This document shows, piece after piece, positions 1-64,000 of a stretch of 64,000 nt of DNA. Source of the DNA: Acidithiobacillus sp. (GTDB lineage Bacteria > Pseudomonadota > Gammaproteobacteria > Acidithiobacillales > Acidithiobacillaceae). The stretch covers positions 1-64,000 of the forward strand of contig NZ_JAGDWX010000036.1 of the NCBI RefSeq assembly GCF_023256195.1. The letters are read 5' to 3'. How positions within the stretch are numbered: position 1 is the stretch's first letter; each line of letters begins with the position of its first letter. The position numbers were made by a program, and so were the translations under genes. A model generated the notes under the pieces. That model was not told the DNA's origin, did not search any database, and saw only the letters and a program-made list of their open reading frames with translations.

Positions 1-66
1 CCTGAAAGGGTCGAAATATAGGGGGATATCAGCCAAAAATCGCCTTCTCAGGGGTGATCTGAACCT

Positions 67-558
67 TTACGTGCCGTTCTGCCCAAAAAACCGGGGTTGT
101 TCGAGGTGCCCTGTAGTATCAAGACTGGCTGCGACGGCACCGATGGCGAAGCCGAGGTCGAAGAATTCGCCGGCCTGACGCCGCTTGCCGTAGTTGAGGC
201 GCAGGGCGCAACCGTAGTGGGAGTGCTGCTCCCCGAGGCGCAGGGGGGCAGATTCCAGACCGCTGGCCGCCGGGCTGAGCTCCAGATCGCCAAATCCGCA
301 ATAGCGGTAGCGAATCTCCGCAGCAGCCAGGCGCTCGGCGGGTGTCCAGTGCGGATGTTGCTGGAACAGGCTGTGCAACTGCCGGTAGGCAATCTCCGCG
401 GCGGAGTCCCGCAGGATCGGTTCGTGCTGGATGTAGTGGCAATCCTCTACCACAAGCTGCAGGAAGCGATTGTAGTGATTGCAGTGGAAAACCATCGCCT
501 CACCATCGAGGCGGACGATGCCGGTGCGGGGATCGCGTTGGGCTTGGCAGGAATTCAT
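67..558 (-). CDS. hypothetical protein
   Basis: I do not recognise the family with confidence. The product is 163 aa, soluble, with no signal peptide or membrane segment. A conspicuous motif FHCNHYNRFLQ lies at residues 24-34, just after the N-terminus, and several cysteines (C4, C26, C40) are present, so a metal or cofactor site is possible but not shown. The start at 558 is chosen because GGAG stands 5-6 bases upstream on the minus strand; the open frame continues upstream to 597 without a comparable ribosome site. It stands alone, with 90 bases separating it from the next minus-strand gene. Confidence 0.6.
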   Translation of the reverse strand: MNSCQAQRDPRTGIVRLDGEAMVFHCNHYNRFLQLVVEDCHYIQHEPILRDSAAEIAYRQLHSLFQQHPHWTPAERLAAAEIRYRYCGFGDLELSPAASGLESAPLRLGEQHSHYGCALRLNYGKRRQAGEFFDLGFAIGAVAASLDTTGHLEQPRFFGQNGT

Positions 559-648
559 GAGCGCTCCACGGCTAGGTAAATACTCCATAGATAGCACGCT
601 TCTGGGAAAAGGCCAGGCGCTCGCCGACCTTTTCCCGCATTGGGCGCG

Positions 649-909
649 TCAGGCCTTCTTGATGAGTTTGATGATGAAAAGCAGTACCGCAGCGCCGATG
701 AAGGCGACGACGATGGCGCCGATGATGCCGGCCCCGAAAAGACCCGCGAGCCCTAGGGCTGTGAGCAGAAAGCCGCCGATGAAAGCACCGATGATACCGA
801 CCACTATGTCACCGATGAGGCCAAAGCCCCGTCCACGGACGAGAAGACCAGCAAGCCAACCGGCGACGGCACCGATCAGCAGAAAAACGATCAAGCTTGC
901 GATGCTCAT
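649..909 (-). CDS. GlsB/YeaQ/YmgE family membrane protein
   Basis: An 86-aa, very hydrophobic, glycine-rich protein with three predicted membrane segments (about residues 3-20, 28-48 and 58-80) and a basic C-terminal tail. This is the layout of the transglycosylase-associated / GlsB-YeaQ-YmgE family of small inner-membrane stress proteins, whose molecular function is not established. The start at 909 has GGAGG 8 bases upstream; a longer frame to 972 has no such site. It is a single gene between two other small minus-strand genes. Confidence 0.85.
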   Translation of the reverse strand: MSIASLIVFLLIGAVAGWLAGLLVRGRGFGLIGDIVVGIIGAFIGGFLLTALGLAGLFGAGIIGAIVVAFIGAAVLLFIIKLIKKA

Positions 910-1006
910 GTAGTTATCCTCCAAGAGTGCCTGTGGAAAACCGAGTCTACGGGAGTCCTCGCTATAAAACAACGTATTATCGCTACGGTTGCGCTATCGT
1001 GCAGGG

Positions 1007-1357
1007 TCATGCCGATGCCGGTGCCAGCACGACAGCGGTGCCGTAGGCGGTGATTTCATTCATGGCCTGGCCTTGTCCGGAGTCGAATTCACCCGAGTCA
1101 AAGCGCATCCCCAAGACGGCGTTGGCGCCTAGACTCTGGGCATGCTCGGCGAGGGCGGCAAGGGCATCGTCGCGATTTTCGTTGATGAGTTGGGTGAAAC
1201 CGCTTTGTTTGCCGCCAAAAATGGCGCGCACGCCGCCGAGAAAATTACCGACGATGGTGCGTGAACGCACACTGGTGCCGTAGACCGGACCGATGACGCG
1301 GACAACGGCACGACCGGGACAGTCGTTGAGGGTGAGGATGAGGACAGCATCGTTCAC
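1007..1357 (-). CDS. YbjQ/UPF0145 family protein
   Basis: A 116-aa protein matching the YbjQ (UPF0145) family in length and pattern. It has an N-terminal strand, a VIGPVYGTSVRSRTIVG-like stretch near residues 22-38, the helix with NENRDDALAALAEHA, then GANAVLGMRFDS and a C-terminal ITAYGTAV strand. The family is described as a putative heavy-metal-binding fold that forms oligomeric rings; its cellular role is unclear. The start is GTG at 1357 with AAAGGAG 7 bases upstream, preferred over the longer frame to 1438. Transcription is divergent from the symporter operon on the other side. Confidence 0.85.
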   Translation of the reverse strand: MNDAVLILTLNDCPGRAVVRVIGPVYGTSVRSRTIVGNFLGGVRAIFGGKQSGFTQLINENRDDALAALAEHAQSLGANAVLGMRFDSGEFDSGQGQAMNEITAYGTAVVLAPASA

Positions 1358-1450
1358 GGGAGACTCCTTTGGCCTGGGATTCCCCCATATTGTAGTTGGA
1401 TTCCCGTGTGGAAGCCCATACCGGCTCTTGTCTCGCATGTCCGAAATGGC

Positions 1451-1465
1451 CTACCGTAACGGTAG
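1451..1465. promoter_or_regulatory. perfect 15-base palindrome, candidate operator
   Basis: CTACCGTAACGGTAG is an inverted repeat with 7-base arms around one central base. It overlaps a second inverted repeat (GTAACG...CGTTAC, 1457-1475). It lies between the divergent ybjQ-like gene and the DUF3311/symporter operon, 44 bases before the likely DUF3311 start. The binding protein is unknown. Confidence 0.4.
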
Positions 1466-1508
1466 CTTCGTTACCATGGAACCCGATCTTCACGGCCCCG
1501 CACACACC

Positions 1509-1739
1509 ATGACAGAATCCAGGCATCCCCATCATCCTAAACGCCTGAGATGGTTCGATATCTTGTTACTGGCCATCCCCTGCGTAGCCGTTTTAATCGT
1601 TCCTTTTTACAACCGGGTTGAACCAAAGCTCTGGGGAATTCCTTTCTTTTACTGGTGGCAACTGATGTGGGTACCCCTGTGCAGCGTTTTCCTGGGACTG
1701 GTCTATCTGCGTCTGCGTCGTCGGCGAGCCGGATCCTGA
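1509..1739 (+). CDS. DUF3311 family small membrane protein
   Basis: A 76-aa protein with a short basic N-terminus and two hydrophobic segments (about residues 15-32 and 45-65), ending in an Arg-rich tail. The internal PFYNRVEPKLWGIPFFYWWQ stretch is typical of DUF3311 proteins, which usually sit directly upstream of a sodium:solute symporter as a small accessory subunit. Here only one base separates its stop from the symporter ATG. The start is uncertain: ATG 1509 or ATG 1476 (11 residues longer), neither with a strong ribosome site. Confidence 0.75.
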   Translation: MTESRHPHHPKRLRWFDILLLAIPCVAVLIVPFYNRVEPKLWGIPFFYWWQLMWVPLCSVFLGLVYLRLRRRRAGS

Positions 1740-1740
1740 C

Positions 1741-3282
1741 ATGCACTTCTGGACGATCGCGGTCTTTCTGGTCTGTTTTGTTCTGGTCGGTTGGATCGGT
1801 CTGCGTGCTGCTCGCTGGCAAAGCGGCGATCTGCGGGAACTGCACGAATGGGGTCTGGGTGGTCGCCGTTTCGGCAGGTGGGTGACCTGGTTTCTCATCG
1901 GCGGGGATCTCTATACCGCCTATACCTTCATCGCGGTACCGGCTTTGGTTTTTGGCGCTGGCGCCCTGGGTTTCTTTGCCCTGCCGTACACGGTGCTGGT
2001 CTATCCCCTGGTATTCGCCATACTGCCGCGCCTGTGGTCCGTGGCGCACCGGCACGGTTACGTGACCGCCGCCGACTTTGTCGCCGGCCGCTATGGCAGT
2101 CCGCTGCTGGCGCTGGCTGTGGCCGCCACCGGCTTCGTCGCGACCATGCCCTACATTGCCCTGCAGCTGGTGGGCATCCAGGTGGTCATTGCGGCTCTGG
2201 GCCTTCCCACCGGGCCCGGCTGGGTGGGAGAGATCCCGCTTTTCGTTGCTTTTGCCGTCCTTGCGGCCTTCACCTACGTCAGTGGGCTGCGTGCGCCCGC
2301 CATGATCGCTATCGTCAAGGATGCTCTGGTATACATCACCATCCTCGCGCTGATCCTCGTGCTTCCCATCAAGCTGGGTGGTTTTGCGGCCATATTCGCT
2401 CAAGTCCCCCGCGATCACCTGCTGCTGCCCGCGGTACACGGGGGGCAGCTGGGCCTGCAGAGTTTTTACGTGACCCTGGCTCTGGGATCGGCCATGGCGC
2501 TGATGTTCTACCCCCACGCTACCACCGCCGTGCTGTCGGCCCGCGGCACGGATACGCTGCGCTGGAACTGGGTGTTCTTGCCTGCCTACTCCCTCGTCCT
2601 CGGTCTCATCGCTCTGCTGGGCTTCATGGCGCAGGCCGCAGATCTGTCCCGAATGCCGGATCTTGCCCCATATTTTCAGACCTTCGGGCCGCAATTCGCC
2701 ATGCCGGGTCTGCTCTTGCACTTTTTCCCGCAGTGGTTTGCTGGCTTGGGACTGGCAGCAGTCGCTATCGGTGCTCTCGTGCCCGCCTCCATCATGTCCA
2801 TAGCGGCGGCCAACCTCTTTACCCGCAACCTCTACAAGGCCTATCTTCGACCCCAGTGCTCGCCCCACGACGAGACCCAGATGGCCAAGTGGATGTCGCT
2901 GGTGGTGAAGTTGGGCGCCTTGCTGTTCATCCTCTTCCTGCCCTTGCAGTTTGCCATCCAGCTGCAACTGATGGGCGGTATCCTCATCTTGCAGACCCTG
3001 CCGGCCATCGCCGGTGGACTCTACACCCGCTGGTTCGATCCCCGCGCCTTGCTGATGGGGTGGCTGGCCGGTATGGGCTGGGGGATCTGGGCCCTGTCTC
3101 TGACGAGTTTTCAGAAATCCGTCTATGCCCTGTCCCTGGGTAGCTGGACGATTCCAGGCTACGTCGGGATCTACGCCCTGCTGCTGAATCTGCTGGTGGC
3201 GGTGCTGGCGACCCTGGTGCTTCGCCTTGTCGGGCTCGCCCATCGGCGCGATATCACACAGACCGCGGACTATCTGGGCTAG
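1741..3282 (+). CDS. sodium:solute symporter (SSS family, MctP-like)
   Basis: A 513-aa polytopic membrane protein with about 13 hydrophobic segments, the usual size and topology for the SSS family. The N-terminal part (GGRRFGRWVTWFLIGGDLYT, then a HGYVTAADFVAGRYGS loop near residues 100-118) is typical of SSS carriers. Together with the adjacent DUF3311 gene this points to an MctP-type transporter for monocarboxylates such as acetate, pyruvate or lactate, driven by sodium or protons. The substrate is inferred from family and gene pairing, not visible in the sequence. The genes form a two-gene operon. Confidence 0.85.
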   Translation: MHFWTIAVFLVCFVLVGWIGLRAARWQSGDLRELHEWGLGGRRFGRWVTWFLIGGDLYTAYTFIAVPALVFGAGALGFFALPYTVLVYPLVFAILPRLWSVAHRHGYVTAADFVAGRYGSPLLALAVAATGFVATMPYIALQLVGIQVVIAALGLPTGPGWVGEIPLFVAFAVLAAFTYVSGLRAPAMIAIVKDALVYITILALILVLPIKLGGFAAIFAQVPRDHLLLPAVHGGQLGLQSFYVTLALGSAMALMFYPHATTAVLSARGTDTLRWNWVFLPAYSLVLGLIALLGFMAQAADLSRMPDLAPYFQTFGPQFAMPGLLLHFFPQWFAGLGLAAVAIGALVPASIMSIAAANLFTRNLYKAYLRPQCSPHDETQMAKWMSLVVKLGALLFILFLPLQFAIQLQLMGGILILQTLPAIAGGLYTRWFDPRALLMGWLAGMGWGIWALSLTSFQKSVYALSLGSWTIPGYVGIYALLLNLLVAVLATLVLRLVGLAHRRDITQTADYLG

Positions 3283-3339
3283 GGTCGTAGGTGCTGGCAG
3301 GGTACACTATGGGCATCGCCATCATCGGAGTGCCTCACC

Positions 3340-3747
3340 ATGACCCATGACCTGAATGTGCTGCCCAAGCGCCGTCTGGAGCCTCTGTGCGACAAGATCG
3401 GCTTGCCCACCATCCGCGCCGTGGTCGACGACTTCTACGAGCGTATTCAACGCCACCCGACCCTGGCGGGGCCTTTTTCCGTGGTCGGCGACTGGGATCT
3501 GCACAAGGAGCGCCTCACCCACTACTGGTGGACGGTCATGGGTGGACTGCCCTACAAGGACTTTCGCTATGCCCTGGGGGACAAGCATGCACCTCTCGGG
3601 CTCAGCAACGCCCTGGTGGACGATTGGCTGGCCCTCTTTCAGGAGACCATGGCCGACCACCTCGAGCCAGAGCTTGCGCGCCGCTGGCACGGGATGGCCC
3701 AAGGCATCGGTGAATCCCTACGACTGATGTTCGCCCGCGACCACTAG
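3340..3747 (+). CDS. group III truncated hemoglobin
   Basis: A 135-aa globin of the truncated group III type. The helical pattern is complete: DDFYERI near residues 30-36, DLHKERLTHYWWTVMGG containing the distal region, and the proximal His in GDKHAPLGL at about residue 85, followed by WLALFQETM. Such globins bind haem and are linked to oxygen or nitric oxide chemistry, but no specific reaction can be read here. A GGAG lies about 10 bases upstream of the ATG. The last 30 bases overlap the end of the convergent ilvA gene. Confidence 0.88.
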   Translation: MTHDLNVLPKRRLEPLCDKIGLPTIRAVVDDFYERIQRHPTLAGPFSVVGDWDLHKERLTHYWWTVMGGLPYKDFRYALGDKHAPLGLSNALVDDWLALFQETMADHLEPELARRWHGMAQGIGESLRLMFARDH

Positions 3748-5310
3748 GGGCGCCACGCGCGGTATCTCGGCTGCTTTCTCCGAGTCGTCTCGGTCGCCTT
3801 GATCGAGAAAGAGGCGATAGGCGAGGTTGTCCGTCTCTTCGGCGTAGGGGAGTTCCAAGGAGGCGAGCATCCGGGCAAAGTCCTGGGCGTCGGCGGGATC
3901 CACCTCGAAACCCGCCAGTACCCGGCCGAAGTCCACGCCGTTGTTGCGATAGTGAAAAAGACTGATGTTCCAGCGTCCACCCGTCTTCTCGAGAAAATCC
4001 ATGAGGGCACCGGGACGCTCCGGAAATTCAAAGCGAAATACGCGCTCGTGTCGTGCCGCGCGGGCGTGTCCCCCCACCATGTGGCGGATATGCAGCTTGG
4101 CCAGCTCATCGTCCGAGAGATCCGCGGCGCGATGTCCCAGGGCTTGCAGCCCTTGCAGGAGTTTGCGGGCGTCGGCGCGATCGCGGACGGCGACTCCCAC
4201 GAAAATCTGCGCCTCGTCGCGCCGGTGCAGCCGGTAATTGAACTCGGTGATCACGCGCTCCCGACCGATGGCGGCACAGAAGGCGCGGAAGGCGCCGGGC
4301 TGTTCCGGGATGGTCACGGCAAAGAGGGCTTCGCGATTTTCGCCGATTTCGGTACGTTCGGCGATGAAGCGCAGGCGGTCGAAGTTCATGTTGGCGCCGG
4401 AAAGAATGGCGACCCAGGCGCCGCTGGAGGGTCCCGCTTCTGCTGCCTTGCGTTTGAGGCCGGCAACCGCCAGGGCGCCAGCCGGCTCCATGATGCTCCG
4501 AGTCTCTTCGAAGACGTCCTTGATGGCAGCGCATATTTCGTCGTTGCTGACCCGCACGATCTCATCCACATATTGACGGCAGAGGGCGAAGGTGTGCTTG
4601 CCCACCTGACGCACGGCCACGCCATCGGCGAAGATGCCCACCTGTTCCAGGGCGATGCGGGAATCTGCCTGCAAGGAACGGTACATGGCATCGGCTTCGA
4701 AGGGCTCGACACCGATGATGCGCAGCTCCGGTACGATGGCCTTCAGATAGGCAGCGACGCCAGCGATGAGACCGCCACCTCCCACGGGCACGAAGATGGC
4801 CTCCAGTCCCTCGCCGTGCTGGCGCAGGATCTCGGCGCCCACCGTCCCCTGGCCGGCAATGACCAGCGGGTCGTCAAAGGGGTGGATGAAGACCATGCCC
4901 GTTTCTTCGATCAGACGGTTGCAGTGCAATTGGGCGTCGGAATAGCTGTCGCCGTGCAGGATCACCTCGGCGCCGGCGCTGCGCACCGCCTGGATCTTGA
5001 TGTCGGGCGTGGTACGGGGCATGACGATGACGGCGTCGATGCCGAGATGGCGGGCGCCCCAGGCCACCCCTTGGGCGTGGTTGCCGGCACTGGCGGCAAT
5101 GACCCCGCGCGCCCGCTCCTCGGTGCTGAGGTGGGCCATGCGGTTGTAGGCACCGCGGATCTTGAAGCTGAAGATGGGCTGGAGATCCTCGCGCTTGAAG
5201 AGTACCGCACGTTGCAAGCGCGCCGACAATTTGGGAGCGGCCTCCAATGGGGTCTCCCGGGCGACATCGTAGACACGACTGCAGAGGATTTCACGGAGCA
5301 GATTCTTCAC
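3718..5310 (-). CDS. ilvA: threonine ammonia-lyase, biosynthetic
   Basis: A PLP-dependent enzyme that deaminates threonine to 2-oxobutanoate, the first step of isoleucine synthesis. The 530-aa protein has the full biosynthetic layout: a catalytic domain (about residues 1-320) with the PLP lysine K50 in FSFKIRGAYN, the SAGNHAQG substrate loop and the GGGGLIAG phosphate-binding loop, then two C-terminal ACT-like regulatory domains (about 330-500) that normally mediate isoleucine feedback. It is the last gene of a minus-strand operon, overlapping the ModE-like gene by 4 bases (ATGA), so translation is probably coupled. Confidence 0.95.
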   Translation of the reverse strand: MKNLLREILCSRVYDVARETPLEAAPKLSARLQRAVLFKREDLQPIFSFKIRGAYNRMAHLSTEERARGVIAASAGNHAQGVAWGARHLGIDAVIVMPRTTPDIKIQAVRSAGAEVILHGDSYSDAQLHCNRLIEETGMVFIHPFDDPLVIAGQGTVGAEILRQHGEGLEAIFVPVGGGGLIAGVAAYLKAIVPELRIIGVEPFEADAMYRSLQADSRIALEQVGIFADGVAVRQVGKHTFALCRQYVDEIVRVSNDEICAAIKDVFEETRSIMEPAGALAVAGLKRKAAEAGPSSGAWVAILSGANMNFDRLRFIAERTEIGENREALFAVTIPEQPGAFRAFCAAIGRERVITEFNYRLHRRDEAQIFVGVAVRDRADARKLLQGLQALGHRAADLSDDELAKLHIRHMVGGHARAARHERVFRFEFPERPGALMDFLEKTGGRWNISLFHYRNNGVDFGRVLAGFEVDPADAQDFARMLASLELPYAEETDNLAYRLFLDQGDRDDSEKAAEIPRVAPLVVAGEHQS

Positions 5311-5708
5311 GAGGGGGCGTCCTCACCGCTGGCTGGAAGCGGGCCGTCTGGCCGTAGCCACCGCCGGAAATCGTCCATGTCCGCCTGCAGGACGCTCTCG
5401 GCCTTGCTCTCCATGGCTTCGTAACGGCGTAGGACTTCCGTACCCAGGGGTGTGAGGCGGGCGCCGCCACCGCGACTGCCGCCCGTTGCCGTGCCCACCA
5501 GCGGTTCGACGAAGGAGCGATTCATGGTATCCACCAGCAGCCAGGCGCGGCGATAGCTCATGCCCATGGCCCGCGCCGCCGCCGATATGGACCCGTGCTG
5601 CTGGATGGCGCGCAGCAGCTCTGCCTTGCCCGGCCCCATGGCGATGGCCTCGGCGAGGAGGATGCGCAGCCTCGGTGCGGTACTGTGACTGTGTTTACCC
5701 TTGCTCAT
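5307..5708 (-). CDS. ModE-like winged-helix DNA-binding protein (HTH domain only)
   Basis: A 133-aa protein consisting of a LysR/ModE N-terminal type winged helix. The recognisable core is GPGKAELLRAIQQHGSISAA followed by ARAMGMSYRRAWLLVDTMN and GGSRGGGARLTPLG. The molybdate-binding C-terminal domains of full ModE are absent, so it belongs to the short, ligand-domain-free group. No molybdate transporter gene is nearby; its target is unknown and autoregulation or control of ilvA is only a guess. The start at 5708 overlaps the hydrolase end by 14 bases and the stop overlaps the ilvA start. Confidence 0.85.
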   Translation of the reverse strand: MSKGKHSHSTAPRLRILLAEAIAMGPGKAELLRAIQQHGSISAAARAMGMSYRRAWLLVDTMNRSFVEPLVGTATGGSRGGGARLTPLGTEVLRRYEAMESKAESVLQADMDDFRRWLRPDGPLPASGEDAPS

Positions 5709-6669
5709 GGCGCCATTGTCCTTCAAAGAATGCGATGAGGCTCTCGGCGAGCCAATACAGGTGACCTGGAAGCTTGCCGCTGACGAAGCCCACGTGTCCG
5801 CCGCCGTCGGTGACGCAGGGAATGACCTGGGAGCTGATGGCCCAGGCACGGACGCTATCGATGGGTACGATAGGATCATTGGCGCTGTGGAGCAACCAGG
5901 TGGGCACGGAAATGTTCTTGAGCAAGGGGCCGGCGGAGGACTCACGCCAGAAGCTGGCGGCATCGGCAAAGCCGTGGACCGGTGCCGTGAAGGCGTCGTC
6001 AAAGGCGCGCAGACTGCGAGCCCGGCGCACGGCCTGCCAGTCCGCCATCTGCGGAAAGCGGCGGCGATAGCGGCCCATGCTGGCTTTCAGGGTGCGTAGA
6101 AAAAAAGCCGCGTAGACCCGGTTCTGGGGCGCATCCAGATAGGTGGCGGTGGCGGTGAGATCGATGGGGGCGCAGATGGCGGCAGCGGCGCGCAGCGGTG
6201 TTGCCCTGCCTTCCTCACCCAGATACTTGAGGAGCACGTTGCCGCCCAGGGAAACGCCGGCAGCGAACAGGGGGCGTTCCGGAAAACGCTCGGCCAGGGC
6301 TGCCAGGATCCAGCGCAGCTCGGCGCTGTCACCGGCGTGGTAGGCGCGTGGGCGAAGGTTATCGAGGCCGCCGCAGCCGCGGAAATTCACCAGGGCTCCG
6401 GTCCAGCCCTGGCGCTGCAGACGGTCGGCAAAGGCGCGGGCATAGTGACCTCGGCTGCTGCTGGCAAGGCCGTGGAAGAGTGCGACCACCGGCCGATCGT
6501 CGCGACCATCGACCCAGTCCACGGCCAGGCGGTCGGCGTCGGGCGTGGTCCAGATTTCCCGCCGATAGCGAGGTCGCGGCGCCCGCGCCAGAAAAGGCGC
6601 CCACAGGGTCTCCCAGTGGCCATCGGGCAGCCACCGAGGAGGGCGAAAGGCGCAGGGAGGAGGGTTCAA
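5695..6669 (-). CDS. alpha/beta hydrolase, YheT family
   Basis: About 324 aa. The family signature is present: FRPPRWLPDGHWETLW near the N-terminus, FHGLASSS (oxyanion region), the nucleophile elbow GVSLGGN, SANDPIVP with the acid residue, and the late His in GGGHVGF. YheT-family enzymes are esterase-like; the natural substrate is unknown. The start is ambiguous: a TTG at 6669 forms a TTGA overlap with the preceding gene's stop and fits the family N-terminus, while an ATG at 6744 would add 25 residues inside the upstream gene. It is the second gene of the bfd-like/hydrolase/ModE-like/ilvA operon. Confidence 0.85.
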   Translation of the reverse strand: MNPPPCAFRPPRWLPDGHWETLWAPFLARAPRPRYRREIWTTPDADRLAVDWVDGRDDRPVVALFHGLASSSRGHYARAFADRLQRQGWTGALVNFRGCGGLDNLRPRAYHAGDSAELRWILAALAERFPERPLFAAGVSLGGNVLLKYLGEEGRATPLRAAAAICAPIDLTATATYLDAPQNRVYAAFFLRTLKASMGRYRRRFPQMADWQAVRRARSLRAFDDAFTAPVHGFADAASFWRESSAGPLLKNISVPTWLLHSANDPIVPIDSVRAWAISSQVIPCVTDGGGHVGFVSGKLPGHLYWLAESLIAFFEGQWRHEQG

Positions 6670-6881
6670 TCCTCGAGATAGGCGTCGTGATCGCGCAAGA
6701 AGGCTTCCAGCTCTTCGATGCAGCTGCCGCAGCCACTGCCGCAACCGGCGTGAACCATCAGCAGTTCCATGAAGGGCAGGGGATTGGCCCGCTGTTTTTC
6801 GAGAATCTCATTGAAAGTGGCCGCCGAGCAGCAGCAATAGGGACTATCGTCCTGCTCCAGAGCCTGGGAATTGGCTGGCAT
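6666..6881 (-). CDS. BFD-like [2Fe-2S]-binding protein
   Basis: A 71-aa protein of the bacterioferritin-associated ferredoxin type. Cysteines are arranged as CCC near residues 16-18 and CGSGCGSC near residues 47-54, with the CxxC-type second half followed by an EEL helix, as in BFD-like iron-sulfur domains. Such proteins carry a [2Fe-2S] cluster and usually take part in iron release or cluster transfer. No bacterioferritin gene is in this window. It is the first gene of a four-gene overlapping operon. Confidence 0.8.
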   Translation of the reverse strand: MPANSQALEQDDSPYCCCSAATFNEILEKQRANPLPFMELLMVHAGCGSGCGSCIEELEAFLRDHDAYLED

Positions 6882-7104
6882 GGGATTAAGAATACCTCAT
6901 CGATCGCTTCCTGGGCGCGACCGCGCCGTTTGCGCGGGTCACTCCTGACGTAAACATCCGCATATTCTGCTTGTCTGTGTTCACATCTGCAAGGGCGCAA
7001 GGGAAAACCGCTCCGGATTTGGGGGAGGCGATGTTGTCCCGTACCGCGCTCTGCCCAGCCTGCCAAGGTCCGCCAGGCCAGGTATCTTTGCCGATTTTGC
7101 CGCC

Positions 7105-7133
7105 TTGACGTCGACAGGTCTGGCCGCTAGTCT
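7105..7133 (+). promoter_or_regulatory. candidate sigma-70 promoter
   Basis: TTGACG (7105-7110) and TAGTCT (7128-7133) are separated by exactly 17 bases. This would start transcription near 7140, ahead of the 7162 open frame and the macroglobulin/PBP1C operon. Confidence 0.45.
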
Positions 7134-7161
7134 GAGAACAAAATCATGAGGGAGCGAAGAC

Positions 7162-7440
7162 GTGCGTGCCTTGTCTACGAGGTTTGCCGCGGTATGTCTT
7201 GATGTAGATTCTGTGATTCCGGCAAGCCCGGTCCTCCAGATCAGCTGTCCGCACGGCGCAAGGGTGCCCGGCGGGTATCCGTCTCGCGATTTGCACTCTT
7301 CCTGCTTCGCCTCCTCTGCCCCCCTTCCGGGGAGGTCGCGCCTCGACTATCGGGTCACCTCCCTCGCGATATCGAAGATACCGACTGACCAGGGACGCGC
7401 TTGGAACCGGCCGTCCGTGGCTTGCTCACGCCTAGGCTGA
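7162..7440 (+). CDS. possible leader ORF, doubtful
   Basis: A 92-codon open frame starting with GTG at 7162. GAGGGAG lies 7 bases upstream, and the stop lies 28 bases before the macroglobulin ATG. The protein is rich in Ser, Arg and Pro with no recognisable domain, and its composition looks more like translated non-coding DNA. It is listed because its promoter and ribosome site are unexpectedly well placed. Confidence 0.2.
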   Translation: MRALSTRFAAVCLDVDSVIPASPVLQISCPHGARVPGGYPSRDLHSSCFASSAPLPGRSRLDYRVTSLAISKIPTDQGRAWNRPSVACSRLG

Positions 7441-7468
7441 CGGATCAGGAAGGGGAGGACCGGGTTTT

Positions 7469-10400
7469 ATGGACGAAGCCAACGAAGGGTCCCCGGATTC
7501 CACGCCTCCCCCGGGACAGGGTGCAGCCACAGGGCTGAGCCGTTTGCAAGTGCGACTCGCGAAGCTGTGGGTCGCCCTCTTCGGCACGATCTACTGGGTG
7601 GGGCCACAGTGGCTCAAGAGGCTCGGGCGTGGGCTGCGCAGCCGACCGTTCACCGCCATGATCGTGATGCTGCTGCTCGTAGGCACCGGCCTTGGCCTCG
7701 AGCGCGGCTACCGCTGGTACAGTCATCGACCGCAACCCAGCGGGATCGCGCTGGAGCTGCAGGCGCCCGCGGTGGCGGATTACAACAAGACCCCGGTGGC
7801 GATTCATCCCCTCATTCTGAAATTTTCCGACCCTGCAGCCCCCTTGGCCCTGGTAGACAAGCTGGCCGGGGCCGGTCTGGAACTGCGGCCGCACATCGCG
7901 GGTCAATGGCGCTGGGAAGGCGATGACCGACTGCTCTTCACGCCGCAGACGGACTGGCCCGTGGGTCAAAACTTTCGCCTGCGTATCGACCCTAAAAAGG
8001 CGCTGCGTACCGGCGCAGGTCTGCAGAAGACTCGCTACGAGTTCCACACGGCGCCTTTCACCTATGCCATAGAGCGGGCGGAGTTCTATCAGGATCCGGA
8101 AAATCCACTCCAGAAATCGGCCATTTTCACGCTAAAATTCAATTACCCCGTAGCCCCGGAGACCCTGACCAAGGCGGTGAGTCTGCGTGAGCAGTTGCCC
8201 GACCCCGACCTGCAAGGTCTGTTCCGTCCCGGCCGCGCGGTCCGCGCGACCATCACCTACGATCCCCGCGGGCTCCAGGCCTTCGTGCGCTCCGAGCGGT
8301 TGTCGACCTCGGTAGACAGTAGACAGATGCTGCTGACGGTGGCCAAGGGGGTGCGCAGTCAGCGCGGTGGACCGGCCACGACGGAGCCGCAGCAGGGTCG
8401 TGTCACCATCCCTGGACTGTACAGCCTGAGCCTCAGTGAGGTGAAGCTTGCGCTGGTGAACGACGAGCAGGGCATCCCCCATCAGACTTTGTTGGTTGAG
8501 TCCAGCTCGCCAGTGTCGGGCAAGGACCTGCAAAGGCAGATACGGGTTTGGTTGCTACCGGAGACGGACGATTCCGGAGCGCGGCGGGACGACTGGCCAG
8601 TTTCCGCGGTATCCGCCCAGGTTCTGCAACGTGCGAGCCCGGTGGCTTTGGATCTGCAGCCTACGGAGCGGGACGCGGCCACGCTGCAGTCCTTCCGGCT
8701 GCAGGCACCGCCACGGCGCAGCATCTACGTAGAAATCCGAGCGGGCCTGACGGCGGTGGGAGGCTACCAGCTGGGCCGTTCGGCCAGCTGGACCATGCGC
8801 GTTCCGGACTACCCTAAGCTATTGAAGTTCATGGGCTCTGGCTCTTTGTTGACGCTTAATGGCGATCGCCAGGTATCGGTGGTGGCCCGTAATCTTCCGG
8901 GGATCGAGATGCGGATCGGGCGTTTGCAACCGGAGCAGCTGCAGCATCTCGTGGCACTCAACCGTGGCGATTTCCGGAATCCTCGATTGCAGATCGGCAG
9001 CGAGCACCTGGTGGCCCGCTTTCAACAGAAAGTGGTCCTGCCCGCCGGCGATCCCAGTCGTCTTCACTATCGCGGTTTCGATCTGGGTCCCTACCTGGCA
9101 CAGAACAGCCGCGAGCGCGGCGTTTTCCTGCTGCAGCTGGCTCCCTGGAACCCGCAGCAGCCAAAGCGCTGGCAAGGCGATCCCGATGCCTTCGACGACG
9201 ACCGCTACCACAGTGACAGCGCGGACCAGGACAGTCGCCTCATCGTCATCACGGATCTCGGACTGCTTGCCAAGCGCAACGGTGACGGCAGCTGGGAGGT
9301 CTTCGTTCAGTCCTTGAGCCGAGGACGGCCTGTAGCGGGTACCGTGGTCCGAGTCCTGGCGGTGAATGGTCAGATCCTGCAGACAGCGACCACGGATGCG
9401 GAGGGCCATGTCCACTTCCCGACACTGAAGGAGTTCCAGCATGAGCGGCGTCCCGTCGCCTTTACCGCGACCGGCGGCGATGGTCTGGATTTTTCTTTCC
9501 TGCCCATCGATCGCGGTGATCGCGAACTGAACTACTCGCGTTTTGACGTGGGCGGTGCGCCCAATGCGCGCGATGCCGGAGACCTCAGTGCCTTCCTCTT
9601 TTCCGATCGGGGGCTCTATCGCCCCGGCGAGCGCATGCATCTGGGCATCATTCTGCGTACCGCCAACTGGAAAGGTGACCTGAGCGGCTTGCCGCTGGAG
9701 ATCCAGCTCAACGACGCTCGCGGGCGCGTCATCGCTCGAGAGAAGCTGCGCGCCGATAGCGATGGCTTCCTGGACTGGAGTTACCGCAGCGTCGACAGCG
9801 CACCCACCGGTACCTGGACCGCCGAACTCTATCTGGCGAAGGATGAGGGTCGCGAGCGCCTCGGCTCGACGACGGTGCAGGTGAAAGCCTTCGAGCCCGA
9901 TCAGACGCGTTCGCGCCTGGCTTTTCTGCCGGCGGTGACTCGCGGCTGGGTCAAGCCCGCCGGACTCAAGGCCGAGCTGCAGGCCGATACCCTTTATGGT
10001 ACGCCGGCCGCGCAGCGGCGGGTGAGCGCCAGCCTGCAGCTGCGGCCCACGGTACCGGCCTTTGCCGAGTGGGCCGACTATCGCTTCTCGGATCCGAATG
10101 CGGCCAAGGAGGGGTATTCCGAATCCCTCCAGGACATGCAGACGGACGACAGCGGTCGGCTGGTCTTTCCGGTGGATCTGTCCGGCTTTGCCCCCGCTAC
10201 CTATACCCTGAACCTCTACACCCAGGTCTTTGAGCCAGGCAGTGGCCGCAGTGTGGCGGCGCAGGCCAGCACCCTGGTGTCCAGTGCCGATTATCTGGTG
10301 GGCGTGAAAAGTGAGGATGACCTCGATTTCATACCCCGCGATGCATCGCGCAAGGTCCGCATCGTCGCCGTGAATCCCACACTGCAGGCGGTGGCCGTCG

Positions 10401-13400
10401 ATGGCCTGCGGGCAAAGATCGTCGAATCCCGCTACGTTTCCGTACTCACCAAACAGGATTCCGGGGTATACAAGTACGAGTCCCGGCGCAAGGAGACGGA
10501 GCTGAGTAGCACAGCGCTTAGGCTTGGGGCGGGGCCACTGGAATATGCGCTGCCGACCCAGAGACCGGGAAACTTTGCCCTGATCCTGGTGGATCGCGAT
10601 GGACGTCGCCTCAATCGCATCGACTACACGGTGGCGGGCAATGCCGATCTCAGCCGATCCCTGGAGCGCAATGCCGAACTGGAGCTGCGACTGGATCGCA
10701 AGGACTACGCGCCGGGCGATACCATCACCGTGGCCGTCCGGGCCCCCTACGCCGGCAATGGACTGATCACCATCGAGCGCGACAAGGTCTACTCCTGGGC
10801 CTGGTTCCATGCCGATTCCTCGGCCTCGGTGCAGCACATTCGGGTACCGCAGGGGCTGGAGGGCAATGCCTACGTCAACGTCCAGTTCGTCCGGGATCCC
10901 TCGGCTGCGGATATTTTCACCAGTCCTCTGAGCTATGGCGTCGTGCCGTTTTCGGTGGATCGTTCCGCACGTACTCAAGCCCTGCAGATCGAGGCGCCGC
11001 AGCACATCAAGCCGGGGCAGACCCTGGATCTCACGGTGAAGACCGCTGGCAAGTCCCGAGTGGCGGTGTTTGCCGTGGATGCGGGTATCCTCCAGGTAGC
11101 CCACTATCGTCTGCAGAACCCCCTGGATTACTTCCTGCGCAAGCGTATGCTGGAGGTTCAGTCGGCGCAGATCCTGGATCTCATCCTCCCGAGTTTCCGC
11201 CAGTTCCTGGATGCCAGCCACGTCGGAGGTGACGAGGATGCCAGTCGCCGCCAGCTCCTGAATCCTTTCAAGTCCAAGCACGAGGCCCCCGTGGCCTGGT
11301 GGTCGGGGATCGTTTCCGTCGATGGCAGCCGCCAGTTCCACTATACCGTGCCGGAGTCCTTCAACGGCGAGCTGAAACTCATGGCTGTGGCCGTGACGCC
11401 GGAGCGCATGGGGATCGCGGAAGGGAAAACCACCGTCCGCGGGGACTTTGTGCTGAGCCCCAACGTCCCCTCTGCCGTGGCACCGGGTGACCGCTTCGAT
11501 GCCAGTGTACAGGTCGTGAACAATCTTCCGGCCGGTACCCCGGGTGGGGGCAGTCTGCGGGTGGAGCTGCAGGTCGAGCCGGGGCTGGCCTTGGATGGTC
11601 CGAAGCTGCAGGAGCTGCGGCTTGCACCGGGCCAATCCGGGCTCGCGCATTTTCCGGTAAGGGCCTTGACGCGACTGGGACCGAGCGTGCTGCGTTATCG
11701 GGTTTCGGCGGGCGATCACGCGGCGCTGCGACGGATGTCGGTGTCGGTCCGGCCGGCAACCCCGCGGGTCACAGAGCTCGCCTCCGGTCGGCTCAAAGCG
11801 GGCCAGACCCTGACCATCGCCCCTTTGCAGGACTTCTTTCCGGAGCGCTCCCAGCGTCTTGCGGCTCTGTCCTATTCTCCCCTGGTTCTGGCCGGAGCTT
11901 TGACCACCTATCTACAGAACTATGCCCACTATTGCACGGAGCAGCTCATCTCCATCGCGACCCCGGCCCTCATCTCGGTACAGCGGCCCGAGTTTGCCGA
12001 GAGTCCGGATGCGGCGAAACGCGCGCCGCAGCAGCTGGCCCGCATGCTCGACACCCTGAGCAATCGGCAGAACGGCGAGGGTGGTTTTGGGGTGTGGACG
12101 GCTACCCCGGTGGCCGATCCCTTCGTTTCGGCCTATGCCGTGGATTTCCTGCTCCAGGCCCGGCAGGGTGGCCTCACCATTCCCGGAGGGATGCTGGATC
12201 GGGGCTTGGCCTATCTGAGGCACATGGCTGCCGACGACGGTCTGGGGTCCTTGCCGGAGCTGCGGGCGCGCGCCTATGCCATCTACGTCTTGACGGCATC
12301 GGGTCAGGTCACCAGCAATCTCATCGCCGGGGTTCAGCAGCGGCTCCAGAAAGGCTATCCGGCTGTCTGGAAACAGGATCTGGCCGCCGTCTATCTGGCC
12401 GCCTCCTATCAAATGCTGAAGCAGCAGGATGCCGCGAAGGAGCTCATCCGCGGCCCCTGGCAGCGCTTCCTGAAAGATCCTGACGAGGATTGGCACTATG
12501 GCTACTATGACGATCCCCTCATTCGCCGCGCTCAGACCTTGGCGCTGGTGGAGCGACATTTCCCCAGGCTCGCAGCGGATCTCAGCACGGAGCGTCTGGA
12601 CGGGATGCTCAGGCTGGTGAGCGAGGATCGCTACAACTCTCTGTCTTCTGCTCTGACCCTCCTGGCGCTGGCCAATCTACCCCAAGGTGCACTGCCGCCC
12701 GACGGCCTCTCCATGGCGCAGAGCTCCCGCGCTGGCAAGGATGACGGCTTCAGCACTTTCGGCGCGGTACGCGGAGCGCTGTTGCAAGGCATGCTGGATC
12801 CCGCCAGCCGCGCCTTGCGCCTCTCCCGGTCCAAGGGCGGCGACCCGCAACGCCCCGCCTGGTACAGCCTCAGTCAGACCGGCTATCTGCGCGAAATGCC
12901 CACCAAGGCAGTTCAGGACGGCATAGAGATCCTCCGTGAATACCGGGACAGTCGAGGCAAGCGGGTGCACAGCCTGGAACTGGGGCAGGAGATAACGGTC
13001 CGCATCCGTCTGCGTAGTCTCAAGAATCCTGTAGACGATGTGGCTATCGTCGACGTCCTCCCGGGCGGCTTCGAGGTGGTGAGCGCGTCCAGGGAGGCGG
13101 CTCCAGTCCAAGCCCAATTGCAGACGAGCGAGGAGGAAGACGCCGATGCGGCCGATACCGGCGATGCGCAGAGGGATGCGGATGTCCCGGATGCGGACCC
13201 ATTGGCGCAACCCGGGACGACCCTGTCGCCAGCGTTCGTCGAAGTTCGCGAGGACCGCGTGCTGCTTTACGCCCGTGCCGAGGAGAAGGCCCAGGAGTAC
13301 GTCTATCGCATCCGACCGACCAGCGTGGGGAGCTTTACAACGGCACCTATCTACGCGGAGAGTCTGTACGATCGTCGCAAGCGGGCCTATGCGCCGGCCG

Positions 13401-13471
13401 AGGGCGTACTGAAGGTCACGGAAGCGCCCGCGCCGAAGAGCTCGAAGACGGCGGCGCAGGCGAAGCCCTGA
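7469..13471 (+). CDS. alpha-2-macroglobulin family protein (bacterial, membrane-anchored)
   Basis: A 2000-aa bacterial alpha-2-macroglobulin. A cytoplasmic N-terminus and one membrane segment (about residues 61-77) anchor it in the inner membrane, where E. coli YfhM is instead a lipoprotein. Macroglobulin-type beta domains follow, then a region with FLFSDRGLYRPGE typical of the family, and the thioester motif CTEQ with Cys1489, inside the alpha-toroid part (about 1450-1780). An acidic patch lies near residue 1890. The protein is thought to trap foreign proteases in the periplasm and protect the envelope, acting with PBP1C, encoded 24 bases downstream. AGGGGAGG precedes the ATG. Confidence 0.93.
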   Translation: MDEANEGSPDSTPPPGQGAATGLSRLQVRLAKLWVALFGTIYWVGPQWLKRLGRGLRSRPFTAMIVMLLLVGTGLGLERGYRWYSHRPQPSGIALELQAPAVADYNKTPVAIHPLILKFSDPAAPLALVDKLAGAGLELRPHIAGQWRWEGDDRLLFTPQTDWPVGQNFRLRIDPKKALRTGAGLQKTRYEFHTAPFTYAIERAEFYQDPENPLQKSAIFTLKFNYPVAPETLTKAVSLREQLPDPDLQGLFRPGRAVRATITYDPRGLQAFVRSERLSTSVDSRQMLLTVAKGVRSQRGGPATTEPQQGRVTIPGLYSLSLSEVKLALVNDEQGIPHQTLLVESSSPVSGKDLQRQIRVWLLPETDDSGARRDDWPVSAVSAQVLQRASPVALDLQPTERDAATLQSFRLQAPPRRSIYVEIRAGLTAVGGYQLGRSASWTMRVPDYPKLLKFMGSGSLLTLNGDRQVSVVARNLPGIEMRIGRLQPEQLQHLVALNRGDFRNPRLQIGSEHLVARFQQKVVLPAGDPSRLHYRGFDLGPYLAQNSRERGVFLLQLAPWNPQQPKRWQGDPDAFDDDRYHSDSADQDSRLIVITDLGLLAKRNGDGSWEVFVQSLSRGRPVAGTVVRVLAVNGQILQTATTDAEGHVHFPTLKEFQHERRPVAFTATGGDGLDFSFLPIDRGDRELNYSRFDVGGAPNARDAGDLSAFLFSDRGLYRPGERMHLGIILRTANWKGDLSGLPLEIQLNDARGRVIAREKLRADSDGFLDWSYRSVDSAPTGTWTAELYLAKDEGRERLGSTTVQVKAFEPDQTRSRLAFLPAVTRGWVKPAGLKAELQADTLYGTPAAQRRVSASLQLRPTVPAFAEWADYRFSDPNAAKEGYSESLQDMQTDDSGRLVFPVDLSGFAPATYTLNLYTQVFEPGSGRSVAAQASTLVSSADYLVGVKSEDDLDFIPRDASRKVRIVAVNPTLQAVAVDGLRAKIVESRYVSVLTKQDSGVYKYESRRKETELSSTALRLGAGPLEYALPTQRPGNFALILVDRDGRRLNRIDYTVAGNADLSRSLERNAELELRLDRKDYAPGDTITVAVRAPYAGNGLITIERDKVYSWAWFHADSSASVQHIRVPQGLEGNAYVNVQFVRDPSAADIFTSPLSYGVVPFSVDRSARTQALQIEAPQHIKPGQTLDLTVKTAGKSRVAVFAVDAGILQVAHYRLQNPLDYFLRKRMLEVQSAQILDLILPSFRQFLDASHVGGDEDASRRQLLNPFKSKHEAPVAWWSGIVSVDGSRQFHYTVPESFNGELKLMAVAVTPERMGIAEGKTTVRGDFVLSPNVPSAVAPGDRFDASVQVVNNLPAGTPGGGSLRVELQVEPGLALDGPKLQELRLAPGQSGLAHFPVRALTRLGPSVLRYRVSAGDHAALRRMSVSVRPATPRVTELASGRLKAGQTLTIAPLQDFFPERSQRLAALSYSPLVLAGALTTYLQNYAHYCTEQLISIATPALISVQRPEFAESPDAAKRAPQQLARMLDTLSNRQNGEGGFGVWTATPVADPFVSAYAVDFLLQARQGGLTIPGGMLDRGLAYLRHMAADDGLGSLPELRARAYAIYVLTASGQVTSNLIAGVQQRLQKGYPAVWKQDLAAVYLAASYQMLKQQDAAKELIRGPWQRFLKDPDEDWHYGYYDDPLIRRAQTLALVERHFPRLAADLSTERLDGMLRLVSEDRYNSLSSALTLLALANLPQGALPPDGLSMAQSSRAGKDDGFSTFGAVRGALLQGMLDPASRALRLSRSKGGDPQRPAWYSLSQTGYLREMPTKAVQDGIEILREYRDSRGKRVHSLELGQEITVRIRLRSLKNPVDDVAIVDVLPGGFEVVSASREAAPVQAQLQTSEEEDADAADTGDAQRDADVPDADPLAQPGTTLSPAFVEVREDRVLLYARAEEKAQEYVYRIRPTSVGSFTTAPIYAESLYDRRKRAYAPAEGVLKVTEAPAPKSSKTAAQAKP

Positions 13472-13495
13472 GGCCAGCGTTGATCGGTTGGCAAG

Positions 13496-15913
13496 ATGCC
13501 AAGACGCGTGGCTGAGGCGGAGGGGCGCGCAAGGGCTGGCCACCGCTGGCATCGTCCGGCCGTCGTGCTGCTGGTCGCGTTGCTTGTGGGGGCCTGGTAC
13601 CTCGAGCGCCACGACCCCCTGCGGGGCAGCCCGACCCTGGAGAACTGGCGGGCGCAATCCACGCTGGTGACGGATCGTCACGGTCAGTGGCTGCGCCTCA
13701 CCTTGGCCCAGGACGAACAGTACCGGCTCTGGACCCCGCTGGCAGGCATCGACCCACGTCTGCGCGAAGCCATGCTCCTGAAGGAAGATCGCTATTTCTA
13801 TTGGGAGCCTGGCTTCAACCCCTGGAGTCTGCTGCGCGGTGCTTACCGCAGCTATCTGCGCCATCAGCATCCCCAAGGCGGCTCTACCATCACCATGCAA
13901 TTGGCCCGCCTCTTGTGGAATCTGGATACGCGCCATCCCCTCGGAAAGCTGCGACAGATTCTTTATGCGCTGGACCTCGAGTTCCATTATTCCAAGGCGC
14001 AGATCCTGGAGGCGTACCTCAACTATGCACCTTTCGGTCGGAACATTCAGGGCGTCGGCGCGGCGAGCCGAATCTATTTCGGTCATTCCGCCGCCGCCCT
14101 CAGCCTACCGGAAGTGCTGACACTGGCCGTTTTGCCGCAGGATCCCGGGCAACGTGGCCGTATCCAGGAGGGAGGCAATAGGGCTCTGGCGGTGGCACGT
14201 CAGCGGCTCTACGCACAGTGGCGCATCCATCATCGGGTGACACTCGCCGAGGACGCAGCGCTGCGCCTTCCCTTGGATCTGTCCGGCGTGCCGCAGCTGC
14301 CCTTCCGTGCTCCCTGGTTTGTGGAGCAGGTGCTTTTGGAACAGCAGACCCGTACGCTGCTGAAGCAGGAGCAGATGCCGGCGGAGCTGCGCACCAGTCT
14401 CGACCTCGGCATGCAGCGGATCGTGGCCGGGCAGTTGCGCAGCTTTGTTCGGGAGCAGCGTCTGAAAGGCATCCGCAACGCCGCTGCCCTGCTGGTGGAC
14501 ACTCGGGACATGGGCGTGCGTGCGCTGGTGGGCTCGGCCGATTATTTCGACAGCGAGATTTCCGGTCAGGTGAACGGCACCCTGGCAAAACGATCCCCCG
14601 GCTCCACCCTGAAGCCCTTCATTTACGCGCTGGCCTTCGATCAGGGTTTGGTGACCCCGGCCACGGTACTGCGCGATGTGCCCAGTGCCTTTGGTCCCTA
14701 CACGCCGGAGAATTTCGACAGCCGCTTCGAGGGGCCCATCACGGTCACCGAGGCCCTCATCCGCAGCCGCAATATCCCCGCCGTAGATGTCGCAGCCCAT
14801 CTGCATCACCCGAGTTTCTACGACTTTCTGCGCATGGCCCATATCGCGGGGCTGGCGCCGGAATCCCACTATGGCCTGGCACTGGTGCTGGGCGGGGGCG
14901 AGATCAGCATGCAGGAGCTGGCCAGCCTCTATGCCCTGTTGAACCATGGGGGAGTGTGGCGGCCTCTGTCTTTGCTCGCGAGCAGTACCCCGGCAGCGAC
15001 GCAGGGGGCAACGCGTTTGCTCAGTCCGGAGGCCAGCTACCTGACCTTGGATATACTGCGCCAGAATCCAGCGCCCCTGGTGGCCCGGACGGGGCAGCCA
15101 CAGGATCTGCCCGTCGCCTGGAAAACGGGAACCTCGTCCGGTTTTCGCGATGCCTGGAGCGTGGCGGTGTTCGGTCCGTACGTGCTGGTGGTCTGGGTCG
15201 GCAATTTCGACGGTACTGCCAATCCAGCGCTGATCGGTGCCGAGGTGGCGGCACCTCTGCTGTTTCGCACTCTGGACGCTCTGCGAGCCAATGGCATAGC
15301 GATGGAGGGAGTTCGTAGCCTGCCGCCACCGCGCTTACGCCGCGTGGAGGTCTGTCTCTCCAGTGGCGCTCTGCCGACAGTCTGGTGTCCGCGCAAGGGC
15401 TGGAGCTGGTTCATTCCCGGCGTGTCGCCCATTGCCGTGGACACGGTGTATCGGCCGGTGTGGATCGATCGGCTGAGCGGTCGGGCGGTCTGTCCGCCCT
15501 ACGACCCGGCGCGCCACGAACGGCGCGTCTATGCCTTTTGGCCCAGCGAGCTGCGCCAGGTTTTTGCCAACGCCGGCATTCCCCGTGCGCGACCGCCCAC
15601 GCCATCGGCTTGCGGCAATGCGGCCGAGACTTCGGTAGAGGGTTCCGCGCCTCGGATCCGCAGTCCCCTGCGCGGCTTGACCTATCTGGTCGCTGCCAGC
15701 GGCAATACCTGGGCGCCCTTGCACTTGAGCGCCGATGCCGACGGCGATGTGGCCCGCCTATACTGGTTTGCCGACAAAACCTATCTGGGTCAGACCGTGA
15801 GCGGACAGAGCCTGGATTGGCGCCCCGGGCGACCGGGCGTCTATCGCCTGCGGGTCGTGGACGATCACGGTCGAGCCGACCTGCGTACCGTGCGCGTGGC
15901 CCTTCGGCCTTGA
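13496..15913 (+). CDS. pbpC: penicillin-binding protein 1C
   Basis: A bifunctional peptidoglycan glycosyltransferase/transpeptidase, 805 aa. After a membrane anchor (about residues 18-35) comes the GT51 domain, with EDRYFYWEPG and GGSTITMQLAR. A transpeptidase domain follows with the active serine S370 in SxxK (S370-K373), SRN and KTGTS. The C-terminal part (about 690-805) resembles the BiPBP_C domain specific to PBP1C. In the first GT51 motif the position usually held by His (EDxxFxxHxG) is Glu here. Pairing with the macroglobulin gene is the classical arrangement for periplasmic defence and wall repair. Confidence 0.93.
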   Translation: MPRRVAEAEGRARAGHRWHRPAVVLLVALLVGAWYLERHDPLRGSPTLENWRAQSTLVTDRHGQWLRLTLAQDEQYRLWTPLAGIDPRLREAMLLKEDRYFYWEPGFNPWSLLRGAYRSYLRHQHPQGGSTITMQLARLLWNLDTRHPLGKLRQILYALDLEFHYSKAQILEAYLNYAPFGRNIQGVGAASRIYFGHSAAALSLPEVLTLAVLPQDPGQRGRIQEGGNRALAVARQRLYAQWRIHHRVTLAEDAALRLPLDLSGVPQLPFRAPWFVEQVLLEQQTRTLLKQEQMPAELRTSLDLGMQRIVAGQLRSFVREQRLKGIRNAAALLVDTRDMGVRALVGSADYFDSEISGQVNGTLAKRSPGSTLKPFIYALAFDQGLVTPATVLRDVPSAFGPYTPENFDSRFEGPITVTEALIRSRNIPAVDVAAHLHHPSFYDFLRMAHIAGLAPESHYGLALVLGGGEISMQELASLYALLNHGGVWRPLSLLASSTPAATQGATRLLSPEASYLTLDILRQNPAPLVARTGQPQDLPVAWKTGTSSGFRDAWSVAVFGPYVLVVWVGNFDGTANPALIGAEVAAPLLFRTLDALRANGIAMEGVRSLPPPRLRRVEVCLSSGALPTVWCPRKGWSWFIPGVSPIAVDTVYRPVWIDRLSGRAVCPPYDPARHERRVYAFWPSELRQVFANAGIPRARPPTPSACGNAAETSVEGSAPRIRSPLRGLTYLVAASGNTWAPLHLSADADGDVARLYWFADKTYLGQTVSGQSLDWRPGRPGVYRLRVVDDHGRADLRTVRVALRP

Positions 15914-16003
15914 GTCTATATCGCCCATCTCATGGCGGCCCGCCTCGCTTACTCTGGCGGTCTACGGCGGCTTCCATCCGGACCAGGACCCGGGCGACCT
16001 GGA

Positions 16004-17185
16004 CTAGGCCAGGCTAGCGATGCGCTGAGTGTGTCGGGCTATGGTGAGGTCCTCGTTGGTGGGGATCACCAGTACCTCTATGGGACTGTCTTCCCGGGAG
16101 ATGCAGCGGCGTGCGTCGGTATTGGCTACGGGATCGAGACGGATGCCAAGGCCTTCCAGAGGCCGGCAGATGGACCAGCGCAACGGGGCGGCATGCTCGC
16201 CGATGCCGCCGGTGAAGACCAGGCGATCGAGTCCGCCGAGGACGGCCATGTAGGCGCCGATGGTCTTGCGCACGCTGTAGGCGAAGATGTCCAAGGCTTG
16301 AGCCACATGCGGCTCCTTGTCCCGCTGTGCCAGCAGGGTCTGGACGTCACCGCTCACGCCGGAGATGGCCAGCATCCCCGCCAGGCGGTTCAGGAGCCGC
16401 TCCAGCTGCGGGCCGTTGTAGCCCTTCTCCTCAATGAGGTAGAGCAGGACACCGGGATCCAGATCGCCGCTGCGGGTGCCCATGACCACACCGCCAGTAG
16501 GGGTCAGGCCCATGCTGGTGTCGAGACAGCGACCGTCGGCGATGGCGGCCAGACTCGCGCCGTTGCCCAGGTGGGCAACGATGCTGCGGCCGCGCCCCGC
16601 ATCGGGTAACTGCGACACGATGTACTCATACGAGAGGCCGTGGAAACCATACTTGCGCACCCCTTCGTGCCAGAGATTGCGGGGCAGAGGAAAACGCGCG
16701 GCGACCTCGGGGATATCGCGATGGAAGGCGGTATCGAAACAGGCGACCTGGGGGATCTCCGGCCAGGAGGCGGCGACGGCTTCGATGGCGGCAATCTCGG
16801 CGGGGAGGTGGAGGGGGGCGAAGGCCAGAGCATTGCGTAGATCCTGGAGGACGTCGGTATCGATCCGAGTGTGCTCCAGCCGCCGCGGCCCGCCACTGAC
16901 CACCCGGTGGCCGACCGCCGCCGGACGCGGACAGGACAGGGTGTCCAAGCTGCGGAAGAGGGCGGCCAGGGCCGTGCCGGGGTCGGCAAAGTGGCCGCGT
17001 TCTTCGTGCCGGTCCGTGTTTGCGGTCTGGATCCAGAGCCGACCCACACTCTGGCCGATGCGTTCTACCGCGCCCTCGGCCAGGCACTGGCCTTGATCGA
17101 CGACGGGCAGGGCATAAACGGCAAACTTCAGCGAAGATGAGCCGCTGTTGATGCAGAGCAGCGTAGACGTTAGTCCTCCAGCCAC
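16004..17185 (-). CDS. ackA: acetate kinase
   Basis: Interconverts acetate + ATP and acetyl phosphate + ADP. The protein of about 393 aa carries the acetate/butyrate kinase signature near the N-terminus (CINSGSSSLKF), FDTAFHRDIP, GFHGLSYEYI, HLGNGASLAAI and FTGGIGEH. The start is taken as GTG at 17185, which has GGAG 8 bases upstream and overlaps the E2 gene end by 16 bases; the next in-frame ATG (17263) lies well inside E2. It is the last gene of the pyruvate dehydrogenase operon. No phosphotransacetylase gene is visible in the window. Confidence 0.93.
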   Translation of the reverse strand: MAGGLTSTLLCINSGSSSLKFAVYALPVVDQGQCLAEGAVERIGQSVGRLWIQTANTDRHEERGHFADPGTALAALFRSLDTLSCPRPAAVGHRVVSGGPRRLEHTRIDTDVLQDLRNALAFAPLHLPAEIAAIEAVAASWPEIPQVACFDTAFHRDIPEVAARFPLPRNLWHEGVRKYGFHGLSYEYIVSQLPDAGRGRSIVAHLGNGASLAAIADGRCLDTSMGLTPTGGVVMGTRSGDLDPGVLLYLIEEKGYNGPQLERLLNRLAGMLAISGVSGDVQTLLAQRDKEPHVAQALDIFAYSVRKTIGAYMAVLGGLDRLVFTGGIGEHAAPLRWSICRPLEGLGIRLDPVANTDARRCISREDSPIEVLVIPTNEDLTIARHTQRIASLA

Positions 17186-18486
17186 TGGCAATGCTCCAGG
17201 CGTTCGGCCAAGCGACCGAGAAAACGCGCGGCGTCCGCTCCGAAGATCACCCGATGGTCGCAACTCAGAGTAAAATCCGTTCGGCCCTCGGCATCGCTGG
17301 CGGCGACCGCCAAGATGGCCGAAGCGCCCGTGGGCACGATGGCGTTGAAGTGGGTGACGTGGGGAAACACGCCGAGATTGGACAGATAGAAGGTGGCGCC
17401 TTCGTAGTCCTCGGGCGCGAGTCGTCCTTTACGGGTCTTGCCCAAGAGGATGCGCCAGTCCTCGGCCAGCTCCTTGAGGGGGCGGCGAGCAGCATCGCGC
17501 AGGACCGGAGTCACCAGACCGTCGCCGGTATCGACGGCGATGCCGATGTCCACCCGTTCCCGCCGGGCGAGACCGGCGCGGGTCCAGGCGTGGTTGAACC
17601 AAGGGTCTTCGGCGACGGTCAAGGCACAGGCCCGCGCCAGGGCCAGGGTCAGGCTCACCTTGCGGTCTTTGGCCTGCTGGTGCAGGGTCCCTAGCGGCAG
17701 GCGCGAGCCGATCTGAAAGGTGGGGGTGTCAAGGGTGGCGGCCATGTTGCGCGCCACTGCCGCGCGCATGGGTCGCAGCCTTTCCACGCGGTAGGGTGGT
17801 CCATAGCGCAGATCCGGTTCCGGACCCGCCATGGCCGCGGCCAGAACCTCGGCGGCGTGCACGCGACCGTCGGCGCCGGGTCGAAGGTTACGTACATCCA
17901 CCCCCAGATCCGCAGCAAGAGCGCGCGCGTAGGGCGAGACCAACATCGCCTCGCCGGCGGGACCCTCGTCCTGTTGGCTCGGCTTGGGCGCGGCATCAGC
18001 CCCCGGAGGGGCTGCTTCGGAGGCGGCCTCGGTGTTTTGCCCCTGTGCTGCCGCCGTCCCGGTTTTTGGGATCGTGCCGTGCTCTGCTGGATGGCTGGTG
18101 GCGGTCTGCTTCGCCTCGCTGCTTTTCGTCTTCTGCGCGGCGCTGCTGACGGCATCCGTCTGGACCGGATCGACGGTATCGCTTGCTGTTGCAGCAGGAC
18201 TGCTCTGCACGGCGGACTGTGCATCCTCTCCCGGCTGCGCCGCTGCTGGTGTATCGACAATGTAGGCGATGGTCTGGCGGACCGGGATATCCACATCCAC
18301 GGGCGCCAAAGGTCCGGCTAGGTAACCGTCGGCAAAGGCTTCGACGTCGAGGATGGCTTTGTCCGTCTCCACCTCGGCAATGGCCTCCCCCTTTCGAACG
18401 GGGTCACCCACGGCCTTGTTCCAGCGCACCAGGCGGCCGGTTTCCATGGTGTCGGATAGCACGGGCATCGTGACGGGATCTTTCAT
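17170..18486 (-). CDS. pyruvate dehydrogenase E2, dihydrolipoamide acetyltransferase
   Basis: Transfers the acetyl group from lipoamide to CoA in the pyruvate dehydrogenase complex. 438 aa: one lipoyl domain (about 1-78) with the lipoylated Lys in ETDKAIL, a long Ala/Gln/Glu/Ser-rich linker (about 80-180), a peripheral subunit-binding domain (VSPYARALAADLGVDV, about 185-220) and the acyltransferase core ending with SCDHRVIFGADAARFL. In that motif the Asp of the usual DHRxxDG is replaced by Phe, as in some E2 variants with Tyr at this place. It follows E1beta by 2 bases. Confidence 0.92.
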   Translation of the reverse strand: MKDPVTMPVLSDTMETGRLVRWNKAVGDPVRKGEAIAEVETDKAILDVEAFADGYLAGPLAPVDVDIPVRQTIAYIVDTPAAAQPGEDAQSAVQSSPAATASDTVDPVQTDAVSSAAQKTKSSEAKQTATSHPAEHGTIPKTGTAAAQGQNTEAASEAAPPGADAAPKPSQQDEGPAGEAMLVSPYARALAADLGVDVRNLRPGADGRVHAAEVLAAAMAGPEPDLRYGPPYRVERLRPMRAAVARNMAATLDTPTFQIGSRLPLGTLHQQAKDRKVSLTLALARACALTVAEDPWFNHAWTRAGLARRERVDIGIAVDTGDGLVTPVLRDAARRPLKELAEDWRILLGKTRKGRLAPEDYEGATFYLSNLGVFPHVTHFNAIVPTGASAILAVAASDAEGRTDFTLSCDHRVIFGADAARFLGRLAERLEHCQWLED

Positions 18487-18488
18487 GC

Positions 18489-19478
18489 TCAGCGCTCCTT
18501 ATCCGGTGATAGCAGGGCCTTGGCGGCGGTGACGACATCGGCGACGCGCGGAATACTCGCGGCCTCCAGCGCACCGTTGAAGGGCGTTGGTATATCCAGC
18601 CCCGCCAAGCGCCCGATGGGTGCATCCAGCCAGTAGAAGCACCGTTCCTGGAGGGTGGCGGTCAGCTCGCCGGAGACGCCGCCGAAACGCGGGTCCTCGG
18701 CCAGGATCAAGGCCCGGTGCGTTTTTTCCACGGAATGCATGCAACGGTCCCAGTCCACCGGATTCAGACTGCGCAGATCGATGATTTCCATGGCAATACC
18801 GTCCTTGGCCAGTTGCTCGGCGGCGGCTTCGGCTACGGATACCATGCGCGAGTAGCTGATGCAGGTCAAATCCGTACCGGCCCGTCGGCAGATGGCCTGG
18901 TGCAACGGCGGCGCCGGCAGGTTTTCGTCCACCTCACCCTCGGTGAAGTAAAGCAGCTCGTGTTCCAGGACGAGGATGGGATCGTCGCTGCGGATGGCCT
19001 GACGCAGCTGCCAGTAAGCGTCTTGGGGTGTGGCCGGGACGACGATGCGCAGGCCGGGAACGCCCAGGAACATGGCCTCCAATCGTTGCGAGTGTTGGGC
19101 TCCGAGCTGGCGGGCGACACCGCCGGGCATACGCACGGTCAGGGGCATGGGAAACTGGCCGCCGGACATGAAGGGGATTTTGGCGGCCATGTTGACGATG
19201 GCGTCCATGGCCAGTAGGGCAAAATTGATGGTCATGATCTCCACCACCGGGCGCAGTCCCAGCATGGCGGCGCCTACCCCGAGGCCCGTAAAGCTGTTTT
19301 CGGAAATGGGGGTGTCGCGCACCCGCCACTCGCCGTACTTGGCGAGCAGTCCTTCGCTTACGCGATAGGTGCCGCCATAGAGGCCTACGTCTTCCCCAAG
19401 CAGCAGAACGGCGTCGTCCTCCGCCATTTCGGCATCCAGGGCGCGGTTCAGTGCCTGCCAGTAACGCATGGTCGTCAT
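18489..19478 (-). CDS. pdhB: pyruvate dehydrogenase E1 component, beta subunit
   Basis: The 329-aa beta subunit of a heterotetrameric E1. It starts with MTTMRYWQALNRALDAEM and contains LLGEDVGLYGGTY (with the conserved Glu that activates TPP), RDTPISENSFTGLGVGAA and the C-terminal transketolase-type domain with IDLRSLNPVDWD. The start at 19478 overlaps the E1alpha stop by 4 bases (ATGA), which suggests coupled, stoichiometric translation. With E1alpha it decarboxylates pyruvate and acetylates the E2 lipoyl arm. Confidence 0.94.
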   Translation of the reverse strand: MTTMRYWQALNRALDAEMAEDDAVLLLGEDVGLYGGTYRVSEGLLAKYGEWRVRDTPISENSFTGLGVGAAMLGLRPVVEIMTINFALLAMDAIVNMAAKIPFMSGGQFPMPLTVRMPGGVARQLGAQHSQRLEAMFLGVPGLRIVVPATPQDAYWQLRQAIRSDDPILVLEHELLYFTEGEVDENLPAPPLHQAICRRAGTDLTCISYSRMVSVAEAAAEQLAKDGIAMEIIDLRSLNPVDWDRCMHSVEKTHRALILAEDPRFGGVSGELTATLQERCFYWLDAPIGRLAGLDIPTPFNGALEAASIPRVADVVTAAKALLSPDKER

Positions 19479-20539
19479 GGGGCTTGCTCCTCGAAGAGAC
19501 GGTCGTACCGACGGTTGCGCAGCAAGGCTGCCCAGGCGTCGTCCATGGAGGGCGCAGGGCTTTGGCGAGCAAAGTCGCGGGCGGCGGCGATTTCGTCGGC
19601 GACCTCCTGCCGAAGTCGGGCGAGGGCGGCCTCGTCCAGGTGCCCCTCCTGACAGCAATGGTCGCAAAAGCCCTGGATGCAATCGTGGCCGCTACCCAGC
19701 TCATCCGCCGAAGGATAGTGAAACTCGACGCCGCGCAGAGTGGCGGCGATGGGATCGTTGGCCTCGTAGGCCTGGACTTCCACCGTCGGGCGGTAGCTCC
19801 CGGGATCGGCCATGGAGTGGCCGCGGAAGCGATAGGTTTCCATCTCCAGGAATTGCGGCCCCTCCCCCGCCCGAACCCGCGCCAAGGCGCGGCGGGTCGC
19901 CTCATGGACGGCCAGCACGTCCATACCGTCCACTTTCTCGGCGGGGATGCCGTAGCCGCAGGCCCGCTTGTAGATTTCCGTCACGGCGGAGTGGCGATGG
20001 ATCTCGGTGCCGATCTGGTAGCGATTGTTTTCACAGACGAAAAGGATGGGGAGGCGCCAGAGGGCGGCCATATTCAGCGACTCGTGAAAGGTCCCCTGAT
20101 TGACGGCGCCGTCGCCAAAGAAACAGAGCACGGCTTCGGGAAGCTGGCGGTAGGCCACGGCGTAGGCGGCGCCGAGGGCGATGGGGAAGGTTTCGCCGAC
20201 GATGGCGTAACCGCCGAGAAAGCGCCGTTCCCGATCGAAGAGGTGCATGGATCCGCCCATGCCGCCGCTCACGCCCGTCTTTTTGCCCAGGAGTTCAGCA
20301 AAGATGGCTGCGGCCGGGATGCCGCGCACCAGGGCGTGCACGTGTTCCCGATAGGTGCTGACGACATAGTCACCGGGTTCCGCGGCGTGCAGCACGCCCA
20401 CGGCGACGGCCTCCTCGCCCGGGTAGAGGTGCAGAAAACCGGCAATCTCGCCCTGGGCGTAGGCTTGGGCAGCTGCCTCCTCGAAGGCGCGGGCGCGCAG
20501 CATATCCCGCAACATGGTCCGTATGGTGTCGCGATCCAT
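19475..20539 (-). CDS. pdhA: pyruvate dehydrogenase E1 component, alpha subunit
   Basis: The 354-aa TPP-binding subunit. The thiamine diphosphate motif is intact: GDGAVNQGTFHE...CENN near residues 160-195. The phosphorylation-loop region YRFRGHSMADPGSYR is also present. The start is ATG 20539, one base after the stop of the AhpD-like gene; the longer frame to 20620 is rejected because it lies inside that gene. The genes AhpD-like, pdhA, pdhB, E2 and ackA are contiguous on one strand. The lipoamide dehydrogenase (E3) gene is not here. Confidence 0.94.
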   Translation of the reverse strand: MDRDTIRTMLRDMLRARAFEEAAAQAYAQGEIAGFLHLYPGEEAVAVGVLHAAEPGDYVVSTYREHVHALVRGIPAAAIFAELLGKKTGVSGGMGGSMHLFDRERRFLGGYAIVGETFPIALGAAYAVAYRQLPEAVLCFFGDGAVNQGTFHESLNMAALWRLPILFVCENNRYQIGTEIHRHSAVTEIYKRACGYGIPAEKVDGMDVLAVHEATRRALARVRAGEGPQFLEMETYRFRGHSMADPGSYRPTVEVQAYEANDPIAATLRGVEFHYPSADELGSGHDCIQGFCDHCCQEGHLDEAALARLRQEVADEIAAARDFARQSPAPSMDDAWAALLRNRRYDRLFEEQAP

Positions 20540-20540
20540 A

Positions 20541-20897
20541 TCAGACCCCCTGGGTGGTGGCCGGGGCGAACTCGTCCACGGCGTGGGTGAGGGAGACCAG
20601 ATACATGAGCGCCGGGCCACCGTGCATGAGCACCGCCTGGAAGCCGGCGCTCATGATTTCGTCACGGTTGGCCCCCGCCTTCACGGCTGCCTTGACGTGG
20701 ATGGCGATACACCATTCACACTGGGCGGCCACAGCCAGGGCGACATTGATGAGTTCTTTCTGGGCGTGGGTCAGGGCCGGATTCCCCTCGGTCTTGCCCA
20801 TGAACCCCAAAAAGGCGTTGATCTCCGCCGGATACTGCTCCTTGAGCCGCTCCGTGAGCTCGGCGACCTCGCGGATGCGATCGTTCATGCTGCCCAT
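20541..20897 (-). CDS. carboxymuconolactone decarboxylase / AhpD-like protein
   Basis: A 118-aa all-helical protein of the AhpD-like fold with the redox motif CEWC at about residues 60-63, followed by IAIHV and a downstream helix with GANRDEIMSAGF. Family members with CxxC act as peroxidase-coupled disulfide carriers; AhpD itself is reduced by lipoylated E2 and lipoamide dehydrogenase. Its position directly before pyruvate dehydrogenase genes therefore suggests a lipoyl-linked antioxidant role, which is inference. GGGAGG stands close upstream of the ATG. Confidence 0.88.
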   Translation of the reverse strand: MGSMNDRIREVAELTERLKEQYPAEINAFLGFMGKTEGNPALTHAQKELINVALAVAAQCEWCIAIHVKAAVKAGANRDEIMSAGFQAVLMHGGPALMYLVSLTHAVDEFAPATTQGV

Positions 20898-20923
20898 GAT
20901 CTTCCTCCCATTGGCATGGCGGC

Positions 20924-22456
20924 CTAATCCCGTCGACGATTGAGGATGATGCTCTTGCCGCTCATGGCTTCCGGTACCGGCAGATCCAGGAGATCGAGGA
21001 CCGTCGGGGCAAGGTCCGCCAGACCCCGGCCGATACCGAGGCTCGCGCCGGGTACGCCCAGCAGCAGGAAGGGCACCGGATAGACGGTGTGCTGGGTGTG
21101 CGGCTCGCCCGTCAACGGGTCCACCATTTCGTCGCAGTTGCCGTGATCGGCGGTGAGAATGATGCGAAACCCCCTGGCCAGCGCGGCCTGTGCCACGCGA
21201 TGGAATTGTAGGTCGAGAGTCTCTACGGCACGGAGGATGGCAGGGATCTTGGCGGTATGCCCGACCATGTCGCCGTTGGCAAAATTCACCAGGACGAAGG
21301 CGTACTGCCCCGACTCGATGGCCTCGATGACGCGATCGGCTACGGCAGCAGCGCTCATCTCCGGTTGCAGGTCATAGGTGGCCACCTGAGGTGAAGGAAC
21401 GATGGCGCGGTCTTCGCCGGGAAAAGCTTCCTCCCGACCGCCGTTGAAAAAGTAGGTGACGTGGGCGTACTTCTCCGTTTCGGCGCAGTGGAACTGGCGC
21501 AGTCCCGCGTCCGCGATCACTTCCGCCAGGACCTGATAGGGGAATTCCGTGGGGAAAAGTACCGGGAAAGGATAATCGTCGTTGTAAGGCGTCATGCACA
21601 GAAGCGGTCGCGGTCCTTCGCTGCCGCGGTCGAAATGGGAAAAATCCGGCATGCCCAAGGCGGCGCTCAGCTGGCGCATGCGATCGGAGCGGAAATTGAA
21701 AAGGAAGACGTGCTCGTCCTTGCCGATCCGCGCCGTTTCCGGGTCACCGACGAGGGTGGGCTGGATGAATTCGTCCCCTTCGCCTCGTTTCCAGGCGGCG
21801 CGGACGGCGCTTTCGGCGTCCGCGGCCCGCTCCCCCTCCCCCAGGAGGTAGGCGCGCCAAGCCTTTTGCGTCCGTTCCCAGTGCTCGGCGCGGTCCATGG
21901 CGTAGTAACGGCCGACGACGCTGGCGATACGCCCAGTGCCGAGTTGTTGCAGAACCTTCTCCACCTGGCGGACGTAACCGTCGGCACACTGGGGCGCGGT
22001 GTCGCGGCCGTCGCTGATCATGTGTACGACGGGTTCCATGCCCGCCGCCACCACGAGCGGGAGGATACCCAGGAGGTGGTCGATGTGGGAGTGCACGCCG
22101 CCGTCGGAGACCATGCCGATGAGGTGGAGGCGGCCTTGGCTTTGCAGGAATTTTTTCCAGGACGGAAGTTCGCCGAAACTGCCGTCCTCCAAAGCGTCGG
22201 AGATGCGGACGAGATCCTGCTTGAGAATGCGGCCGGAGCCCAAGGTCAGATGGCCGACCTCGGAATTACCGAACTGTCCGTCCGGCAGGCCCACGGCGCG
22301 ACCGGAGGCCTGCAGGGCGCTGTGTGGGAAACTGCTGAAATAGTGGTCCAGGTGCGGGGTGCGAGCCAATGCCCAGCCGTTGTAGGCGCGGTTGGGGTTG
22401 AGGCCGAAGCCATCGAAAATCACTACCAAGACGGGCCTTGGACTGCTCACGTTCAC
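20924..22456 (-). CDS. gpmI: 2,3-bisphosphoglycerate-independent phosphoglycerate mutase
   Basis: Interconverts 3- and 2-phosphoglycerate using two Mn ions and no bisphosphoglycerate cofactor. The length of 510 aa is standard. Visible are the N-terminal metal site FDGFGLNPN, the active serine in FGNSEVGHL (about residue 60), SDGGVHSHIDH, HMISDGRDT, and the C-terminal metal ligands in TADHGNCD. It lies between the pyruvate dehydrogenase operon and ppsA on the same strand, making a glycolysis/gluconeogenesis neighbourhood. Confidence 0.95.
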   Translation of the reverse strand: MNVSSPRPVLVVIFDGFGLNPNRAYNGWALARTPHLDHYFSSFPHSALQASGRAVGLPDGQFGNSEVGHLTLGSGRILKQDLVRISDALEDGSFGELPSWKKFLQSQGRLHLIGMVSDGGVHSHIDHLLGILPLVVAAGMEPVVHMISDGRDTAPQCADGYVRQVEKVLQQLGTGRIASVVGRYYAMDRAEHWERTQKAWRAYLLGEGERAADAESAVRAAWKRGEGDEFIQPTLVGDPETARIGKDEHVFLFNFRSDRMRQLSAALGMPDFSHFDRGSEGPRPLLCMTPYNDDYPFPVLFPTEFPYQVLAEVIADAGLRQFHCAETEKYAHVTYFFNGGREEAFPGEDRAIVPSPQVATYDLQPEMSAAAVADRVIEAIESGQYAFVLVNFANGDMVGHTAKIPAILRAVETLDLQFHRVAQAALARGFRIILTADHGNCDEMVDPLTGEPHTQHTVYPVPFLLLGVPGASLGIGRGLADLAPTVLDLLDLPVPEAMSGKSIILNRRRD

Positions 22457-22519
22457 TCCTTGTCGAGACGGGAAACTCGCTGAGCCCGTGCGACATCCGT
22501 GGGGGTGTCGCCGCCGGGC

Positions 22520-24949
22520 TCAGGACGCAGAATCGCGTCCGGAACGACCGAGCCTTTTCTCCACTTCCAGCACCTGCAGCGTGGTATTGAGCACGGTGTC
22601 GGGGTTGAGGCTCATGGATTCTATGCCGATCTGTACCAGATATTCGGCAATTTCCGGGTAATCCGAGGGCGCCTGTCCACACAGGCCCGAGTGGATGCCA
22701 TTGCGCTGACAGCCTTCCACCGCCAGGCGGATCATGGCGCGCACCGCCGCGTCCCGCTCGTCGTAATCGAAGGCCACGATTTCCGAATCCCGATCCACGC
22801 CCAGGGTCAGCTGGGTGAGATCGTTGCTGCCGATGGAAAAACCGTCGAAGCGCTTTGCAAACTCATCCACCAGGATCACGTTGCTGGGCACCTCGCACAT
22901 GGCGTAGACCTGCAGTCCGTGTGCACCGCGCTGCAGCCCGTATTCCGCCATTCGCGCCAGTACCGCATCGGCCTCCTCCAGGCGACGTACGAAGGGCAGC
23001 ATGAGGACGACATTGATCAGGCCCATGTCCTCCCGCACCCGGCGCATGGCCAGGCACTCCAGACGGAAGCCCTCGGCATAGGCGGGGTGGGCGTAGCGAG
23101 AGGCACCGCGAAAACCGAGCATGGGGTTTTCCTCACGCGGCTCGAAGCTCCGCCCGCCCAGCAGCGCCGCATATTCGTTGGATTTGAAGTCGGACATGCG
23201 CACGACCACGGGCTTGGGGTAGAAGGCGGCGGCAATGGTGCCGATGCCCTCGGACAGCTTCTGGATGAAGAATGCTTCGCCACTGCGAAAACCGCGCTGC
23301 AGTCGCTGCAGGGCCTCCCGCTCATCGGCATCTTCGACCCGTTCGGGGTGCAGGAGGGCCATGGGGTGGGCCTTGATGTAGTTGCCGATGATGAACTCCA
23401 TCCGCGCCAGACCCACGCCGTCGTTGGGGAGATTGCGGATCTGGAAGGCGAGATCGGGATCCCCCAGGTTGATCATGATGTGGGTTGCCGGCCGAGGTAG
23501 CTGGGCCAGATCGGTGCGCCGCACCTCGAAGGGCTGACGACCGGCATAGACCCGACCGACGTCGCCCTCGGCGCAGGAGATGGTCACCTCGTCGCCGTCG
23601 TGCAGCTGCTCGGTGGCGCCGGCGGCACCCACCACCGCCGGGATTCCCAGCTCCCGGGCGATGATGGCGGCGTGGCAGGTGCGTCCGCCACGGTTGGTAA
23701 CGATGGCGGCGGCCTCCTTCATGATGGGTTCCCAGTCGGGCGTGGTATTGTCGGCGACCAGCACCTCGCCGCGCCGGAAGGTGTCGATCTGGCGAATATC
23801 GCGAAAGACCCGAACCTTACCGGTGGCGATCTTGCCGCCCACCGCCCGACCCTCCACCAGGACCTTTTCCGGTCGGGCCTGCAGACGATACTCTTCCAGA
23901 ACCTGGCCTTTCTGCTGCGACGCCACGGTCTCCGGCCGCGCCTGCACCAGGTAGAGCAGACCGTCGATGCCGTCCTTGGCCCACTCCATGTCCATGGGCC
24001 GCGACTCACCGACGTGCTTGCTGTAGTGTTCCTCGATGATCATGGCGTATTCCGCCAGCTGCAGGACGTCGGCATCGTCGAGACAGAAGCGCTCCTGCTC
24101 CTCGGGGCTCGTGTCGACATTGCGGGTGGTCTGGTGTTCGCCGTCGTCGGCATAGACCATCTTCAGTTTCTTGCTCCCCAGCAGCCGTCGCAGGACGACG
24201 CGCTTGCCCTGGCGAAAGGTGGGCTTGAAGACATAGAACTCGTCGGGATTGACGGCTCCCTGGACGACGTTTTCCCCCAGACCCCAGGCGGCGGTGATGA
24301 AGACCACGTCGCGAAAACCCGTCTCGGTATCCAGAGAGAACATCACGCCGCTGCTGGCGAGATCCGAGCGCACCATTTTCATCACGCCGACAGACAAGGC
24401 CACGTGAAAGTGATCGAAGCCCTGCTCGGCGCGATAATGGATGGCGCGGTCTGTGAAAAGACTGGCAAAGCAGCGCCGGCAGGCGTCCATGAGCTCGGCG
24501 TCGCCACGGATATTGAGGTAGGTCTCCTGCTGGCCAGCGAAGCTCGCGGTGGGGAGATCTTCCGCCGTGGCCGAGGAGCGCACCGCCAGAGAGAGACCCT
24601 CGCCGTATTCCCTCTGCAGTTCGCGGTAGGCTTCCAGGATTTCCTGCTGCAGTTGGGCGGGTAGGGGAGCGGCGTAGACGATCTCGCGTGCACGCACGCC
24701 AGCGCGGGCGAGGGCATCCACGTCGTTGGGATCCAGATCGTCCAGGCAGGCGTGCAGGGCATCCCAGGCGCCTGCTGCGTCCAGCGTGGCCCGGTAGGCC
24801 TCGGCAGTGATGGCAAAGCCATTGGGGACCCGCACTCCCTGGCTACTCAGTTTCTGGTACATCTCCCCGAGGGAGGCGTTCTTGCCGCCTACCTGGGGCA
24901 GGTCATCGATGCCGATTTCCCTGAAAAAACGCAGATACCGGTAGGCCAC
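22520..24949 (-). CDS. ppsA: phosphoenolpyruvate synthase
   Basis: Converts pyruvate + ATP + water to PEP, AMP and phosphate for gluconeogenesis. The 809-aa protein has the N-terminal ATP-grasp domain (VGGKNASLGEMYQ; RSSATAEDLPTASFAGQQ), the swivelling phosphohistidine domain with GGRTCHAAIIARELG, and the C-terminal PEP/pyruvate barrel ending with NDLTQLTLGVDRDS and GLCGQAPSDYPE. Length and motifs are complete. It is 63 bases upstream of gpmI on the same strand. Confidence 0.95.
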   Translation of the reverse strand: MAYRYLRFFREIGIDDLPQVGGKNASLGEMYQKLSSQGVRVPNGFAITAEAYRATLDAAGAWDALHACLDDLDPNDVDALARAGVRAREIVYAAPLPAQLQQEILEAYRELQREYGEGLSLAVRSSATAEDLPTASFAGQQETYLNIRGDAELMDACRRCFASLFTDRAIHYRAEQGFDHFHVALSVGVMKMVRSDLASSGVMFSLDTETGFRDVVFITAAWGLGENVVQGAVNPDEFYVFKPTFRQGKRVVLRRLLGSKKLKMVYADDGEHQTTRNVDTSPEEQERFCLDDADVLQLAEYAMIIEEHYSKHVGESRPMDMEWAKDGIDGLLYLVQARPETVASQQKGQVLEEYRLQARPEKVLVEGRAVGGKIATGKVRVFRDIRQIDTFRRGEVLVADNTTPDWEPIMKEAAAIVTNRGGRTCHAAIIARELGIPAVVGAAGATEQLHDGDEVTISCAEGDVGRVYAGRQPFEVRRTDLAQLPRPATHIMINLGDPDLAFQIRNLPNDGVGLARMEFIIGNYIKAHPMALLHPERVEDADEREALQRLQRGFRSGEAFFIQKLSEGIGTIAAAFYPKPVVVRMSDFKSNEYAALLGGRSFEPREENPMLGFRGASRYAHPAYAEGFRLECLAMRRVREDMGLINVVLMLPFVRRLEEADAVLARMAEYGLQRGAHGLQVYAMCEVPSNVILVDEFAKRFDGFSIGSNDLTQLTLGVDRDSEIVAFDYDERDAAVRAMIRLAVEGCQRNGIHSGLCGQAPSDYPEIAEYLVQIGIESMSLNPDTVLNTTLQVLEVEKRLGRSGRDSAS

Positions 24950-25026
24950 AGGAGTCTCTCCTTAAATTCCGAGTCGTGTCTCCTATTCACCTTAGTCCAG
25001 GGAACCGCCCGCGGCAAGGCGCGTCT

Positions 25027-25977
25027 TCAGGGGCGGTCGGGTATTTCCAGACCTTCCGCCGGCTCTGGAACGGAAAGGGTGCTACGCTCATCCGGGCGCC
25101 ACGACAAACGCAGCTCCGGCAGGGGCCGATCCAGAAGCTGCTCCAGTCCGCGAATCTCCGGCTCGTAGATGCCCTGCAGAAAAGCGCGCGCCCGCGGATC
25201 CATGGGCGGCTTTTTCCCTTCCGCCAGGAAAAAGTGCTGCCAGAGATATTCGCCCCAGCGCTGTGGAAAGAGGTGCTCGCCGATATAGCGACTCCAGGGC
25301 GCGGCAGCCAGACGCCGCGCCCACTCCCCCCGGGGACGACGGTGCGGATTGTGTGCTCGATGCAGATCGATGCCCTCGATGGGGCCAGGATCGATTTTCA
25401 GGAAGTCGGCAATCTCCAGCAATACGGCGCGCGCATCCCGTTTGAGTTCTTCCAGCAGAAAGACACGCACCTGTTCTACCCCGAACCATTCCCGGTAACG
25501 CCGAACCTGGTCGAGATAGAGACCCAGCTCGACATAGAGCTGCGATATCCCCCAGCCCTTGTCCGATCGCTGCCAATCCCGCATCAGCGCCGTATAGAAA
25601 TCGTCATTGACGACACCCTCGCGAAAATCCATGAGGTACTGGGAGTAGGCACGCTGCACGGGATCGCGCAGAAGGATCAGGATCCGCGCCTCGGGTATCT
25701 CGGCGTGGATCTGCCTTGCCGCCTCCGCCGACCAAAGGTAGGAGGGACTGGCATCGCCCCGCCAGCGATAGTTACCGGAGTGGGCGTAGAGCTTGGCGTA
25801 GTGGTCGGCATCGGCCACATACTGGATGAGGTGGGCCTGCTCCGCCGAAGGCTGAGGGTGGGTGAAGAAATGCGGCTCCTTCATCTCCGGGAAGAAGATC
25901 TCCGGATGTTGGCGCAGATAGGCATAGAGAGAGGTCGTGCCGCACTTGACGGCGCCAACGATGAAGAGATTGGGCAT
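25027..25977 (-). CDS. sulfotransferase family protein
   Basis: A 316-aa PAPS-dependent sulfotransferase of the heparan-sulfate/NodH-like superfamily. The 5'-phosphosulfate-binding loop VGAVKCGTTSLY is at residues 7-18, and the 3'-phosphate-binding region LRDPVQRAYSQYL is in the middle. There is no signal peptide, so it acts in the cytoplasm. The acceptor is unknown; sulfated polysaccharide or lipid are the usual options. The start ATG 25977 directly precedes the nucleotide-binding strand, as in the family; the frame continues to 26106 without need. No partner sugar or PAPS genes are adjacent. Confidence 0.85.
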   Translation of the reverse strand: MPNLFIVGAVKCGTTSLYAYLRQHPEIFFPEMKEPHFFTHPQPSAEQAHLIQYVADADHYAKLYAHSGNYRWRGDASPSYLWSAEAARQIHAEIPEARILILLRDPVQRAYSQYLMDFREGVVNDDFYTALMRDWQRSDKGWGISQLYVELGLYLDQVRRYREWFGVEQVRVFLLEELKRDARAVLLEIADFLKIDPGPIEGIDLHRAHNPHRRPRGEWARRLAAAPWSRYIGEHLFPQRWGEYLWQHFFLAEGKKPPMDPRARAFLQGIYEPEIRGLEQLLDRPLPELRLSWRPDERSTLSVPEPAEGLEIPDRP

Positions 25978-26035
25978 GACGGCCGCTCCCTTGCGGGAAG
26001 CCGTGGGTCGCAAGGAGATCATGGCTGCCGAAGGT

Positions 26036-26821
26036 TCACTGTTGGACCACCAGGACTTCCGCTGTGCCCGCCTGCAGCAGTCGCGCGCGCAGGGTCTCGG
26101 CCACACTCCGATCGGTCCATGGGCCGATCTGCACCCGATAGAAGGTCGTGCCCCGCACCAGCCCCGGCACGATCAGCAGCGGGCCGACGCCCATGGCCTG
26201 CAGACGATGGCGTTCGCGGATGGCGAGATTGATCTGCTGAAAGGCGCCCGTCTGTAGATAGAACTCCGCCGGTCTGCCCGCACCTGGGTTGGGAGCCGCG
26301 GCCGAACTGGCCTGGGTCGTCGGTGCCAGGGCCTCGACGCGTACCACCGCCGTGCCGCTGCGGATCATGTCCAGGGCCCTGGCAGCACCGTAGGAGAGGT
26401 CGAGGATACGGCCGTCGACAAAGGGACCGCGATCGTTTACCAGCACCTCGATGCTGCGACCGTTGGCAAGATTGGTGACGCGCACGCAGGTGGGCAACGG
26501 TAGCTCGCGGCTGGCGGCACTGTAGGCCTGCGGCAGGAAGGGCGTCCCCATGGAGGTGACGGAACCGGACTCCCAGCCATACCAAGAGGCCGTCCCGCGT
26601 CGATCGTAGCCGAGCGCGGTGGTCAGTGGCTCATAGCGACGACCGTTGACCAGATAACTGCGATTGTAGGGCGCATCGAGCTTCGGCGCGCCGGCTTGAC
26701 AGGCACCGGCCGAAGCCGGAGCGACGCTGCTCCCGGGCATGGGCGACATCCGCTGGGCACAGCCGCCCAGCAACAGACCTGCGAGGGTGAAAAACCATAA
26801 GGCGGCGTGGCGGCGGTTCAC
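26036..26821 (-). CDS. rlpA: RlpA-like lytic transglycosylase lipoprotein
   Basis: A 261-aa lipoprotein. The start is GTG 26821, which overlaps the dapE stop (GTGA) and gives a short signal peptide ending in the lipobox LLLGGC at about residue 20. The double-psi beta-barrel RlpA domain follows ([11 protein letters not shown]...[25 protein letters not shown]), then a C-terminal SPOR domain (about 185-261; [10 protein letters not shown]). RlpA cleaves denuded septal glycan during daughter-cell separation. Translational coupling to dapE is likely. Confidence 0.9.
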
Positions 26822-27966
26822 GCTTCGGTCCCGCTGCAGAGTTCTTCCAGCACTCCCCGATAGATCGCTGCCAACTCCTCGAGTTCGGTCAGGGCCACAC
26901 ACTCGTTCACCTTGTGGATGGTGGCGTTACATGGGCCCAGCTCCAGCACCTCCCCGCCCAGCTGGGCAATGAATCGCCCATCGGAAGTGCCCCCTCCCGT
27001 GGACAGTTGCGCCTCTTGACCCAGCTGGCGACGCAGTACCTTCTGGGTGGCGTCCACCAGCCTTCCGGGTGGCGTGTAGAAGGGCGGCCCGGAAAACTGC
27101 CAGTCCAGTTCGTAGCGCAGGCCGTGCTTCTCCAGCAACGCCACCACGGCCTGCTCCAGAGACTCGGGGCTCGAAGCGGGAGAGAAGCGGAAATTGAATT
27201 GTACCTCCAGTTGCCCTGGAATGACGTTGGTCACGCCAGTGCCGGCATGGATATTGGAGATCTGCAAGCGGGTGGGAGGAAAGTCGGGATAACCGGCATC
27301 CCACTGTCTCTCCGCCAGCTCCGCCAGAGCTCCCAGCGCGCGGTGGATGGGATTGTCGGCGAGCTCGGGGTAGGCCACGTGGCCCTGCTGCCCGATGATC
27401 CGCAGGCGGGCGTTGAGCGAGCCGCGCCGCCCATTCTTGACCACGTCTCCCAGGCGTTTCGAGGAGGAGGGCTCGCCCACCAGACAATAATCCGGCCGAA
27501 TCTGCTGCGCCGCCAGATAGTCCACGACGTGGCGGGTCCCGTGGGTGGCCACGCCTTCCTCATCGGAGGTGATGAGGAAGGCGATACGGCCGGGGTGCTT
27601 TGGTTGTGCGGCGACGAAGTCTTCCACCGCCACCAGCATGGCGGCGAGACTGCCCTTCATGTCCGCGGCCCCGCGACCGTACAACACCTCGTCGCGCACG
27701 ACGGGCACGAAGGGATCGCTCTGCCAGGCCTCACGCGGGCCCGGTGGAACCACGTCGGTGTGACCGGCAAAGCAGACGATGGGCCCGGACTCCCCCCGCA
27801 GCGCCCAGAAATTCTCGACGCCGCCCGCCGGCAAGCTGGTCACCGTAAAACCCAGATTTTCGAGACGCTCCCGCATCCAGGCCTGACAGCCCGCGTCTTC
27901 CGGCGTCACCGACGGACGCGCTATGAGTGTCTCGGCGTAGCGCAGCACGCGCTGGCGCGGATCCAT
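26818..27966 (-). CDS. dapE: succinyl-diaminopimelate desuccinylase
   Basis: A zinc peptidase-family enzyme that removes succinate from N-succinyl-LL-diaminopimelate in lysine and peptidoglycan precursor synthesis. The 382-aa length is standard. Metal and catalytic motifs are visible: [29 protein letters not shown] and the C-terminal NATIHKVNE. It sits 3 bases after dapD in a dapC-dapD-dapE-rlpA operon on the minus strand. Confidence 0.95.
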
Positions 27967-27969
27967 GAC

Positions 27970-28791
27970 TCAGAGCTCACGCAGCAACTGGTTGATACCC
28001 ACCTTGCTCAGGGTCTTGGCGTCCACCTTCTTGACGATGACGGCACAATAGAGGCTGTGGCTGCCGTCCTTTGCCGGCAGACTGCCAGATACCACCACCG
28101 AACCCGCCGGCACGCGGCCGTAGAGGATCTCTCCCGTCTCGCGATCGTAGATGCGGGTGCTGGCGCCGATGAAGACCCCCATGGAGATCACGGAACCTTC
28201 CTCGACGATGACTCCTTCCACGACTTCGGAGCGGGCGCCGATGAAGCAGTGGTCTTCGATGATGGTGGGATTGGCCTGCAAGGGCTCCAGCACCCCGCCG
28301 ATGCCGACGCCGCCGGATAGGTGCACGTTCTTGCCGATCTGGGCACAGGAACCCACCGTCGCCCAGGTATCCACCATGGTACCCTCGTCCACATAGGCAC
28401 CGATGTTCACGAAGGAGGGCATGAGCACACAGTTACGGGCGATGAAGGCCCCCTTGCGCACCGTCGCTGGCGGCACCACGCGAAAGCCGCCGGTGCGAAA
28501 ATCGTTGCTGTTGTAGTCGGCGAATTTCCCCGGCACCTTGTCAAAATATTGGGTCTCGCCGCCTGGGATACGGACATTGTCCTGCAAGCGGAAAGACAGC
28601 AGCACGGCCTTCTTGATCCACTGATGCGTATACCATTCGCCATCGCGCTTCTCGGCGACCCGCAGCACGCCTTTGTCGAGGCCTTCGATGACCTTTCCCA
28701 CGGCGTCGCGCAGCTCGTTGGGCGCATTGCGCGGGCTGAACTGGTCCCGTTCCTCCCAGGCGCTGTCGATGATTTCCGCTAGCTGTGCCAC
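27970..28791 (-). CDS. dapD: 2,3,4,5-tetrahydropyridine-2,6-dicarboxylate N-succinyltransferase
   Basis: Catalyses the succinyl-CoA-dependent step of diaminopimelate synthesis. The 273-aa protein shows the hexapeptide-repeat left-handed beta-helix in its C-terminal half ([49 protein letters not shown]) and the family-specific N-terminal part with YNSNDF and [14 protein letters not shown]. It overlaps the dapC end by 13 bases and is followed closely by dapE. Confidence 0.95.
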
Positions 28792-30005
28792 GCTGACTCC
28801 TTTGATTGTGACGATTTTAAAGGGTGATTATCGAGAAAATCGCGGATGCGTTGCAAACCTTCGATGCATTCTTCCTCGCTCCCCACCAGGGCGATACGCA
28901 CGCGCTCCTGCCCCGGGTGCAGACCGTGGGCATGCCGCGCCAGATAGGCACCGGGCAGGCAGCGGACGTGCTTGCTTGCAAAAAGCGCACGGGTGAAAGC
29001 CTCGCCGTCGCCCACTTCCGGCCAGAGGTAGAAGCCGCCATCGGGCAGGGCGATATCCAGGTGCCCACCGAGAATATCCTGCGCCGCCGCAAACTTGCGT
29101 GCGTAGGTACGGCGGCTCTGCGCCACGTGCTCCTCGTCCCCCCAGGCGGCAAGGGAAGCCGCCTGGATGAAGGGCGGCATGGCTGCTCCAAGGTAGGTGC
29201 GATAGCGCAGAAAACGCGCCAGGACGGCGGGATCCCCCGCGACGAAGCCGCTGCGCGCCCCCGGTATGCTCGAGCGCTTGGACAGGCTGTGAAAACTCAG
29301 TACACCTTCGAGGCTGCCGGTCGCGGCCGCCACCGCCAGCACACCCACCGGGGCGTCGCGGAAATAGATCTCGCTATAGCACTCGTCGACAGCCAGAACC
29401 ACACCATGGCGCCGAGTCTGGGCGATGAGCCAGGCGAGTGTATCCTGGTCCAGCGCGGCGCCGGTGGGGTTGTGCGGCGAGTTTACATAGATCAGGGCGG
29501 CACGCTGCCAGATGGCTTCAGGGATGGCGTGGTAATCCGGCTGGCCCGATACCGGGTCGCAATTGAGGTAGTAGGGCTCCGCCCCCGCCAACAGTGCCGC
29601 ACCCTCGTAGATCTGATAGAAAGGATTGGGCATGAGCACCAGGGCTTTAGGCTCCTGGCAGGGGTCCACCAGGGTCTGAGCGATGCTGAAGAGCGCCTCA
29701 CGAGTGCCGTTGACAGGCAGGATGCAGCGGTCGGGATCGAGAAATCCGCTGGGCAGAGAGAAGCGGCGGCTCGCCCAGGCGGCCATCGCCCGTCGCAGCG
29801 TCAGCTCGCCCAGCACCTTGGGATATTCCGCCAGACCCTGCTGCAAGGATGCCGTCAGGGCCTGGGCCACCAGTTCGGGCGCCTGCTGACGCGGTTCACC
29901 GATGGAAAAGTCGATGAGCGGGAGTGCTGGCGGGTTCACATCCTGAAGCAACTGCCGCAGGCGCTCGAAAGGATAGGCCTGCAGTGACGCAAGGCCGGGA
30001 TTCAT
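28779..30005 (-). CDS. dapC: succinyldiaminopimelate transaminase
   Basis: A class I/II aminotransferase of 408 aa that makes N-succinyl-LL-diaminopimelate. Features of the fold: [19 protein letters not shown] near residue 170, the [11 protein letters not shown] Asp/Tyr pair, and the PLP lysine in [16 protein letters not shown]. The assignment to dapC rests on the overlap with dapD and the neighbouring dapE. It is the first gene of the operon, divergent from the EamA transporter. Confidence 0.9.
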
Positions 30006-30095
30006 GCCACACTTCCGTCAGCCGTGATCGACCGAAGCCAGCCAGTGGATTTCATCATGGATGCAAGTTTGGTGCAGAAAGGAGTCCCCTGACAA

Positions 30096-31019
30096 GTGTC
30101 TGTCGCGTCTTTTCGGGAGTCGCCGCGCCATCTGGCCATCGGTGCGCTGGTTTTGGGAGCCGCACTGTGGGGCGGGTTCTGGTGGCCGCTACGCTTTTTC
30201 TCCGGCCAAGGGTTGGCGGGCCCCTGGCTCATTGCCGGCATCTATCTACTGCTGGCGCTCCCCGCCTTGACGGTGGTGCGCTGGCAGCGCTTGCACTGGC
30301 GTCGCGACGGCAAGGTGCTGCTGGCTCTGGCGCTCCTGGGTGGCTGGACCAACGTGGCCTTCATGCTGGCCCTTTTCGATGGCAGCGTGGTGCGCGTGTT
30401 GCTGCTCTTCTATTTGTCGCCGGTATGGTCTTTGTTGCTGGCTTGGCTGGTGCTGAAGGAATCGCTGGGGTGGCGTGGCGTCTTGGCCGGTGCTCTGGCC
30501 ATCGCCGGCAGCATCCTCGTCATCGGTCACGGCCAAGTGGGATCTTGGTCGGCCTTCGACCTGGACGATCTTCTGGCGGTCAGCGCCGGGCTTGCCTTTG
30601 CCGCCAGCAATGTCCTGTTGCGCGGCAACCAGAGTGTACCGGATCGCGAGCGGGCCGTGGCCATCTGGTGGGGTTGTGCGTCCCTTGGCCTGATGGTGGC
30701 GCTCTTTTCACCCTGGCCGCGCCCGCATGCCGAACTGTTTTGGCTGCTTCCGGCCTTTTCCTGGTTCTGGGTGGGCGGCGCGACGGCCGCCACCCTCTAC
30801 GGCGTGGCTCGCCTCCCCGTGGGTCTATCGGCGGTGATCATGCCAGTGGAGATCCTCTTCGGCGCTGCCTCGGCATGGCTCCTCGCCGGCGAGGCCGTGA
30901 CTTGGTCCGAATTCACGGGCGGCCTTGCCATCCTCGCTGCCGCCGGCTTGCAGATGCGCAGACCCACACTACCAGGGCCCGTCCCCACCGATAGCCTCGG
31001 CGAAGAGCCGCGCAGCTAG
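30096..31019 (+). CDS. EamA/DMT family transporter
   Basis: A 307-aa inner-membrane protein with ten predicted membrane segments arranged as two EamA repeats (about 15-140 and 155-290). Drug/metabolite family exporters move amino acids or other small metabolites; the substrate is unknown. It starts with GTG at 30096, with AAAGGAG about 11 bases upstream. The last 51 bases overlap the end of the convergent gph gene. Confidence 0.87.
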   Translation: MSVASFRESPRHLAIGALVLGAALWGGFWWPLRFFSGQGLAGPWLIAGIYLLLALPALTVVRWQRLHWRRDGKVLLALALLGGWTNVAFMLALFDGSVVRVLLLFYLSPVWSLLLAWLVLKESLGWRGVLAGALAIAGSILVIGHGQVGSWSAFDLDDLLAVSAGLAFAASNVLLRGNQSVPDRERAVAIWWGCASLGLMVALFSPWPRPHAELFWLLPAFSWFWVGGATAATLYGVARLPVGLSAVIMPVEILFGAASAWLLAGEAVTWSEFTGGLAILAAAGLQMRRPTLPGPVPTDSLGEEPRS

Positions 31020-31652
31020 GTCCTCGCTGCGCGGGATGACAGCGTCGGCGCCCCAGGATGCCGCCGCCTCCCCACTGCAGTAACCCCAGCCTGCCGCCCA
31101 GGCCGCACAACTCGCCGCGTGGGCCGCCTCGATGTCGCGTCGATCGTCGCCCAGATAGAGACTGCGCTGCGGTGACACCGCCAATCGTTCCAAGGCGTAG
31201 AGCAAGGGGAGAGGATCGGGTTTGCAGCGTGCTGTGGTATCACCGCTGACCACCACCGCCGGTGCCACGGGCAGCGGCAGGGCCGCCAGCAGGGCATCCG
31301 TCAGATAGCCCGGCTTGTTGGTGACGATACCCCAGGGAATGTCGTGCTCGGCCAGCGTCGCAAGGCAGTCGGCCACCCCCGGGAAGAGGCGGGTACGCAC
31401 CGCAATGTTCGCTGCGTAGTGGGCGAGGAATTCCTCGCGCAAGGCCTCGTATTCCGGCTGCTGCGGCTCGACACCGAAGGTCTCCCGCAGCAGACCGCGC
31501 GCCCCTTGCGAAGCGAAGGGGCGCAGACGTTCGAAAGGGGGTGCTGAACGCTGGTGGCGACGACAGAGCGCATGGACGGCAGCGACGAGATCGGGAGCGG
31601 TATCCAAGAGGGTGCCGTCCAGATCCCAGAGGACCGCATGCCAGCGACTCAC
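30969..31652 (-). CDS. gph: phosphoglycolate phosphatase (HAD family)
   Basis: A 227-aa HAD hydrolase. The nucleophile motif LWDLDGTLLDT is at residues 7-17, a helical cap domain follows, and the late motifs are TNKPGYL, GDTTARCKPDP and LGDDRRDIEAA. Phosphoglycolate phosphatase salvages 2-phosphoglycolate; the position after ubiG is common in proteobacteria, where the gene is often annotated as gph (or mupP in some genera). Start and ubiG stop overlap by 4 bases. Confidence 0.88.
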   Translation of the reverse strand: MSRWHAVLWDLDGTLLDTAPDLVAAVHALCRRHQRSAPPFERLRPFASQGARGLLRETFGVEPQQPEYEALREEFLAHYAANIAVRTRLFPGVADCLATLAEHDIPWGIVTNKPGYLTDALLAALPLPVAPAVVVSGDTTARCKPDPLPLLYALERLAVSPQRSLYLGDDRRDIEAAHAASCAAWAAGWGYCSGEAAASWGADAVIPRSEDLAARLFAEAIGGDGPW

Positions 31653-32368
31653 GCGTCCTTCGCCTTGCGGCTTCGACAGAGATAATTGACGCTGACGTCG
31701 TCCACCAGGCGGGCACGTCCGCGAATGGGATCGTAGTGCATGCCCTTGAGTTCCTCCAGCTGCAGCCCGGCGTTTCGCGCCATGTCCAGGAGCTCGCTGG
31801 GACGGATGAGCTTCTCGTAGTCATGCGTCCCTCGTGGAATGAGGCCCAGCACATACTCGGCGCCGAGAATGGCCAGCAGATAACTCTTGGGGTTGCGGTT
31901 GATGGTGGCAAAGAAGGCCTGACCGCCGGGGCGCAAAAGCTCGGCACAGGCACGAACCACACTCTGGGGATCGGGCACGTGCTCCAGCATCTCCATGCAG
32001 GTGACGACATCGAAACTGCCCGCGGCCTCCTGCGCCAGATCCTCCACGGCTATAGCGCGGTACTCCAGGGTCCCGGAAAGATCCGGCCCCGTTTTTTGCG
32101 CATGGGCACGGGCCGCTGCCAGGGCCGACTCCGCCAGATCCACGCCGAGGACATGGGCCCCTGATCTTGCCATGGCCTCGCTGAGAATGCCCGCGCCGCA
32201 GCCCACATCCACAACCTTGCGCCCATCCAGGCGACCATCACAGCCGCGGCGAATGAACTCCAGTCGCACGGGATTGATCTGGTGCAGGGTACGCATGGGA
32301 CCCTTGTCGTCCCACCAGTCCTCCGCCAGAGCCCCAAATTTTTCGATTTCTGCCGAATCCACGTTCAC
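31649..32368 (-). CDS. ubiG: ubiquinone biosynthesis O-methyltransferase
   Basis: A 239-aa SAM-dependent methyltransferase acting twice on ring hydroxyls in ubiquinone synthesis. The N-terminal EIEKFGALAEDWWD is characteristic of UbiG, followed by the SAM-binding motif VVDVGCGAGILSEAMA and CMEMLEHVPDP, and FFATINRNPKSYL. The start is GTG 32368, overlapping the stop of the deaminase gene by 4 bases; the longer frame to 32815 lies inside that gene. It belongs to a mtaD-ubiG-gph operon with 4-base overlaps. Confidence 0.94.
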   Translation of the reverse strand: MNVDSAEIEKFGALAEDWWDDKGPMRTLHQINPVRLEFIRRGCDGRLDGRKVVDVGCGAGILSEAMARSGAHVLGVDLAESALAAARAHAQKTGPDLSGTLEYRAIAVEDLAQEAAGSFDVVTCMEMLEHVPDPQSVVRACAELLRPGGQAFFATINRNPKSYLLAILGAEYVLGLIPRGTHDYEKLIRPSELLDMARNAGLQLEELKGMHYDPIRGRARLVDDVSVNYLCRSRKAKDA

Positions 32369-33699
32369 GTCTGCCGATCCTTCGCGGCAATTCGCCGCGC
32401 CCACTCCTGTGCCTGTGATCTCAGACGCGACCAGTCCAGCCGCGTCCAATCCGCGTTCTCTACCAGCAATTGACCGTTCACCCAGACGTGGCTCACCTGA
32501 TCTCGCCCGGCGCAGTAGACCAGCTGCGAGATGGGGTCGTAGAGCGGTTGGGTGGCGGGATGGTCGAGGTCCACCGCGATGCAGTCCGCTGCCTTGCCGG
32601 GCTCCAGCGTACCGATGGTATCGTCCCAGCCGCAGGCCATGGCCCCACCCAGGGTGGCCGCCTCCAGCGCGGCGGCGGCGGCCAATGCCGTGGTGTCGCC
32701 GCCCCGTCCCTTGGCCAGGAGGGCGGCGCTGCGCATCTCGCTGAACATATCCAGGTCGTTGTTGCTGGCGGCGCCATCGGTACCGATGCCAAAGGGGATT
32801 CCAGCGGCCTGCCACCGATCCACGGCGGCGATACCGGAACCAAGCTTGAGGTTGGATTCCGGACAGTGGGCCAGGCGTAGACCGCGCTGACGAACGAGCT
32901 CCAGATCTTCAGCCGTCAACCGGGTCATGTGCACCGCCAGGAAGCGGTCGTCGAGCAGCCCCAGCTCGTCCAGTCTTTGCAGTGGTCGCCGTCCGTCCTG
33001 GGCGATGGCCTCCTCGACCTCGTGGGCGGTTTCGTGAACGTGCATGTGCAGAAACAGATCGAGCGATTCCGCCAGCTCCTTGGCCGCGCGCAGGGCCGGA
33101 TCCTGGACCGTGTAGGGTGCGTGCGGGGCAACGCTCTGGCGGATCCGCGGCAGGGCCCGCAAGGATACCGCCTGAGTCTCGGCCCGTCGCAGCGCATCGT
33201 TGGCATCCCGACTCTGGGCCGTGGGAAAATCGATCACCACCTGACCTAGGCAGGCGCGGATGCCGCTTTCCACGACTGCCTGAGCCGCTGCCTCGGGGAA
33301 AAAATACATGTCGTTGAAACAGGTGGTACCGCCGCGCAGCATCTCGGCGATGGCCAGCTGCGTGCCCAGAGCGACGAATTCGGGTCCGACGAAGCGCGCC
33401 TCGGCGGGCCAGATGTGCTGCTTCAGCCAGGTCATGAGCGGCAGATCGTCCGCCAGTCCGCGCAGCAAGGTCATGGCCGCGTGGGTGTGGCTGTTGACGA
33501 GGCCCGGCAGGAGTGCGTGGTGGGGGAGCTCGATCCAGCGGGCAGCAGGATATCGGGAGCGGAGCTGCTGCTGCGGACCCAGGTCGCGAATCTGCCCACC
33601 GCCGATGGCCAGGCCGTGCTGTGCCAAGGCCCCACGAGGCCGGACGGGGATCAGCCATTGCGCCGCCAAAACGTATTCGACCACGGTCTCTTCGGACAC
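32365..33699 (-). CDS. mtaD: 5-methylthioadenosine/S-adenosylhomocysteine deaminase family (TRZ/ATZ) hydrolase
   Basis: A 444-aa amidohydrolase. Metal ligands are visible in PGLVNSHTHAAMTLLRG (about residue 65), MHVHETAHEVE, the mid-domain HMTRL and HCPESNLKLGSG, and GTDGAASNNDLDM. Family members deaminate methylthioadenosine, S-adenosylhomocysteine or related purines. Placement before ubiG, whose reaction yields S-adenosylhomocysteine, supports a role in recycling that product; this is inference from context. Confidence 0.88.
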   Translation of the reverse strand: MSEETVVEYVLAAQWLIPVRPRGALAQHGLAIGGGQIRDLGPQQQLRSRYPAARWIELPHHALLPGLVNSHTHAAMTLLRGLADDLPLMTWLKQHIWPAEARFVGPEFVALGTQLAIAEMLRGGTTCFNDMYFFPEAAAQAVVESGIRACLGQVVIDFPTAQSRDANDALRRAETQAVSLRALPRIRQSVAPHAPYTVQDPALRAAKELAESLDLFLHMHVHETAHEVEEAIAQDGRRPLQRLDELGLLDDRFLAVHMTRLTAEDLELVRQRGLRLAHCPESNLKLGSGIAAVDRWQAAGIPFGIGTDGAASNNDLDMFSEMRSAALLAKGRGGDTTALAAAAALEAATLGGAMACGWDDTIGTLEPGKAADCIAVDLDHPATQPLYDPISQLVYCAGRDQVSHVWVNGQLLVENADWTRLDWSRLRSQAQEWARRIAAKDRQT

Positions 33700-33752
33700 G
33701 ACCGACTCCCAGCAGAAGACTGCCTCTACTCTAGCACAGCGTGCGCCGGTTC

Positions 33753-34961
33753 TCAGCCGCCGGCCCGCTCCAGGGCCTTGGCGTAGGCCCAGACCGTTGC
33801 CGAATAGAAGACACTGGGGTTATAGCCCATGATCGCGTAGAAATTGGGATAGGCCAGGTAGTAGTGGGGACCCTCTCGGCCTTCCAGGCGCAGCAGGCCG
33901 ACAGGGGTGTCTGCCGGGAGCAGGGCGTGGCCGCGTTCGGGATATACCCCAAGGCGTGCCAATTGGCCCAGGGTATATTCGGGGCGTGTTTTGGTTTCCG
34001 GTGCGCTGTCTTGGGTAAGCAGAGCCGGAACCAGCACCGGCTGGCCCGGCTGCCAGCCGTGCGCGCGGAGGAAGTTGGCGGTGGACGCCAGCACATCGGG
34101 TACGGATCGCCAGAGATTGGGTAGACCCTCGCCGGGAGGGTCATCCCAGGCGACGCCATACTTCAGATAGCTGCTCGCCAGAAACTGTGACATACCCATG
34201 GCGCCAGCCGGGGATCCGCGTAATTGCGTCACGGGTTGCCCCAAGGCTTGCGCCAGTTTCAGGGTCTCGGCCGTCTGGTAGAGAAAGAAGTCGCGCCGCG
34301 GCTTGAGCGCAAGGCTGAGGCTGAGATTGGCATCGAGCACCGGAAAGTTGCCCATGAAACTGCCAAAACCCGTCTCGATGTTCAGGATACCGAGCAGCAG
34401 GGGAGGCGGCACCCCGTATTTCTCTGCCACGGCGTCCAGGCTGCGGCGGTGCGCCTGCCAGAACTGCAAGCCATTGCGCACGCGATCCGGGCTCAGGAAG
34501 CGCTCGCTGTAACGCCACCAGGGCAAGGGCACCCGGGGGGCACTGCTGGGCGGTGGGGGCGCCATCAGAGCGACGGCCCGCGCGTCGAAACGGGCGCTCT
34601 GCAGGGCCGGGATGACCACCGAGGCCGGTAGGTCGTAACGCTGTTGCAGGGTGCAGGCAAACTGCCGCAGCTCTGTCTGATACCGCTGCGGGAATCCGGG
34701 GAAACGGAGATCGCTGGGGCAATACGCGGTTGCCGGTGCGGCTGCCGTGACGGCAGGACGATCCGGAAGAGCCGGTGGGACACTGACCGTGGCGGCGGGA
34801 GTCGTCCCGCGCGACGCCGGTGTGGGTGCGCTGGATGCGACCTGCGTGGCGCAGCCGGACAGCGCCAGAATCAGACCCAGGACGCTGCCGGACAGCAGAA
34901 GCTGCCGTGCCTGATAACGCCCGCGAGGGTTGCCGCAGGGGTGTTCAGCGGTTGAGCACAT
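33753..34961 (-). CDS. mltB: membrane-bound lytic murein transglycosylase B
   Basis: A 402-aa lipoprotein: a signal peptide with lipobox LALSGC at about residues 32-37, a Pro/Ala/Thr-rich spacer, then an SLT-fold MltB domain. In that domain GVPPPLLLGILNIETGFGSFMG holds the catalytic glutamate, and GSPAGAMGMSQFLASSY follows. It cleaves peptidoglycan to give anhydromuropeptides. The start lies within the last 17 bases of the upstream NlpC/P60 gene. Confidence 0.9.
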   Translation of the reverse strand: MCSTAEHPCGNPRGRYQARQLLLSGSVLGLILALSGCATQVASSAPTPASRGTTPAATVSVPPALPDRPAVTAAAPATAYCPSDLRFPGFPQRYQTELRQFACTLQQRYDLPASVVIPALQSARFDARAVALMAPPPPSSAPRVPLPWWRYSERFLSPDRVRNGLQFWQAHRRSLDAVAEKYGVPPPLLLGILNIETGFGSFMGNFPVLDANLSLSLALKPRRDFFLYQTAETLKLAQALGQPVTQLRGSPAGAMGMSQFLASSYLKYGVAWDDPPGEGLPNLWRSVPDVLASTANFLRAHGWQPGQPVLVPALLTQDSAPETKTRPEYTLGQLARLGVYPERGHALLPADTPVGLLRLEGREGPHYYLAYPNFYAIMGYNPSVFYSATVWAYAKALERAGG

Positions 34962-35580
34962 GGCTGTCTCGGGCGGTCATGGCCAAGAGCTCCGGTGGCA
35001 TGGGGCGGCGAACACCGTCCAGACGACTGGACCAGTAAGGATTACGAAGGCTCTGGACGGTGATACCGGCGCGTCGATTCAGGGCGCTGACAAACTGGTC
35101 GCCACCGATGTAGATGCCCACGTGCGAGTAAGGGCGCCCGAGGGTATTGAAGAACAGGAGATCGCCCTTCTGTATGCGCGACATGGGCACCGCCGGCAGA
35201 GCAGCCGCCTGGGCCGCGGCGGTACGTGGCACCTCCACCCCCGCCTGGGACAGCACATACTGAATCAGACCGCTGCAATCGAAGCCTTCAGAGCGACTCT
35301 CGCCGCCCCAGACATAGGGTTTGCCGATCTGGGCGATGGCGTTGACAAGGACGGTGTCGAGAACGGTGGCCTCCCGGTGGCTCTCACGCAGCTCGGGGGC
35401 ATAGGAATACTGCCTGCTGGATGTCGCATTGGCGTAGGCGCTGGGCGGCACCGCGCTGCCAGAGAGGTCCGTGGCGCAGCCCCCGAGCAGGAGCGTCACG
35501 CTGGTCAAGAAGGACAGGGGTACCAAGATACGAAAGTTCGACCGCTCCCGGCCGGGTCGTGCTTCGGTGTGCATGGACAT
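34945..35580 (-). CDS. NlpC/P60 family lipoprotein endopeptidase
   Basis: A 211-aa lipoprotein with a signal peptide ending in LLLGGC (about residues 31-36) and a C-terminal NlpC/P60 domain. The catalytic Cys is in EGFDCSGLIQYVLSQAG, the catalytic His in PYSHVGIYIG and the third polar residue further on. Such enzymes cut peptide crosslinks near D-Glu-meso-DAP. The start at 35580 has GGAG 10 bases upstream; the longer frame to 35670 lacks one. It is coupled to mltB by a 17-base overlap, so two wall hydrolases are co-produced. Confidence 0.88.
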   Translation of the reverse strand: MSMHTEARPGRERSNFRILVPLSFLTSVTLLLGGCATDLSGSAVPPSAYANATSSRQYSYAPELRESHREATVLDTVLVNAIAQIGKPYVWGGESRSEGFDCSGLIQYVLSQAGVEVPRTAAAQAAALPAVPMSRIQKGDLLFFNTLGRPYSHVGIYIGGDQFVSALNRRAGITVQSLRNPYWSSRLDGVRRPMPPELLAMTARDSHVLNR

Positions 35581-35825
35581 GGGCACTTCGCTCCAGTTTC
35601 TCCCTCTTTCCGGGTTTTTAGAGCAAAAAGCCCAACAAGGCAAGTAGTTAACCGGATATAGTTCATCCACTGGCTTAAAATGACCAAGCGCGTGCCCGTG
35701 CCTCGGCGCTGGGGACCACGCTTACTCCGCCGGATATCCACCCAAGACGGCATCCTCCTGGGACTCTCATCTTCGGTTTTCCGCGCCGCAGCCGCCATCT
35801 TCCCGGCGGGCCCCGTCACTGGGAT

Positions 35826-36575
35826 TCAGAAAAACCAGAGACGGATGCCCATGGCAAGGATCACCAGCGTGACCACGATCTTGATCCACAGCTCGCCATG
35901 CCGGCTCAGGGTCAACTTGCTGGAGAAATGCGCGCCGACAACGGCGCCCGCGCCGACGATACCACCCAATAGCCAATCTACCTGGTGCAGAAGGACGAAT
36001 ACCAGCAGCGCCGGCAGGGTGTAGAGGGCAATGATGAAAGTCTTGTGGGCGTTGATCCGCGCTAGAGGTATATCGAGGAAGGCGCGCAGAACAAAAATGA
36101 AGAGAAAACCGATCCCCGCCTGGATGAAACCCCCGTAGAAACCGAGCAGCAGCATGGCGGGGTAGATGGCGGCGGGATAGCGTTGCGGCAGACGGTGTAG
36201 ACGGCGCGCGAGGTCGGCGGGCAGGTACAGGGTGACGGCACTGAAGAGCAGCACCAGAACCAGAATTCGCTGGAAGAGGGTGCTGCCCAGGTGAACGCTG
36301 GACCAGGCTCCGAGGATGGCCCCCGGCAGTGTCCACAGCGCAAGTCCGGCGGCAAAGCGCGGCGCCACCAGATCCTTCATGAGGAAGTGGCGACTGGCCA
36401 GTGCGTTTTCCGCGAGGATGCCGATGCGGTTGCTGGCATTGGCCACGGCCGGACTCAAGCCGGCAAAGATCAGGAGCGGCAGGGTGAGCGCCGAACCTGC
36501 GCCAGCCAGTACGTTGACGAAACCCGCGACCAAGCCGCCGCCAAAAAGGAGAGGGTATAGCCACCAGTCGTGCAT
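35826..36575 (-). CDS. TauE/SafE family permease
   Basis: A 249-aa membrane protein with eight predicted segments and the family repeat: GGLVAGFVNVLAGAGSALTL near the N-terminus and GFYGGFIQAGIGFLFIFVL in the second half. TauE/SafE proteins export sulfite, sulfoacetate or related anions or take up small acids; the substrate cannot be read. GGAG lies 9 bases before the ATG. It is divergent from the pirin gene, 101 bases away. The 245-base gap before the NlpC/P60 gene contains only a weak hairpin near 35614-35635. Confidence 0.85.
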   Translation of the reverse strand: MHDWWLYPLLFGGGLVAGFVNVLAGAGSALTLPLLIFAGLSPAVANASNRIGILAENALASRHFLMKDLVAPRFAAGLALWTLPGAILGAWSSVHLGSTLFQRILVLVLLFSAVTLYLPADLARRLHRLPQRYPAAIYPAMLLLGFYGGFIQAGIGFLFIFVLRAFLDIPLARINAHKTFIIALYTLPALLVFVLLHQVDWLLGGIVGAGAVVGAHFSSKLTLSRHGELWIKIVVTLVILAMGIRLWFF

Positions 36576-36676
36576 CGCGCCGTACTCCGTGCCCGCGGAG
36601 CGGCCATTGTAGATGGACCCTCCAGCTTGTCCAAAATCGAGGGCCGTCATAGCATGCCAGAAAACTACGGGAAGGG

Positions 36677-37570
36677 ATGGATGCCATGGTTCCAAAAGCA
36701 AACAACAATGGACAGCAAAAAATGGGCCGCCACATGGAATCCGTGCATCCCGGGCGGGTCACCAAGGACGGTGCCGGGGTCACCTTGACGCGGATCCTGG
36801 AGAGCGATCTGCAGCGTCGCCTGGATCCCTTTCTGATGCTCGATCTTTTTGGCAGCGACGCGCCCGAGGATTATCTGGCCGGCTTTCCCACCCATCCGCA
36901 CCGAGGTTTCGAGACCATCACCTACATGCTGGCCGGACGCATGCGCCACGAAGACAGCGCCGGTCACCGCGGGGTCATCGACAGCGGCGGCATGCAGTGG
37001 ATGACGGCCGGTCGCGGCATCCTGCATTCGGAGATGCCGGAACAGGAATGCGGGCGGATGGCGGGCCTGCAGATCTGGCTGAATCTGCCGGCCCGAGACA
37101 AGAGCACCGCGCCCTGGTATCGGGACTTTCGCCGAGAGGAGTTGCCCCGATGGCGTGAATCCGAGCTCTGGGAAGTCGTAGTGTTGGCCGGCCGTTACCG
37201 CGACCTGCACGGCCCTGTCACGCGTTCCGTCACGGACCCTTACCTTCTCGACCTGCGCTGGCAGGCGGCGGCCGAGATATTTGTAGATCTTCCCCCCACC
37301 CACACGGCCTTCGTGGTTCCCTATCAAGGGGCCGTGTCGGTGCAGGGGACGGTCCTACCCACAGCGCATCTCGGGATTCTCGCCGACGACTGCGCAGAGA
37401 GCGGCGTACTGCTGCAGGGGGAGGCTGGCAGTGGGGCCGTGCTGGTGGCAGGTCGCCCCCTGCGGGAGCCCATCGTTCAGTACGGACCCTTTGTCCTCAA
37501 TACCCAGGAAGAGATACGCGAGACCCTCAGACTCTATCGCAGTGGCGCATTCCCGCCGGCAGAGATCTAA
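36677..37570 (+). CDS. pirin family protein
   Basis: A 297-aa bicupin. The N-terminal cupin carries the metal ligands of the family: HPHRGFETITYML (two His), MRHEDSAGHRG and GRGILHSEMP. The C-terminal pirin domain ends with YGPFVLNTQEEI. Some bacterial pirins are quercetin dioxygenases, others are redox-sensing partners; the function here is unknown. Several in-frame ATGs (36677, 36686, 36722) leave the start uncertain by up to 15 residues. Confidence 0.87.
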   Translation: MDAMVPKANNNGQQKMGRHMESVHPGRVTKDGAGVTLTRILESDLQRRLDPFLMLDLFGSDAPEDYLAGFPTHPHRGFETITYMLAGRMRHEDSAGHRGVIDSGGMQWMTAGRGILHSEMPEQECGRMAGLQIWLNLPARDKSTAPWYRDFRREELPRWRESELWEVVVLAGRYRDLHGPVTRSVTDPYLLDLRWQAAAEIFVDLPPTHTAFVVPYQGAVSVQGTVLPTAHLGILADDCAESGVLLQGEAGSGAVLVAGRPLREPIVQYGPFVLNTQEEIRETLRLYRSGAFPPAEI

Positions 37571-37576
37571 CACCGG

Positions 37577-37610
37577 CTGTCACAAAACGGTCACATAACT
37601 TTGCTAGACT
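37577..37610 (+). promoter_or_regulatory. Pho box promoter of ppk2
   Basis: Two direct 7-base half-sites, CTGTCAC (37577-37583) and CGGTCAC (37588-37594), lie 11 bases apart. They are followed after exactly 10 bases by the -10 hexamer TAGACT (37605-37610). This matches the PhoB-activated promoter plan, in which the half-sites replace the -35 element. The predicted start near 37617 rules out the TTG start at 37601 for the gene. Confidence 0.8.
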
Positions 37611-37633
37611 CAAGCTTTTCCATGGAGAGTCGT

Positions 37634-38842
37634 ATGCGTCGGGATCGCCCCAAGGAAGCGGCAGGCAAGGTGAAAGGACAGCCGGGTACGGCGGCGCCAT
37701 CGCCGACGCCGCAGCCCATGAGCGTTGGCGAACTGCCGGAAAACCTCGACGCCGAGGGGATCCGTGAGTTTCTCATTGCCGATGCGACGGAGATGGCGCA
37801 GGAGCATCAGACTGCGGTGCTGGCCGACCAGTTGCAGCGCCAAGGGGCGGCGCAGCTGGACGCCGATACCCTGGCTCAGGCCGCGCAGGCGGCTGCATCG
37901 GACCTCAGTGCCGATGATCTGGAATACGCTGCGCGGCGCCTGCGCGAGCCGGAGGATCCGGCCAACGATGCGCTGAATCCTGATTGGCGGCACGGTCAGT
38001 ATCCCTATCTCTATCGCATGACGCGACGCCAGTACGAGCGTCAGAAATACGGCTTGCAGGTGGAGCTGCTCAAGCTTCAGGCCTGGGTAAAACAGACCGG
38101 GCAGCGTGTGGTCGTGGTATTCGAGGGCCGCGATGCGGCCGGCAAGGGCGGTACCATCAAGCGCTTCATGGAGCACCTCAATCCCCGCGGAGCTCGGGTC
38201 GTAGCCCTGGAAAAACCGTCGGAAAAAGAGCGTGGTCAGTGGTATTTTCAGCGCTATGTCGAGCAGTTACCTACCGCCGGCGAAATGGTGTTCTTCGACC
38301 GCTCCTGGTACAACCGGGCCGGTGTGGAAAAGGTCATGGGGTTCTGCACCGAGATGGAGTATCAGGAATTCATGCGCCAGGCTCCGGAATTCGAGAGGCA
38401 CCTCGTATACAGCGGCATTTTTCTCATCAAATTCTGGTTCTCCGTCACTCGTGAGGAGCAACGGCGGCGCTTTCAGGAGCGCCAGCGACACCCATTGAAA
38501 CAGTGGAAGCTATCGCCCATGGATCTGGCCTCCATGGACCGCTGGGAAGCCTACACTCAGGCCAAGGAAACCATGTTCTTCCACACCGATACCGCCTACG
38601 CGCCCTGGACGGTGGTCAAATCGGACGACAAGAAACGGGCGCGCCTCAACGCCATGCGGCACCTGCTCCAGACCCTGCCCTACGACGACAAGGACCTCGC
38701 CGCCATCGGTGAGGTCGACCCCTTGATCGTCAGTCGCGCTGCAGTTCGCTATGGACAGGTACATCCACAGGATCTGAATCCCTTTCAGGTGGACACGACG
38801 CCGCCTGTGGACGCCAGCGGGAACGCGCCGGAATCTTCCTGA
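37634..38842 (+). CDS. ppk2: polyphosphate kinase 2 (PPK2)
   Basis: A P-loop kinase that transfers phosphate between polyphosphate and nucleotides. About 402 aa: a 115-residue Ala/Gln-rich, weakly conserved N-terminal extension precedes the single PPK2 domain (about 118-370), with Walker A GRDAAGKGG (165-173), Walker B FFDRSWYNR (220-228) and the lid-region arginines in VTREEQRRRFQERQ. One PPK2 domain fits the class that phosphorylates nucleoside diphosphates, but direction and nucleotide cannot be decided. The start is ATG 37634, with GGAGAG 4 bases upstream; 37622 is possible. It is controlled by its own Pho box. The end overlaps the convergent sqdB gene by 113 bases. Confidence 0.93.
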   Translation: MRRDRPKEAAGKVKGQPGTAAPSPTPQPMSVGELPENLDAEGIREFLIADATEMAQEHQTAVLADQLQRQGAAQLDADTLAQAAQAAASDLSADDLEYAARRLREPEDPANDALNPDWRHGQYPYLYRMTRRQYERQKYGLQVELLKLQAWVKQTGQRVVVVFEGRDAAGKGGTIKRFMEHLNPRGARVVALEKPSEKERGQWYFQRYVEQLPTAGEMVFFDRSWYNRAGVEKVMGFCTEMEYQEFMRQAPEFERHLVYSGIFLIKFWFSVTREEQRRRFQERQRHPLKQWKLSPMDLASMDRWEAYTQAKETMFFHTDTAYAPWTVVKSDDKKRARLNAMRHLLQTLPYDDKDLAAIGEVDPLIVSRAAVRYGQVHPQDLNPFQVDTTPPVDASGNAPESS

Positions 38843-39983
38843 GGTCGCAGCGGTGGCGGTAGCGGGCAGCGATCTCGGACACCTCCGCCAAGAGACCGGT
38901 AGACAAGGTGATGGGCGCTAGTCCCAGATTCTGCAGGCCCTGATTTTCGACCTTGAGTTCGTTTTCGTCCTGTTCCTTGCGTGGATTGTCGACGAAATCG
39001 ATGGGCGCGCCCGTGAGCTCGTGGATGAGTTGGGCCAGGTCACGGATGCGATGCGTTTCCGTGGTCTGATTGAAGACCCGCACCCGCTCACCCGGCGCTG
39101 GCGGGTGGGCGATGGCCAGTTCGATGCAGCGGACGGTGTCACGGATATGGATGAAGGCACGGGTCTGGCCGCCCGTCCCATGCACGGTCAGGGGGTGCCC
39201 CACCGCCGCCTGCATGACGAAACGATTCAGGACGGTGCCAAAATCGCCGTCGTAATCGAAGCGGTTGATGAGCCGCTCGTCGCAGCAGGTTTCCGGGGTT
39301 TCCGTGCCCCAGACGATGCCCTGGTGCAGATCGGTGATGCGCAGGCCGTCGTTCTTGTTGTAGTAGTAAAAAAAGAGCTGATCCTGGGTCTTGGTCATGT
39401 GGTAAATAGACCCCGGGTCCGGCGGATAGAGGATCTCCGTTTCCACGCTGTCCTTGCCGTCGGGCGAGAGCAGGCGGATCTTCTGGTAGCCCTCGGGCAG
39501 TTTGAAGCGCGAGGTCTTGTAGCCGTAGACACCCATGGTACCCAGATGCACCAGGTGGCAGTCCGCTTCCAGACCCGCTTCCACCATGGCGCAGAGCACG
39601 TTGTGGGTGGCGTTCAGATTGTTGTCGACGGTGTAGAGCTTGTGCCGCGGCGATTTCATGGAATAGGGCGCCGAGCGCTGTTCCGCAAAGTGGACGATGG
39701 CCTCGGGGCGCCACTGGGCCAGCAGATCGCGCAGCTGCGCGTAGTCCCGAGCGATGTCCAGAGCAGTGAAGGCGATCTCGTGCCCGCTGCGCTCGTGCCA
39801 GGCCTTGAGGCGTTCGCTCAAGGGTCGGATGGGAGTGAGCGACTGCACGCCCAGCTCCTCGTCCTGACGCCGGCGGACCAGGTTGTCGACGATGTGGACA
39901 TCGTAGCCCAAGGCTGAAAGATGCAGGCTGGTGGGCCAGCCACAGAAACCATCCCCACCCAGAATCAGGACACGTTTACTCAA
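38730..39983 (-). CDS. sqdB: UDP-sulfoquinovose synthase
   Basis: Makes UDP-sulfoquinovose from UDP-glucose and sulfite, the head-group donor for sulfolipid (SQDG). 417 aa, SDR fold: the NAD-binding ILGGDGFCGWPTSLHLSA is at residues 7-24, catalytic Thr149 in HLGTMGVYG, and Tyr194/Lys198 in the YxxxK motif. The diagnostic IVWGTETPET and the C-terminal family end near residue 390 follow. The start is probably TTG 39983 (GAGGAG 7 bases upstream); GTG 39989 is an alternative. I see no Pho box upstream. Its neighbours suggest sulfolipid replaces phospholipid under phosphate stress. The last 113 bases overlap ppk2. Confidence 0.93.
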   Translation of the reverse strand: MSKRVLILGGDGFCGWPTSLHLSALGYDVHIVDNLVRRRQDEELGVQSLTPIRPLSERLKAWHERSGHEIAFTALDIARDYAQLRDLLAQWRPEAIVHFAEQRSAPYSMKSPRHKLYTVDNNLNATHNVLCAMVEAGLEADCHLVHLGTMGVYGYKTSRFKLPEGYQKIRLLSPDGKDSVETEILYPPDPGSIYHMTKTQDQLFFYYYNKNDGLRITDLHQGIVWGTETPETCCDERLINRFDYDGDFGTVLNRFVMQAAVGHPLTVHGTGGQTRAFIHIRDTVRCIELAIAHPPAPGERVRVFNQTTETHRIRDLAQLIHELTGAPIDFVDNPRKEQDENELKVENQGLQNLGLAPITLSTGLLAEVSEIAARYRHRCDLRKIPARSRWRPQAASCPPERDSDPVDVPVHSELQRD

Positions 39984-40589
39984 GGTCACTCTCCTCAAAC
40001 CCTTGGCCCTCCGTAGGTCGAGGGTCAAAGATAGAACGTTTTGGGGGGCAAGACCATGCGTACGAGCGTGGCGAGGGATGGTAAGGACGAAAGAGGAGGC
40101 CGCGAATGAAATCCTGGCGTCCGAAGGGAAGCGACGGATGGGCGCGGACAATCCAACCAGCCGTATCGCTGCGATCGTATCGCCTTGTGCGGCGCTGGTC
40201 TTCATTCTTGAGACCCCCGGATGGCCGCCATCGGGGGAAAATCTCTGGTGCCAGCGAATGGATTTCCGGGCCGCTGGTGTTCCGCCCGCGGCTATCCGTG
40301 CAATGGGAAAGAAGTCCGAGCATCCGTGGCCTTGGCAGGAGGGTAGAGCTTAGGCCGGTCTACAACCCCATGGGCCCATGAAAAAAATGAATGATGAGCA
40401 AAAATAATGTCAGAAATTCACAATAAGCATTGGCACCGATTTCTCGGCTGTCATAACGTTCTGCAGAGTTCAATGAACTGCAGGAGGAGGGCAGCAAAAG
40501 CTCCGGACTTCTGAGCATGACTCGTACTTAAAAAAATGGACCAGGCTTTCCGGGCTGCTGGAAATGCGTGGAAACAGGAGACCACGGTG
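39984..40589. other. 606-base intergenic region
   Basis: Upstream of both sqdB (minus) and the porin (plus). The first 350 bases look non-coding, with only weak open frames. An AT-rich stretch (40378-40430) and an imperfect hairpin (40461-40483) lie before the porin. A lone CTGTCAT at 40448-40454 has no second half-site and no -10 at the required distance. Confidence 0.5.
40461..40483 (+). other. imperfect palindrome/hairpin upstream of the porin
   Basis: Arms CTGCA..GTTCA and TGAAC-TGCAG surround a single central base, with a two-base bulge in the left arm. An AGGAGG follows directly at 40482-40487 but no start codon lies at the right distance. It may be an operator or a 5' leader structure of the porin mRNA. 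Confidence 0.35.
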
Positions 40590-41879
40590 ATGAAAATACG
40601 CAGAACAATCCTACCGCTGCTGTGTGCTGTGTTACCCTTGGGATATCAGATGCCAGCGCTGGCGACAAATACCGCCAATGATGGTATAAAAGAGTTTCTC
40701 ATGCATTCCAAGGTAACGGGCAACATCCGCAGTTACTACTTCAATCAAATATTTTCCGGATCGGATTTGCCTAACCGTTATGCTTACTCTTTGGGTGGCA
40801 TGCTCAAGATCCAGACTGCCTCATTGGCTGGCGTGTCGGCAGGGGTGGCTTTTTACACGGCCAATGATCTCGGCGCCAACGACCTGAATGGTCCGCGTCT
40901 CGATCCGCTGCTCATGGGCAATCGCAATAGTCTCAATGTGTTGGGACAGGCCTATCTGCAATATCGCAATCGGTATCTATTGGTCCGGGCGGGTGATATC
41001 TTGCTCAACACGCCTTGGATGGGGCCGGCCGATGCCTTCATGATCCCTAACACTTACCAGGCGGCGCTGGTGAGGGTAACACCTTTTGCCGGTCTGAGTG
41101 TATCCGCCTTCCGCGAATTTCGTTACAAAAATAGAGTTCAAGAAAACTATTTTCGGCAGACTCTACTCAATGAAAATCCGCTCTATCCTGGCATGCCAAA
41201 AAGTCTCAATGGTACTTTGGGTTTTGGGCTCCAAGAAAACTTTCAGCCTTTTAAATCCGCTTTTTGGTTCTACCACTTCTACGATCTTGCCAATCTGTTC
41301 TATGGCACCTTGCACTATACCTTGCCGAGTCTTGGGCTGGGCGTGAAACCCTTTGCCGATTTTCAGTATGTGCGGGAGTGGGGCGACGGTGCGCGTTACG
41401 CCGGTCCCGTGAATGCGACGATCTACGGCGGCATGTTGGGTATCAAGAGCAGTTACGGGGAGCTTTTTGCCGCTTACGATGAACTTCCGTCGCGCACCCC
41501 CTTTGTTCTGGCCGGCAAGACCTTCTATAACGGTGGTTTTATCTCTCCCTTCAGTCAGCAATACAATGCCGATCCACTCTATACGAGTATCATGAATTAC
41601 GGCCTGGTCTCAGTATCCAAGCCGGGACATGCGTGGAAGGTCGGCTTTCTCATCTATCCGCTGGATCATCTGCGTATCAAGTACAGCTACAGCTGGTACC
41701 ATACGGCGCCCTTTGCCAGCAATGTGAATGCCAATTATCTGGATGTCACATACACTCCGGGAGGCTTCTGGAAGGGGCTTTCTCTGCGTAACCGTCTGGC
41801 CGTGGATCACAGCAATCCCTTGGCGGGCTACAAAGGCACGCTCATAGACGATCGTCTGATGTTGCAGTACAGCTTTTGA
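40590..41879 (+). CDS. OprD-family outer-membrane porin
   Basis: A 429-aa beta-barrel protein: an N-terminal signal peptide (cut near residue 26, after ALA), then alternating aromatic strands throughout and a C-terminal phenylalanine (QYSF) needed for barrel assembly. The pattern (HSKVTGNIRSYYFNQIF early, GIKSSYGELFAAYDE later, LRIKYSYSWYHT and RNRLAVDHSNP at the end) resembles OprD-type substrate-specific channels. The substrate is unknown. The start at 40590 has CAGGAG 9 bases upstream; the frame to 40536 is not needed. It carries no Pho box of its own although it lies inside the Pho island. Confidence 0.78.
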   Translation: MKIRRTILPLLCAVLPLGYQMPALATNTANDGIKEFLMHSKVTGNIRSYYFNQIFSGSDLPNRYAYSLGGMLKIQTASLAGVSAGVAFYTANDLGANDLNGPRLDPLLMGNRNSLNVLGQAYLQYRNRYLLVRAGDILLNTPWMGPADAFMIPNTYQAALVRVTPFAGLSVSAFREFRYKNRVQENYFRQTLLNENPLYPGMPKSLNGTLGFGLQENFQPFKSAFWFYHFYDLANLFYGTLHYTLPSLGLGVKPFADFQYVREWGDGARYAGPVNATIYGGMLGIKSSYGELFAAYDELPSRTPFVLAGKTFYNGGFISPFSQQYNADPLYTSIMNYGLVSVSKPGHAWKVGFLIYPLDHLRIKYSYSWYHTAPFASNVNANYLDVTYTPGGFWKGLSLRNRLAVDHSNPLAGYKGTLIDDRLMLQYSF

Positions 41880-42287
41880 CAGGCGCAGCCCTGGCCGGGT
41901 AGCGCGGGAGTTCTTGGCGACCTGACTCTCCCCTGTGGCATTGGGATGAGGGTAGCCGTCGGTAACGGATACGAGGTATTTTGGGTAGCTTTAGGGCGGA
42001 TGTTTTCGCCCTTTTTTTGTGGTGGCGATCACCACGTCAATGTCTGCCCTGAGCACCGAGGGCTGGGTCGGCCTTCACACTATTCACGTGTCTGCGGTGT
42101 ACGCGTAGAATGCCGCGTCCGCACGTGGTACTCGGTCAGGTGGCAATGCGCAAATATCCTCTGGACGTGTGCCGGAGATGCATCGGGGGTGGTCGTCGGG
42201 GTAGCGGGTCGGGCGGCGTAGTGGGGCAGGGGCCACAAGTCTCGGGCTGGTGGGCTCGGACGGATAAATAGAAAGGATAGGGAATTC
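41880..42287. other. 408-base intergenic region with terminator
   Basis: It contains the porin terminator at 41993-42018. The remaining part shows no convincing gene; a 91-codon frame at 41946-42221 crosses the terminator and has no ribosome site. Confidence 0.5.
41993..42018 (+). terminator. Rho-independent terminator
   Basis: AGGGCG and CGCCCT pair across an 8-base loop and are followed by a run of T (42012-42018). It lies 114 bases after the porin stop and before the LysR gene. Confidence 0.75.
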
Positions 42288-43193
42288 ATGGAACGTCTGG
42301 ATCCAGAGCTGCTGCGCACCTGGGCAAGGGTGGCGCAGGCCGGGAACCTCAAAACCGTCAGCCAGCAGCTCTTTATCTCACAGCCCGCGCTGTCGCACCA
42401 AATGCGTCGCTTGCAAGACTGGTTCGAGGAGCCGCTCTACCAGCGCACCCCCCATGGTATCGAGCCGACGATGCTCGGGCGAAGACTCCAGCGCATTGGC
42501 GAAGAGATCGAAATGCTGATGCTGGAGGCCCGCGGTCTGCGACAACACGCTCAGGAGCTGATTCTGGGTAATCTCAAGGTCTTTGCCAGCCACACGAGCG
42601 CAGAGTTCGTCCTGCCGCGACTCATCAGTGCTTTTCATCGGGACCATCCCGCGGTGGATGTGCAGCTCACCACCATGAACAGTCGCGAGGCTTGGGCGAG
42701 ACACAACGATGCGGATCTGATCTTTATCGAAAACTCCCTGGAGGTCCTGAAACCACCGCCCCAGTGGCAGCAAGAGGATCTCATCGAGACGGAGCTCGTG
42801 CTGCTGACGCGATTAGACCATCCCTTGGCACAACGGAACCGGGTGAGTCTGCAAGAACTCCAGGAAGAAACCATCGTCTGGCGGGAAGAAGGTTCAGGTA
42901 TTCGCGAGCATGCGCTGCAGGCTCTGCAGCGGGAGGGGATTCATCCCGAGATCCACTACGCCCTGAATGGGCTCGCGGCGGTTCGCGAAGCCGTGCGCTG
43001 CGGACTGGGGGTTGCCTTTGCCTCTGCCATGGCCTCACCGGATCAGCGGCCGGGTCTGGCTGTGATCCGCCTGTACCCAACGATCCCCCATACTTTGAGC
43101 GTCGTCTATCGTCGTAATGGCAGCTCTGCTCTGCAGGCCTTTGTACGCAAGACTCGGGAACTTACGATGGGCGATCGCGTGCGCTCGCTCTGA
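42288..43193 (+). CDS. LysR family transcriptional regulator
   Basis: A 301-aa LysR-type regulator: an N-terminal winged helix (about residues 1-62; LLRTWARVAQAGNLKTVSQQ, then ISQPALSHQMRRLQ), a linker helix and a two-lobed effector-binding domain (about 92-290). There is no adjacent divergent gene, so the usual target rule gives no answer; the porin upstream or the small secreted protein downstream are candidates. The effector is unknown. Confidence 0.9.
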   Translation: MERLDPELLRTWARVAQAGNLKTVSQQLFISQPALSHQMRRLQDWFEEPLYQRTPHGIEPTMLGRRLQRIGEEIEMLMLEARGLRQHAQELILGNLKVFASHTSAEFVLPRLISAFHRDHPAVDVQLTTMNSREAWARHNDADLIFIENSLEVLKPPPQWQQEDLIETELVLLTRLDHPLAQRNRVSLQELQEETIVWREEGSGIREHALQALQREGIHPEIHYALNGLAAVREAVRCGLGVAFASAMASPDQRPGLAVIRLYPTIPHTLSVVYRRNGSSALQAFVRKTRELTMGDRVRSL

Positions 43194-43327
43194 CCAAATC
43201 GCTCCTGGAAGGTTCCGTCGCGCTCATTGCGCGCGTGTAAAATGTACTGCAGCGCCACAGTGGTCGCGATGATATTCGCTGAGAGAATATGCACTTTCAT
43301 ATTTAGCATTTGCTGTTGCAAGCAGGC

Positions 43328-43341
43328 AGGAATACATTCCT
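43328..43341. promoter_or_regulatory. inverted repeat upstream of the small secreted protein
   Basis: AGGAAT and ATTCCT are perfect 6-base arms around AC, 47 bases before the ATG of the small secreted protein and downstream of the LysR gene. It is a possible operator; the binding protein is unknown. Confidence 0.3.
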
Positions 43342-43388
43342 CATTGCTACATAAAACGTAGTTTGAGAAAAGCAAAGAGGAGCCTATC

Positions 43389-43604
43389 ATGAAAACCATG
43401 TTCGTATTACTGAGTCTACTTACGGTGAGTGCTGCTGCGTCTGCGGATATCACGACTAGTCCAACACCGCCCTTCAGTTTCTGCGCACAGGAATATGCGG
43501 CAGGTTACGCATCCTGCGCGCAGTCCCAGAGTGCTGTGACTGCCAAGAAAGAAAGCGCTGCACAGTCATCCGCTCATCAGGATGGTGAGGCCATACAGCA
43601 GTAA
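43389..43604 (+). CDS. small secreted two-cysteine protein, unknown function
   Basis: A 71-aa protein. A clear signal peptide (residues 1-19, ending ASA before Asp20) leaves a mature part of about 52 residues with two cysteines (C32, C43) eleven apart, which could form a disulfide, and a hydrophilic Gln/Ser/Ala/Lys-rich tail. GAGGAG lies 8-9 bases before the ATG, and a terminator-like hairpin follows the gene, so it is a real single-gene unit. I do not recognise a family. Confidence 0.75.
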   Translation: MKTMFVLLSLLTVSAAASADITTSPTPPFSFCAQEYAAGYASCAQSQSAVTAKKESAAQSSAHQDGEAIQQ

Positions 43605-43675
43605 CATTCCATAGTCGGGTAATCGTCGGGCGTTCATCCAAACGAACCTTATCTGGCTATGCATCCTGAAGCTCT

Positions 43676-43713
43676 ACGCCGGGCTGGCTTTTTTGCCAAC
43701 TCGGCGTTCTATT
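43676..43713 (+). terminator. terminator-like hairpin
   Basis: A 13-base-pair stem (43676-43688 with 43695-43707), with one G-T wobble and one mismatch, closes a T6 loop. The loosely T-rich TCTATTTT follows. It ends the small secreted protein unit. Confidence 0.55.
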
Positions 43714-43873
43714 TTGGGCCGGTTTATTCTCTAGGATCGGAATAATGCCGCTATTCTGTGGGTCTGTGTTAGCCATGGGCCAGGTTTCGGTGGCTACGCG
43801 GATGGCGCATGCCTCTTTCGGGGGGGCAAGTGTTGATCACGGGCGAGGCCACTCGGTATCTCCCCGAATCAAA

Positions 43874-43929
43874 ATGTCATAAATTTGTCATGTAATCTTC
43901 ATCATAATGTCACAATAAGCTGCTAGGCT
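43874..43929 (+). promoter_or_regulatory. tandem Pho boxes (four half-sites) and -10
   Basis: Half-sites ATGTCAT (43874), TTGTCAT (43885), TCTTCAT (43896) and ATGTCAC (43907) start every 11 bases. Ten bases after the last comes TAGGCT (43924-43929) in a TGCTAGGCT context. The predicted transcript starts near 43936, 27 bases before the receptor ATG. Confidence 0.85.
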
Positions 43930-43962
43930 TCCGCATCAGTCTCCCTCCAAGGAAGCCTGTCC

Positions 43963-46266
43963 ATGAATCATCCGCACGCGCTACGTCCCCTTTCCTTGGC
44001 CATCCTGGCCGCTCTCTGTCTGATACCATCGTCTGCTTTTGCCGCATCGGCCAGCGGCGATGGTGGCATCGACATCGGTGAGGTAAGCTCCTCCACCGCT
44101 GCCACCAGCAGCTCCGCCCTCGAGGCCCAAGCCCTCGGCCAATCCCCCGAAAACCAGATCCGGATCACAAAGCAACAGATCCGTGACGTGGTCCAACCCG
44201 GCGGTAGTATCGTCACGGCGCTCAGCGAGGCGCCGGGGGTGCAGGTGAAGGGTTACGGTTCGGGCAACGGAGCTTCGCGCTATCAGATTCGCATCAACGG
44301 CATCCAGGTGGGTTTCGCGCTGGCTCCAGGTAACCCGGAGAAGAACGGTCTGTCGGTACTCTTCGATGGCGTGCCTATGAACAACCCGTTGGCGCAGTAC
44401 GACGGTTGGGAAAGCTCAGAAACGCCCATTTCGTCTATTTTCGCCCATATCCACGTGACCCAGGGGCCGGGCAATCCGGAGCACCGTTGGTACGACAGCA
44501 TGGGCGGTACCATCAACCTGATTCCGGTGGAACCCACGGCCAAGGCGGGCGCCAGCCTGGATCTCGGTGGAGGTAGTTTCGCTACCTATTCGGCCTCAAC
44601 CATGTTGCAGTCGGGAGCCGTAGATGGCTGGCGCAGCGAGTTGGGTGGTGGCTATACCCGCAGCGCTGGCTTTCGCACGGGGCCTTATCACGCTCCCAAT
44701 CAGGCCGAGGCCTTTTTTGCCAAGACCATCAAGGATTTCAGCAGCGGTCATTTCAGCGCCGGCTTTTTCTTTAGCCACACTCAGGAATTTCGCCCCCTGT
44801 ACATTCCGGCGAACCCCATTCCGGGGGTGACCACGGGGGGGTACGGACAGCCTGGTGCATTGCTGAGTCAGCCAACGACGGGATATTACTACACCGTTCC
44901 CACCACGCAGTACTTCAAGAACGACACGGCGCACATGTATCTCGTGTATGCACGACTGCTGGTGCATCTGGACCGACAGCTCAGCGTCAACAACACCCTC
45001 TACTTCCGCAGCGGCTATCGCCACCACTACCGGGTGAACGATTATTTCTTTCACACCATCAATACGGAGAACTTTACCGGTACCACGCGGACCATCGGTG
45101 ATCGGCTAGCCTTTCGCTGGAATTTGCCCATGAACGAGGTCCGGTTCGGTGGCTACTATCAGCACAGCCGTTATCAAAGTCTGTACTATGGATATAATCC
45201 AGCGATCTATGGGAGCAGCCGAAACAAACCCCTGTATGTTGGTGACTACTTCGATTACTGGGATGGCGCCACGGCCTTCCTGCAGGACGATTTTCATCCC
45301 ATTTCGGCTCTGCACATTACCCCCGGTCTGCAACTCATCAATTATCACGTCCAATTCGTGAACAACTCGGTAGGCGCCATTCCCCCGGGTTCTGCTCCCC
45401 TGACCTTTCCGGCCGGCAACAACGACAACAACTACACCAAAATCGCGCCCAGTCTGGGTATCAATTACCGTCTCCTGCCGGGACTGCATGCCTTCGCTAT
45501 CTGGGCAAAGAATTTTCAGACGGCGCCGGCCGCAGCTTACGGCAATTATCAAAGGGCCACGGTGGAAGTGCCAACATCACCGACGGACATCAACAGCTAC
45601 ATTGCCGGTCTCAAGTGGCATCAGGGTGCCTGGCAGGCGCAGTTGAGCGGCTTCCACCAGCATCTGGGCAACGCCGTCATCGCCACCTTCTTGCCTTCGG
45701 ACCTCATCAGCAAACTGGATCGGGTGAGCGCCATCTACAACGGCGTCAATATACTTTTGCAGTACGGCGAGGGTCTGGGATTTTTTGCGGGCACACGAGA
45801 TACCATCCAACACGCCTATTACCCGAGTTATCTGCCGGCGGGTGGGAGCCCTGTGATCGACGCGCGCATGCCTGGTACGCCCACGTTGATTCTGGGCTTT
45901 GATGCTGGGTACCGTTGGTTTGCGGCCAACACCCGTTTTGCTCTGCGCCTCAGCGATCAGTACGCGTCTTCCGTCACCACTTTCAACAATAACACCAATC
46001 TTCCGGATCCGACGCGTTTGCCGGGTTCCGCTTACAATATCGTCAACCTTGGCCTTTCCGCCGATACCCTGGCCTTCGATTCCATGATTCCGGGACTCAA
46101 GAAGCTCGGCGTGAGTCTGATGATCGACAATCTCTTCAACCGGAAATACAACAGTCAGGGCTACATCACCAGCGGTGGCGAATATGGGCCCAACAGTCAG
46201 GGCGCCATCCTGGTTATTCCGGGCGCGCCGCGCGCGGTCTACGCCTCTCTCTCCGCCAGTTTTTAA
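43963..46266 (+). CDS. TonB-dependent outer-membrane receptor
   Basis: A 767-aa receptor: a signal peptide (cut near residue 28, AFA), a candidate TonB box around IDIGEVSS (about 37-44), a plug domain (about 60-190; QVKGYGSGNGASRYQIRING, VLFDGVPMNNP, HVTQGPGNPEHRWYDSMGG) and a 22-strand barrel ending in Phe (SLSASF). The ligand is not readable; the Pho promoter and the phosphoesterase gene downstream suggest an organic phosphate or a breakdown product. It is a paralogue of the receptor at 54944-57343, sharing the plug motifs and the ending. AAGGA lies 9 bases before the ATG. Confidence 0.93.
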   Translation: MNHPHALRPLSLAILAALCLIPSSAFAASASGDGGIDIGEVSSSTAATSSSALEAQALGQSPENQIRITKQQIRDVVQPGGSIVTALSEAPGVQVKGYGSGNGASRYQIRINGIQVGFALAPGNPEKNGLSVLFDGVPMNNPLAQYDGWESSETPISSIFAHIHVTQGPGNPEHRWYDSMGGTINLIPVEPTAKAGASLDLGGGSFATYSASTMLQSGAVDGWRSELGGGYTRSAGFRTGPYHAPNQAEAFFAKTIKDFSSGHFSAGFFFSHTQEFRPLYIPANPIPGVTTGGYGQPGALLSQPTTGYYYTVPTTQYFKNDTAHMYLVYARLLVHLDRQLSVNNTLYFRSGYRHHYRVNDYFFHTINTENFTGTTRTIGDRLAFRWNLPMNEVRFGGYYQHSRYQSLYYGYNPAIYGSSRNKPLYVGDYFDYWDGATAFLQDDFHPISALHITPGLQLINYHVQFVNNSVGAIPPGSAPLTFPAGNNDNNYTKIAPSLGINYRLLPGLHAFAIWAKNFQTAPAAAYGNYQRATVEVPTSPTDINSYIAGLKWHQGAWQAQLSGFHQHLGNAVIATFLPSDLISKLDRVSAIYNGVNILLQYGEGLGFFAGTRDTIQHAYYPSYLPAGGSPVIDARMPGTPTLILGFDAGYRWFAANTRFALRLSDQYASSVTTFNNNTNLPDPTRLPGSAYNIVNLGLSADTLAFDSMIPGLKKLGVSLMIDNLFNRKYNSQGYITSGGEYGPNSQGAILVIPGAPRAVYASLSASF

Positions 46267-46300
46267 GGGTTGTACGGTAGTTCTCCTCCTCAAGAGCCTT

Positions 46301-46324
46301 GCGTCCCTCGGGACGCGTTTTTTC
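46301..46324 (+). terminator. Rho-independent terminator
   Basis: GCGTCC and GGACGC pair around CTCG and are followed by GTTTTTTC. It sits 35 bases after the receptor stop and before the phosphoesterase gene, so expression of the latter depends on read-through or an unseen promoter in 46325-46375. Confidence 0.8.
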
Positions 46325-46375
46325 TGAGCTCAGGATGCACCTCAGTTCAGAAAAGTCGATGAAAAGGAAGCGAGT

Positions 46376-49309
46376 ATGAAGCTTTGTACAGCAGAAACCC
46401 CCGGTTTTGAGCGGTCTTCGGCCAATCGGCGTCCTGCGATTTTGGCTTTGCTGCTCTGCGTGGGTGCAGTGTCTGTTCCGCTGGAGGCTAGCGCCGGCAC
46501 GTCGGCGGCGCCCGCGCTCGTGGCTCAGCCGGTGCGGATATCCGCCGCCAATCGCGATGAGTACACGGGTATCCTTCCCACCTGGCGACGGGTCACTCCG
46601 GTTGGGTCCGTGGTGAGTACGCCCAATTTCCCCACCCAGGTCGCGGCGGCCGGCGGCCAGGTGGCGGTGCTCGCCAACGGCGCGACGCCTTTCCAGACCA
46701 TCACTTGGTTCGATCCCGAGCTGCAACGCGAGAAACGCTTCGCGGCCCTGGGCAAGGCCGTGCCGCCCAAGCCCGTGGCTTTTGCCACACCGGGTGGTAC
46801 GGCCATCGCTATCGATCCTGCCCACACCGGTGCGGCGGGAACCGCCTATGCGACGGCGCAAACGGCGTCGGTGTTGGAGGGGGAGGCCGAGGCCAGTCTC
46901 AAGGTCGAGTCCAATCCCACGACCTTGTCTACCACGACCCTGGGCAAGGCCGATCTCTTCCAAGGGCTCGTGGCCGGTCCCAATGGCGTTTGGTACGCGA
47001 CGGGCGGTGTGGCCGATGTGGTCTATGCCCTGCAGGAGCGAGACGGCAAGGTCAGCGTCCTGCGCAGCTATCCGCTGCACTGGCAAAGCTTCCCCAAGGA
47101 TCAGTATCCCTACGTCTATCAAGGCAACCACCGGCAGAAGCCCTGGTTGTTCTATCCCGATTCCGTCGTCCTCGGACCTCAGCAGCAACACCTTTACGTG
47201 ACGGGTATGCTTGCCAACAGTCTGGCACGCATCGATCTGGCGAGCGGCAAGACCGACTACGTCAATGTCGGCCCCTATCCTTTTGCGGTGGTGCTGGCCG
47301 ACGGAGGGCAGCGGCTCGTGGTCAGTGACTGGGCGGGCGATGGGGTGACGGTGGTGGATCGCCAGAGCTTTCGGGTGTTGGGTCGGGTGCGCACGGCACC
47401 GCCGCTGGGGCCGCACAGTCAGGCCGCCGGAGCCCACCCCACGGCCCTGGTGGCGGCGAGCGCCGGTCCCGATGTCTGGGTGGCCGATGCCAACAGCGAT
47501 GCCATCGTCGAAATCGACAGCCAGACCCTAAAGCCCGTGCGCGTGATCGCCGACAGCCCCTATCCAGACGCGCCACCCGGCAGCTATCCCGACGCCTTGG
47601 CCCTGGCCGACGGCAAGCTCTTTGTCGCCAATGCCGGCAACGACGATGTGGCGGTCTTCGACGCCCAGTCGGGCAAGGCCGAGGGCCTGATTCCCACGGC
47701 CTGGTATCCCACGGCCTTGGCTGTGCAGGGGGGTGCCCTCTATATCACCGCCGGCAAGGGCTTTGGCACGGGCCCCAACCTGCAGTGGCAGTATATCGGC
47801 AATATGATGCACGGCCTCCTGCAGAAGGTGGATCTGCGCGAGCTTCCGCAGAAGCTACCCCACTGGACCACGATGGCTCTCGAGGACAATGGCTTCGACG
47901 CCAAAACGCGGCGTGAACTGGCGGTGCAGAACGAGAAAACCGCAGCCTTCCTGCGCCAGCATATCCAATATGTGGTCTTCATTTTGAGGGAAAATAAAAC
48001 CTTCGATGAGGATTTCGGCGACTACCAGGCCGCGGGCTCCTGGGCCGATCCGAAGTTCGACCTGTACGGACCGAAGGAACTGCCCAACCTCTACCGCATG
48101 GCCGCGCACAACGTGCTCTTTGCCAATTTCATGGCCGATGGCGAGGTCACAGCCCAAGGTCACCAGTGGACCGACGGCGCCTCGGATTCCGACGTCGTCC
48201 AGCGCCTGTGGCCCGAATATTATTCCAGTCGGGGCCTCCTTTGGAATGCCGGCCCCGGCGGTACCTCCAGTCTGAGTCCTGGCGCACCCGGCAGCCACAA
48301 TCCCTATCAATACAATCGCCGACAGTTGGGCCACGATACCAACCCTTGGATGAGCTATCCGGAACGGCTTTACCTTTTCAACGATCTCCTGACGCACAGG
48401 GTGTCCTTTGAGGATTTCGGTGAGAATCTGAGCCGCCGCCGCGACGGCGTTCTGCGTCAGGCGCTCCTCGCCCACGTCGATGCCAGCTATCCGGGATGGG
48501 ATCGGATGCTGCTGGACGGCACCCGGGTCAAGGCGGCCATCCGTTGGCTGCGGGCGCACCCGGGATCGAAGTTTCCGCACTTCCTTTTCCTTTGGATCCC
48601 CGACGATCACACGGCGGGTCTTGCTCCCTGTTACTACAGTCCGGATACCTATGTGGCAGACAACGACCACGCCACGGCCGAGTTGCTCCATTATCTGGCC
48701 AGCACCCCGCAGTGGCAGCACATGGCGGTGTTCCTGACGGAGGACGATGCCCAGTCGGGCGCCGACCACATCAATGCCCACCGAACTTTCGCCCTGGCCA
48801 TGGGGCCCTGGGTGAAAAGCGGGTATCTGGATACCACGCCCCTGTCTCAGGTGAACATCGTTCGCACCATCGAGGGCGTGTTCGACCTGCCGCCCATGTC
48901 CCAATGGGATGCCAACGCTCAGGTGATCTCCGGCATCTGGCGCCAGCGTCCGCGTCACGACCCCATGCCGGTCCTGAGCGTGCAGGTGCCGGTCCGGATC
49001 AATCCTGGTAAATGCAGTCGGCAGCTACTCCTGCGCCGCGAGGCCGGCGCCACGGGGCATATCCCCACGGCGGCCTGGTTGAAGACCCATACCAATCCCC
49101 ATGGGGCCAAGGTGGCTTTGGATGCTGCCGACCTCTATACGCCCACGAGCCTGCTCAAGGTGTCGGGGCCAGAGCAACTGCGCCAAGAGTGGATTGCCAG
49201 TAAGGGACGGCAGAGCTACCAAAATTTCGAGGCCTACCTGCGACGCTACGCTGCTGCCCACGGCACCACCGTGGCCAGCTTCGAGGCGAATGAGGGGAAA
49301 TTGCATTGA
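46376..49309 (+). CDS. YncE-like beta-propeller / phosphoesterase fusion protein
   Basis: A 977-aa secreted protein: a signal peptide (about 1-39), a seven-bladed YVTN/YncE-type beta-propeller (about 60-490, with repeats such as DVWVADANSDAIVEID and KLFVANAGNDDVAVFD), then a phosphoesterase domain (PF04185 type, about 530-860). That domain starts at VVFILRENKTFDEDFGDY and includes MADGEVTAQGHQWTDG and IPDDHTAGL. Relatives are phospholipase C and acid phosphatases. The likely task is release of phosphate from organic esters outside the inner membrane; the propeller may bind substrate. It follows the Pho-controlled receptor, 110 bases downstream. Confidence 0.88.
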   Translation: MKLCTAETPGFERSSANRRPAILALLLCVGAVSVPLEASAGTSAAPALVAQPVRISAANRDEYTGILPTWRRVTPVGSVVSTPNFPTQVAAAGGQVAVLANGATPFQTITWFDPELQREKRFAALGKAVPPKPVAFATPGGTAIAIDPAHTGAAGTAYATAQTASVLEGEAEASLKVESNPTTLSTTTLGKADLFQGLVAGPNGVWYATGGVADVVYALQERDGKVSVLRSYPLHWQSFPKDQYPYVYQGNHRQKPWLFYPDSVVLGPQQQHLYVTGMLANSLARIDLASGKTDYVNVGPYPFAVVLADGGQRLVVSDWAGDGVTVVDRQSFRVLGRVRTAPPLGPHSQAAGAHPTALVAASAGPDVWVADANSDAIVEIDSQTLKPVRVIADSPYPDAPPGSYPDALALADGKLFVANAGNDDVAVFDAQSGKAEGLIPTAWYPTALAVQGGALYITAGKGFGTGPNLQWQYIGNMMHGLLQKVDLRELPQKLPHWTTMALEDNGFDAKTRRELAVQNEKTAAFLRQHIQYVVFILRENKTFDEDFGDYQAAGSWADPKFDLYGPKELPNLYRMAAHNVLFANFMADGEVTAQGHQWTDGASDSDVVQRLWPEYYSSRGLLWNAGPGGTSSLSPGAPGSHNPYQYNRRQLGHDTNPWMSYPERLYLFNDLLTHRVSFEDFGENLSRRRDGVLRQALLAHVDASYPGWDRMLLDGTRVKAAIRWLRAHPGSKFPHFLFLWIPDDHTAGLAPCYYSPDTYVADNDHATAELLHYLASTPQWQHMAVFLTEDDAQSGADHINAHRTFALAMGPWVKSGYLDTTPLSQVNIVRTIEGVFDLPPMSQWDANAQVISGIWRQRPRHDPMPVLSVQVPVRINPGKCSRQLLLRREAGATGHIPTAAWLKTHTNPHGAKVALDAADLYTPTSLLKVSGPEQLRQEWIASKGRQSYQNFEAYLRRYAAAHGTTVASFEANEGKLH

Positions 49310-49334
49310 GCTCTTGGACCCGAGCCGGTTGTGA

Positions 49335-49368
49335 CTGTCATCAAAGTGTCACATTCCAGCTTTATACT
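49335..49368 (+). promoter_or_regulatory. Pho box promoter of the MFS gene
   Basis: CTGTCAT (49335-49341) and GTGTCAC (49346-49352) are 11 bases apart. Ten bases later comes the -10 hexamer TATACT (49363-49368), the best -10 of the five Pho promoters. The transcript would start near 49375, about 70 bases before the ATG. Confidence 0.85.
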
Positions 49369-49445
49369 GGGTATCGAGTCGATGATCCGGCACTGCTGCC
49401 GGCGGGATCCCGCCGCGCGCGCCACCGCAGAGGAGCAAGCGTCCC

Positions 49446-50816
49446 ATGAGCGCCGTCTTCACCACCCTCGATGAACAGTCCATCACGAATCGCCACCGCC
49501 GCATCCTGTGGGCGTCCGGTTTGGGGATCTTTCTCGATGGCTACGACCTCAGCATCATGGCTATTGCCCTGATCGTGCTCAAAGATCAGTGGCATCCGAG
49601 CTCTGCCGCCCTGGGTCTGCTGGGAACGGCGGCCTTGGTGGGTGCCCTGGTCGGGGGGCTGCTGGGCGGACCCATTGCCGATCGCTATGGCCGCAAGACC
49701 ATCTACCTCATCGACATCGCCGCTTTTTTCTTTGCCGCCCTGCTCTCCGGTTCTGCCTGGAACATCGCCTCGCTGGTGGCGTTTCGCTTCCTGCTGGGCC
49801 TCGGCGTCGGTGCCGATTATCCGCTGAGCTCCACTTACATGGCGGAGTTCATGCCCAAGGATCAGCGAGGTGGAGTGATGACCTGGATCTTCGGGCTGTG
49901 GATGGGAGGTGCGGTGGTATCGAGCCTGGTGGGCCTCGCTCTACTGCACACCGGTCCCGATGCCTGGCGCTGGATGCTGGCCTCTGGCGCGTTGCCGGCG
50001 ATCTTGGTCTTGTGGATGCGACGCAATCTGCCGGAGTCGCCGCGCTGGTATCTGCGCCGGGGTCGGGTGGCAGACGCCGAGCGGGTGGTTGCCTGGCTCG
50101 CCCCGCAGTTGACGGAGGCGCAGCGGCGAGCCGCCTTACAAGAGACGGCAGCCGCCATGGAGGGGGCCAAACGCCACAACTGGCTGGACCTTTTTGGCAA
50201 ACGCTACCTCAAACTCACCCTCTACGCCTGTATTCCCTGGTTCATGATGGATGTCATGGGCTACGCTCTGGCTATCTTCCTTCCCCTCATGCTTCTGCAC
50301 CTCGGTCTCAAGACCAACGAACAGGCAGTGATCGGCAATACCTTGTTCAGTCTCGCTTTTGTGATCGGCTGGATACCGCTGGCGCTGCTCATCGATCGTA
50401 TCGGTCGGCGTCGCGCCCAGATCATCGGTTTTCTGGGGGATGCCGTGGGCCTTGGACTCGTCGGAGTGTTGTTGGTAGTTCTGGGTGAGCCACCATTCTG
50501 GGCCGTGGCGACCGGTCTGCTGCTCTTTCAGATCAGCAACAGTTTCGGCCCCGGGACCACCACCTGGATCATTCCCACGGAACTCTACCCCACGGAGCTT
50601 CGGGCTAGCGGCCACGGCTTTGCCACGGCCGTCAGCCGTCTGGGGGCTGCCACCAGCGTTTTCCTGCTGCCCACCGTGCAGGAAAAACTGGGTGAGGCGG
50701 GCCTGCTCTTTCTGCTGGCGGGGGCAGGAGTGGTGGGAGTCGTAACCACCCTCTGGCTCGGTAACGAAATGGCTCGCGAGAGCCTGCCCGAGAGCCTTGA
50801 GCGAAAGGCGGCCTGA
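49446..50816 (+). CDS. MFS transporter, candidate phosphate/organophosphate carrier
   Basis: A 456-aa major facilitator with 12 predicted membrane segments and sugar-porter-type motifs: GPIADRYGRKTIYLID after segment 2, GLGVGADYPLSSTY, NLPESPRWYL before the central loop and DRIGRRRAQ in the second half. This subgroup includes proton-coupled phosphate carriers as well as sugar and aromatic acid carriers, so the substrate is open. Direct control by a Pho box makes phosphate or a phosphate ester likely. GAGGAG lies about 10 bases before the ATG. It converges on the glycosyltransferase gene with a 3-base gap. Confidence 0.85.
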   Translation: MSAVFTTLDEQSITNRHRRILWASGLGIFLDGYDLSIMAIALIVLKDQWHPSSAALGLLGTAALVGALVGGLLGGPIADRYGRKTIYLIDIAAFFFAALLSGSAWNIASLVAFRFLLGLGVGADYPLSSTYMAEFMPKDQRGGVMTWIFGLWMGGAVVSSLVGLALLHTGPDAWRWMLASGALPAILVLWMRRNLPESPRWYLRRGRVADAERVVAWLAPQLTEAQRRAALQETAAAMEGAKRHNWLDLFGKRYLKLTLYACIPWFMMDVMGYALAIFLPLMLLHLGLKTNEQAVIGNTLFSLAFVIGWIPLALLIDRIGRRRAQIIGFLGDAVGLGLVGVLLVVLGEPPFWAVATGLLLFQISNSFGPGTTTWIIPTELYPTELRASGHGFATAVSRLGAATSVFLLPTVQEKLGEAGLLFLLAGAGVVGVVTTLWLGNEMARESLPESLERKAA

Positions 50817-50819
50817 GTC

Positions 50820-51839
50820 CTAGTGCCGGCCGCGCGCCGGCACGAGGTTGGCGATGAATTCGCGGGTACAGCTCGCCCAGTCGTAGACCATGGCGCGCTC
50901 GCGACAGGTCTCGCGCGAGAGATCGAGGGCCGCGCGCGCGGCTTTGCCGAGATCCTCATCGAGAATACCGTTGATACCGCTGCGCACCGTGGCCAGCGGG
51001 CCCACCACCGGGTAGGCAGCCACGGGCACGCCACAGGCGTTGGCCTCCAGAATCACGAGCCCCAAGGTGTCGGTGCGGCTCGGGAAAACCATGACGTCGG
51101 TGGCGGCAAGGTGGCGCGCAAGGTCTTCGCCCTGGCGCATGCCGAGCCAGTGTACCCTGGGATAGCGCGACCGGAGGTCCGCAGCCTGCGGCCCGTCGCC
51201 GATGACGACCTTGCTGCCGGGTAGCTCCAGCCTCAGGAAATCCTCGACATTCTTCTCTACGGCTACCCGCCCGAAGTAGGCAAAAATGGGTCGCGGCAAA
51301 TCCAGGACGGAGCGCCGTTCCGACTCCGATAGGGGACGGAACAGGGAGGTATCCACGCCGCGACTCCACAAGGCGAGGCGGGTGATGCCGCGCGCGCGGA
51401 TTTCGTCGGCCAGGGCCTGGTTGGATACCAGGGTCTGTACGGCGCCGCCGTGGAACCAGCGCAGAAAGGCATAACTCAGGTCCAGGGGTACGGGCGCACG
51501 AGCCGCCAAGTATTCGGGAAAGCGGGTATGGAAAGAGGTGGTGAAATCCCAGCGCCGCCGCTTGCAGTAGAAGCGTGCCGCAAGACCGAGCGGCCCTTCC
51601 GTGGCGATATGCACGGCGTCCGGCTGAAATTCGCCCAGCAGGCGTCGGACCAGAGCATAGGGACGTAGGGTCAGGCGGATTTCCTCGTAGGTGGGGCAGG
51701 GTACGGTACGCTGGCCGAGACTGTTGACGACCAGCACTTCGTGACCGATCTGCTGCGCTTGTCTTGCCGTCTCACTGAGGGCGCGCACGACGCCATTGAT
51801 CTGCGGGTGCCAGGCGTCGGTGACCAGCGCGATCTTCAT
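50820..51839 (-). CDS. glycosyltransferase family 4, probable diacylglycerol glycosyltransferase (Agt/SqdX type)
   Basis: A 339-aa GT-B enzyme: the N-terminal acceptor domain starts TDAWHPQINGVVRAL and contains ATEGPLGLAARFYC and SFHTRFPEYLAAR. The C-terminal donor domain has AYFGRVAVEKNVEDF, VIGDGPQ and PSRTDTLGLVILEANACG (an EX7E-like site with the first Glu replaced by Asp). This pattern is shared by SqdX and by bacterial Agt enzymes that put glucose, glucuronate or sulfoquinovose on diacylglycerol. The start overlaps the plcP-like gene by 4 bases (ATGA), the known plcP-agt arrangement, so lipid remodelling is the favoured role. Confidence 0.87.
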   Translation of the reverse strand: MKIALVTDAWHPQINGVVRALSETARQAQQIGHEVLVVNSLGQRTVPCPTYEEIRLTLRPYALVRRLLGEFQPDAVHIATEGPLGLAARFYCKRRRWDFTTSFHTRFPEYLAARAPVPLDLSYAFLRWFHGGAVQTLVSNQALADEIRARGITRLALWSRGVDTSLFRPLSESERRSVLDLPRPIFAYFGRVAVEKNVEDFLRLELPGSKVVIGDGPQAADLRSRYPRVHWLGMRQGEDLARHLAATDVMVFPSRTDTLGLVILEANACGVPVAAYPVVGPLATVRSGINGILDEDLGKAARAALDLSRETCRERAMVYDWASCTREFIANLVPARGRH

Positions 51840-52675
51840 GCCAGGACGTCCTCATCCAGCACCACGCTTTTCGGATCCAGCAACGGCCGCTGGTCGGCAG
51901 GCAGACCATCGGGTCCCCAATGGACGAGGTGGAACCGACCATCGAAGTCCTCCACCAGGGCGGTGCAGCTCTCTACCCAGTCACCGTCGTTGAAGTACTG
52001 GACCCCGGCAAGATTCTTGATTTCGGCGTGGTGGATGTGACCGCAGACCACGCCATCGAAGCCCGCCTGGTGACAGCGCAAGGCGAGAAACTGCTCGTAC
52101 TGGCTGATGAACTGCACGGCCTTTTTGATGCGATGCTTGACAAAGGCACTGAGGGACCAGCGACTGCGGATGCCAAGCAGGCGATTGATCCGCTGATGGT
52201 AGCGGTTGAGGGCGAGCAGGAGTCCGTAGCCGCGATCCCCCAGGCGGGTCAACCAGACGGCATAACGGGCGCTGACGTCGAACTGATCGCCGTGGGTGAC
52301 CCAGATACGGCGGCCGTCGGCTGTCTCGTGCACGCAGTCGGTGACGATGCGGATGTCACCGAAATGCAGCCCACCGCCCTCGGCCTCCAGCAGGGAATGG
52401 AGAAAACCCAGGATGGGGTCGTGGTTGCCCTGCACATAGACCACCTGAATACCGTTGCGGGCCTGCCGCAGGATTTTTTGGATCACGGTGCTGTGGGCGC
52501 TAGGCCAGTACCAGCGGCGCCGCAGTGCCCACAGATCGATGATGTCGCCCACCAGATACAGGTGTGGCGCCCGATAGTGACGCAAAAAATCGAGCAGGGC
52601 CTCGGCCTGGCAACCCTTGGTTCCCAGGTGGATGTCGGAGATGAAGATGCTTCTGCAGTTGGCGGTTTCGAGCAT
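51836..52675 (-). CDS. plcP: PlcP-type metallophosphoesterase (phospholipase C for lipid remodelling)
   Basis: A 279-aa calcineurin-like metallophosphoesterase. Metal sites are complete: SDIHLG (D14, H16), GDIIDLW (D44, D47), GNHD (83-86), THGDQFD and GHIHHAE. The protein resembles LpxH-like UDP-diacylglucosamine hydrolases, but the ISDIHLGTKGCQAEALLDFL start and the coupled glycosyltransferase match PlcP. PlcP splits the head group off phosphatidylcholine or phosphatidylethanolamine during phosphate starvation to give diacylglycerol. It is divergent from the Pho-controlled regulator gene, with the Pho boxes between them. An LpxH function is the main alternative. Confidence 0.82.
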   Translation of the reverse strand: MLETANCRSIFISDIHLGTKGCQAEALLDFLRHYRAPHLYLVGDIIDLWALRRRWYWPSAHSTVIQKILRQARNGIQVVYVQGNHDPILGFLHSLLEAEGGGLHFGDIRIVTDCVHETADGRRIWVTHGDQFDVSARYAVWLTRLGDRGYGLLLALNRYHQRINRLLGIRSRWSLSAFVKHRIKKAVQFISQYEQFLALRCHQAGFDGVVCGHIHHAEIKNLAGVQYFNDGDWVESCTALVEDFDGRFHLVHWGPDGLPADQRPLLDPKSVVLDEDVLA

Positions 52676-52806
52676 GCGTAGGGCATTTCCAGGGTTGCCG
52701 ACATCGGGGAGCGTTGAAAACCTTGTCCTAACAGATCGCGATTATAAGATGCCTGATGGTGGAAAGTCTCCTCTGCAGTCTGTAGGCGACCAGAATATGC
52801 CGTCAC

Positions 52807-52862
52807 ATGTCATCATTTTGTCATAAAAGGTTCATAAAGATGTCATATTAGTCGGGTATCCT
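52807..52862 (+). promoter_or_regulatory. tandem Pho boxes (four half-sites) and -10
   Basis: Half-sites ATGTCAT (52807), TTGTCAT (52818), GGTTCAT (52829) and ATGTCAT (52840) start every 11 bases. After exactly 10 bases follows TATCCT (52857-52862). They are oriented toward the regulator gene at 52925. Whether the same array also serves the divergent plcP-like gene is open, because no minus-strand half-sites are seen. Confidence 0.85.
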
Positions 52863-52924
52863 TACAGCATGAGTCTAAGCTTCGCAACCTGGGCTTGGGC
52901 TGCGACTTTGGGAGGATCCCTACC

Positions 52925-53707
52925 ATGCTGTACGCCCTGATTGCCGGAACCTTGCACCACGCTGTCCACCTCGGCGATGCCCTGGCGCTGTTGAGTGCCG
53001 TGCGCTGGGACGAGATGGACCCCCTTTATCGTGCCCGTACCCTGCTTTTTGGGCAAGCCCCCGAAATCGATGGGCTGACGCAGCGTCTGCGTCGTTCCGG
53101 CGCCTTTCCGCGCCGCGCCACGGACCGGGCGCTCGTAGCTGAGGTGCTGCGCGACTGGCGTCCGCAGCTGCTCATCCTGCTGTCCTGGGAGATCGAGCTG
53201 GCGGCGGATCTACGCCAATGGCTGGCAGGGCCTCAGGGCGAGAAGCTGCGGGTTCTGGCCCTTGGCCCGGAGGGCGACGACCAGGCCATGGCCGCCCTGG
53301 ACGCCGGTGTGCATGCCTATCTCACCTATCCCCTCAGCGAGACCCTGCTGATCGCCCAGGCCAGCGCCTTGCTGCGCGGTGGTCAAGGCTGGGAGGGCAC
53401 CGCCGTGGAGCTGCCGGGAATACTTCGGATCGATCCCATGGCCCACCGGATCTGGGTGCAGGAGCAGGAACTGCAGCTCAGCCGCCGTATTTTTCGCCTC
53501 TTTCATTACCTTGCTCTGCATCCCGGGCAGACTTTCTCGGCCGCAGAGATTGCGCACCACCTGAGCGATGGTCGTAAATTCGTGCAGGAGAACACCATCG
53601 CCGCGCAGATCCACCGCCTGCGCAAGGTGCTGGAGGGCGCGGGGGCGGACGTTTGGCTGGAAACGGTCCACGGCTTTGGTTACCGGCTGAATATACCGGC
53701 TCCTTGA
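52925..53707 (+). CDS. OmpR/PhoB-type regulator with degenerate receiver domain
   Basis: A 260-aa protein with a complete OmpR-type winged helix (about 164-258; LSRRIFRLFHYLALHPGQTF, then TIAAQIHRLRKVLE and TVHGFGYRL). It is preceded by a receiver-like fold without phosphorylation chemistry. The N-terminal acidic pair is missing (YALIAGTL), Ser87 stands at the phospho-Asp position (LLILLSWEI) and Tyr135 at the conserved Lys (AYLTYPL). It should therefore work without a kinase or bind another signal. GGAGG is 9 bases before the ATG. It is transcribed from four Pho half-sites, so PhoB probably induces it. No histidine kinase gene is adjacent. Confidence 0.85.
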   Translation: MLYALIAGTLHHAVHLGDALALLSAVRWDEMDPLYRARTLLFGQAPEIDGLTQRLRRSGAFPRRATDRALVAEVLRDWRPQLLILLSWEIELAADLRQWLAGPQGEKLRVLALGPEGDDQAMAALDAGVHAYLTYPLSETLLIAQASALLRGGQGWEGTAVELPGILRIDPMAHRIWVQEQELQLSRRIFRLFHYLALHPGQTFSAAEIAHHLSDGRKFVQENTIAAQIHRLRKVLEGAGADVWLETVHGFGYRLNIPAP

Positions 53708-53713
53708 GGTCTT

Positions 53714-53791
53714 TTGTCATAAAATTATCATAAAAATGTCACAAAAATGTCATACAAGCTTCATAATACTGTCATATTCCAGTGCTAGGAT
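53714..53791 (+). promoter_or_regulatory. six-half-site Pho box array and extended -10
   Basis: Six 7-base half-sites start at 53714, 53725, 53736, 53747, 53758 and 53769 (TTGTCAT, TTATCAT, ATGTCAC, ATGTCAT, GCTTCAT, CTGTCAT), each separated by 4 A-rich bases. Exactly 10 bases after the last comes TAGGAT (53786-53791) within TGCTAGGAT. The transcript would start near 53797, ahead of exbB. The regulator gene ends 6 bases before the array. Confidence 0.9.
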
Positions 53792-53818
53792 TTGCTCTCC
53801 ACAGCGAGGGACCAATCC

Positions 53819-54505
53819 ATGGACTTTTCCTACATCATTCACCTGGCCAACTATTCTGAAGGTGTGCTCTACGTTCTGGCAGCGCTGCTGCTGGTAGAGT
53901 TGGCGGTCATGGTCGACCGCTTCTGGTATCTGCGCCGCACCATCGTGCGCGGCGATGCCATTGTCCACGAGGTGGCAAATCAGGGCCGGCTCGACCGCGA
54001 ACAGTTGCGAGAGCTTGCCGATCGTGCCGGGGATCTGCCGGAGGGCGTGCTCCTGCGCATGGCCGCTGCGCACGCCGGGCAGGTCAAGGGTGAGGCCCTG
54101 GCCAGCCGGCTGGAAGAGTCGGTCATCACCTTGGCACCCAATCTCGATCGCCGCCTCTGGCTGTTGGACACTATCATCACCCTGGCGCCGTTGCTGGGCC
54201 TCTTCGGCACCATCATCGGCATGTTTCACGCCTTCCACGTGCTGGCCGCGCCCGGACATGCGCCGACGGAGGTCACGGGGGGGGTCGCCGACGCGCTGGT
54301 GGCCACGGCCTCTGGACTGTTCATCGCCATCCTCGGTCTGCTGGCTTTCAACGGCTTCAATAACCAGGTGCGACAGATCCTGCTGCAATTGGATTCGGTC
54401 AAGACCATGCTCATCAACCGCATGGATGGCCAGCCCATGTTGAATCCCGAGGGCGACCAGAACATCGAAACCGCCGAGCTGCCGCGAATGGCGAGGGTCG
54501 GCTGA
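53819..54505 (+). CDS. exbB: ExbB/TolQ-type proton channel subunit
   Basis: A 228-aa inner-membrane protein with three membrane segments (about 14-34, 112-135 and 156-180). The MotA/TolQ/ExbB signature is in the second and third: DTIITLAPLLGLFGTIIGM and GVADALVATASGLFIAI. With ExbD it converts the proton gradient into motion of TonB. The ATG at 53819 has GAGGGA about 8 bases upstream; an upstream TTG frame starts at the -10 region and is excluded. It is the first gene of the long Pho-controlled operon and overlaps exbD by 1 base. Confidence 0.94.
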   Translation: MDFSYIIHLANYSEGVLYVLAALLLVELAVMVDRFWYLRRTIVRGDAIVHEVANQGRLDREQLRELADRAGDLPEGVLLRMAAAHAGQVKGEALASRLEESVITLAPNLDRRLWLLDTIITLAPLLGLFGTIIGMFHAFHVLAAPGHAPTEVTGGVADALVATASGLFIAILGLLAFNGFNNQVRQILLQLDSVKTMLINRMDGQPMLNPEGDQNIETAELPRMARVG

Positions 54506-54906
54506 TGGAGCGGCGTTATTTCGAACAACGCAAGGGGCGGGTGGAGATCATCCCGATGATCGACATCATGCTATTTTTGCTGGTGTTTTTCATCATGATC
54601 ACCCTGCAGATGATCCCCGATCAGGGTCTCAACCTGCAGCTGCCTCAGTCCAGTCAGGCCAAGCAGCTGCCGCGACCGCACTACACCATCAACATCGAAA
54701 AGGATGGCAGCGTCGAAGTGAAAGGCAAACACTATGACCTGGCCGGACTGCAGAATATGTTGGCGCGTGACGGCGATCCGGCCAAGACCGAGATCACCAT
54801 CGCCGCCGACAAGGCCGTGCCTTTCCAGAACTTCATCCACGTCATGGATGCCTGTCAGAAGGCCGGTGTCAGCAACATCGGTATCGCCGCCAAACCCAGC
54901 GCTTGA
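54505..54906 (+). CDS. exbD: ExbD/TolR-type subunit
   Basis: A 133-aa protein with a short cytoplasmic N-terminus, one membrane segment (about 16-36) containing the essential proton-relay Asp20 (PMIDIM), and a periplasmic domain with ITIAADKAVPFQNFIHVMDA. It forms the ExbB-ExbD motor energising TonB. Its ATG overlaps the exbB stop (TGATG). Dedicated exbBD copies next to a receptor and tonB suggest a system separate from a housekeeping one. Confidence 0.94.
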   Translation: MERRYFEQRKGRVEIIPMIDIMLFLLVFFIMITLQMIPDQGLNLQLPQSSQAKQLPRPHYTINIEKDGSVEVKGKHYDLAGLQNMLARDGDPAKTEITIAADKAVPFQNFIHVMDACQKAGVSNIGIAAKPSA

Positions 54907-54943
54907 TTCGCTTTAAAAACTAACCGCTACAAGGAGAACGATC

Positions 54944-57343
54944 GTGTATACCCATGCGTCCAACACGCATCCCGACGCCCATGCCGGGCAGCAGGGTGCC
55001 GCAATCCTGTTACCTTCGCCGCTTGTCCTTGCCGTGATCGGCGCCCTGTTCGCACCCAGTGTCTTTGCCGCAGACGCGGCTGGCCCCACGGCACCGACGC
55101 AGTCTGCGGCGGTCTCGGTGGGCGAGGTCAGTGCTGCGGCAGCGGCAGAGTCCTATCTGGGCAGCGCGCAGGCGCAGTCCCTGACGCAGAAGCATAATTT
55201 CAATTCCGGTCAGTCCATCAAGGTCCTGGGCAAGGAACAGATGGCGGCAGCGGGTCCTCTGGGTGGCAGTGCCCAGGCTCTGTCCTACGCCCCGGGTGTG
55301 GGCGTCTCCGGCTACGGCTCCACGGGTGCGACCAAGACATCCATCAGTATCAATGGCATCAAGCAGGGCTGGGGCGGCTTTTCCGGCGGCCAGATCGACG
55401 ACGGCAGCCTGTCCGTGGTATTCGACGGCGTGCCCATGGTGGATCCGGGCACGGGGCTCTGGCAGTCGCCCCAGGTGCCACAGACGGGCATCCTGCAGGG
55501 TATCCGGTTGACCTACGGTCCGGGTAACCCCGAAGATCGTTGGTATAACAATATCGGCGGACAGATCGATTTCGTCCCTCTACAGCCGACGGCCAAGCCC
55601 GGCGGCGATATCAAGTTGACCTACGGCAGCTACAATTCCAAGGATATCGTCTTCAATATCCGCACCGGCAGTATCGATGGTTGGTCTACCATCATTGCCG
55701 GTGGTGCCGGGTCCTCCAACAGCTACCGCCAGAGTCCCGATGGTTTCAACAATCCCAGCTACAGCTACGCTTGGTTCTTGAAAACGCGCAAGACCTTCAG
55801 TAACGGCGATTTCTCCGTCGGCGCCTACCTGGCCAAGGGCTCCGGATATAGACCCGTGCCCATTCCGGTGAATCCCATCAATGGTGTGACCTTTACCGGT
55901 GCGACGGGATCCCCCCTCTACAGTCAGGCGACCTCCGGCTTCTACTCCTCGCTTCCAAGGAACATCTGGTACAAGCAGGATAGTAACAGCACTTGGCTGA
56001 TCTACAGCAAGCTCAATATCGCACTGGATCAGACTTGGGGACTACACAATATGGTGTGGTACCGTTACGGTCATCGTTTGCATTTCCACTACAACAACTA
56101 CGGTCTCGGTAACCCATCCAATCTGTACGAGTACAACAACCCACACGATTCTGTTTATGGCGATAAGCTGTGGCTCAGCGCCAAACTGCCCTATAACGAT
56201 GTAAGCTTTGGCGGCTACTTCCTGAACAGCCGTTACAATACCCGCAACGCCTTCTACAATCCGGCGGATGGTGGCACGCGCTTCGTTCCCAATGCGCATT
56301 ACCGCAGCGACTACTTCGACCAGACCTTCCTGGCCGCGTTCCTGCAGGATCGTATCAGTCCGATGAGCAATCTGCACATCACTCCAGGCGTGCGTTTCAT
56401 CAATCTGCAGACCCATTACACGCCGGCGGGGCAGACGGATTTTGCCCAGGCCTATGCCCTCTATCCCAATAACGATCAGGGAAAGCTGCCCGCAGCCAAT
56501 ACCAGCTTCACCAAGGTCGAGCCTTCGGTCGATTTCAATTGGCAGCCGCTGCACTGGCTGGCAGTCTTTGCCAGCTACTCGCAGGCCTACAAGGAGCCGC
56601 AGTTCGGCGGCGGTGGTGGCCTCTTCCAGAAGAAGGCGCCCATCTACAACCTGGAAAAGGGCGCCGACTACAACGCCGGTGTCAAGGTACACTTCCAGAA
56701 TGCCCCCTATCTGCATAACTTTCTGGCCTCGGCGAGCTTTTATCACCTGCATTACACCAACCAGTATATCCCCCTGTACAATGCCAACGGCAGCTACATC
56801 GGCGATGCCAACGGTGACTCAATCTATCAGGGTGTAAATATTGCTATCGAAGACGATATCCTCTACAACCTGCACGTCTTCGCCAACGCCAACTTTGAAA
56901 AGGCGACCTTCGATCACTATGTCACCGGCGGTGTCAGTTACGACGGCCTGCCGGTCTCCAACGTGCCGAACAAGACCTTCAATATCGGCGCCAGCTACCG
57001 CTACTATCTAGCAGGTATATTGTTGAAGCCGAGCCTGTGGTATCAGTACGTCGGCGCCCAGTCCTTGTTCGACAACAACGCGGGTGCTCCCAGTACGACC
57101 AAGATGCCGGGCTATGGCACGCTGAATCTGGGTCTGCACGGAACGGTGCCGATGCAGGGCCGCGTACCGATGCTGAAGACCGTCGATTTCAGCGTCAATA
57201 TCCTCAATATAGCCAATAACCGCTATAACGAGTTCGAGTATATCACCGGTGGTGGTCTTCTGGGTGGCGATTCGGCGGGTCAGGTGCTGGCTCTGCCCGG
57301 TGCTCCCTTGACCGTATACGGCAGTATTTCCGCACATTTCTGA
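54944..57343 (+). CDS. TonB-dependent outer-membrane receptor
   Basis: A 799-aa receptor: a long signal sequence (hydrophobic core about 25-40, cut near VFA-ADA), a candidate TonB box VSVGEVSA (about 62-69), a plug (about 90-235; VSGYGSTGATKTSISINGIK, VVFDGVPMVDPG, LTYGPGNPEDRWYNNIGG) and a barrel rich in Tyr and Asn ending SISAHF. The GTG start at 54944 has AAGGAG 7 bases upstream. Its own exbBD and tonB flank it. The ligand is unknown; the operon content points to an organic phosphate compound. It shares plug motifs and C-terminus with the receptor at 43963-46266. Confidence 0.93.
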   Translation: MYTHASNTHPDAHAGQQGAAILLPSPLVLAVIGALFAPSVFAADAAGPTAPTQSAAVSVGEVSAAAAAESYLGSAQAQSLTQKHNFNSGQSIKVLGKEQMAAAGPLGGSAQALSYAPGVGVSGYGSTGATKTSISINGIKQGWGGFSGGQIDDGSLSVVFDGVPMVDPGTGLWQSPQVPQTGILQGIRLTYGPGNPEDRWYNNIGGQIDFVPLQPTAKPGGDIKLTYGSYNSKDIVFNIRTGSIDGWSTIIAGGAGSSNSYRQSPDGFNNPSYSYAWFLKTRKTFSNGDFSVGAYLAKGSGYRPVPIPVNPINGVTFTGATGSPLYSQATSGFYSSLPRNIWYKQDSNSTWLIYSKLNIALDQTWGLHNMVWYRYGHRLHFHYNNYGLGNPSNLYEYNNPHDSVYGDKLWLSAKLPYNDVSFGGYFLNSRYNTRNAFYNPADGGTRFVPNAHYRSDYFDQTFLAAFLQDRISPMSNLHITPGVRFINLQTHYTPAGQTDFAQAYALYPNNDQGKLPAANTSFTKVEPSVDFNWQPLHWLAVFASYSQAYKEPQFGGGGGLFQKKAPIYNLEKGADYNAGVKVHFQNAPYLHNFLASASFYHLHYTNQYIPLYNANGSYIGDANGDSIYQGVNIAIEDDILYNLHVFANANFEKATFDHYVTGGVSYDGLPVSNVPNKTFNIGASYRYYLAGILLKPSLWYQYVGAQSLFDNNAGAPSTTKMPGYGTLNLGLHGTVPMQGRVPMLKTVDFSVNILNIANNRYNEFEYITGGGLLGGDSAGQVLALPGAPLTVYGSISAHF

Positions 57344-57375
57344 TAGTCCCGGGCGTGGCATCTGCGGATGCCATC

Positions 57376-57416
57376 GCCTGCCTTTGGGATTTTTGCGAAA
57401 GATTCCAAAGGCAGGC
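57376..57416 (+). other. strong intercistronic hairpin between receptor and tonB
   Basis: GCCTGCCTTTGG (57376-57387) and CCAAAGGCAGGC (57405-57416) are perfect 12-base arms. The bases between them extend the pairing to 19 pairs with two G-T wobbles around a GCG loop. No T-run follows, so this is not a typical terminator; it probably protects or processes the mRNA. Confidence 0.75.
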
Positions 57417-57442
57417 TGGGCCATGACGGAGGTAAGCAGTCC

Positions 57443-58192
57443 ATGAGTGTCACGATCAGCAGCCCGGGAATGCCGCGGCGCGGGCCCAAAACCCAGGGAT
57501 ATTTTGGTCGGGGTTTGATCGTCGCCGCGCTGTTGGAAGCAGGCTTGATCTTTGCCCTGGTCTGGGTGAGCAACCAGAAGTCGCCACCGCCACCGCCCAA
57601 ACCCAAGCGCATCGCCATCCACATGGTGCAGCCGGCGCCGCCGAAACCGAAACCGAAACCGGTTCCGCCCAAGCCCGTGGTGCAGCCAAAACCCAAGCCG
57701 GTGCCGAAACCCTTGCCAAAACCCGCACCACAGCCCAAGCCCCAGCCGGTAATACACCACGTCCCAAAACCGACTCCCAAACCGCTGGTGGCCAAGACAC
57801 CCGCGCCCACGGCTCCGGTAGTACCGCCCAGCCCGCCGGTGACGGCGCCACCTCCACCGCCGCCGCCACCCGCCCCGAGCCTTTCGGCGCAGAGAACGGC
57901 CATGGCCGAGTACGCATCTCTGGTGCGGGCGCGGGTGCAGGCGGATACGCGGGTGCCGGAAGCCGTCCGCCTCATGCATCTGCGGGGCACGGCGGTCATT
58001 TCCTTTGAGCTCACTCCGTCTGGACGTCTGGTATCGGCCCGAATCGCGCAATCCAGCGGCATCAGCGCCATCGACAAGGCGGCTCTGGCGGCGGTGGAGA
58101 ACACCAGTTATCCCCCCTTCACCAAGGACATGCCCAAACACACCACGCGCTTTGATGTCGAGGTGCACCTCTCGGCAGAGAGTGGCGGCTGA
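57443..58192 (+). CDS. tonB: TonB energy transducer
   Basis: A 249-aa protein: one membrane segment (about 25-43), a long periplasmic Pro/Lys-rich spacer (about 50-150 with many KPKP and PPP units), and the C-terminal TonB domain (about 165-249; AVRLMHLRGTAVISFELTPS, KAALAAVENTSYPPF). It transmits ExbBD energy to the receptor's TonB box. The start at 57443 has GGAGG about 10 bases upstream; a longer frame to 57368 includes the hairpin and is unlikely. It lies 100 bases after the receptor and 24 before the binding-protein gene. Confidence 0.93.
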   Translation: MSVTISSPGMPRRGPKTQGYFGRGLIVAALLEAGLIFALVWVSNQKSPPPPPKPKRIAIHMVQPAPPKPKPKPVPPKPVVQPKPKPVPKPLPKPAPQPKPQPVIHHVPKPTPKPLVAKTPAPTAPVVPPSPPVTAPPPPPPPPAPSLSAQRTAMAEYASLVRARVQADTRVPEAVRLMHLRGTAVISFELTPSGRLVSARIAQSSGISAIDKAALAAVENTSYPPFTKDMPKHTTRFDVEVHLSAESGG

Positions 58193-58216
58193 CACACCCG
58201 TTTTGGAAGGACTATC

Positions 58217-59230
58217 GTGCGTAGACTCATCTGGATCCTCATTCCCCTGCTCGTCATCGTGGCCGTGTGGAGTTTCTGGCCGCGGCAGAAGGGGGGGCTC
58301 GTCTTCTATAGTGCCGTCAGCTACGGACCCATGCTGGCCCAGGCCTTTACCCGGGAGTCGGGCATTCCGGTCCGGGTGGTGGAAATGTCGACGGGCGCCC
58401 TGCTGGCCAGGGTCTCGGCGCAGGGCAACAACCCGCAGTGGGATGTGGCCTGGTTTGATGGAGCTTCGGCGGCGGCCGGTCTCGACCGCGCCCATCTCGT
58501 GAGCACGGGGATCGTACCTAAGGACATCCCCTGGACCACTCTGGGGAAATCCTTGATTCCCGCAGATGGTGCCTGGATTCCCACGGGTTATACTCTCGCC
58601 GGGGTCTTTCTGCATCCGGCCAAGAGCGCCGCACCGACGACCTGGGACGACCTGTTACAGGCGCGCTGGCGTGGGCATTTTGCCATGAACAACCCAGCCA
58701 TTTCCGGCCCGACCTATCCGCAGGTGGCAGGGTGGCTGGAGAGCCACGGTGGCTGGCCGGCGGGGCAGTCTTTCCTGCTTGCCTTGAAGGGCAATGGCAT
58801 GCAGGTCTTTCCCAAGAACAGCAACACCATCCATGCCTTGACCCAGGGGAATATCGACCTGGCCATCGTCCAGTCATCGGCGGCTTATGCCCTGGCGGCG
58901 GAGCAGCCCGGTCATTGGGCTGTGAGCATCCCAAAGCCGGCGGTGCTCTTGCCGCGCGTGATGGTGTTTGCTAATCACCTGAATCCCAAGCGGGAGCGTG
59001 AGGCCACGGAGTTTGCCCAGTTCATGCTGAGTCCAAAGGCTCAGGAGCTCGCCATGCGCCAGGGAGCGCCGGACGGTTTCTACTGGCCCATCACCCGGAA
59101 TGCTCCGGCGGCGGACCCGGGGATGGCCGACACCCATGCCTTGCCCTTGATCAACCTGGATCCAACACTCTGGGGTGAGCGCGAGAGCGCCATCAATGCC
59201 TGGTTCAGCAGTCATATTCTCGGTCAGTGA
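58217..59230 (+). CDS. ABC importer substrate-binding protein (iron/organophosphate type)
   Basis: A 337-aa periplasmic binding protein with an N-terminal hydrophobic segment (about 4-20) that may anchor it or be cleaved. The fold is that of the Fe3+/thiamine/2-aminoethylphosphonate group: GLVFYSAVSYGPMLAQAFTR, NPQWDVAWFDG, TWDDLLQARWRGHFAMNNPA, and a C-terminal FAQFMLSPKAQELA. The ligand residues of ferric-binding proteins (paired Tyr) are not evident, so an organophosphate ligand fits the operon better; this is inference. The GTG start at 58217 has AAGGA upstream. Confidence 0.85.
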   Translation: MRRLIWILIPLLVIVAVWSFWPRQKGGLVFYSAVSYGPMLAQAFTRESGIPVRVVEMSTGALLARVSAQGNNPQWDVAWFDGASAAAGLDRAHLVSTGIVPKDIPWTTLGKSLIPADGAWIPTGYTLAGVFLHPAKSAAPTTWDDLLQARWRGHFAMNNPAISGPTYPQVAGWLESHGGWPAGQSFLLALKGNGMQVFPKNSNTIHALTQGNIDLAIVQSSAAYALAAEQPGHWAVSIPKPAVLLPRVMVFANHLNPKREREATEFAQFMLSPKAQELAMRQGAPDGFYWPITRNAPAADPGMADTHALPLINLDPTLWGERESAINAWFSSHILGQ

Positions 59231-59238
59231 GGGGTATC

Positions 59239-60831
59239 GTGCGCGGTTTTCGAGGCGTCCTGCGAACTCTTCCGGTGTGGCTGATCATCCTGATCTTTTT
59301 CGTCTATCCCTTGGGTCGCTTTCTGCTGTTGCCCTGGTTCCCGGATTGGGCGCCCCAGAGCATCGGGGCGACTTCCTGGCCCAGTGATACCTGGGCGGCC
59401 CTGCGGAACTCCCTGCTGCTTGCCACGGCGGCGGCGATTATCGCGGCCTTGTTGGGGACCCTCTGGGCTTGGGCCATGGAGCGTCGGAGCAGCGTCTGGC
59501 ATCCTTGGTCGGAGGCGATTCTCTGGCTGATCTTTCTCATGCCCAGCTATCTTTTGAGCACGGGCTGGGAGATTCTCTTCGCCGCCCCGGCCCTTCGCCA
59601 CGGCCTCCTGCATGAGTGGTTCTACAGCCCTTTGGGTATCGTTGCCCTGCTGGCTGCCAAGGCGCTGCCCTTTGCCGTATTCGTGGTACGTCCACTGTGG
59701 GCTGCCCTGGGGCATGAACTGACGGAAGCGATGCGCATCTTTGCGGTACGTCCGGGGCGGGCGCTCTGGATTTTTCTGCGCCTGGCCATTCCCGTTGCCT
59801 CGGCGGCCCTGGTAGTATCCTTCATCGAGAGCGTGCAGGAATTTGGCATTCCCGCGACCCTGGGAGCCCACTTGCACCTGCCGATCCTGACCTATTCCAT
59901 CTACTCGGCCTTGAGTACCTCGCCCCTGAATTTCGTGGGCGCGTCGCGTCTGGCCTTGCTGCTGGTGGTTCTGGCGCTTTCCGGAGCCTTGTTGCAGATC
60001 GTCTTGCAGAAGCGATTCGGTGCGGTGCTGGTGCATGGGCAGGTACGGCATCGGCTGCCATCGCGACCTCGGCGATCCGAAGCGGCCATGATCGCCGCTC
60101 TCAATCTGTCGGTGGGCCTGCTCGTTTTGTTCCTTCCTATGCTGGCCGTGGTCGGCTCCGCCTTTCGTGGTGGCTGGGCAGCATTGCGCACCGCCGACTG
60201 GAGTCCGGTCCTGCACTCCCTGGGGTTTTCGCTGATGGCGGCGTCTCTGGCGATCCTGCTCGCCTGGCTCTTTGCCCGCAGCCTGGTCTCCGGGGGGGTC
60301 GGTGGCCGGGCGATGGATGTTTTTTCCATGGGCAACATGGCCGTTCCCGGACTGGTACTGGGGGCTGCCTATATCATGGCTTTCAATGTGCCGGGCTTTT
60401 CGCTGTATGGTGGCAGTCTCTTGCTGATCCTTGCCTACACCGCCGCCACGGCACCGATGCTCACCCGTCTCCTGCAGGCGCCCATGGCGCAGCTGGATCG
60501 CTCTTTGGGGGATGCGGCTCGGATCCACGGGGTATCGGCATGGGCTCGCTGGCTGGATATCGACGCGGCTCTACTGTCGCGACCGCTGGTGCGCGGCTGG
60601 CTCCTGGCTTTTGGCACCGTGATGTTTGAACTGCCCGTATCGGAGCTGCTGTATCCGGCGGGTAAGACCCCCCTGGGCGTTGCCGTTCTGGCCCTGAACA
60701 ACGGCGAGCATTATGCGGCGGCGGCGCGCCTTGCCCTCGGCGGCCTCGCCAGCGTGGCGCTGGTGACTGTGGCGGTGCTGGTGCTATTGCGCCTGGCACT
60801 GCCGGACTATCGTGTGCTTGTGGCAGAATAG
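59239..60831 (+). CDS. ABC importer permease, fused two-domain
   Basis: About 530 aa, with roughly twelve membrane segments, equal to two FbpB-type permease domains in one chain. EAA-loop-like sequences lie near residues 165-195 and 445-475 (SLGDAARIHGVSAWARWLDI). Fused permeases of this type occur in ferric, AfuB sugar-phosphate and 2-aminoethylphosphonate importers. The start is GTG 59239 with GAGGGG 4 bases upstream; GTG 59227, which overlaps the preceding stop as GTGA, is the alternative. It works with the flanking binding protein and ATPase. Confidence 0.88.
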   Translation: MRGFRGVLRTLPVWLIILIFFVYPLGRFLLLPWFPDWAPQSIGATSWPSDTWAALRNSLLLATAAAIIAALLGTLWAWAMERRSSVWHPWSEAILWLIFLMPSYLLSTGWEILFAAPALRHGLLHEWFYSPLGIVALLAAKALPFAVFVVRPLWAALGHELTEAMRIFAVRPGRALWIFLRLAIPVASAALVVSFIESVQEFGIPATLGAHLHLPILTYSIYSALSTSPLNFVGASRLALLLVVLALSGALLQIVLQKRFGAVLVHGQVRHRLPSRPRRSEAAMIAALNLSVGLLVLFLPMLAVVGSAFRGGWAALRTADWSPVLHSLGFSLMAASLAILLAWLFARSLVSGGVGGRAMDVFSMGNMAVPGLVLGAAYIMAFNVPGFSLYGGSLLLILAYTAATAPMLTRLLQAPMAQLDRSLGDAARIHGVSAWARWLDIDAALLSRPLVRGWLLAFGTVMFELPVSELLYPAGKTPLGVAVLALNNGEHYAAAARLALGGLASVALVTVAVLVLLRLALPDYRVLVAE

Positions 60832-60843
60832 GAGCGAGACCAT

Positions 60844-61944
60844 ATGGCGACGGCAAGGGAAAGGATGCCTGCGGTGAGCACCGCGCAAGAGATGGGAGCC
60901 AGCGAGGCCGCGTCGCTTCTGGAAGTGGAAGGGCTGCACCTGCGTCTGGGCAAAAAGGCGGTGCTGCGTGGCATCGACCTGAACCTGCGCAAGGGTGAAG
61001 TCGTGCTCATCATCGGTCCGTCAGGGTCTGGCAAGAGCAGCCTTTTGCGCGCCATCGCCGGTCTGGAGCCGCTCGAGAGAGGAAGTATCCGCCTGTGTGG
61101 GAAGGTTTTGGACGACGGTCGAGGTACCGCTTTGGATCCGGAACAGCGGCGGATGGCCATGGTTTTCCAGGATCACGCGCTCTGGCCACACCTGTCGGTG
61201 CAGGAAAATGTGGGGCTGGTGATTCCCGGTCGCGACGGTCGCGACAAGGCCCTGGCGCTTCTAGAGCGCATGGGTATCGCCCACCTGGCGAAACGTCGTC
61301 CCCACGAGATTTCCGGGGGGCAGCGGCAGCGGGTGGGTCTGGCGCGAGCACTGGCCGTCGCGCCGAGTCTGATGCTCATGGACGAGCCGCTGTCCAGTCT
61401 CGATGTGGAGCTGCGCGAACAGTTGCGCCTGGAGATCCGCCGCTGCTTGCGTGCGCTGGATATCGGTGCCCTGATCGTCAGCCACGATCCCGACGATCTC
61501 TGGCGTCTTGCGGATCGGGTCGTGGTTTTGGCGGATGGCCACATCGTGCAGGATGGTCCGCCCCAGGCCCTCTACGATCGCCCTCGGTTGCCCTGGATTG
61601 CCCGTTTTACCGGTGCGCAGGGTCCGTTCCCGGCGCAATGTAAGGATGGTGCGCTCACTGTTGCCGGGCAGCGACTGGCGCTGGCGGGCTCTGTGGGCGA
61701 GGCAGGTCCCGGAATGCTCTTCATCCGACCCGAAAGCGTACAGATCCGGACGGAGGAGCAGCAGGGGCTTGTCGGCGTGCTGCGCCATTGTGCCTTCGAA
61801 CGCGGTCACTATCGCAGCTACTGGGAGCTTCCGGGTTTGTCCGAGTCTCTGGTGGCTACCTCCTCCGTGGCGCCGCCGCCGCGCGCCCGGCTCTGGATCG
61901 ATCCGAGCCAGCTTTTCTTCTTTCCACAGTCTCCACAGGAGTGA
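60844..61944 (+). CDS. ABC importer ATP-binding protein
   Basis: A 366-aa ATPase with Walker A GPSGSGKSS (58-66), signature ISGGQRQ (157-163), Walker B LMLMDEP (177-183), the switch His in SHDPDD and a C-terminal TOBE-like domain (about 265-360). An N-terminal extension of about 22 residues precedes the domain. The closest families are FbpC, PhnT-like and AfuC ATPases. It lies 12 bases after the permease and is followed without a gap by the membrane-protein gene. Confidence 0.9.
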   Translation: MATARERMPAVSTAQEMGASEAASLLEVEGLHLRLGKKAVLRGIDLNLRKGEVVLIIGPSGSGKSSLLRAIAGLEPLERGSIRLCGKVLDDGRGTALDPEQRRMAMVFQDHALWPHLSVQENVGLVIPGRDGRDKALALLERMGIAHLAKRRPHEISGGQRQRVGLARALAVAPSLMLMDEPLSSLDVELREQLRLEIRRCLRALDIGALIVSHDPDDLWRLADRVVVLADGHIVQDGPPQALYDRPRLPWIARFTGAQGPFPAQCKDGALTVAGQRLALAGSVGEAGPGMLFIRPESVQIRTEEQQGLVGVLRHCAFERGHYRSYWELPGLSESLVATSSVAPPPRARLWIDPSQLFFFPQSPQE

Positions 61945-61946
61945 AC

Positions 61947-62666
61947 ATGTCGCCCTGGCAAATCGTTACCGCCACCGGTCTTGCGGCCATCGTCGAATGG
62001 GTCGAGGCCTTCACCATCGTCCTCGCTGTCGCCCTCACCATCGGCTGGCCGCGGGCCTTGGGGGCAAGTCTCGCCGCTATCGTGACCTTGGTGGTCATGA
62101 CGGCCGTAGGGGGAAGCCTGCTCCTGGCGGGTATCGATATCCAGTGGCTGCAGGCAATAGTGGGGATATTCCTGCTCTTTTTCGGCAGTCGCTGGTTGGC
62201 CAAGGCCATTGCCCGTGCCGCCGGACGGGTGCCTCTGCACGATGAGGAAAAGGCCTTTGCCAAGACCCAGAACCTGCTCCGCGGCGATGTCTCGGCGGCC
62301 TGGCTCGTGGCCTACAAGGGCGTGCTTTTGGAGGGGCTGGAAGTTTGGCTGATCGTCATCGCTCTGGGTGCCCAGACCCACACCATCGATCTGGCCGCTG
62401 CTGCCGCCGCCGGTGCCCTGGTGTTGGTGGCCTTGGCTGGAGCTATCATCCACCGACCGTTGCGGCGGGTTCCCGAAAACAGCATGAAATTTTTTGTCGG
62501 TGCCATGATTACGGCCTTCGGCAGTTATTGGAGCCTGCACGCCCTGGGTCTGCAGTGGCCGGGAGAGGATGCCGCGATCTTGGCTCTGGTGGCATTCTAT
62601 CTCCTGACGGGGATCGTCGCGGTCCTGATGCTGCGGACCAACAAGGTGCGAGGGGTAGCGGCATGA
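61947..62666 (+). CDS. polytopic membrane protein with duplicated ExxE motif (COG4280-like)
   Basis: A 239-aa inner-membrane protein with about seven hydrophobic segments. Two segments carry the same motif: E17-W-V-E20 followed by AFTIVLAVAL, and E129-G-L-E132 followed by VWLIVIALG. Paired acidic ExxE motifs in an internal repeat recall FTR1/GDT1-like cation transporters, though the family assignment is only a resemblance. AGGAG lies 7 bases before the ATG, which follows the ATPase stop by 2 bases. The stop overlaps the next small gene (ATGA). Function unknown; a counter-ion or export partner of the ABC system is a guess. Confidence 0.8.
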   Translation: MSPWQIVTATGLAAIVEWVEAFTIVLAVALTIGWPRALGASLAAIVTLVVMTAVGGSLLLAGIDIQWLQAIVGIFLLFFGSRWLAKAIARAAGRVPLHDEEKAFAKTQNLLRGDVSAAWLVAYKGVLLEGLEVWLIVIALGAQTHTIDLAAAAAAGALVLVALAGAIIHRPLRRVPENSMKFFVGAMITAFGSYWSLHALGLQWPGEDAAILALVAFYLLTGIVAVLMLRTNKVRGVAA

Positions 62667-62839
62667 AGGCACTGTGGAAGACCCTGTTCGGTGACCGTTA
62701 TACCGTGGCCGTGGTGCTGCTGGCTCTGGCCCTGAACTACGCGCTCTTGCGCAGCCCCTGGGCGTATGTGGTGACCTACAGCTTTCCTGCCCTGCTCATG
62801 GCAGGCATCGTCTGGATGGCCTGGCGACAAGGAGATTGA
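62663..62839 (+). CDS. small membrane protein, unknown function
   Basis: A 58-aa protein with two membrane segments (about 13-30 and 36-53), a basic N-terminus (MKALWKTLFGDRYT) and a short charged tail. It overlaps the stop of the preceding membrane-protein gene by 4 bases, so the two are probably made together and may interact. It is too short for domain recognition, but its position inside a tight operon supports that it is real. Confidence 0.75.
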   Translation: MKALWKTLFGDRYTVAVVLLALALNYALLRSPWAYVVTYSFPALLMAGIVWMAWRQGD

Positions 62840-62867
62840 TGTGCAGCAGAAAAAGGAGGGGAGCGTG

Positions 62868-63668
62868 ATGTGGTGGATGATCTGGCTGCTGGTAGGGCTG
62901 CTTGGTGGGTTGGAGCCGGCGACGGCCTGGGCCGAGGGCCCCGTTCCGCCCGCGACGGAGATGCGATTTCAGCACTACACCTTTGCCATGTTGTGGCAGC
63001 CAGGGGTGTGCAAGACCTGGACCGATGTGGGCGCGAGTTGCAGTAACATCGGCCCGCGCTCGCGTGCCAGTCAGGAGTGGAGCCTGCACGGTCTCTGGGC
63101 CAGCCGTCCCGAGGTGCTGGTCCGTCAGCAGGTACCGGACGAGACTTGGTGGCGCTATGGCTGCAACTGGTTCGAGCCGGGCCACCCACCGCTCCCGCAC
63201 GATTCCTGCAGCGCCCTGCCGGCCCTGAAGCTATCACCGGCCGTCGAGCAGCGTTTGCATGCGCACATGCCCATGGCGAGTAACTGTCTGGACCGGCATG
63301 AATTCTACAAGCACGAGGTGTGCTTCGGCTCCAGTCCCGATGCCTACTTCAGCCAGGCTCTGCGCCTTCTGGACAGGGTCAATGCCAGTAGCTTCACGGC
63401 CTTCGTCCGCGATCATCGCGGTGAGTGGGTGCGTCGCGATGCCTTGCTGCGGGCCTTCGCCGATGCTTTTCACGGCCACAGCGATGCGCTGGAGCTGCGC
63501 TGCGAACAGCCCGATGGTAAGCGCGGTGGGTCTCGGAGCGAGGGTACCGTATTGACGGAGGCCTGGATCACCTTGCGCGCGGACAAGGTCGCCGACTTTC
63601 CTGCGGGCGACAGCTTGATGGCGGGGCGCAAGGGGAACTGCGCGCGCCTCATCCACATCCTGCCCTGA
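62868..63668 (+). CDS. secreted ribonuclease T2
   Basis: A 266-aa periplasmic or secreted RNase of the T2 family: a signal peptide (about 1-22, cut near AWA), the first active-site motif WSLHGLW with His74, and the second, HEFYKHEVC, with His144, Glu145, Lys148 and His149. Cysteines for disulfides are present. It cleaves RNA to 2',3'-cyclic and 3'-nucleotides, a source of phosphate. The start ATG 62868 has AGGAGG 8 bases upstream; GTG 62841 would add nine residues before the signal peptide. It is part of the exbB operon. Confidence 0.92.
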   Translation: MWWMIWLLVGLLGGLEPATAWAEGPVPPATEMRFQHYTFAMLWQPGVCKTWTDVGASCSNIGPRSRASQEWSLHGLWASRPEVLVRQQVPDETWWRYGCNWFEPGHPPLPHDSCSALPALKLSPAVEQRLHAHMPMASNCLDRHEFYKHEVCFGSSPDAYFSQALRLLDRVNASSFTAFVRDHRGEWVRRDALLRAFADAFHGHSDALELRCEQPDGKRGGSRSEGTVLTEAWITLRADKVADFPAGDSLMAGRKGNCARLIHILP

Positions 63669-63682
63669 GCGAAGGCTAGCAT

Positions 63683-64000
63683 ATGGCTCAGGCAAAAATG
63701 GACCGCCGCCACTTTCTGAAGAGTCTGGCCGCGGTAAGTATCGCGGCAGGGCTTGCCCCGGGCCTGGTGGGCCGTAGCCGGGCGGCAGGCCGGGAGGCTG
63801 CGGCTCTACGGGAGAAGATCGACCATGTGGTCGTCATTTTTCAGGAGAATCGCAGTTTCGACCACTACTTCGGTACTTTTCAGGCCGCTACCGGGCAGGG
63901 GATCCTCAATCTGCTTGACGACGATGGTCGGATAGCCCGGCATTTTGACGGGCTGCAGAAAAACCCGGCGGGAATTCCCTATCCCGACTTGCCACTGCCG
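63683..64000 (+). CDS. phosphoesterase family phospholipase C / acid phosphatase (partial, runs off the window)
   Basis: Only the first 106 codons are in the window. The N-terminus has a twin-arginine signal (MDRRHFLKSLAAVSIAAG) for folded export, followed by HVVVIFQENRSFDHYFGTF, the start of the PF04185 phosphoesterase domain of phospholipases C and AcpA-type acid phosphatases. It would release phosphate or phosphorylated head groups outside the inner membrane. It lies 14 bases after the RNase T2 gene in the same operon. ATG 63698 is an alternative start. Confidence 0.9.
   Translation, partial: MAQAKMDRRHFLKSLAAVSIAAGLAPGLVGRSRAAGREAAALREKIDHVVVIFQENRSFDHYFGTFQAATGQGILNLLDDDGRIARHFDGLQKNPAGIPYPDLPLP

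Follow-up and report, generated by a model that had tools for sequence, protein, structure and literature searches.

Analysis of the window (the whole stretch of 64,000 nucleotides of Acidithiobacillus sp. DNA) revealed six tandem 11-base units in front of an exbB-like gene. The observation holds up, and the sister species conserves the array. Very probably a PhoB-dependent promoter of the sigma-70 type has its activator site here and drives an operon of exbB, exbD, a TonB receptor gene, tonB and an ABC importer (with an RNase gene). This explanation is built on features that were all seen directly: the sites and their phase, an unvarying gap to the -10 element, the regulon context and the conservation.

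Architecture of the array and its promoter

53714..53779, + strand: six 11-base direct-repeat units, predicted PhoB half-sites (sequence, scores, conservation in the sister species)
53714..53735, + strand: units 1-2 (TTGTCATAAAA TTATCATAAAA), an extra distal PHO box, not present in the 17 extra-genus relatives examined at the orthologous promoter
53736..53779, + strand: units 3-6, the four-unit module standard in the family (strong, strong, weak TTCAT, strong), with a plan like that of E. coli pstS
53758..53768, + strand: unit 5, GCTTCATAATA, a conserved weak unit (family consensus nnTTCATAATA)
53783..53791, + strand: extended -10 of the predicted promoter, TGC TAGGAT, read from the sequence (TG at 53783-53784, hexamer at 53786-53791)

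The array reads TTGTCATAAAA TTATCATAAAA ATGTCACAAAA ATGTCATACAA GCTTCATAATA CTGTCATATTC and is built of 11-nt units repeated in tandem in the same direction, each around a core of the TGTCA type. The half-site cores start at 53715, 53726, 53737, 53748, 53759 and 53770, which bears out the strict 11-base phase claimed in the initial annotation. Matches to TGTCAY amount to 6, 5, 6, 6, 4 and 6 of 6 in units 1 to 6; the register is thus perfect and the unit quality uneven, the core of unit 5 (GCTTCAT) being weak. The sum of 33/36 compares with a best value of 26 among 200 first-order Markov windows and a maximum of 27 when the local A+T-rich composition was simulated 20,000 times. Phased three-unit matches with at most 3 mismatches occurred 8 times in the window against 0.04 expected, and under the local composition the probability that two further in-register units would score like units 1-2 by chance was about 1e-4. 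No other six-unit array was found in this genome.

The spacing from the last core to the hexamer TAGGAT is exactly 10 bases, and the TG of an extended -10 is present, as originally described; the array stands at a fixed distance from a predicted -10, in the position of a -35 element. The hexamer is identical to TATAAT at 4/6 positions, which counts against the promoter reading. The same 10-base gap to a -10-like hexamer is common to the scanned array promoters, the exceptions being L111, L112, L029 and G013, and it can also be read off the sequences of E. coli pstS, phoA and phoB. The weak two-unit matches L111 and L112, which have no -10 at the standard gap, are regarded as chance, and at L029 the scan counts a fifth weak unit, the standard gap being measured from the fourth. 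Mean matches to TATAAT were 4.31 in 16 two-unit promoters versus 3.85 in 55 four-unit promoters, a comparison of loci partly picked by the four-unit pattern, from which no conclusion on a trade-off between unit number and -10 quality is drawn.

Effector domains of PhoB bind direct units head to tail, active PhoB dimers oligomerise on DNA in a hierarchical and cooperative manner, and PhoB touches sigma-70 (PMC4415409). If PhoB acts here as it does in E. coli, phosphate starvation would lead PhoR to phosphorylate PhoB, whose dimers would load head to tail on the 11-base units, and three dimers could occupy the 66 bases; the side-by-side loading proposed in the initial annotation is plausible, and the very strong or steeply cooperative switch proposed there is a hypothesis. 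The proximal pair sits at the place of a -35, with 10 bases up to the -10, and would recruit RNA polymerase by a contact of the E. coli type. Units 1-2 would form the site of a third dimer and most likely raise the occupancy of the module at lower levels of phosphorylated PhoB via neighbour contacts, giving earlier or stronger induction. We infer that the six-unit promoter would have a lower threshold or a higher output than a four-unit version.

The Pho regulon and the downstream operon

The 1.98 Mb genome (37 contigs) encodes PhoB (TIGR02154, 305.5 bits, cut-off 296.2) and PhoR (TIGR02966, 381.1, cut-off 334.2), which are grouped with PstB and PhoU on another contig, each of the four above its curated cut-off. 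The three-unit pattern with at most 3 mismatches hit the genome 17 times and its reversed form 0 times; these hits cluster in a few arrays. With gene names taken from profile matches or from reading of translations, four-unit arrays were found upstream of a gene for a PstS that clears its cut-off, an olsB-like gene that does not, an MFS transporter gene, TonB-receptor-like genes and the regulator gene at 52895, and two-unit sites upstream of pstB, a second pstS, ppk2 and the MFS gene at 49446. The same sites therefore precede the known Pho genes pstS, pstB and ppk2. Since PhoB, PhoR, PstB and PhoU are encoded and phased arrays stand before other Pho genes, the promoter at 53714 is, judged by sequence, a Pho-regulon promoter, in agreement with the initial annotation, and the operon behind it looks like one for phosphate scavenging.

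Several further sites were observed during the scan. A four-unit array at 43875-43918 precedes another TonB-receptor-like gene (767 aa), and a two-unit site at 37578-37599 precedes the polyphosphate kinase 2 gene (over cut-off), which would place polyphosphate metabolism in the Pho regulon. A two-unit site lies within the end of phoR, ahead of pstB-phoU (L030 7525, C28); no array was seen directly before phoB in the scan. Another array (L106 4027, G000:C31) shows a different unit order with the second unit weak (GTCAC..TTCAT..TGTCATCAT..TGTCAY), an order that recurs in many family genomes; in L106 it precedes a gene, possibly for a porin, that has no NCBIfam match. A glycosyltransferase and metallophosphoesterase gene pair on the minus strand (50820-52675) resembles the Agt/PlcP pair for phosphorus-free membrane lipids; considered alongside the olsB-like gene that follows an array (L026), it suggests lipid remodelling under phosphate starvation.

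The genes behind the six-unit array are as follows.

53819..54505, + strand: exbB-like, first gene of the operon (Pfam MotA_ExbB)
54505..54906, + strand: exbD-like (Pfam ExbD)
54944..57343, + strand: TonB-dependent outer-membrane receptor (Pfam)
57368..58192, + strand: tonB-like (Pfam TonB_C)
58217..61944, + strand: ABC importer comprising a binding protein, a double permease and an ATPase (the NCBIfam models that come nearest, none reaching its cut-off, describe putative 2-aminoethylphosphonate transporters)
62841..63668, + strand: Ribonuclease I (T2)-like (below the model cut-off)

The genes from exbB to the RNase gene are assumed, from their order, to form a single transcript. The best named relatives of the receptor belong to Igneacidithiobacillus (77%) and Acidithiobacillus ferrivorans (75%), pointing to the family Acidithiobacillaceae. 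A membrane-protein-like open reading frame at 61788-62666, without NCBIfam match at 1e-10, also lies in the operon; its start overlaps the ATPase gene, and the true start is probably further in. The predicted content of the operon, with a receptor and ExbBD/TonB, an importer and an RNase I-like protein, agrees with a role in taking up organic phosphorus. The array would also tie to phosphate control an acidophile TonB/ExbBD import operon whose kind had been interpreted before as serving iron uptake.

Fur recognises a 19-base palindromic consensus, and the A+T-rich array could mainly serve the control of a TonB/ExbBD operon for iron uptake by iron and Fur. TonB-receptor clusters behind PhoB-like regulators in acidithiobacilli have indeed been described as iron-phosphate systems (PMC2631029). 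However, the best Fur match within 53650-53850 reaches 11/19 against this consensus, a background level, given that 146 places in the window, both strands counted, score at least 11; a phase of 11 bases and a fixed gap are, moreover, features of PHO boxes. Fur control of the array was rejected and is regarded as extremely improbable.

Unit number in relatives and the possible role of the distal pair

A relaxed four-unit pattern with a weak third unit was present in 27/29 family genomes; the two genomes that gave no match have a completeness of just 61% and 71%. Among 86 distinct promoters with the fixed-gap -10, two units were counted in 13, three in 8, four in 60, five in 2 and six in 3, in a tally whose loci were partly selected by the four-unit pattern and in which one three-unit row (L074, + strand) looks spurious. 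In the period test at the family loci, step 11 yielded 55 anchors bearing four units or more, and steps 9, 10, 12 and 13 yielded 0. Both the size distribution and the period test are biased by this selection; the whole-genome counts with reversed controls are independent of it. The consensus of the 65 promoters with at least four units reads nTGTCATAAAA, nTGTCATAAAA, nnTTCATAATA, nTGTCACATTn, and on this basis the weak third unit of the module looks like a conserved variant rather than decay. By these sequence comparisons, four units are the norm in the family and the array at 53714 is the standard module with one extra pair. The view of this array as a unique oddity was therefore rejected.

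The initial annotation had proposed a genome search for arrays of at least five half-sites at 11-base steps. Five-unit arrays with at most 2 mismatches were found in 24/369 class genomes. The reversed control matched 3 genomes (G316, G381, G395), and since G316 matched both patterns through a short tandem repeat, some of the 24 are non-PHO repeats. A strict pattern of six units (at most 3 mismatches in 36) occurred in 1/369 class genomes, the window's own, a count that understates the frequency of long weak arrays because the pattern would miss E. coli ugpB. A relaxed six-unit pattern matched 4/29 family genomes, two of them outside the genus of the window: in G017 the array keeps the standard gap and stands before a TonB-receptor-like gene, and in G013 there is no -10 at that gap.

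For the orthologous promoter, which lies between the regulator gene and exbB, the comparison covered 18 relatives (L032-L049, regulator identity of about 46% and above) from 27 fetched loci with a regulator homologue. Six units stand in the sister species, four in six genomes and three in eleven, and the proximal strong-weak-strong units are kept in all 18. As 17 of the 18 do without units 1-2, the extra pair is not essential to this type of promoter. Such absence, and the little sequence difference among the units, would also suit units 1-2 being a neutral leftover of slippage or duplication in an A-rich repeat that adds nothing to the promoter. The comparison with the sister species (L032), in which all six units are present and unit 2 is a perfect match, speaks against this: in units 1-2 the spacers changed while the unit bases were kept except one, and the bases just upstream diverged more, although the numbers are small. 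Over the two six-unit promoters, 1/42 unit bases differ versus 5/24 spacer bases (Fisher p = 0.021), or 1/36 versus 5/30 when 6-base cores are used (p = 0.084), which is modest evidence that the units are under constraint. We consider the neutral origin unlikely. With 3, 4 or 6 units at one orthologous promoter within a single family and the -10 gap constant, these promoters constitute a natural dosage series, natural variants through which the gain from additional PhoB sites can be studied, be it in threshold, in strength, in speed or none at all.

A second possible reader of the array is encoded directly upstream.

52807..52850, + strand: four-unit PHO array ahead of the regulator gene (pattern scan)
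52895..53707, + strand: PhoB-family regulator with degenerate receiver domain, a possible second reader of the array (profiles, alignment)

The regulator shows 28% identity to PhoB over nearly its whole length after a conserved 46-residue N-terminal extension (MLYALIAGTLHHAVHL...), and at 88.1 bits it falls short of the PhoB equivalog cut-off of 296.2. Receiver domains depend on an acidic pocket, a phospho-accepting Asp and a conserved Lys. All three are absent from its receiver in the alignment with PhoB, VVEDE being changed to LFGQA, the Asp position to Ser and TKPF to TYPL; some relatives have Asp at the phospho-acceptor position, where this protein has Ser. The regulator is possibly phosphorylation-independent.

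The array, or its distal pair, might be read by this protein, either by itself or together with PhoB in mixed tandem assemblies. The regulator gene is preceded by a four-unit array, which the sister species retains, and adjoins exbB in 18/18 close homologues tested. The recognition-helix region is conserved in close homologues and unlike that of PhoB (NT[IV]AAQ[IV]HRLRK-like versus RTVDVHIRRLR). This divergence has another side, since several DNA-reading helix residues of PhoB are changed and the protein may read other DNA. Moreover, the 17 other relatives carrying the regulator gene have three or four units only at the same promoter, and the four-unit plan is shared with E. coli, whose PHO boxes the literature attributes to PhoB. 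Reading by the neighbour is accordingly judged quite unlikely. A more elaborate scheme, in which the regulator is a phosphorylation-independent partner that is switched on by PhoB, co-occupies the arrays in mixed head-to-tail assemblies and locks the scavenging operon on, the extra pair being its foothold in the genus, is a speculation to which we give little credence; if true, it would place a feed-forward loop within one 1-kb stretch. Of all that the locus raises, the uncharacterised PhoB-like regulator deserves the most attention, and PhoB remains the preferred reader of the array.

Comparison with known systems

The PHO box is defined as two 11-nt units (PMC4415409), and the initial annotation had set the six units against such a classical two-repeat box. 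This contrast is misleading, as four units are the norm in the family and also occur in E. coli pstS, and longer arrays are found in ugpB and pitH2. Like the module described here, pstS has four 11-base-phased units, the third weak and the fourth core 10 bases from the -10 (CTGTCAT, CTGTCAT, CTTACAT, CTGTCAC, 10 bases, TATTTT); unlike here, the extra distal pair is absent, and a fifth partial unit is scored downstream, overlapping the -10.

TonB receptor and ExbBD/TonB genes behind OmpR-family PhoB-like regulators, a similar arrangement, have been described in Acidithiobacillus clusters, which were read as iron uptake in a paper whose main text does not contain the term 'pho box' (PMC2631029). 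No paper on PHO-box arrays in Acidithiobacillus was found in the part of the literature covered, which is weak evidence of absence.

Long arrays have precedents elsewhere. E. coli ugp has 'multiple PHO boxes' (Kasahara 1991, cited in PMC4415409), and our scan gave seven units in 11-base phase at ugpB, which are weaker (5, 6, 5, 4, 5, 4 and 5 of 6) than the six described here. The PhoP-bound pitH2 operator of S. coelicolor comprises four core and two ancillary 11-nt units within a footprint of 64 nt that fills as PhoP rises; its consensus and regulator differ, and its units were footprinted whereas those of the present array are predicted (PMC7866108). Given the seven units of ugpB and the six of pitH2, long phased arrays are already known, and the six-unit array itself is not new in kind.

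Follow-up and report, generated by a model that had tools for sequence, protein, structure and literature searches.

Gene organization

The window, that is, the whole 64,000-nt stretch of Acidithiobacillus DNA analysed here, lies in contig 37 (142,863 bases) of a 1.98-Mb genome and ends within an operon of eleven genes, all on the forward strand, which begins at position 53819. The genes follow one another with intergenic gaps of -4 to 37 bp (from exbB onward -1, 37, 24, 24, -4, 12, 2, -4, 25 and 14 bp), and terminator-like sites within the operon are no more numerous than in shuffled sequences. The original prediction had given order, strand and the named genes correctly, but counted only ten of them.

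The first two genes are exbB (53819..54505, with its ATG start at 53819; PF01618) and exbD (54505..54906; PF02472), followed by the gene of a TonB-dependent receptor (54944..57343; PF00593 and PF07715) and by tonB (57368..58192; PF03544 and TIGR01352). The next three encode a membrane-anchored solute-binding protein of the FbpA/AfuA/PhnS group (58217..59230; PF13416), a fused ABC permease matching PF00528 in two stretches (59227..60831) and an ABC ATPase (60844..61944; PF00005). Two membrane proteins come after these: a polytopic protein of 239 residues, here called mem8 (61947..62666), and one of 58 residues, mem58 (62663..62839). The operon closes with an RNase T2 gene (62865..63668; PF00445), in whose product both the catalytic His motif (HGLW) and the Glu/Lys/His motif (HEFYKH) are present, and with the gene of a 524-residue PF04185 phosphoesterase carrying a Tat signal, which occupies 63683..64000 and extends beyond the end of the window as far as contig position 65257 (L005:184-1758). 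The last gene had been called a phospholipase C; it does encode a phosphoesterase, but that more specific identity is not supported, the protein scoring 175.9 against the PC-PLC model TIGR03396 (cut-off 580.25). The acid phosphatase model outscores the PC-PLC model, yet also stays below its cut-off (230.2 versus 362.75).

Promoter and upstream region

The operon is headed by a single array of six Pho half-sites (53714..53779, forward strand), tandem repeats of the CTGTCAT type in exact 11-bp register; in order from 53714 they read TTGTCATAAAA, TTATCATAAAA, ATGTCACAAAA, ATGTCATACAA, GCTTCATAATA and CTGTCATATTC. Ten nucleotides past the last half-site lies a -10 hexamer, TAGGAT (53786..53791), which places the predicted transcript start near 53798, about 20 nt ahead of exbB. 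Pho arrays of related genomes typically show the same spacing: at 21 of the 24 arrays examined in five genomes the -10 box has at least four of six matches, against a background of 7%. None of ten shuffled windows had a run of more than three half-sites. Genome-wide, the perfect dimer TGTCAY-N5-TGTCAY was found 13 times and a reversed control pattern not once; the genes behind it, named by eye from sequence, include two pstS genes, pstB, a phosphate-symporter-like MFS protein, porins, TonB receptors and an OlsB-like acyltransferase. The Pho box ahead of the latter (G000:C37:97647, L174) suggests ornithine-lipid synthesis during phosphate starvation. A true PhoB is also encoded in the genome (C28:33480; 305.5 bits versus a cut-off of 296.2). 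With the array in register, its -10 box and a phoB gene at hand, the six-half-site Pho array proposed originally is borne out, and by its promoter sequence the operon almost certainly belongs to the Pho regulon.

A search of the same promoter for a Fur box gave 11 of 19 consensus matches, which is the level of shuffled sequences (fraction about 0.5); the control gene mntH, which is predicted to be under Fur in this genus (PMC2631029), reached 14 of 19.

The operon forms the end of a phosphorus island, the rest of which spans window positions 37601-53707. The island comprises genes for PPK2, an OprD-like porin, a second TonB receptor with four half-sites, a 977-residue beta-propeller phosphoesterase, an MFS protein with two half-sites, and a glycosyltransferase and metallophosphoesterase pair, which we take to resemble the Agt/PlcP lipid-replacement pair. 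Next to the operon comes a degenerate PhoB-like winged-helix regulator (52895..53707, forward strand), which scores 88 bits with the PhoB profile against a cut-off of 296; ahead of its gene are four Pho half-sites (52807..52850, forward strand) with a -10-like TATCCT at the 10-nt spacing. Homologs of this regulator adjoin the TonB-ABC system in other families, too.

The binding protein and its ABC partners

The AF2 model of the binding protein has a pLDDT of 94.7, and in the fold search the iron binder HitA came first (TM 0.74) and the structure of Salmonella STM0429 second. The best single-sequence match in the PDB is P5PA. The fold alone does not tell iron binders from phosphate-ester binders; the residues do.

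The FbpA fold of the protein speaks for an uptake system for ferric iron or ferric phosphate, in which the receptor would take in iron as a chelate with phosphate or organophosphate, to be moved on by the FbpA-like protein and the ABC parts; mem8 would be an FTR1-like iron permease, and Pho control would serve to gather phosphate-bound iron. The gene association and the hypothesis have been published, and the model is close to that of PMC2631029. Against it stand the residues: none of the 38 aligned binding proteins has the two adjacent tyrosines with which FbpA binds iron, the positions being Ser221/Ala222 here, with Ala222 in 38 of 38. The promoter argues in the same direction, being of the Pho type and having no Fur box above shuffles although the mntH control scores. 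We regard iron as an unlikely cargo.

The residues that hold phosphate in the solved structures of AfuA and P5PA (PMC4546632, PMC8427247) do have candidate counterparts. In a mapping by sequence alignment, T59-G60 falls at Thr37 of P5PA and Ser37-Gly38 of AfuA, S163-G164 at Ser147-Gly148 of P5PA, and N201 near Ser183; T59, G60 and G164 are each kept in 36 of 38 proteins, S163 in all 38, and N201 is conserved as well. One point against the match is that Thr149 of P5PA corresponds to Pro165. The family does not keep the residues His205/Asp206 with which AfuA binds the sugar ring, and the region of the iron tyrosines and His205 reads QSSAA in the family. From these residues we infer that the binding protein would clamp a phosphate ester via its Thr-Gly, Ser-Gly and Asn positions.

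Import of a phosphonate resembling 2-aminoethylphosphonate has some appeal, since the nearest NCBIfam models of all three ABC parts are those of the 2-aminoethylphosphonate set and STM0429 ranks second in the fold search. All three parts are far below the curated cut-offs, though (PhnS2, 52.6 versus 392.75 for the binding protein; PhnU2, 75.9 versus 593.25 for the permease; PhnT2, 245.7 versus 457.7 for the ATPase), and a gene for phosphonate breakdown was not seen next to the operon, which makes a phosphonate importer decidedly unlikely. The receptor had no match among PDB sequences and thus gives no hint of the substrate.

The mem8 family

For mem8 eight helices are predicted, about seven of which are long enough to cross the membrane. 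Two glutamate motifs, VEWVEA and LEGLEV, are invariant, and LHDE and VPEN are further motifs. The mem8 of the window belongs to no Pfam family and gave no FTR1/EfeU match above the Pfam or NCBIfam cut-offs; within the family, matches to EfeU/FTR1 are weak (best member, E 0.008). Similarity at the profile level is weak and equal for FTR1 and GDT1, but well above that for ABC-permease and MFS controls. The iron permease FTR1/EfeU and the cation exchanger GDT1 share with mem8 the two repeated glutamate motifs in helices; mem8 differs from them in that the likeness is confined to weak profile similarity, the search with its predicted structure having yielded no significant fold match in the PDB. 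Our best guess from the sequence is that mem8 has a role with a cation or with protons. Because of its weak resemblance to FTR1, the iron or metal-phosphate reading stays a rival.

In Acidiphilium (L088, L096, L100), a binding protein of the same family directly precedes mem8 and no ABC permease or ATPase was detected nearby, a hint that mem8 may work with the binding protein alone. A glucose-6-phosphate-isomerase-like gene, named by eye, lies near mem8 in Dictyobacter (L116, L122); as support for hexose phosphate as the substrate this neighbour was judged too thin.

Conservation of the system

With mem8 as the probe, relatives were found in at least 465 genome stretches, of which the best 80 (named) were read. 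The core was defined as binding protein, fused permease, ATPase and mem8, to which mem58 is usually added, and it is complete in 35 of these 80. Among the 35 core loci, mem58 is present in 23, following mem8, a receptor in 16, ExbBD in 13 and RNase T2 in none. A genome of the same genus has the whole operon with six-site array and RNase T2, the phosphoesterase being absent from the locus. Elsewhere the core can stand alone, as in the unit of binding protein, permease, ATPase, mem8 and mem58 behind a five-site array in G009, or it can keep its surroundings: in a member of another family (G065) the order is again regulator, exbB, exbD, receptor, tonB, binding protein, permease, ATPase and mem8. 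The receptors diverge among loci (about 22 to 64% identity). No shared enzyme or conserved phosphatase was seen beside the core when the downstream genes of the other loci were read. This and the divergence of the receptors count against import of a phosphorylated compound.

Neither RNase T2 nor the phosphoesterase belongs to the core; both are lineage-specific riders. As the core is conserved while the hydrolases are missing elsewhere, it is an old unit and they are recent additions. The nuclease and phospholipase of the original proposal are thus not part of the conserved system, the former occurring in none of the 35 core loci and solely in the genome of the same genus, the latter missing even there. 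The proposed self-contained TonB-plus-ABC route, on the other hand, is well supported, and the conservation across Proteobacteria strengthens it. For the unnamed mem8 family, found in at least 465 genome stretches, the operon would provide a first functional context.

Pho-type arrays at other loci

By a fixed rule, Pho-like arrays precede 17 of 29 loci of the system; in shuffled versions of the same sequence the mean was 0.3 and the maximum 3. Control genes in the same loci have arrays in 4 of 103 cases, one of them itself a phosphoesterase, and orphan mem8 loci in 2 of 37 (Fisher P about 2e-10 and 3e-6, respectively, for the comparison with system loci, values that are indicative only because the loci are mutually related). 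The start of one of the 29 loci, L054, was picked with the array known; when it is omitted along with L051, P is still 3e-9. A chance origin of the arrays was rejected on the basis of the shuffles, the real neighbouring genes and the orphan mem8 loci. Outside the Acidithiobacillaceae the arrays are weaker and some are on the other strand; it may be the local PhoB-like regulator that recognizes them.

Since relatives in other acidophiles also carry Pho-type sites, the operon is likely a phosphorus importer rather than an iron importer. The arrays also bear on the notion that it takes up a different solute present in traces, be it an oxyanion or a cofactor like pyridoxal phosphate, and is merely induced at low phosphate. 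The match of the binding protein to P5PA and the varying receptor types among loci would agree with this; the recurrence of Pho-type arrays at the system across families favours a phosphorus source instead, and such a solute appears very unlikely.

In other acidithiobacilli (L029, L030, L031, L033, L034) there is a paralogous system of ATPase, binding protein and permease, preceded by Pho boxes. Behind it, in L030 and L031, comes a periplasmic protein whose RHGE motif is histidine-phosphatase-like, and in G007 an insertion sequence (L031 11207-12378) splits a Pho-controlled porin gene ahead of it.

The TonB receptors of the genus offer a wider view: 16 of 33 (L178-L210) in five Acidithiobacillus genomes (G000, G001, G018, G022, G023) carry Pho arrays, most of them with -10 boxes at the expected spacing. 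In this count the operon of the window and its copy in the same genus were scored by the array ahead of exbB, and one receptor of the window's own genome was unreadable, its upstream region lying off the contig. Acidithiobacillus lives in iron-rich acid, yet has many TonB receptors, in the five genomes about half of them behind Pho arrays; an entire TonB-ABC operon stands behind a Pho array in the genus and, less strongly, in other acidophiles.

Proposed function

We consider it rather probable that the operon, under Pho control, takes a phosphorylated organic compound in through both membranes. A product of organic phosphate breakdown, the cargo proposed originally, is a putative substrate. 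During phosphate starvation PhoB would bind the six half-sites, which by their layout stand in for a -35 box. ExbB, ExbD and the operon's own TonB would energize the receptor, which may carry across the outer membrane a phosphate ester that is bulky or scarce and, in acid, perhaps bound to metal; to judge from its residues, the binding protein would then pass the clamped ester to the fused permease and the ATPase. mem8 and mem58 may help by transporting a cation or protons that come with the substrate. In this lineage, secreted RNase T2 and phosphoesterase, added at the end of the operon, may supply smaller substrates.

A bolder version of this phosphorus-import reading is that the system represents a distinct and widespread class of trans-envelope phosphorus importers in acid-dwelling bacteria which take metal-bound phosphate esters, the ester travelling by way of the TonB receptor and the ABC transporter, with mem8 (and mem58) as a new family distantly related to FTR1/GDT1 that moves the freed metal or protons. 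This seems doubtful at present; if true, iron-rich acidophiles would owe their "excess" of iron receptors largely to receptors for phosphorus.

Comparison with known systems

TonB systems beside phosphate genes were seen in Acidithiobacillus in 2008, and phosphate was proposed as an iron chelator (PMC2631029). The systems described there for Acidithiobacillus and Leptospirillum are alike in that a receptor, ExbBD-TonB, phosphatases and a PhoB-like regulator are clustered, and the set possibly includes the copy of the present locus in A. caldus, which appears to have the same operon. They differ in being read as Fe(III) uptake under Fur; the main text reports no Pho boxes, nor does it describe an ABC importer with mem8 and mem58 for the phosphate-linked clusters. 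In PMC2621215 and PMC2631029 the receptors of A. ferrooxidans are assigned to siderophores and their number is remarked upon as surprising. The present reading inverts the model of PMC2631029: phosphorus is most likely the cargo. If so, phosphorus is what many of the "iron" transporters in biomining bacteria carry. In A. ferrooxidans treated with a quorum-sensing agonist, an exbB and a tonB gene went up along with pstS and pstC (PMC5021923), an indirect observation that agrees with common control by phosphate. No paper reporting Pho boxes at Acidithiobacillus TonB receptors was found in a search that covered mostly the main texts of papers free of subscription.

In Pseudomonas aeruginosa, exbB2-exbD2-tonB4 (PA0693-PA0695) are likewise private TonB energizers, expressed at low phosphate in a PhoB-dependent manner (PMC7035377, PMC4971064); there, the sigma factor VreI is needed in addition, and PA0690-PA0701 as listed in that work contain neither a TonB-dependent receptor nor an ABC importer. 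The novelty originally claimed for a TonB-ABC system dedicated to phosphate compounds is therefore reduced, by these Pho-controlled genes (PMC7035377) and by the TonB systems beside phosphate genes that PMC2631029 reads as iron systems. The PhoB regulon of Caulobacter crescentus also includes TonB-dependent receptors, proposed for alternative phosphate donors, whereas a dedicated operon of TonB and ABC parts is not described in the passage concerned (PMC11208175). The AfuABC and P5PA importers, finally, were first taken for, or are related to, iron importers, and hold phosphate by helix N-termini with Ser/Thr-Gly (PMC4546632, PMC8427247); neither TonB parts nor mem8 are reported for them, and His205/Asp206 set AfuA apart from the operon's family, which shares with both the candidate phosphate clamp.
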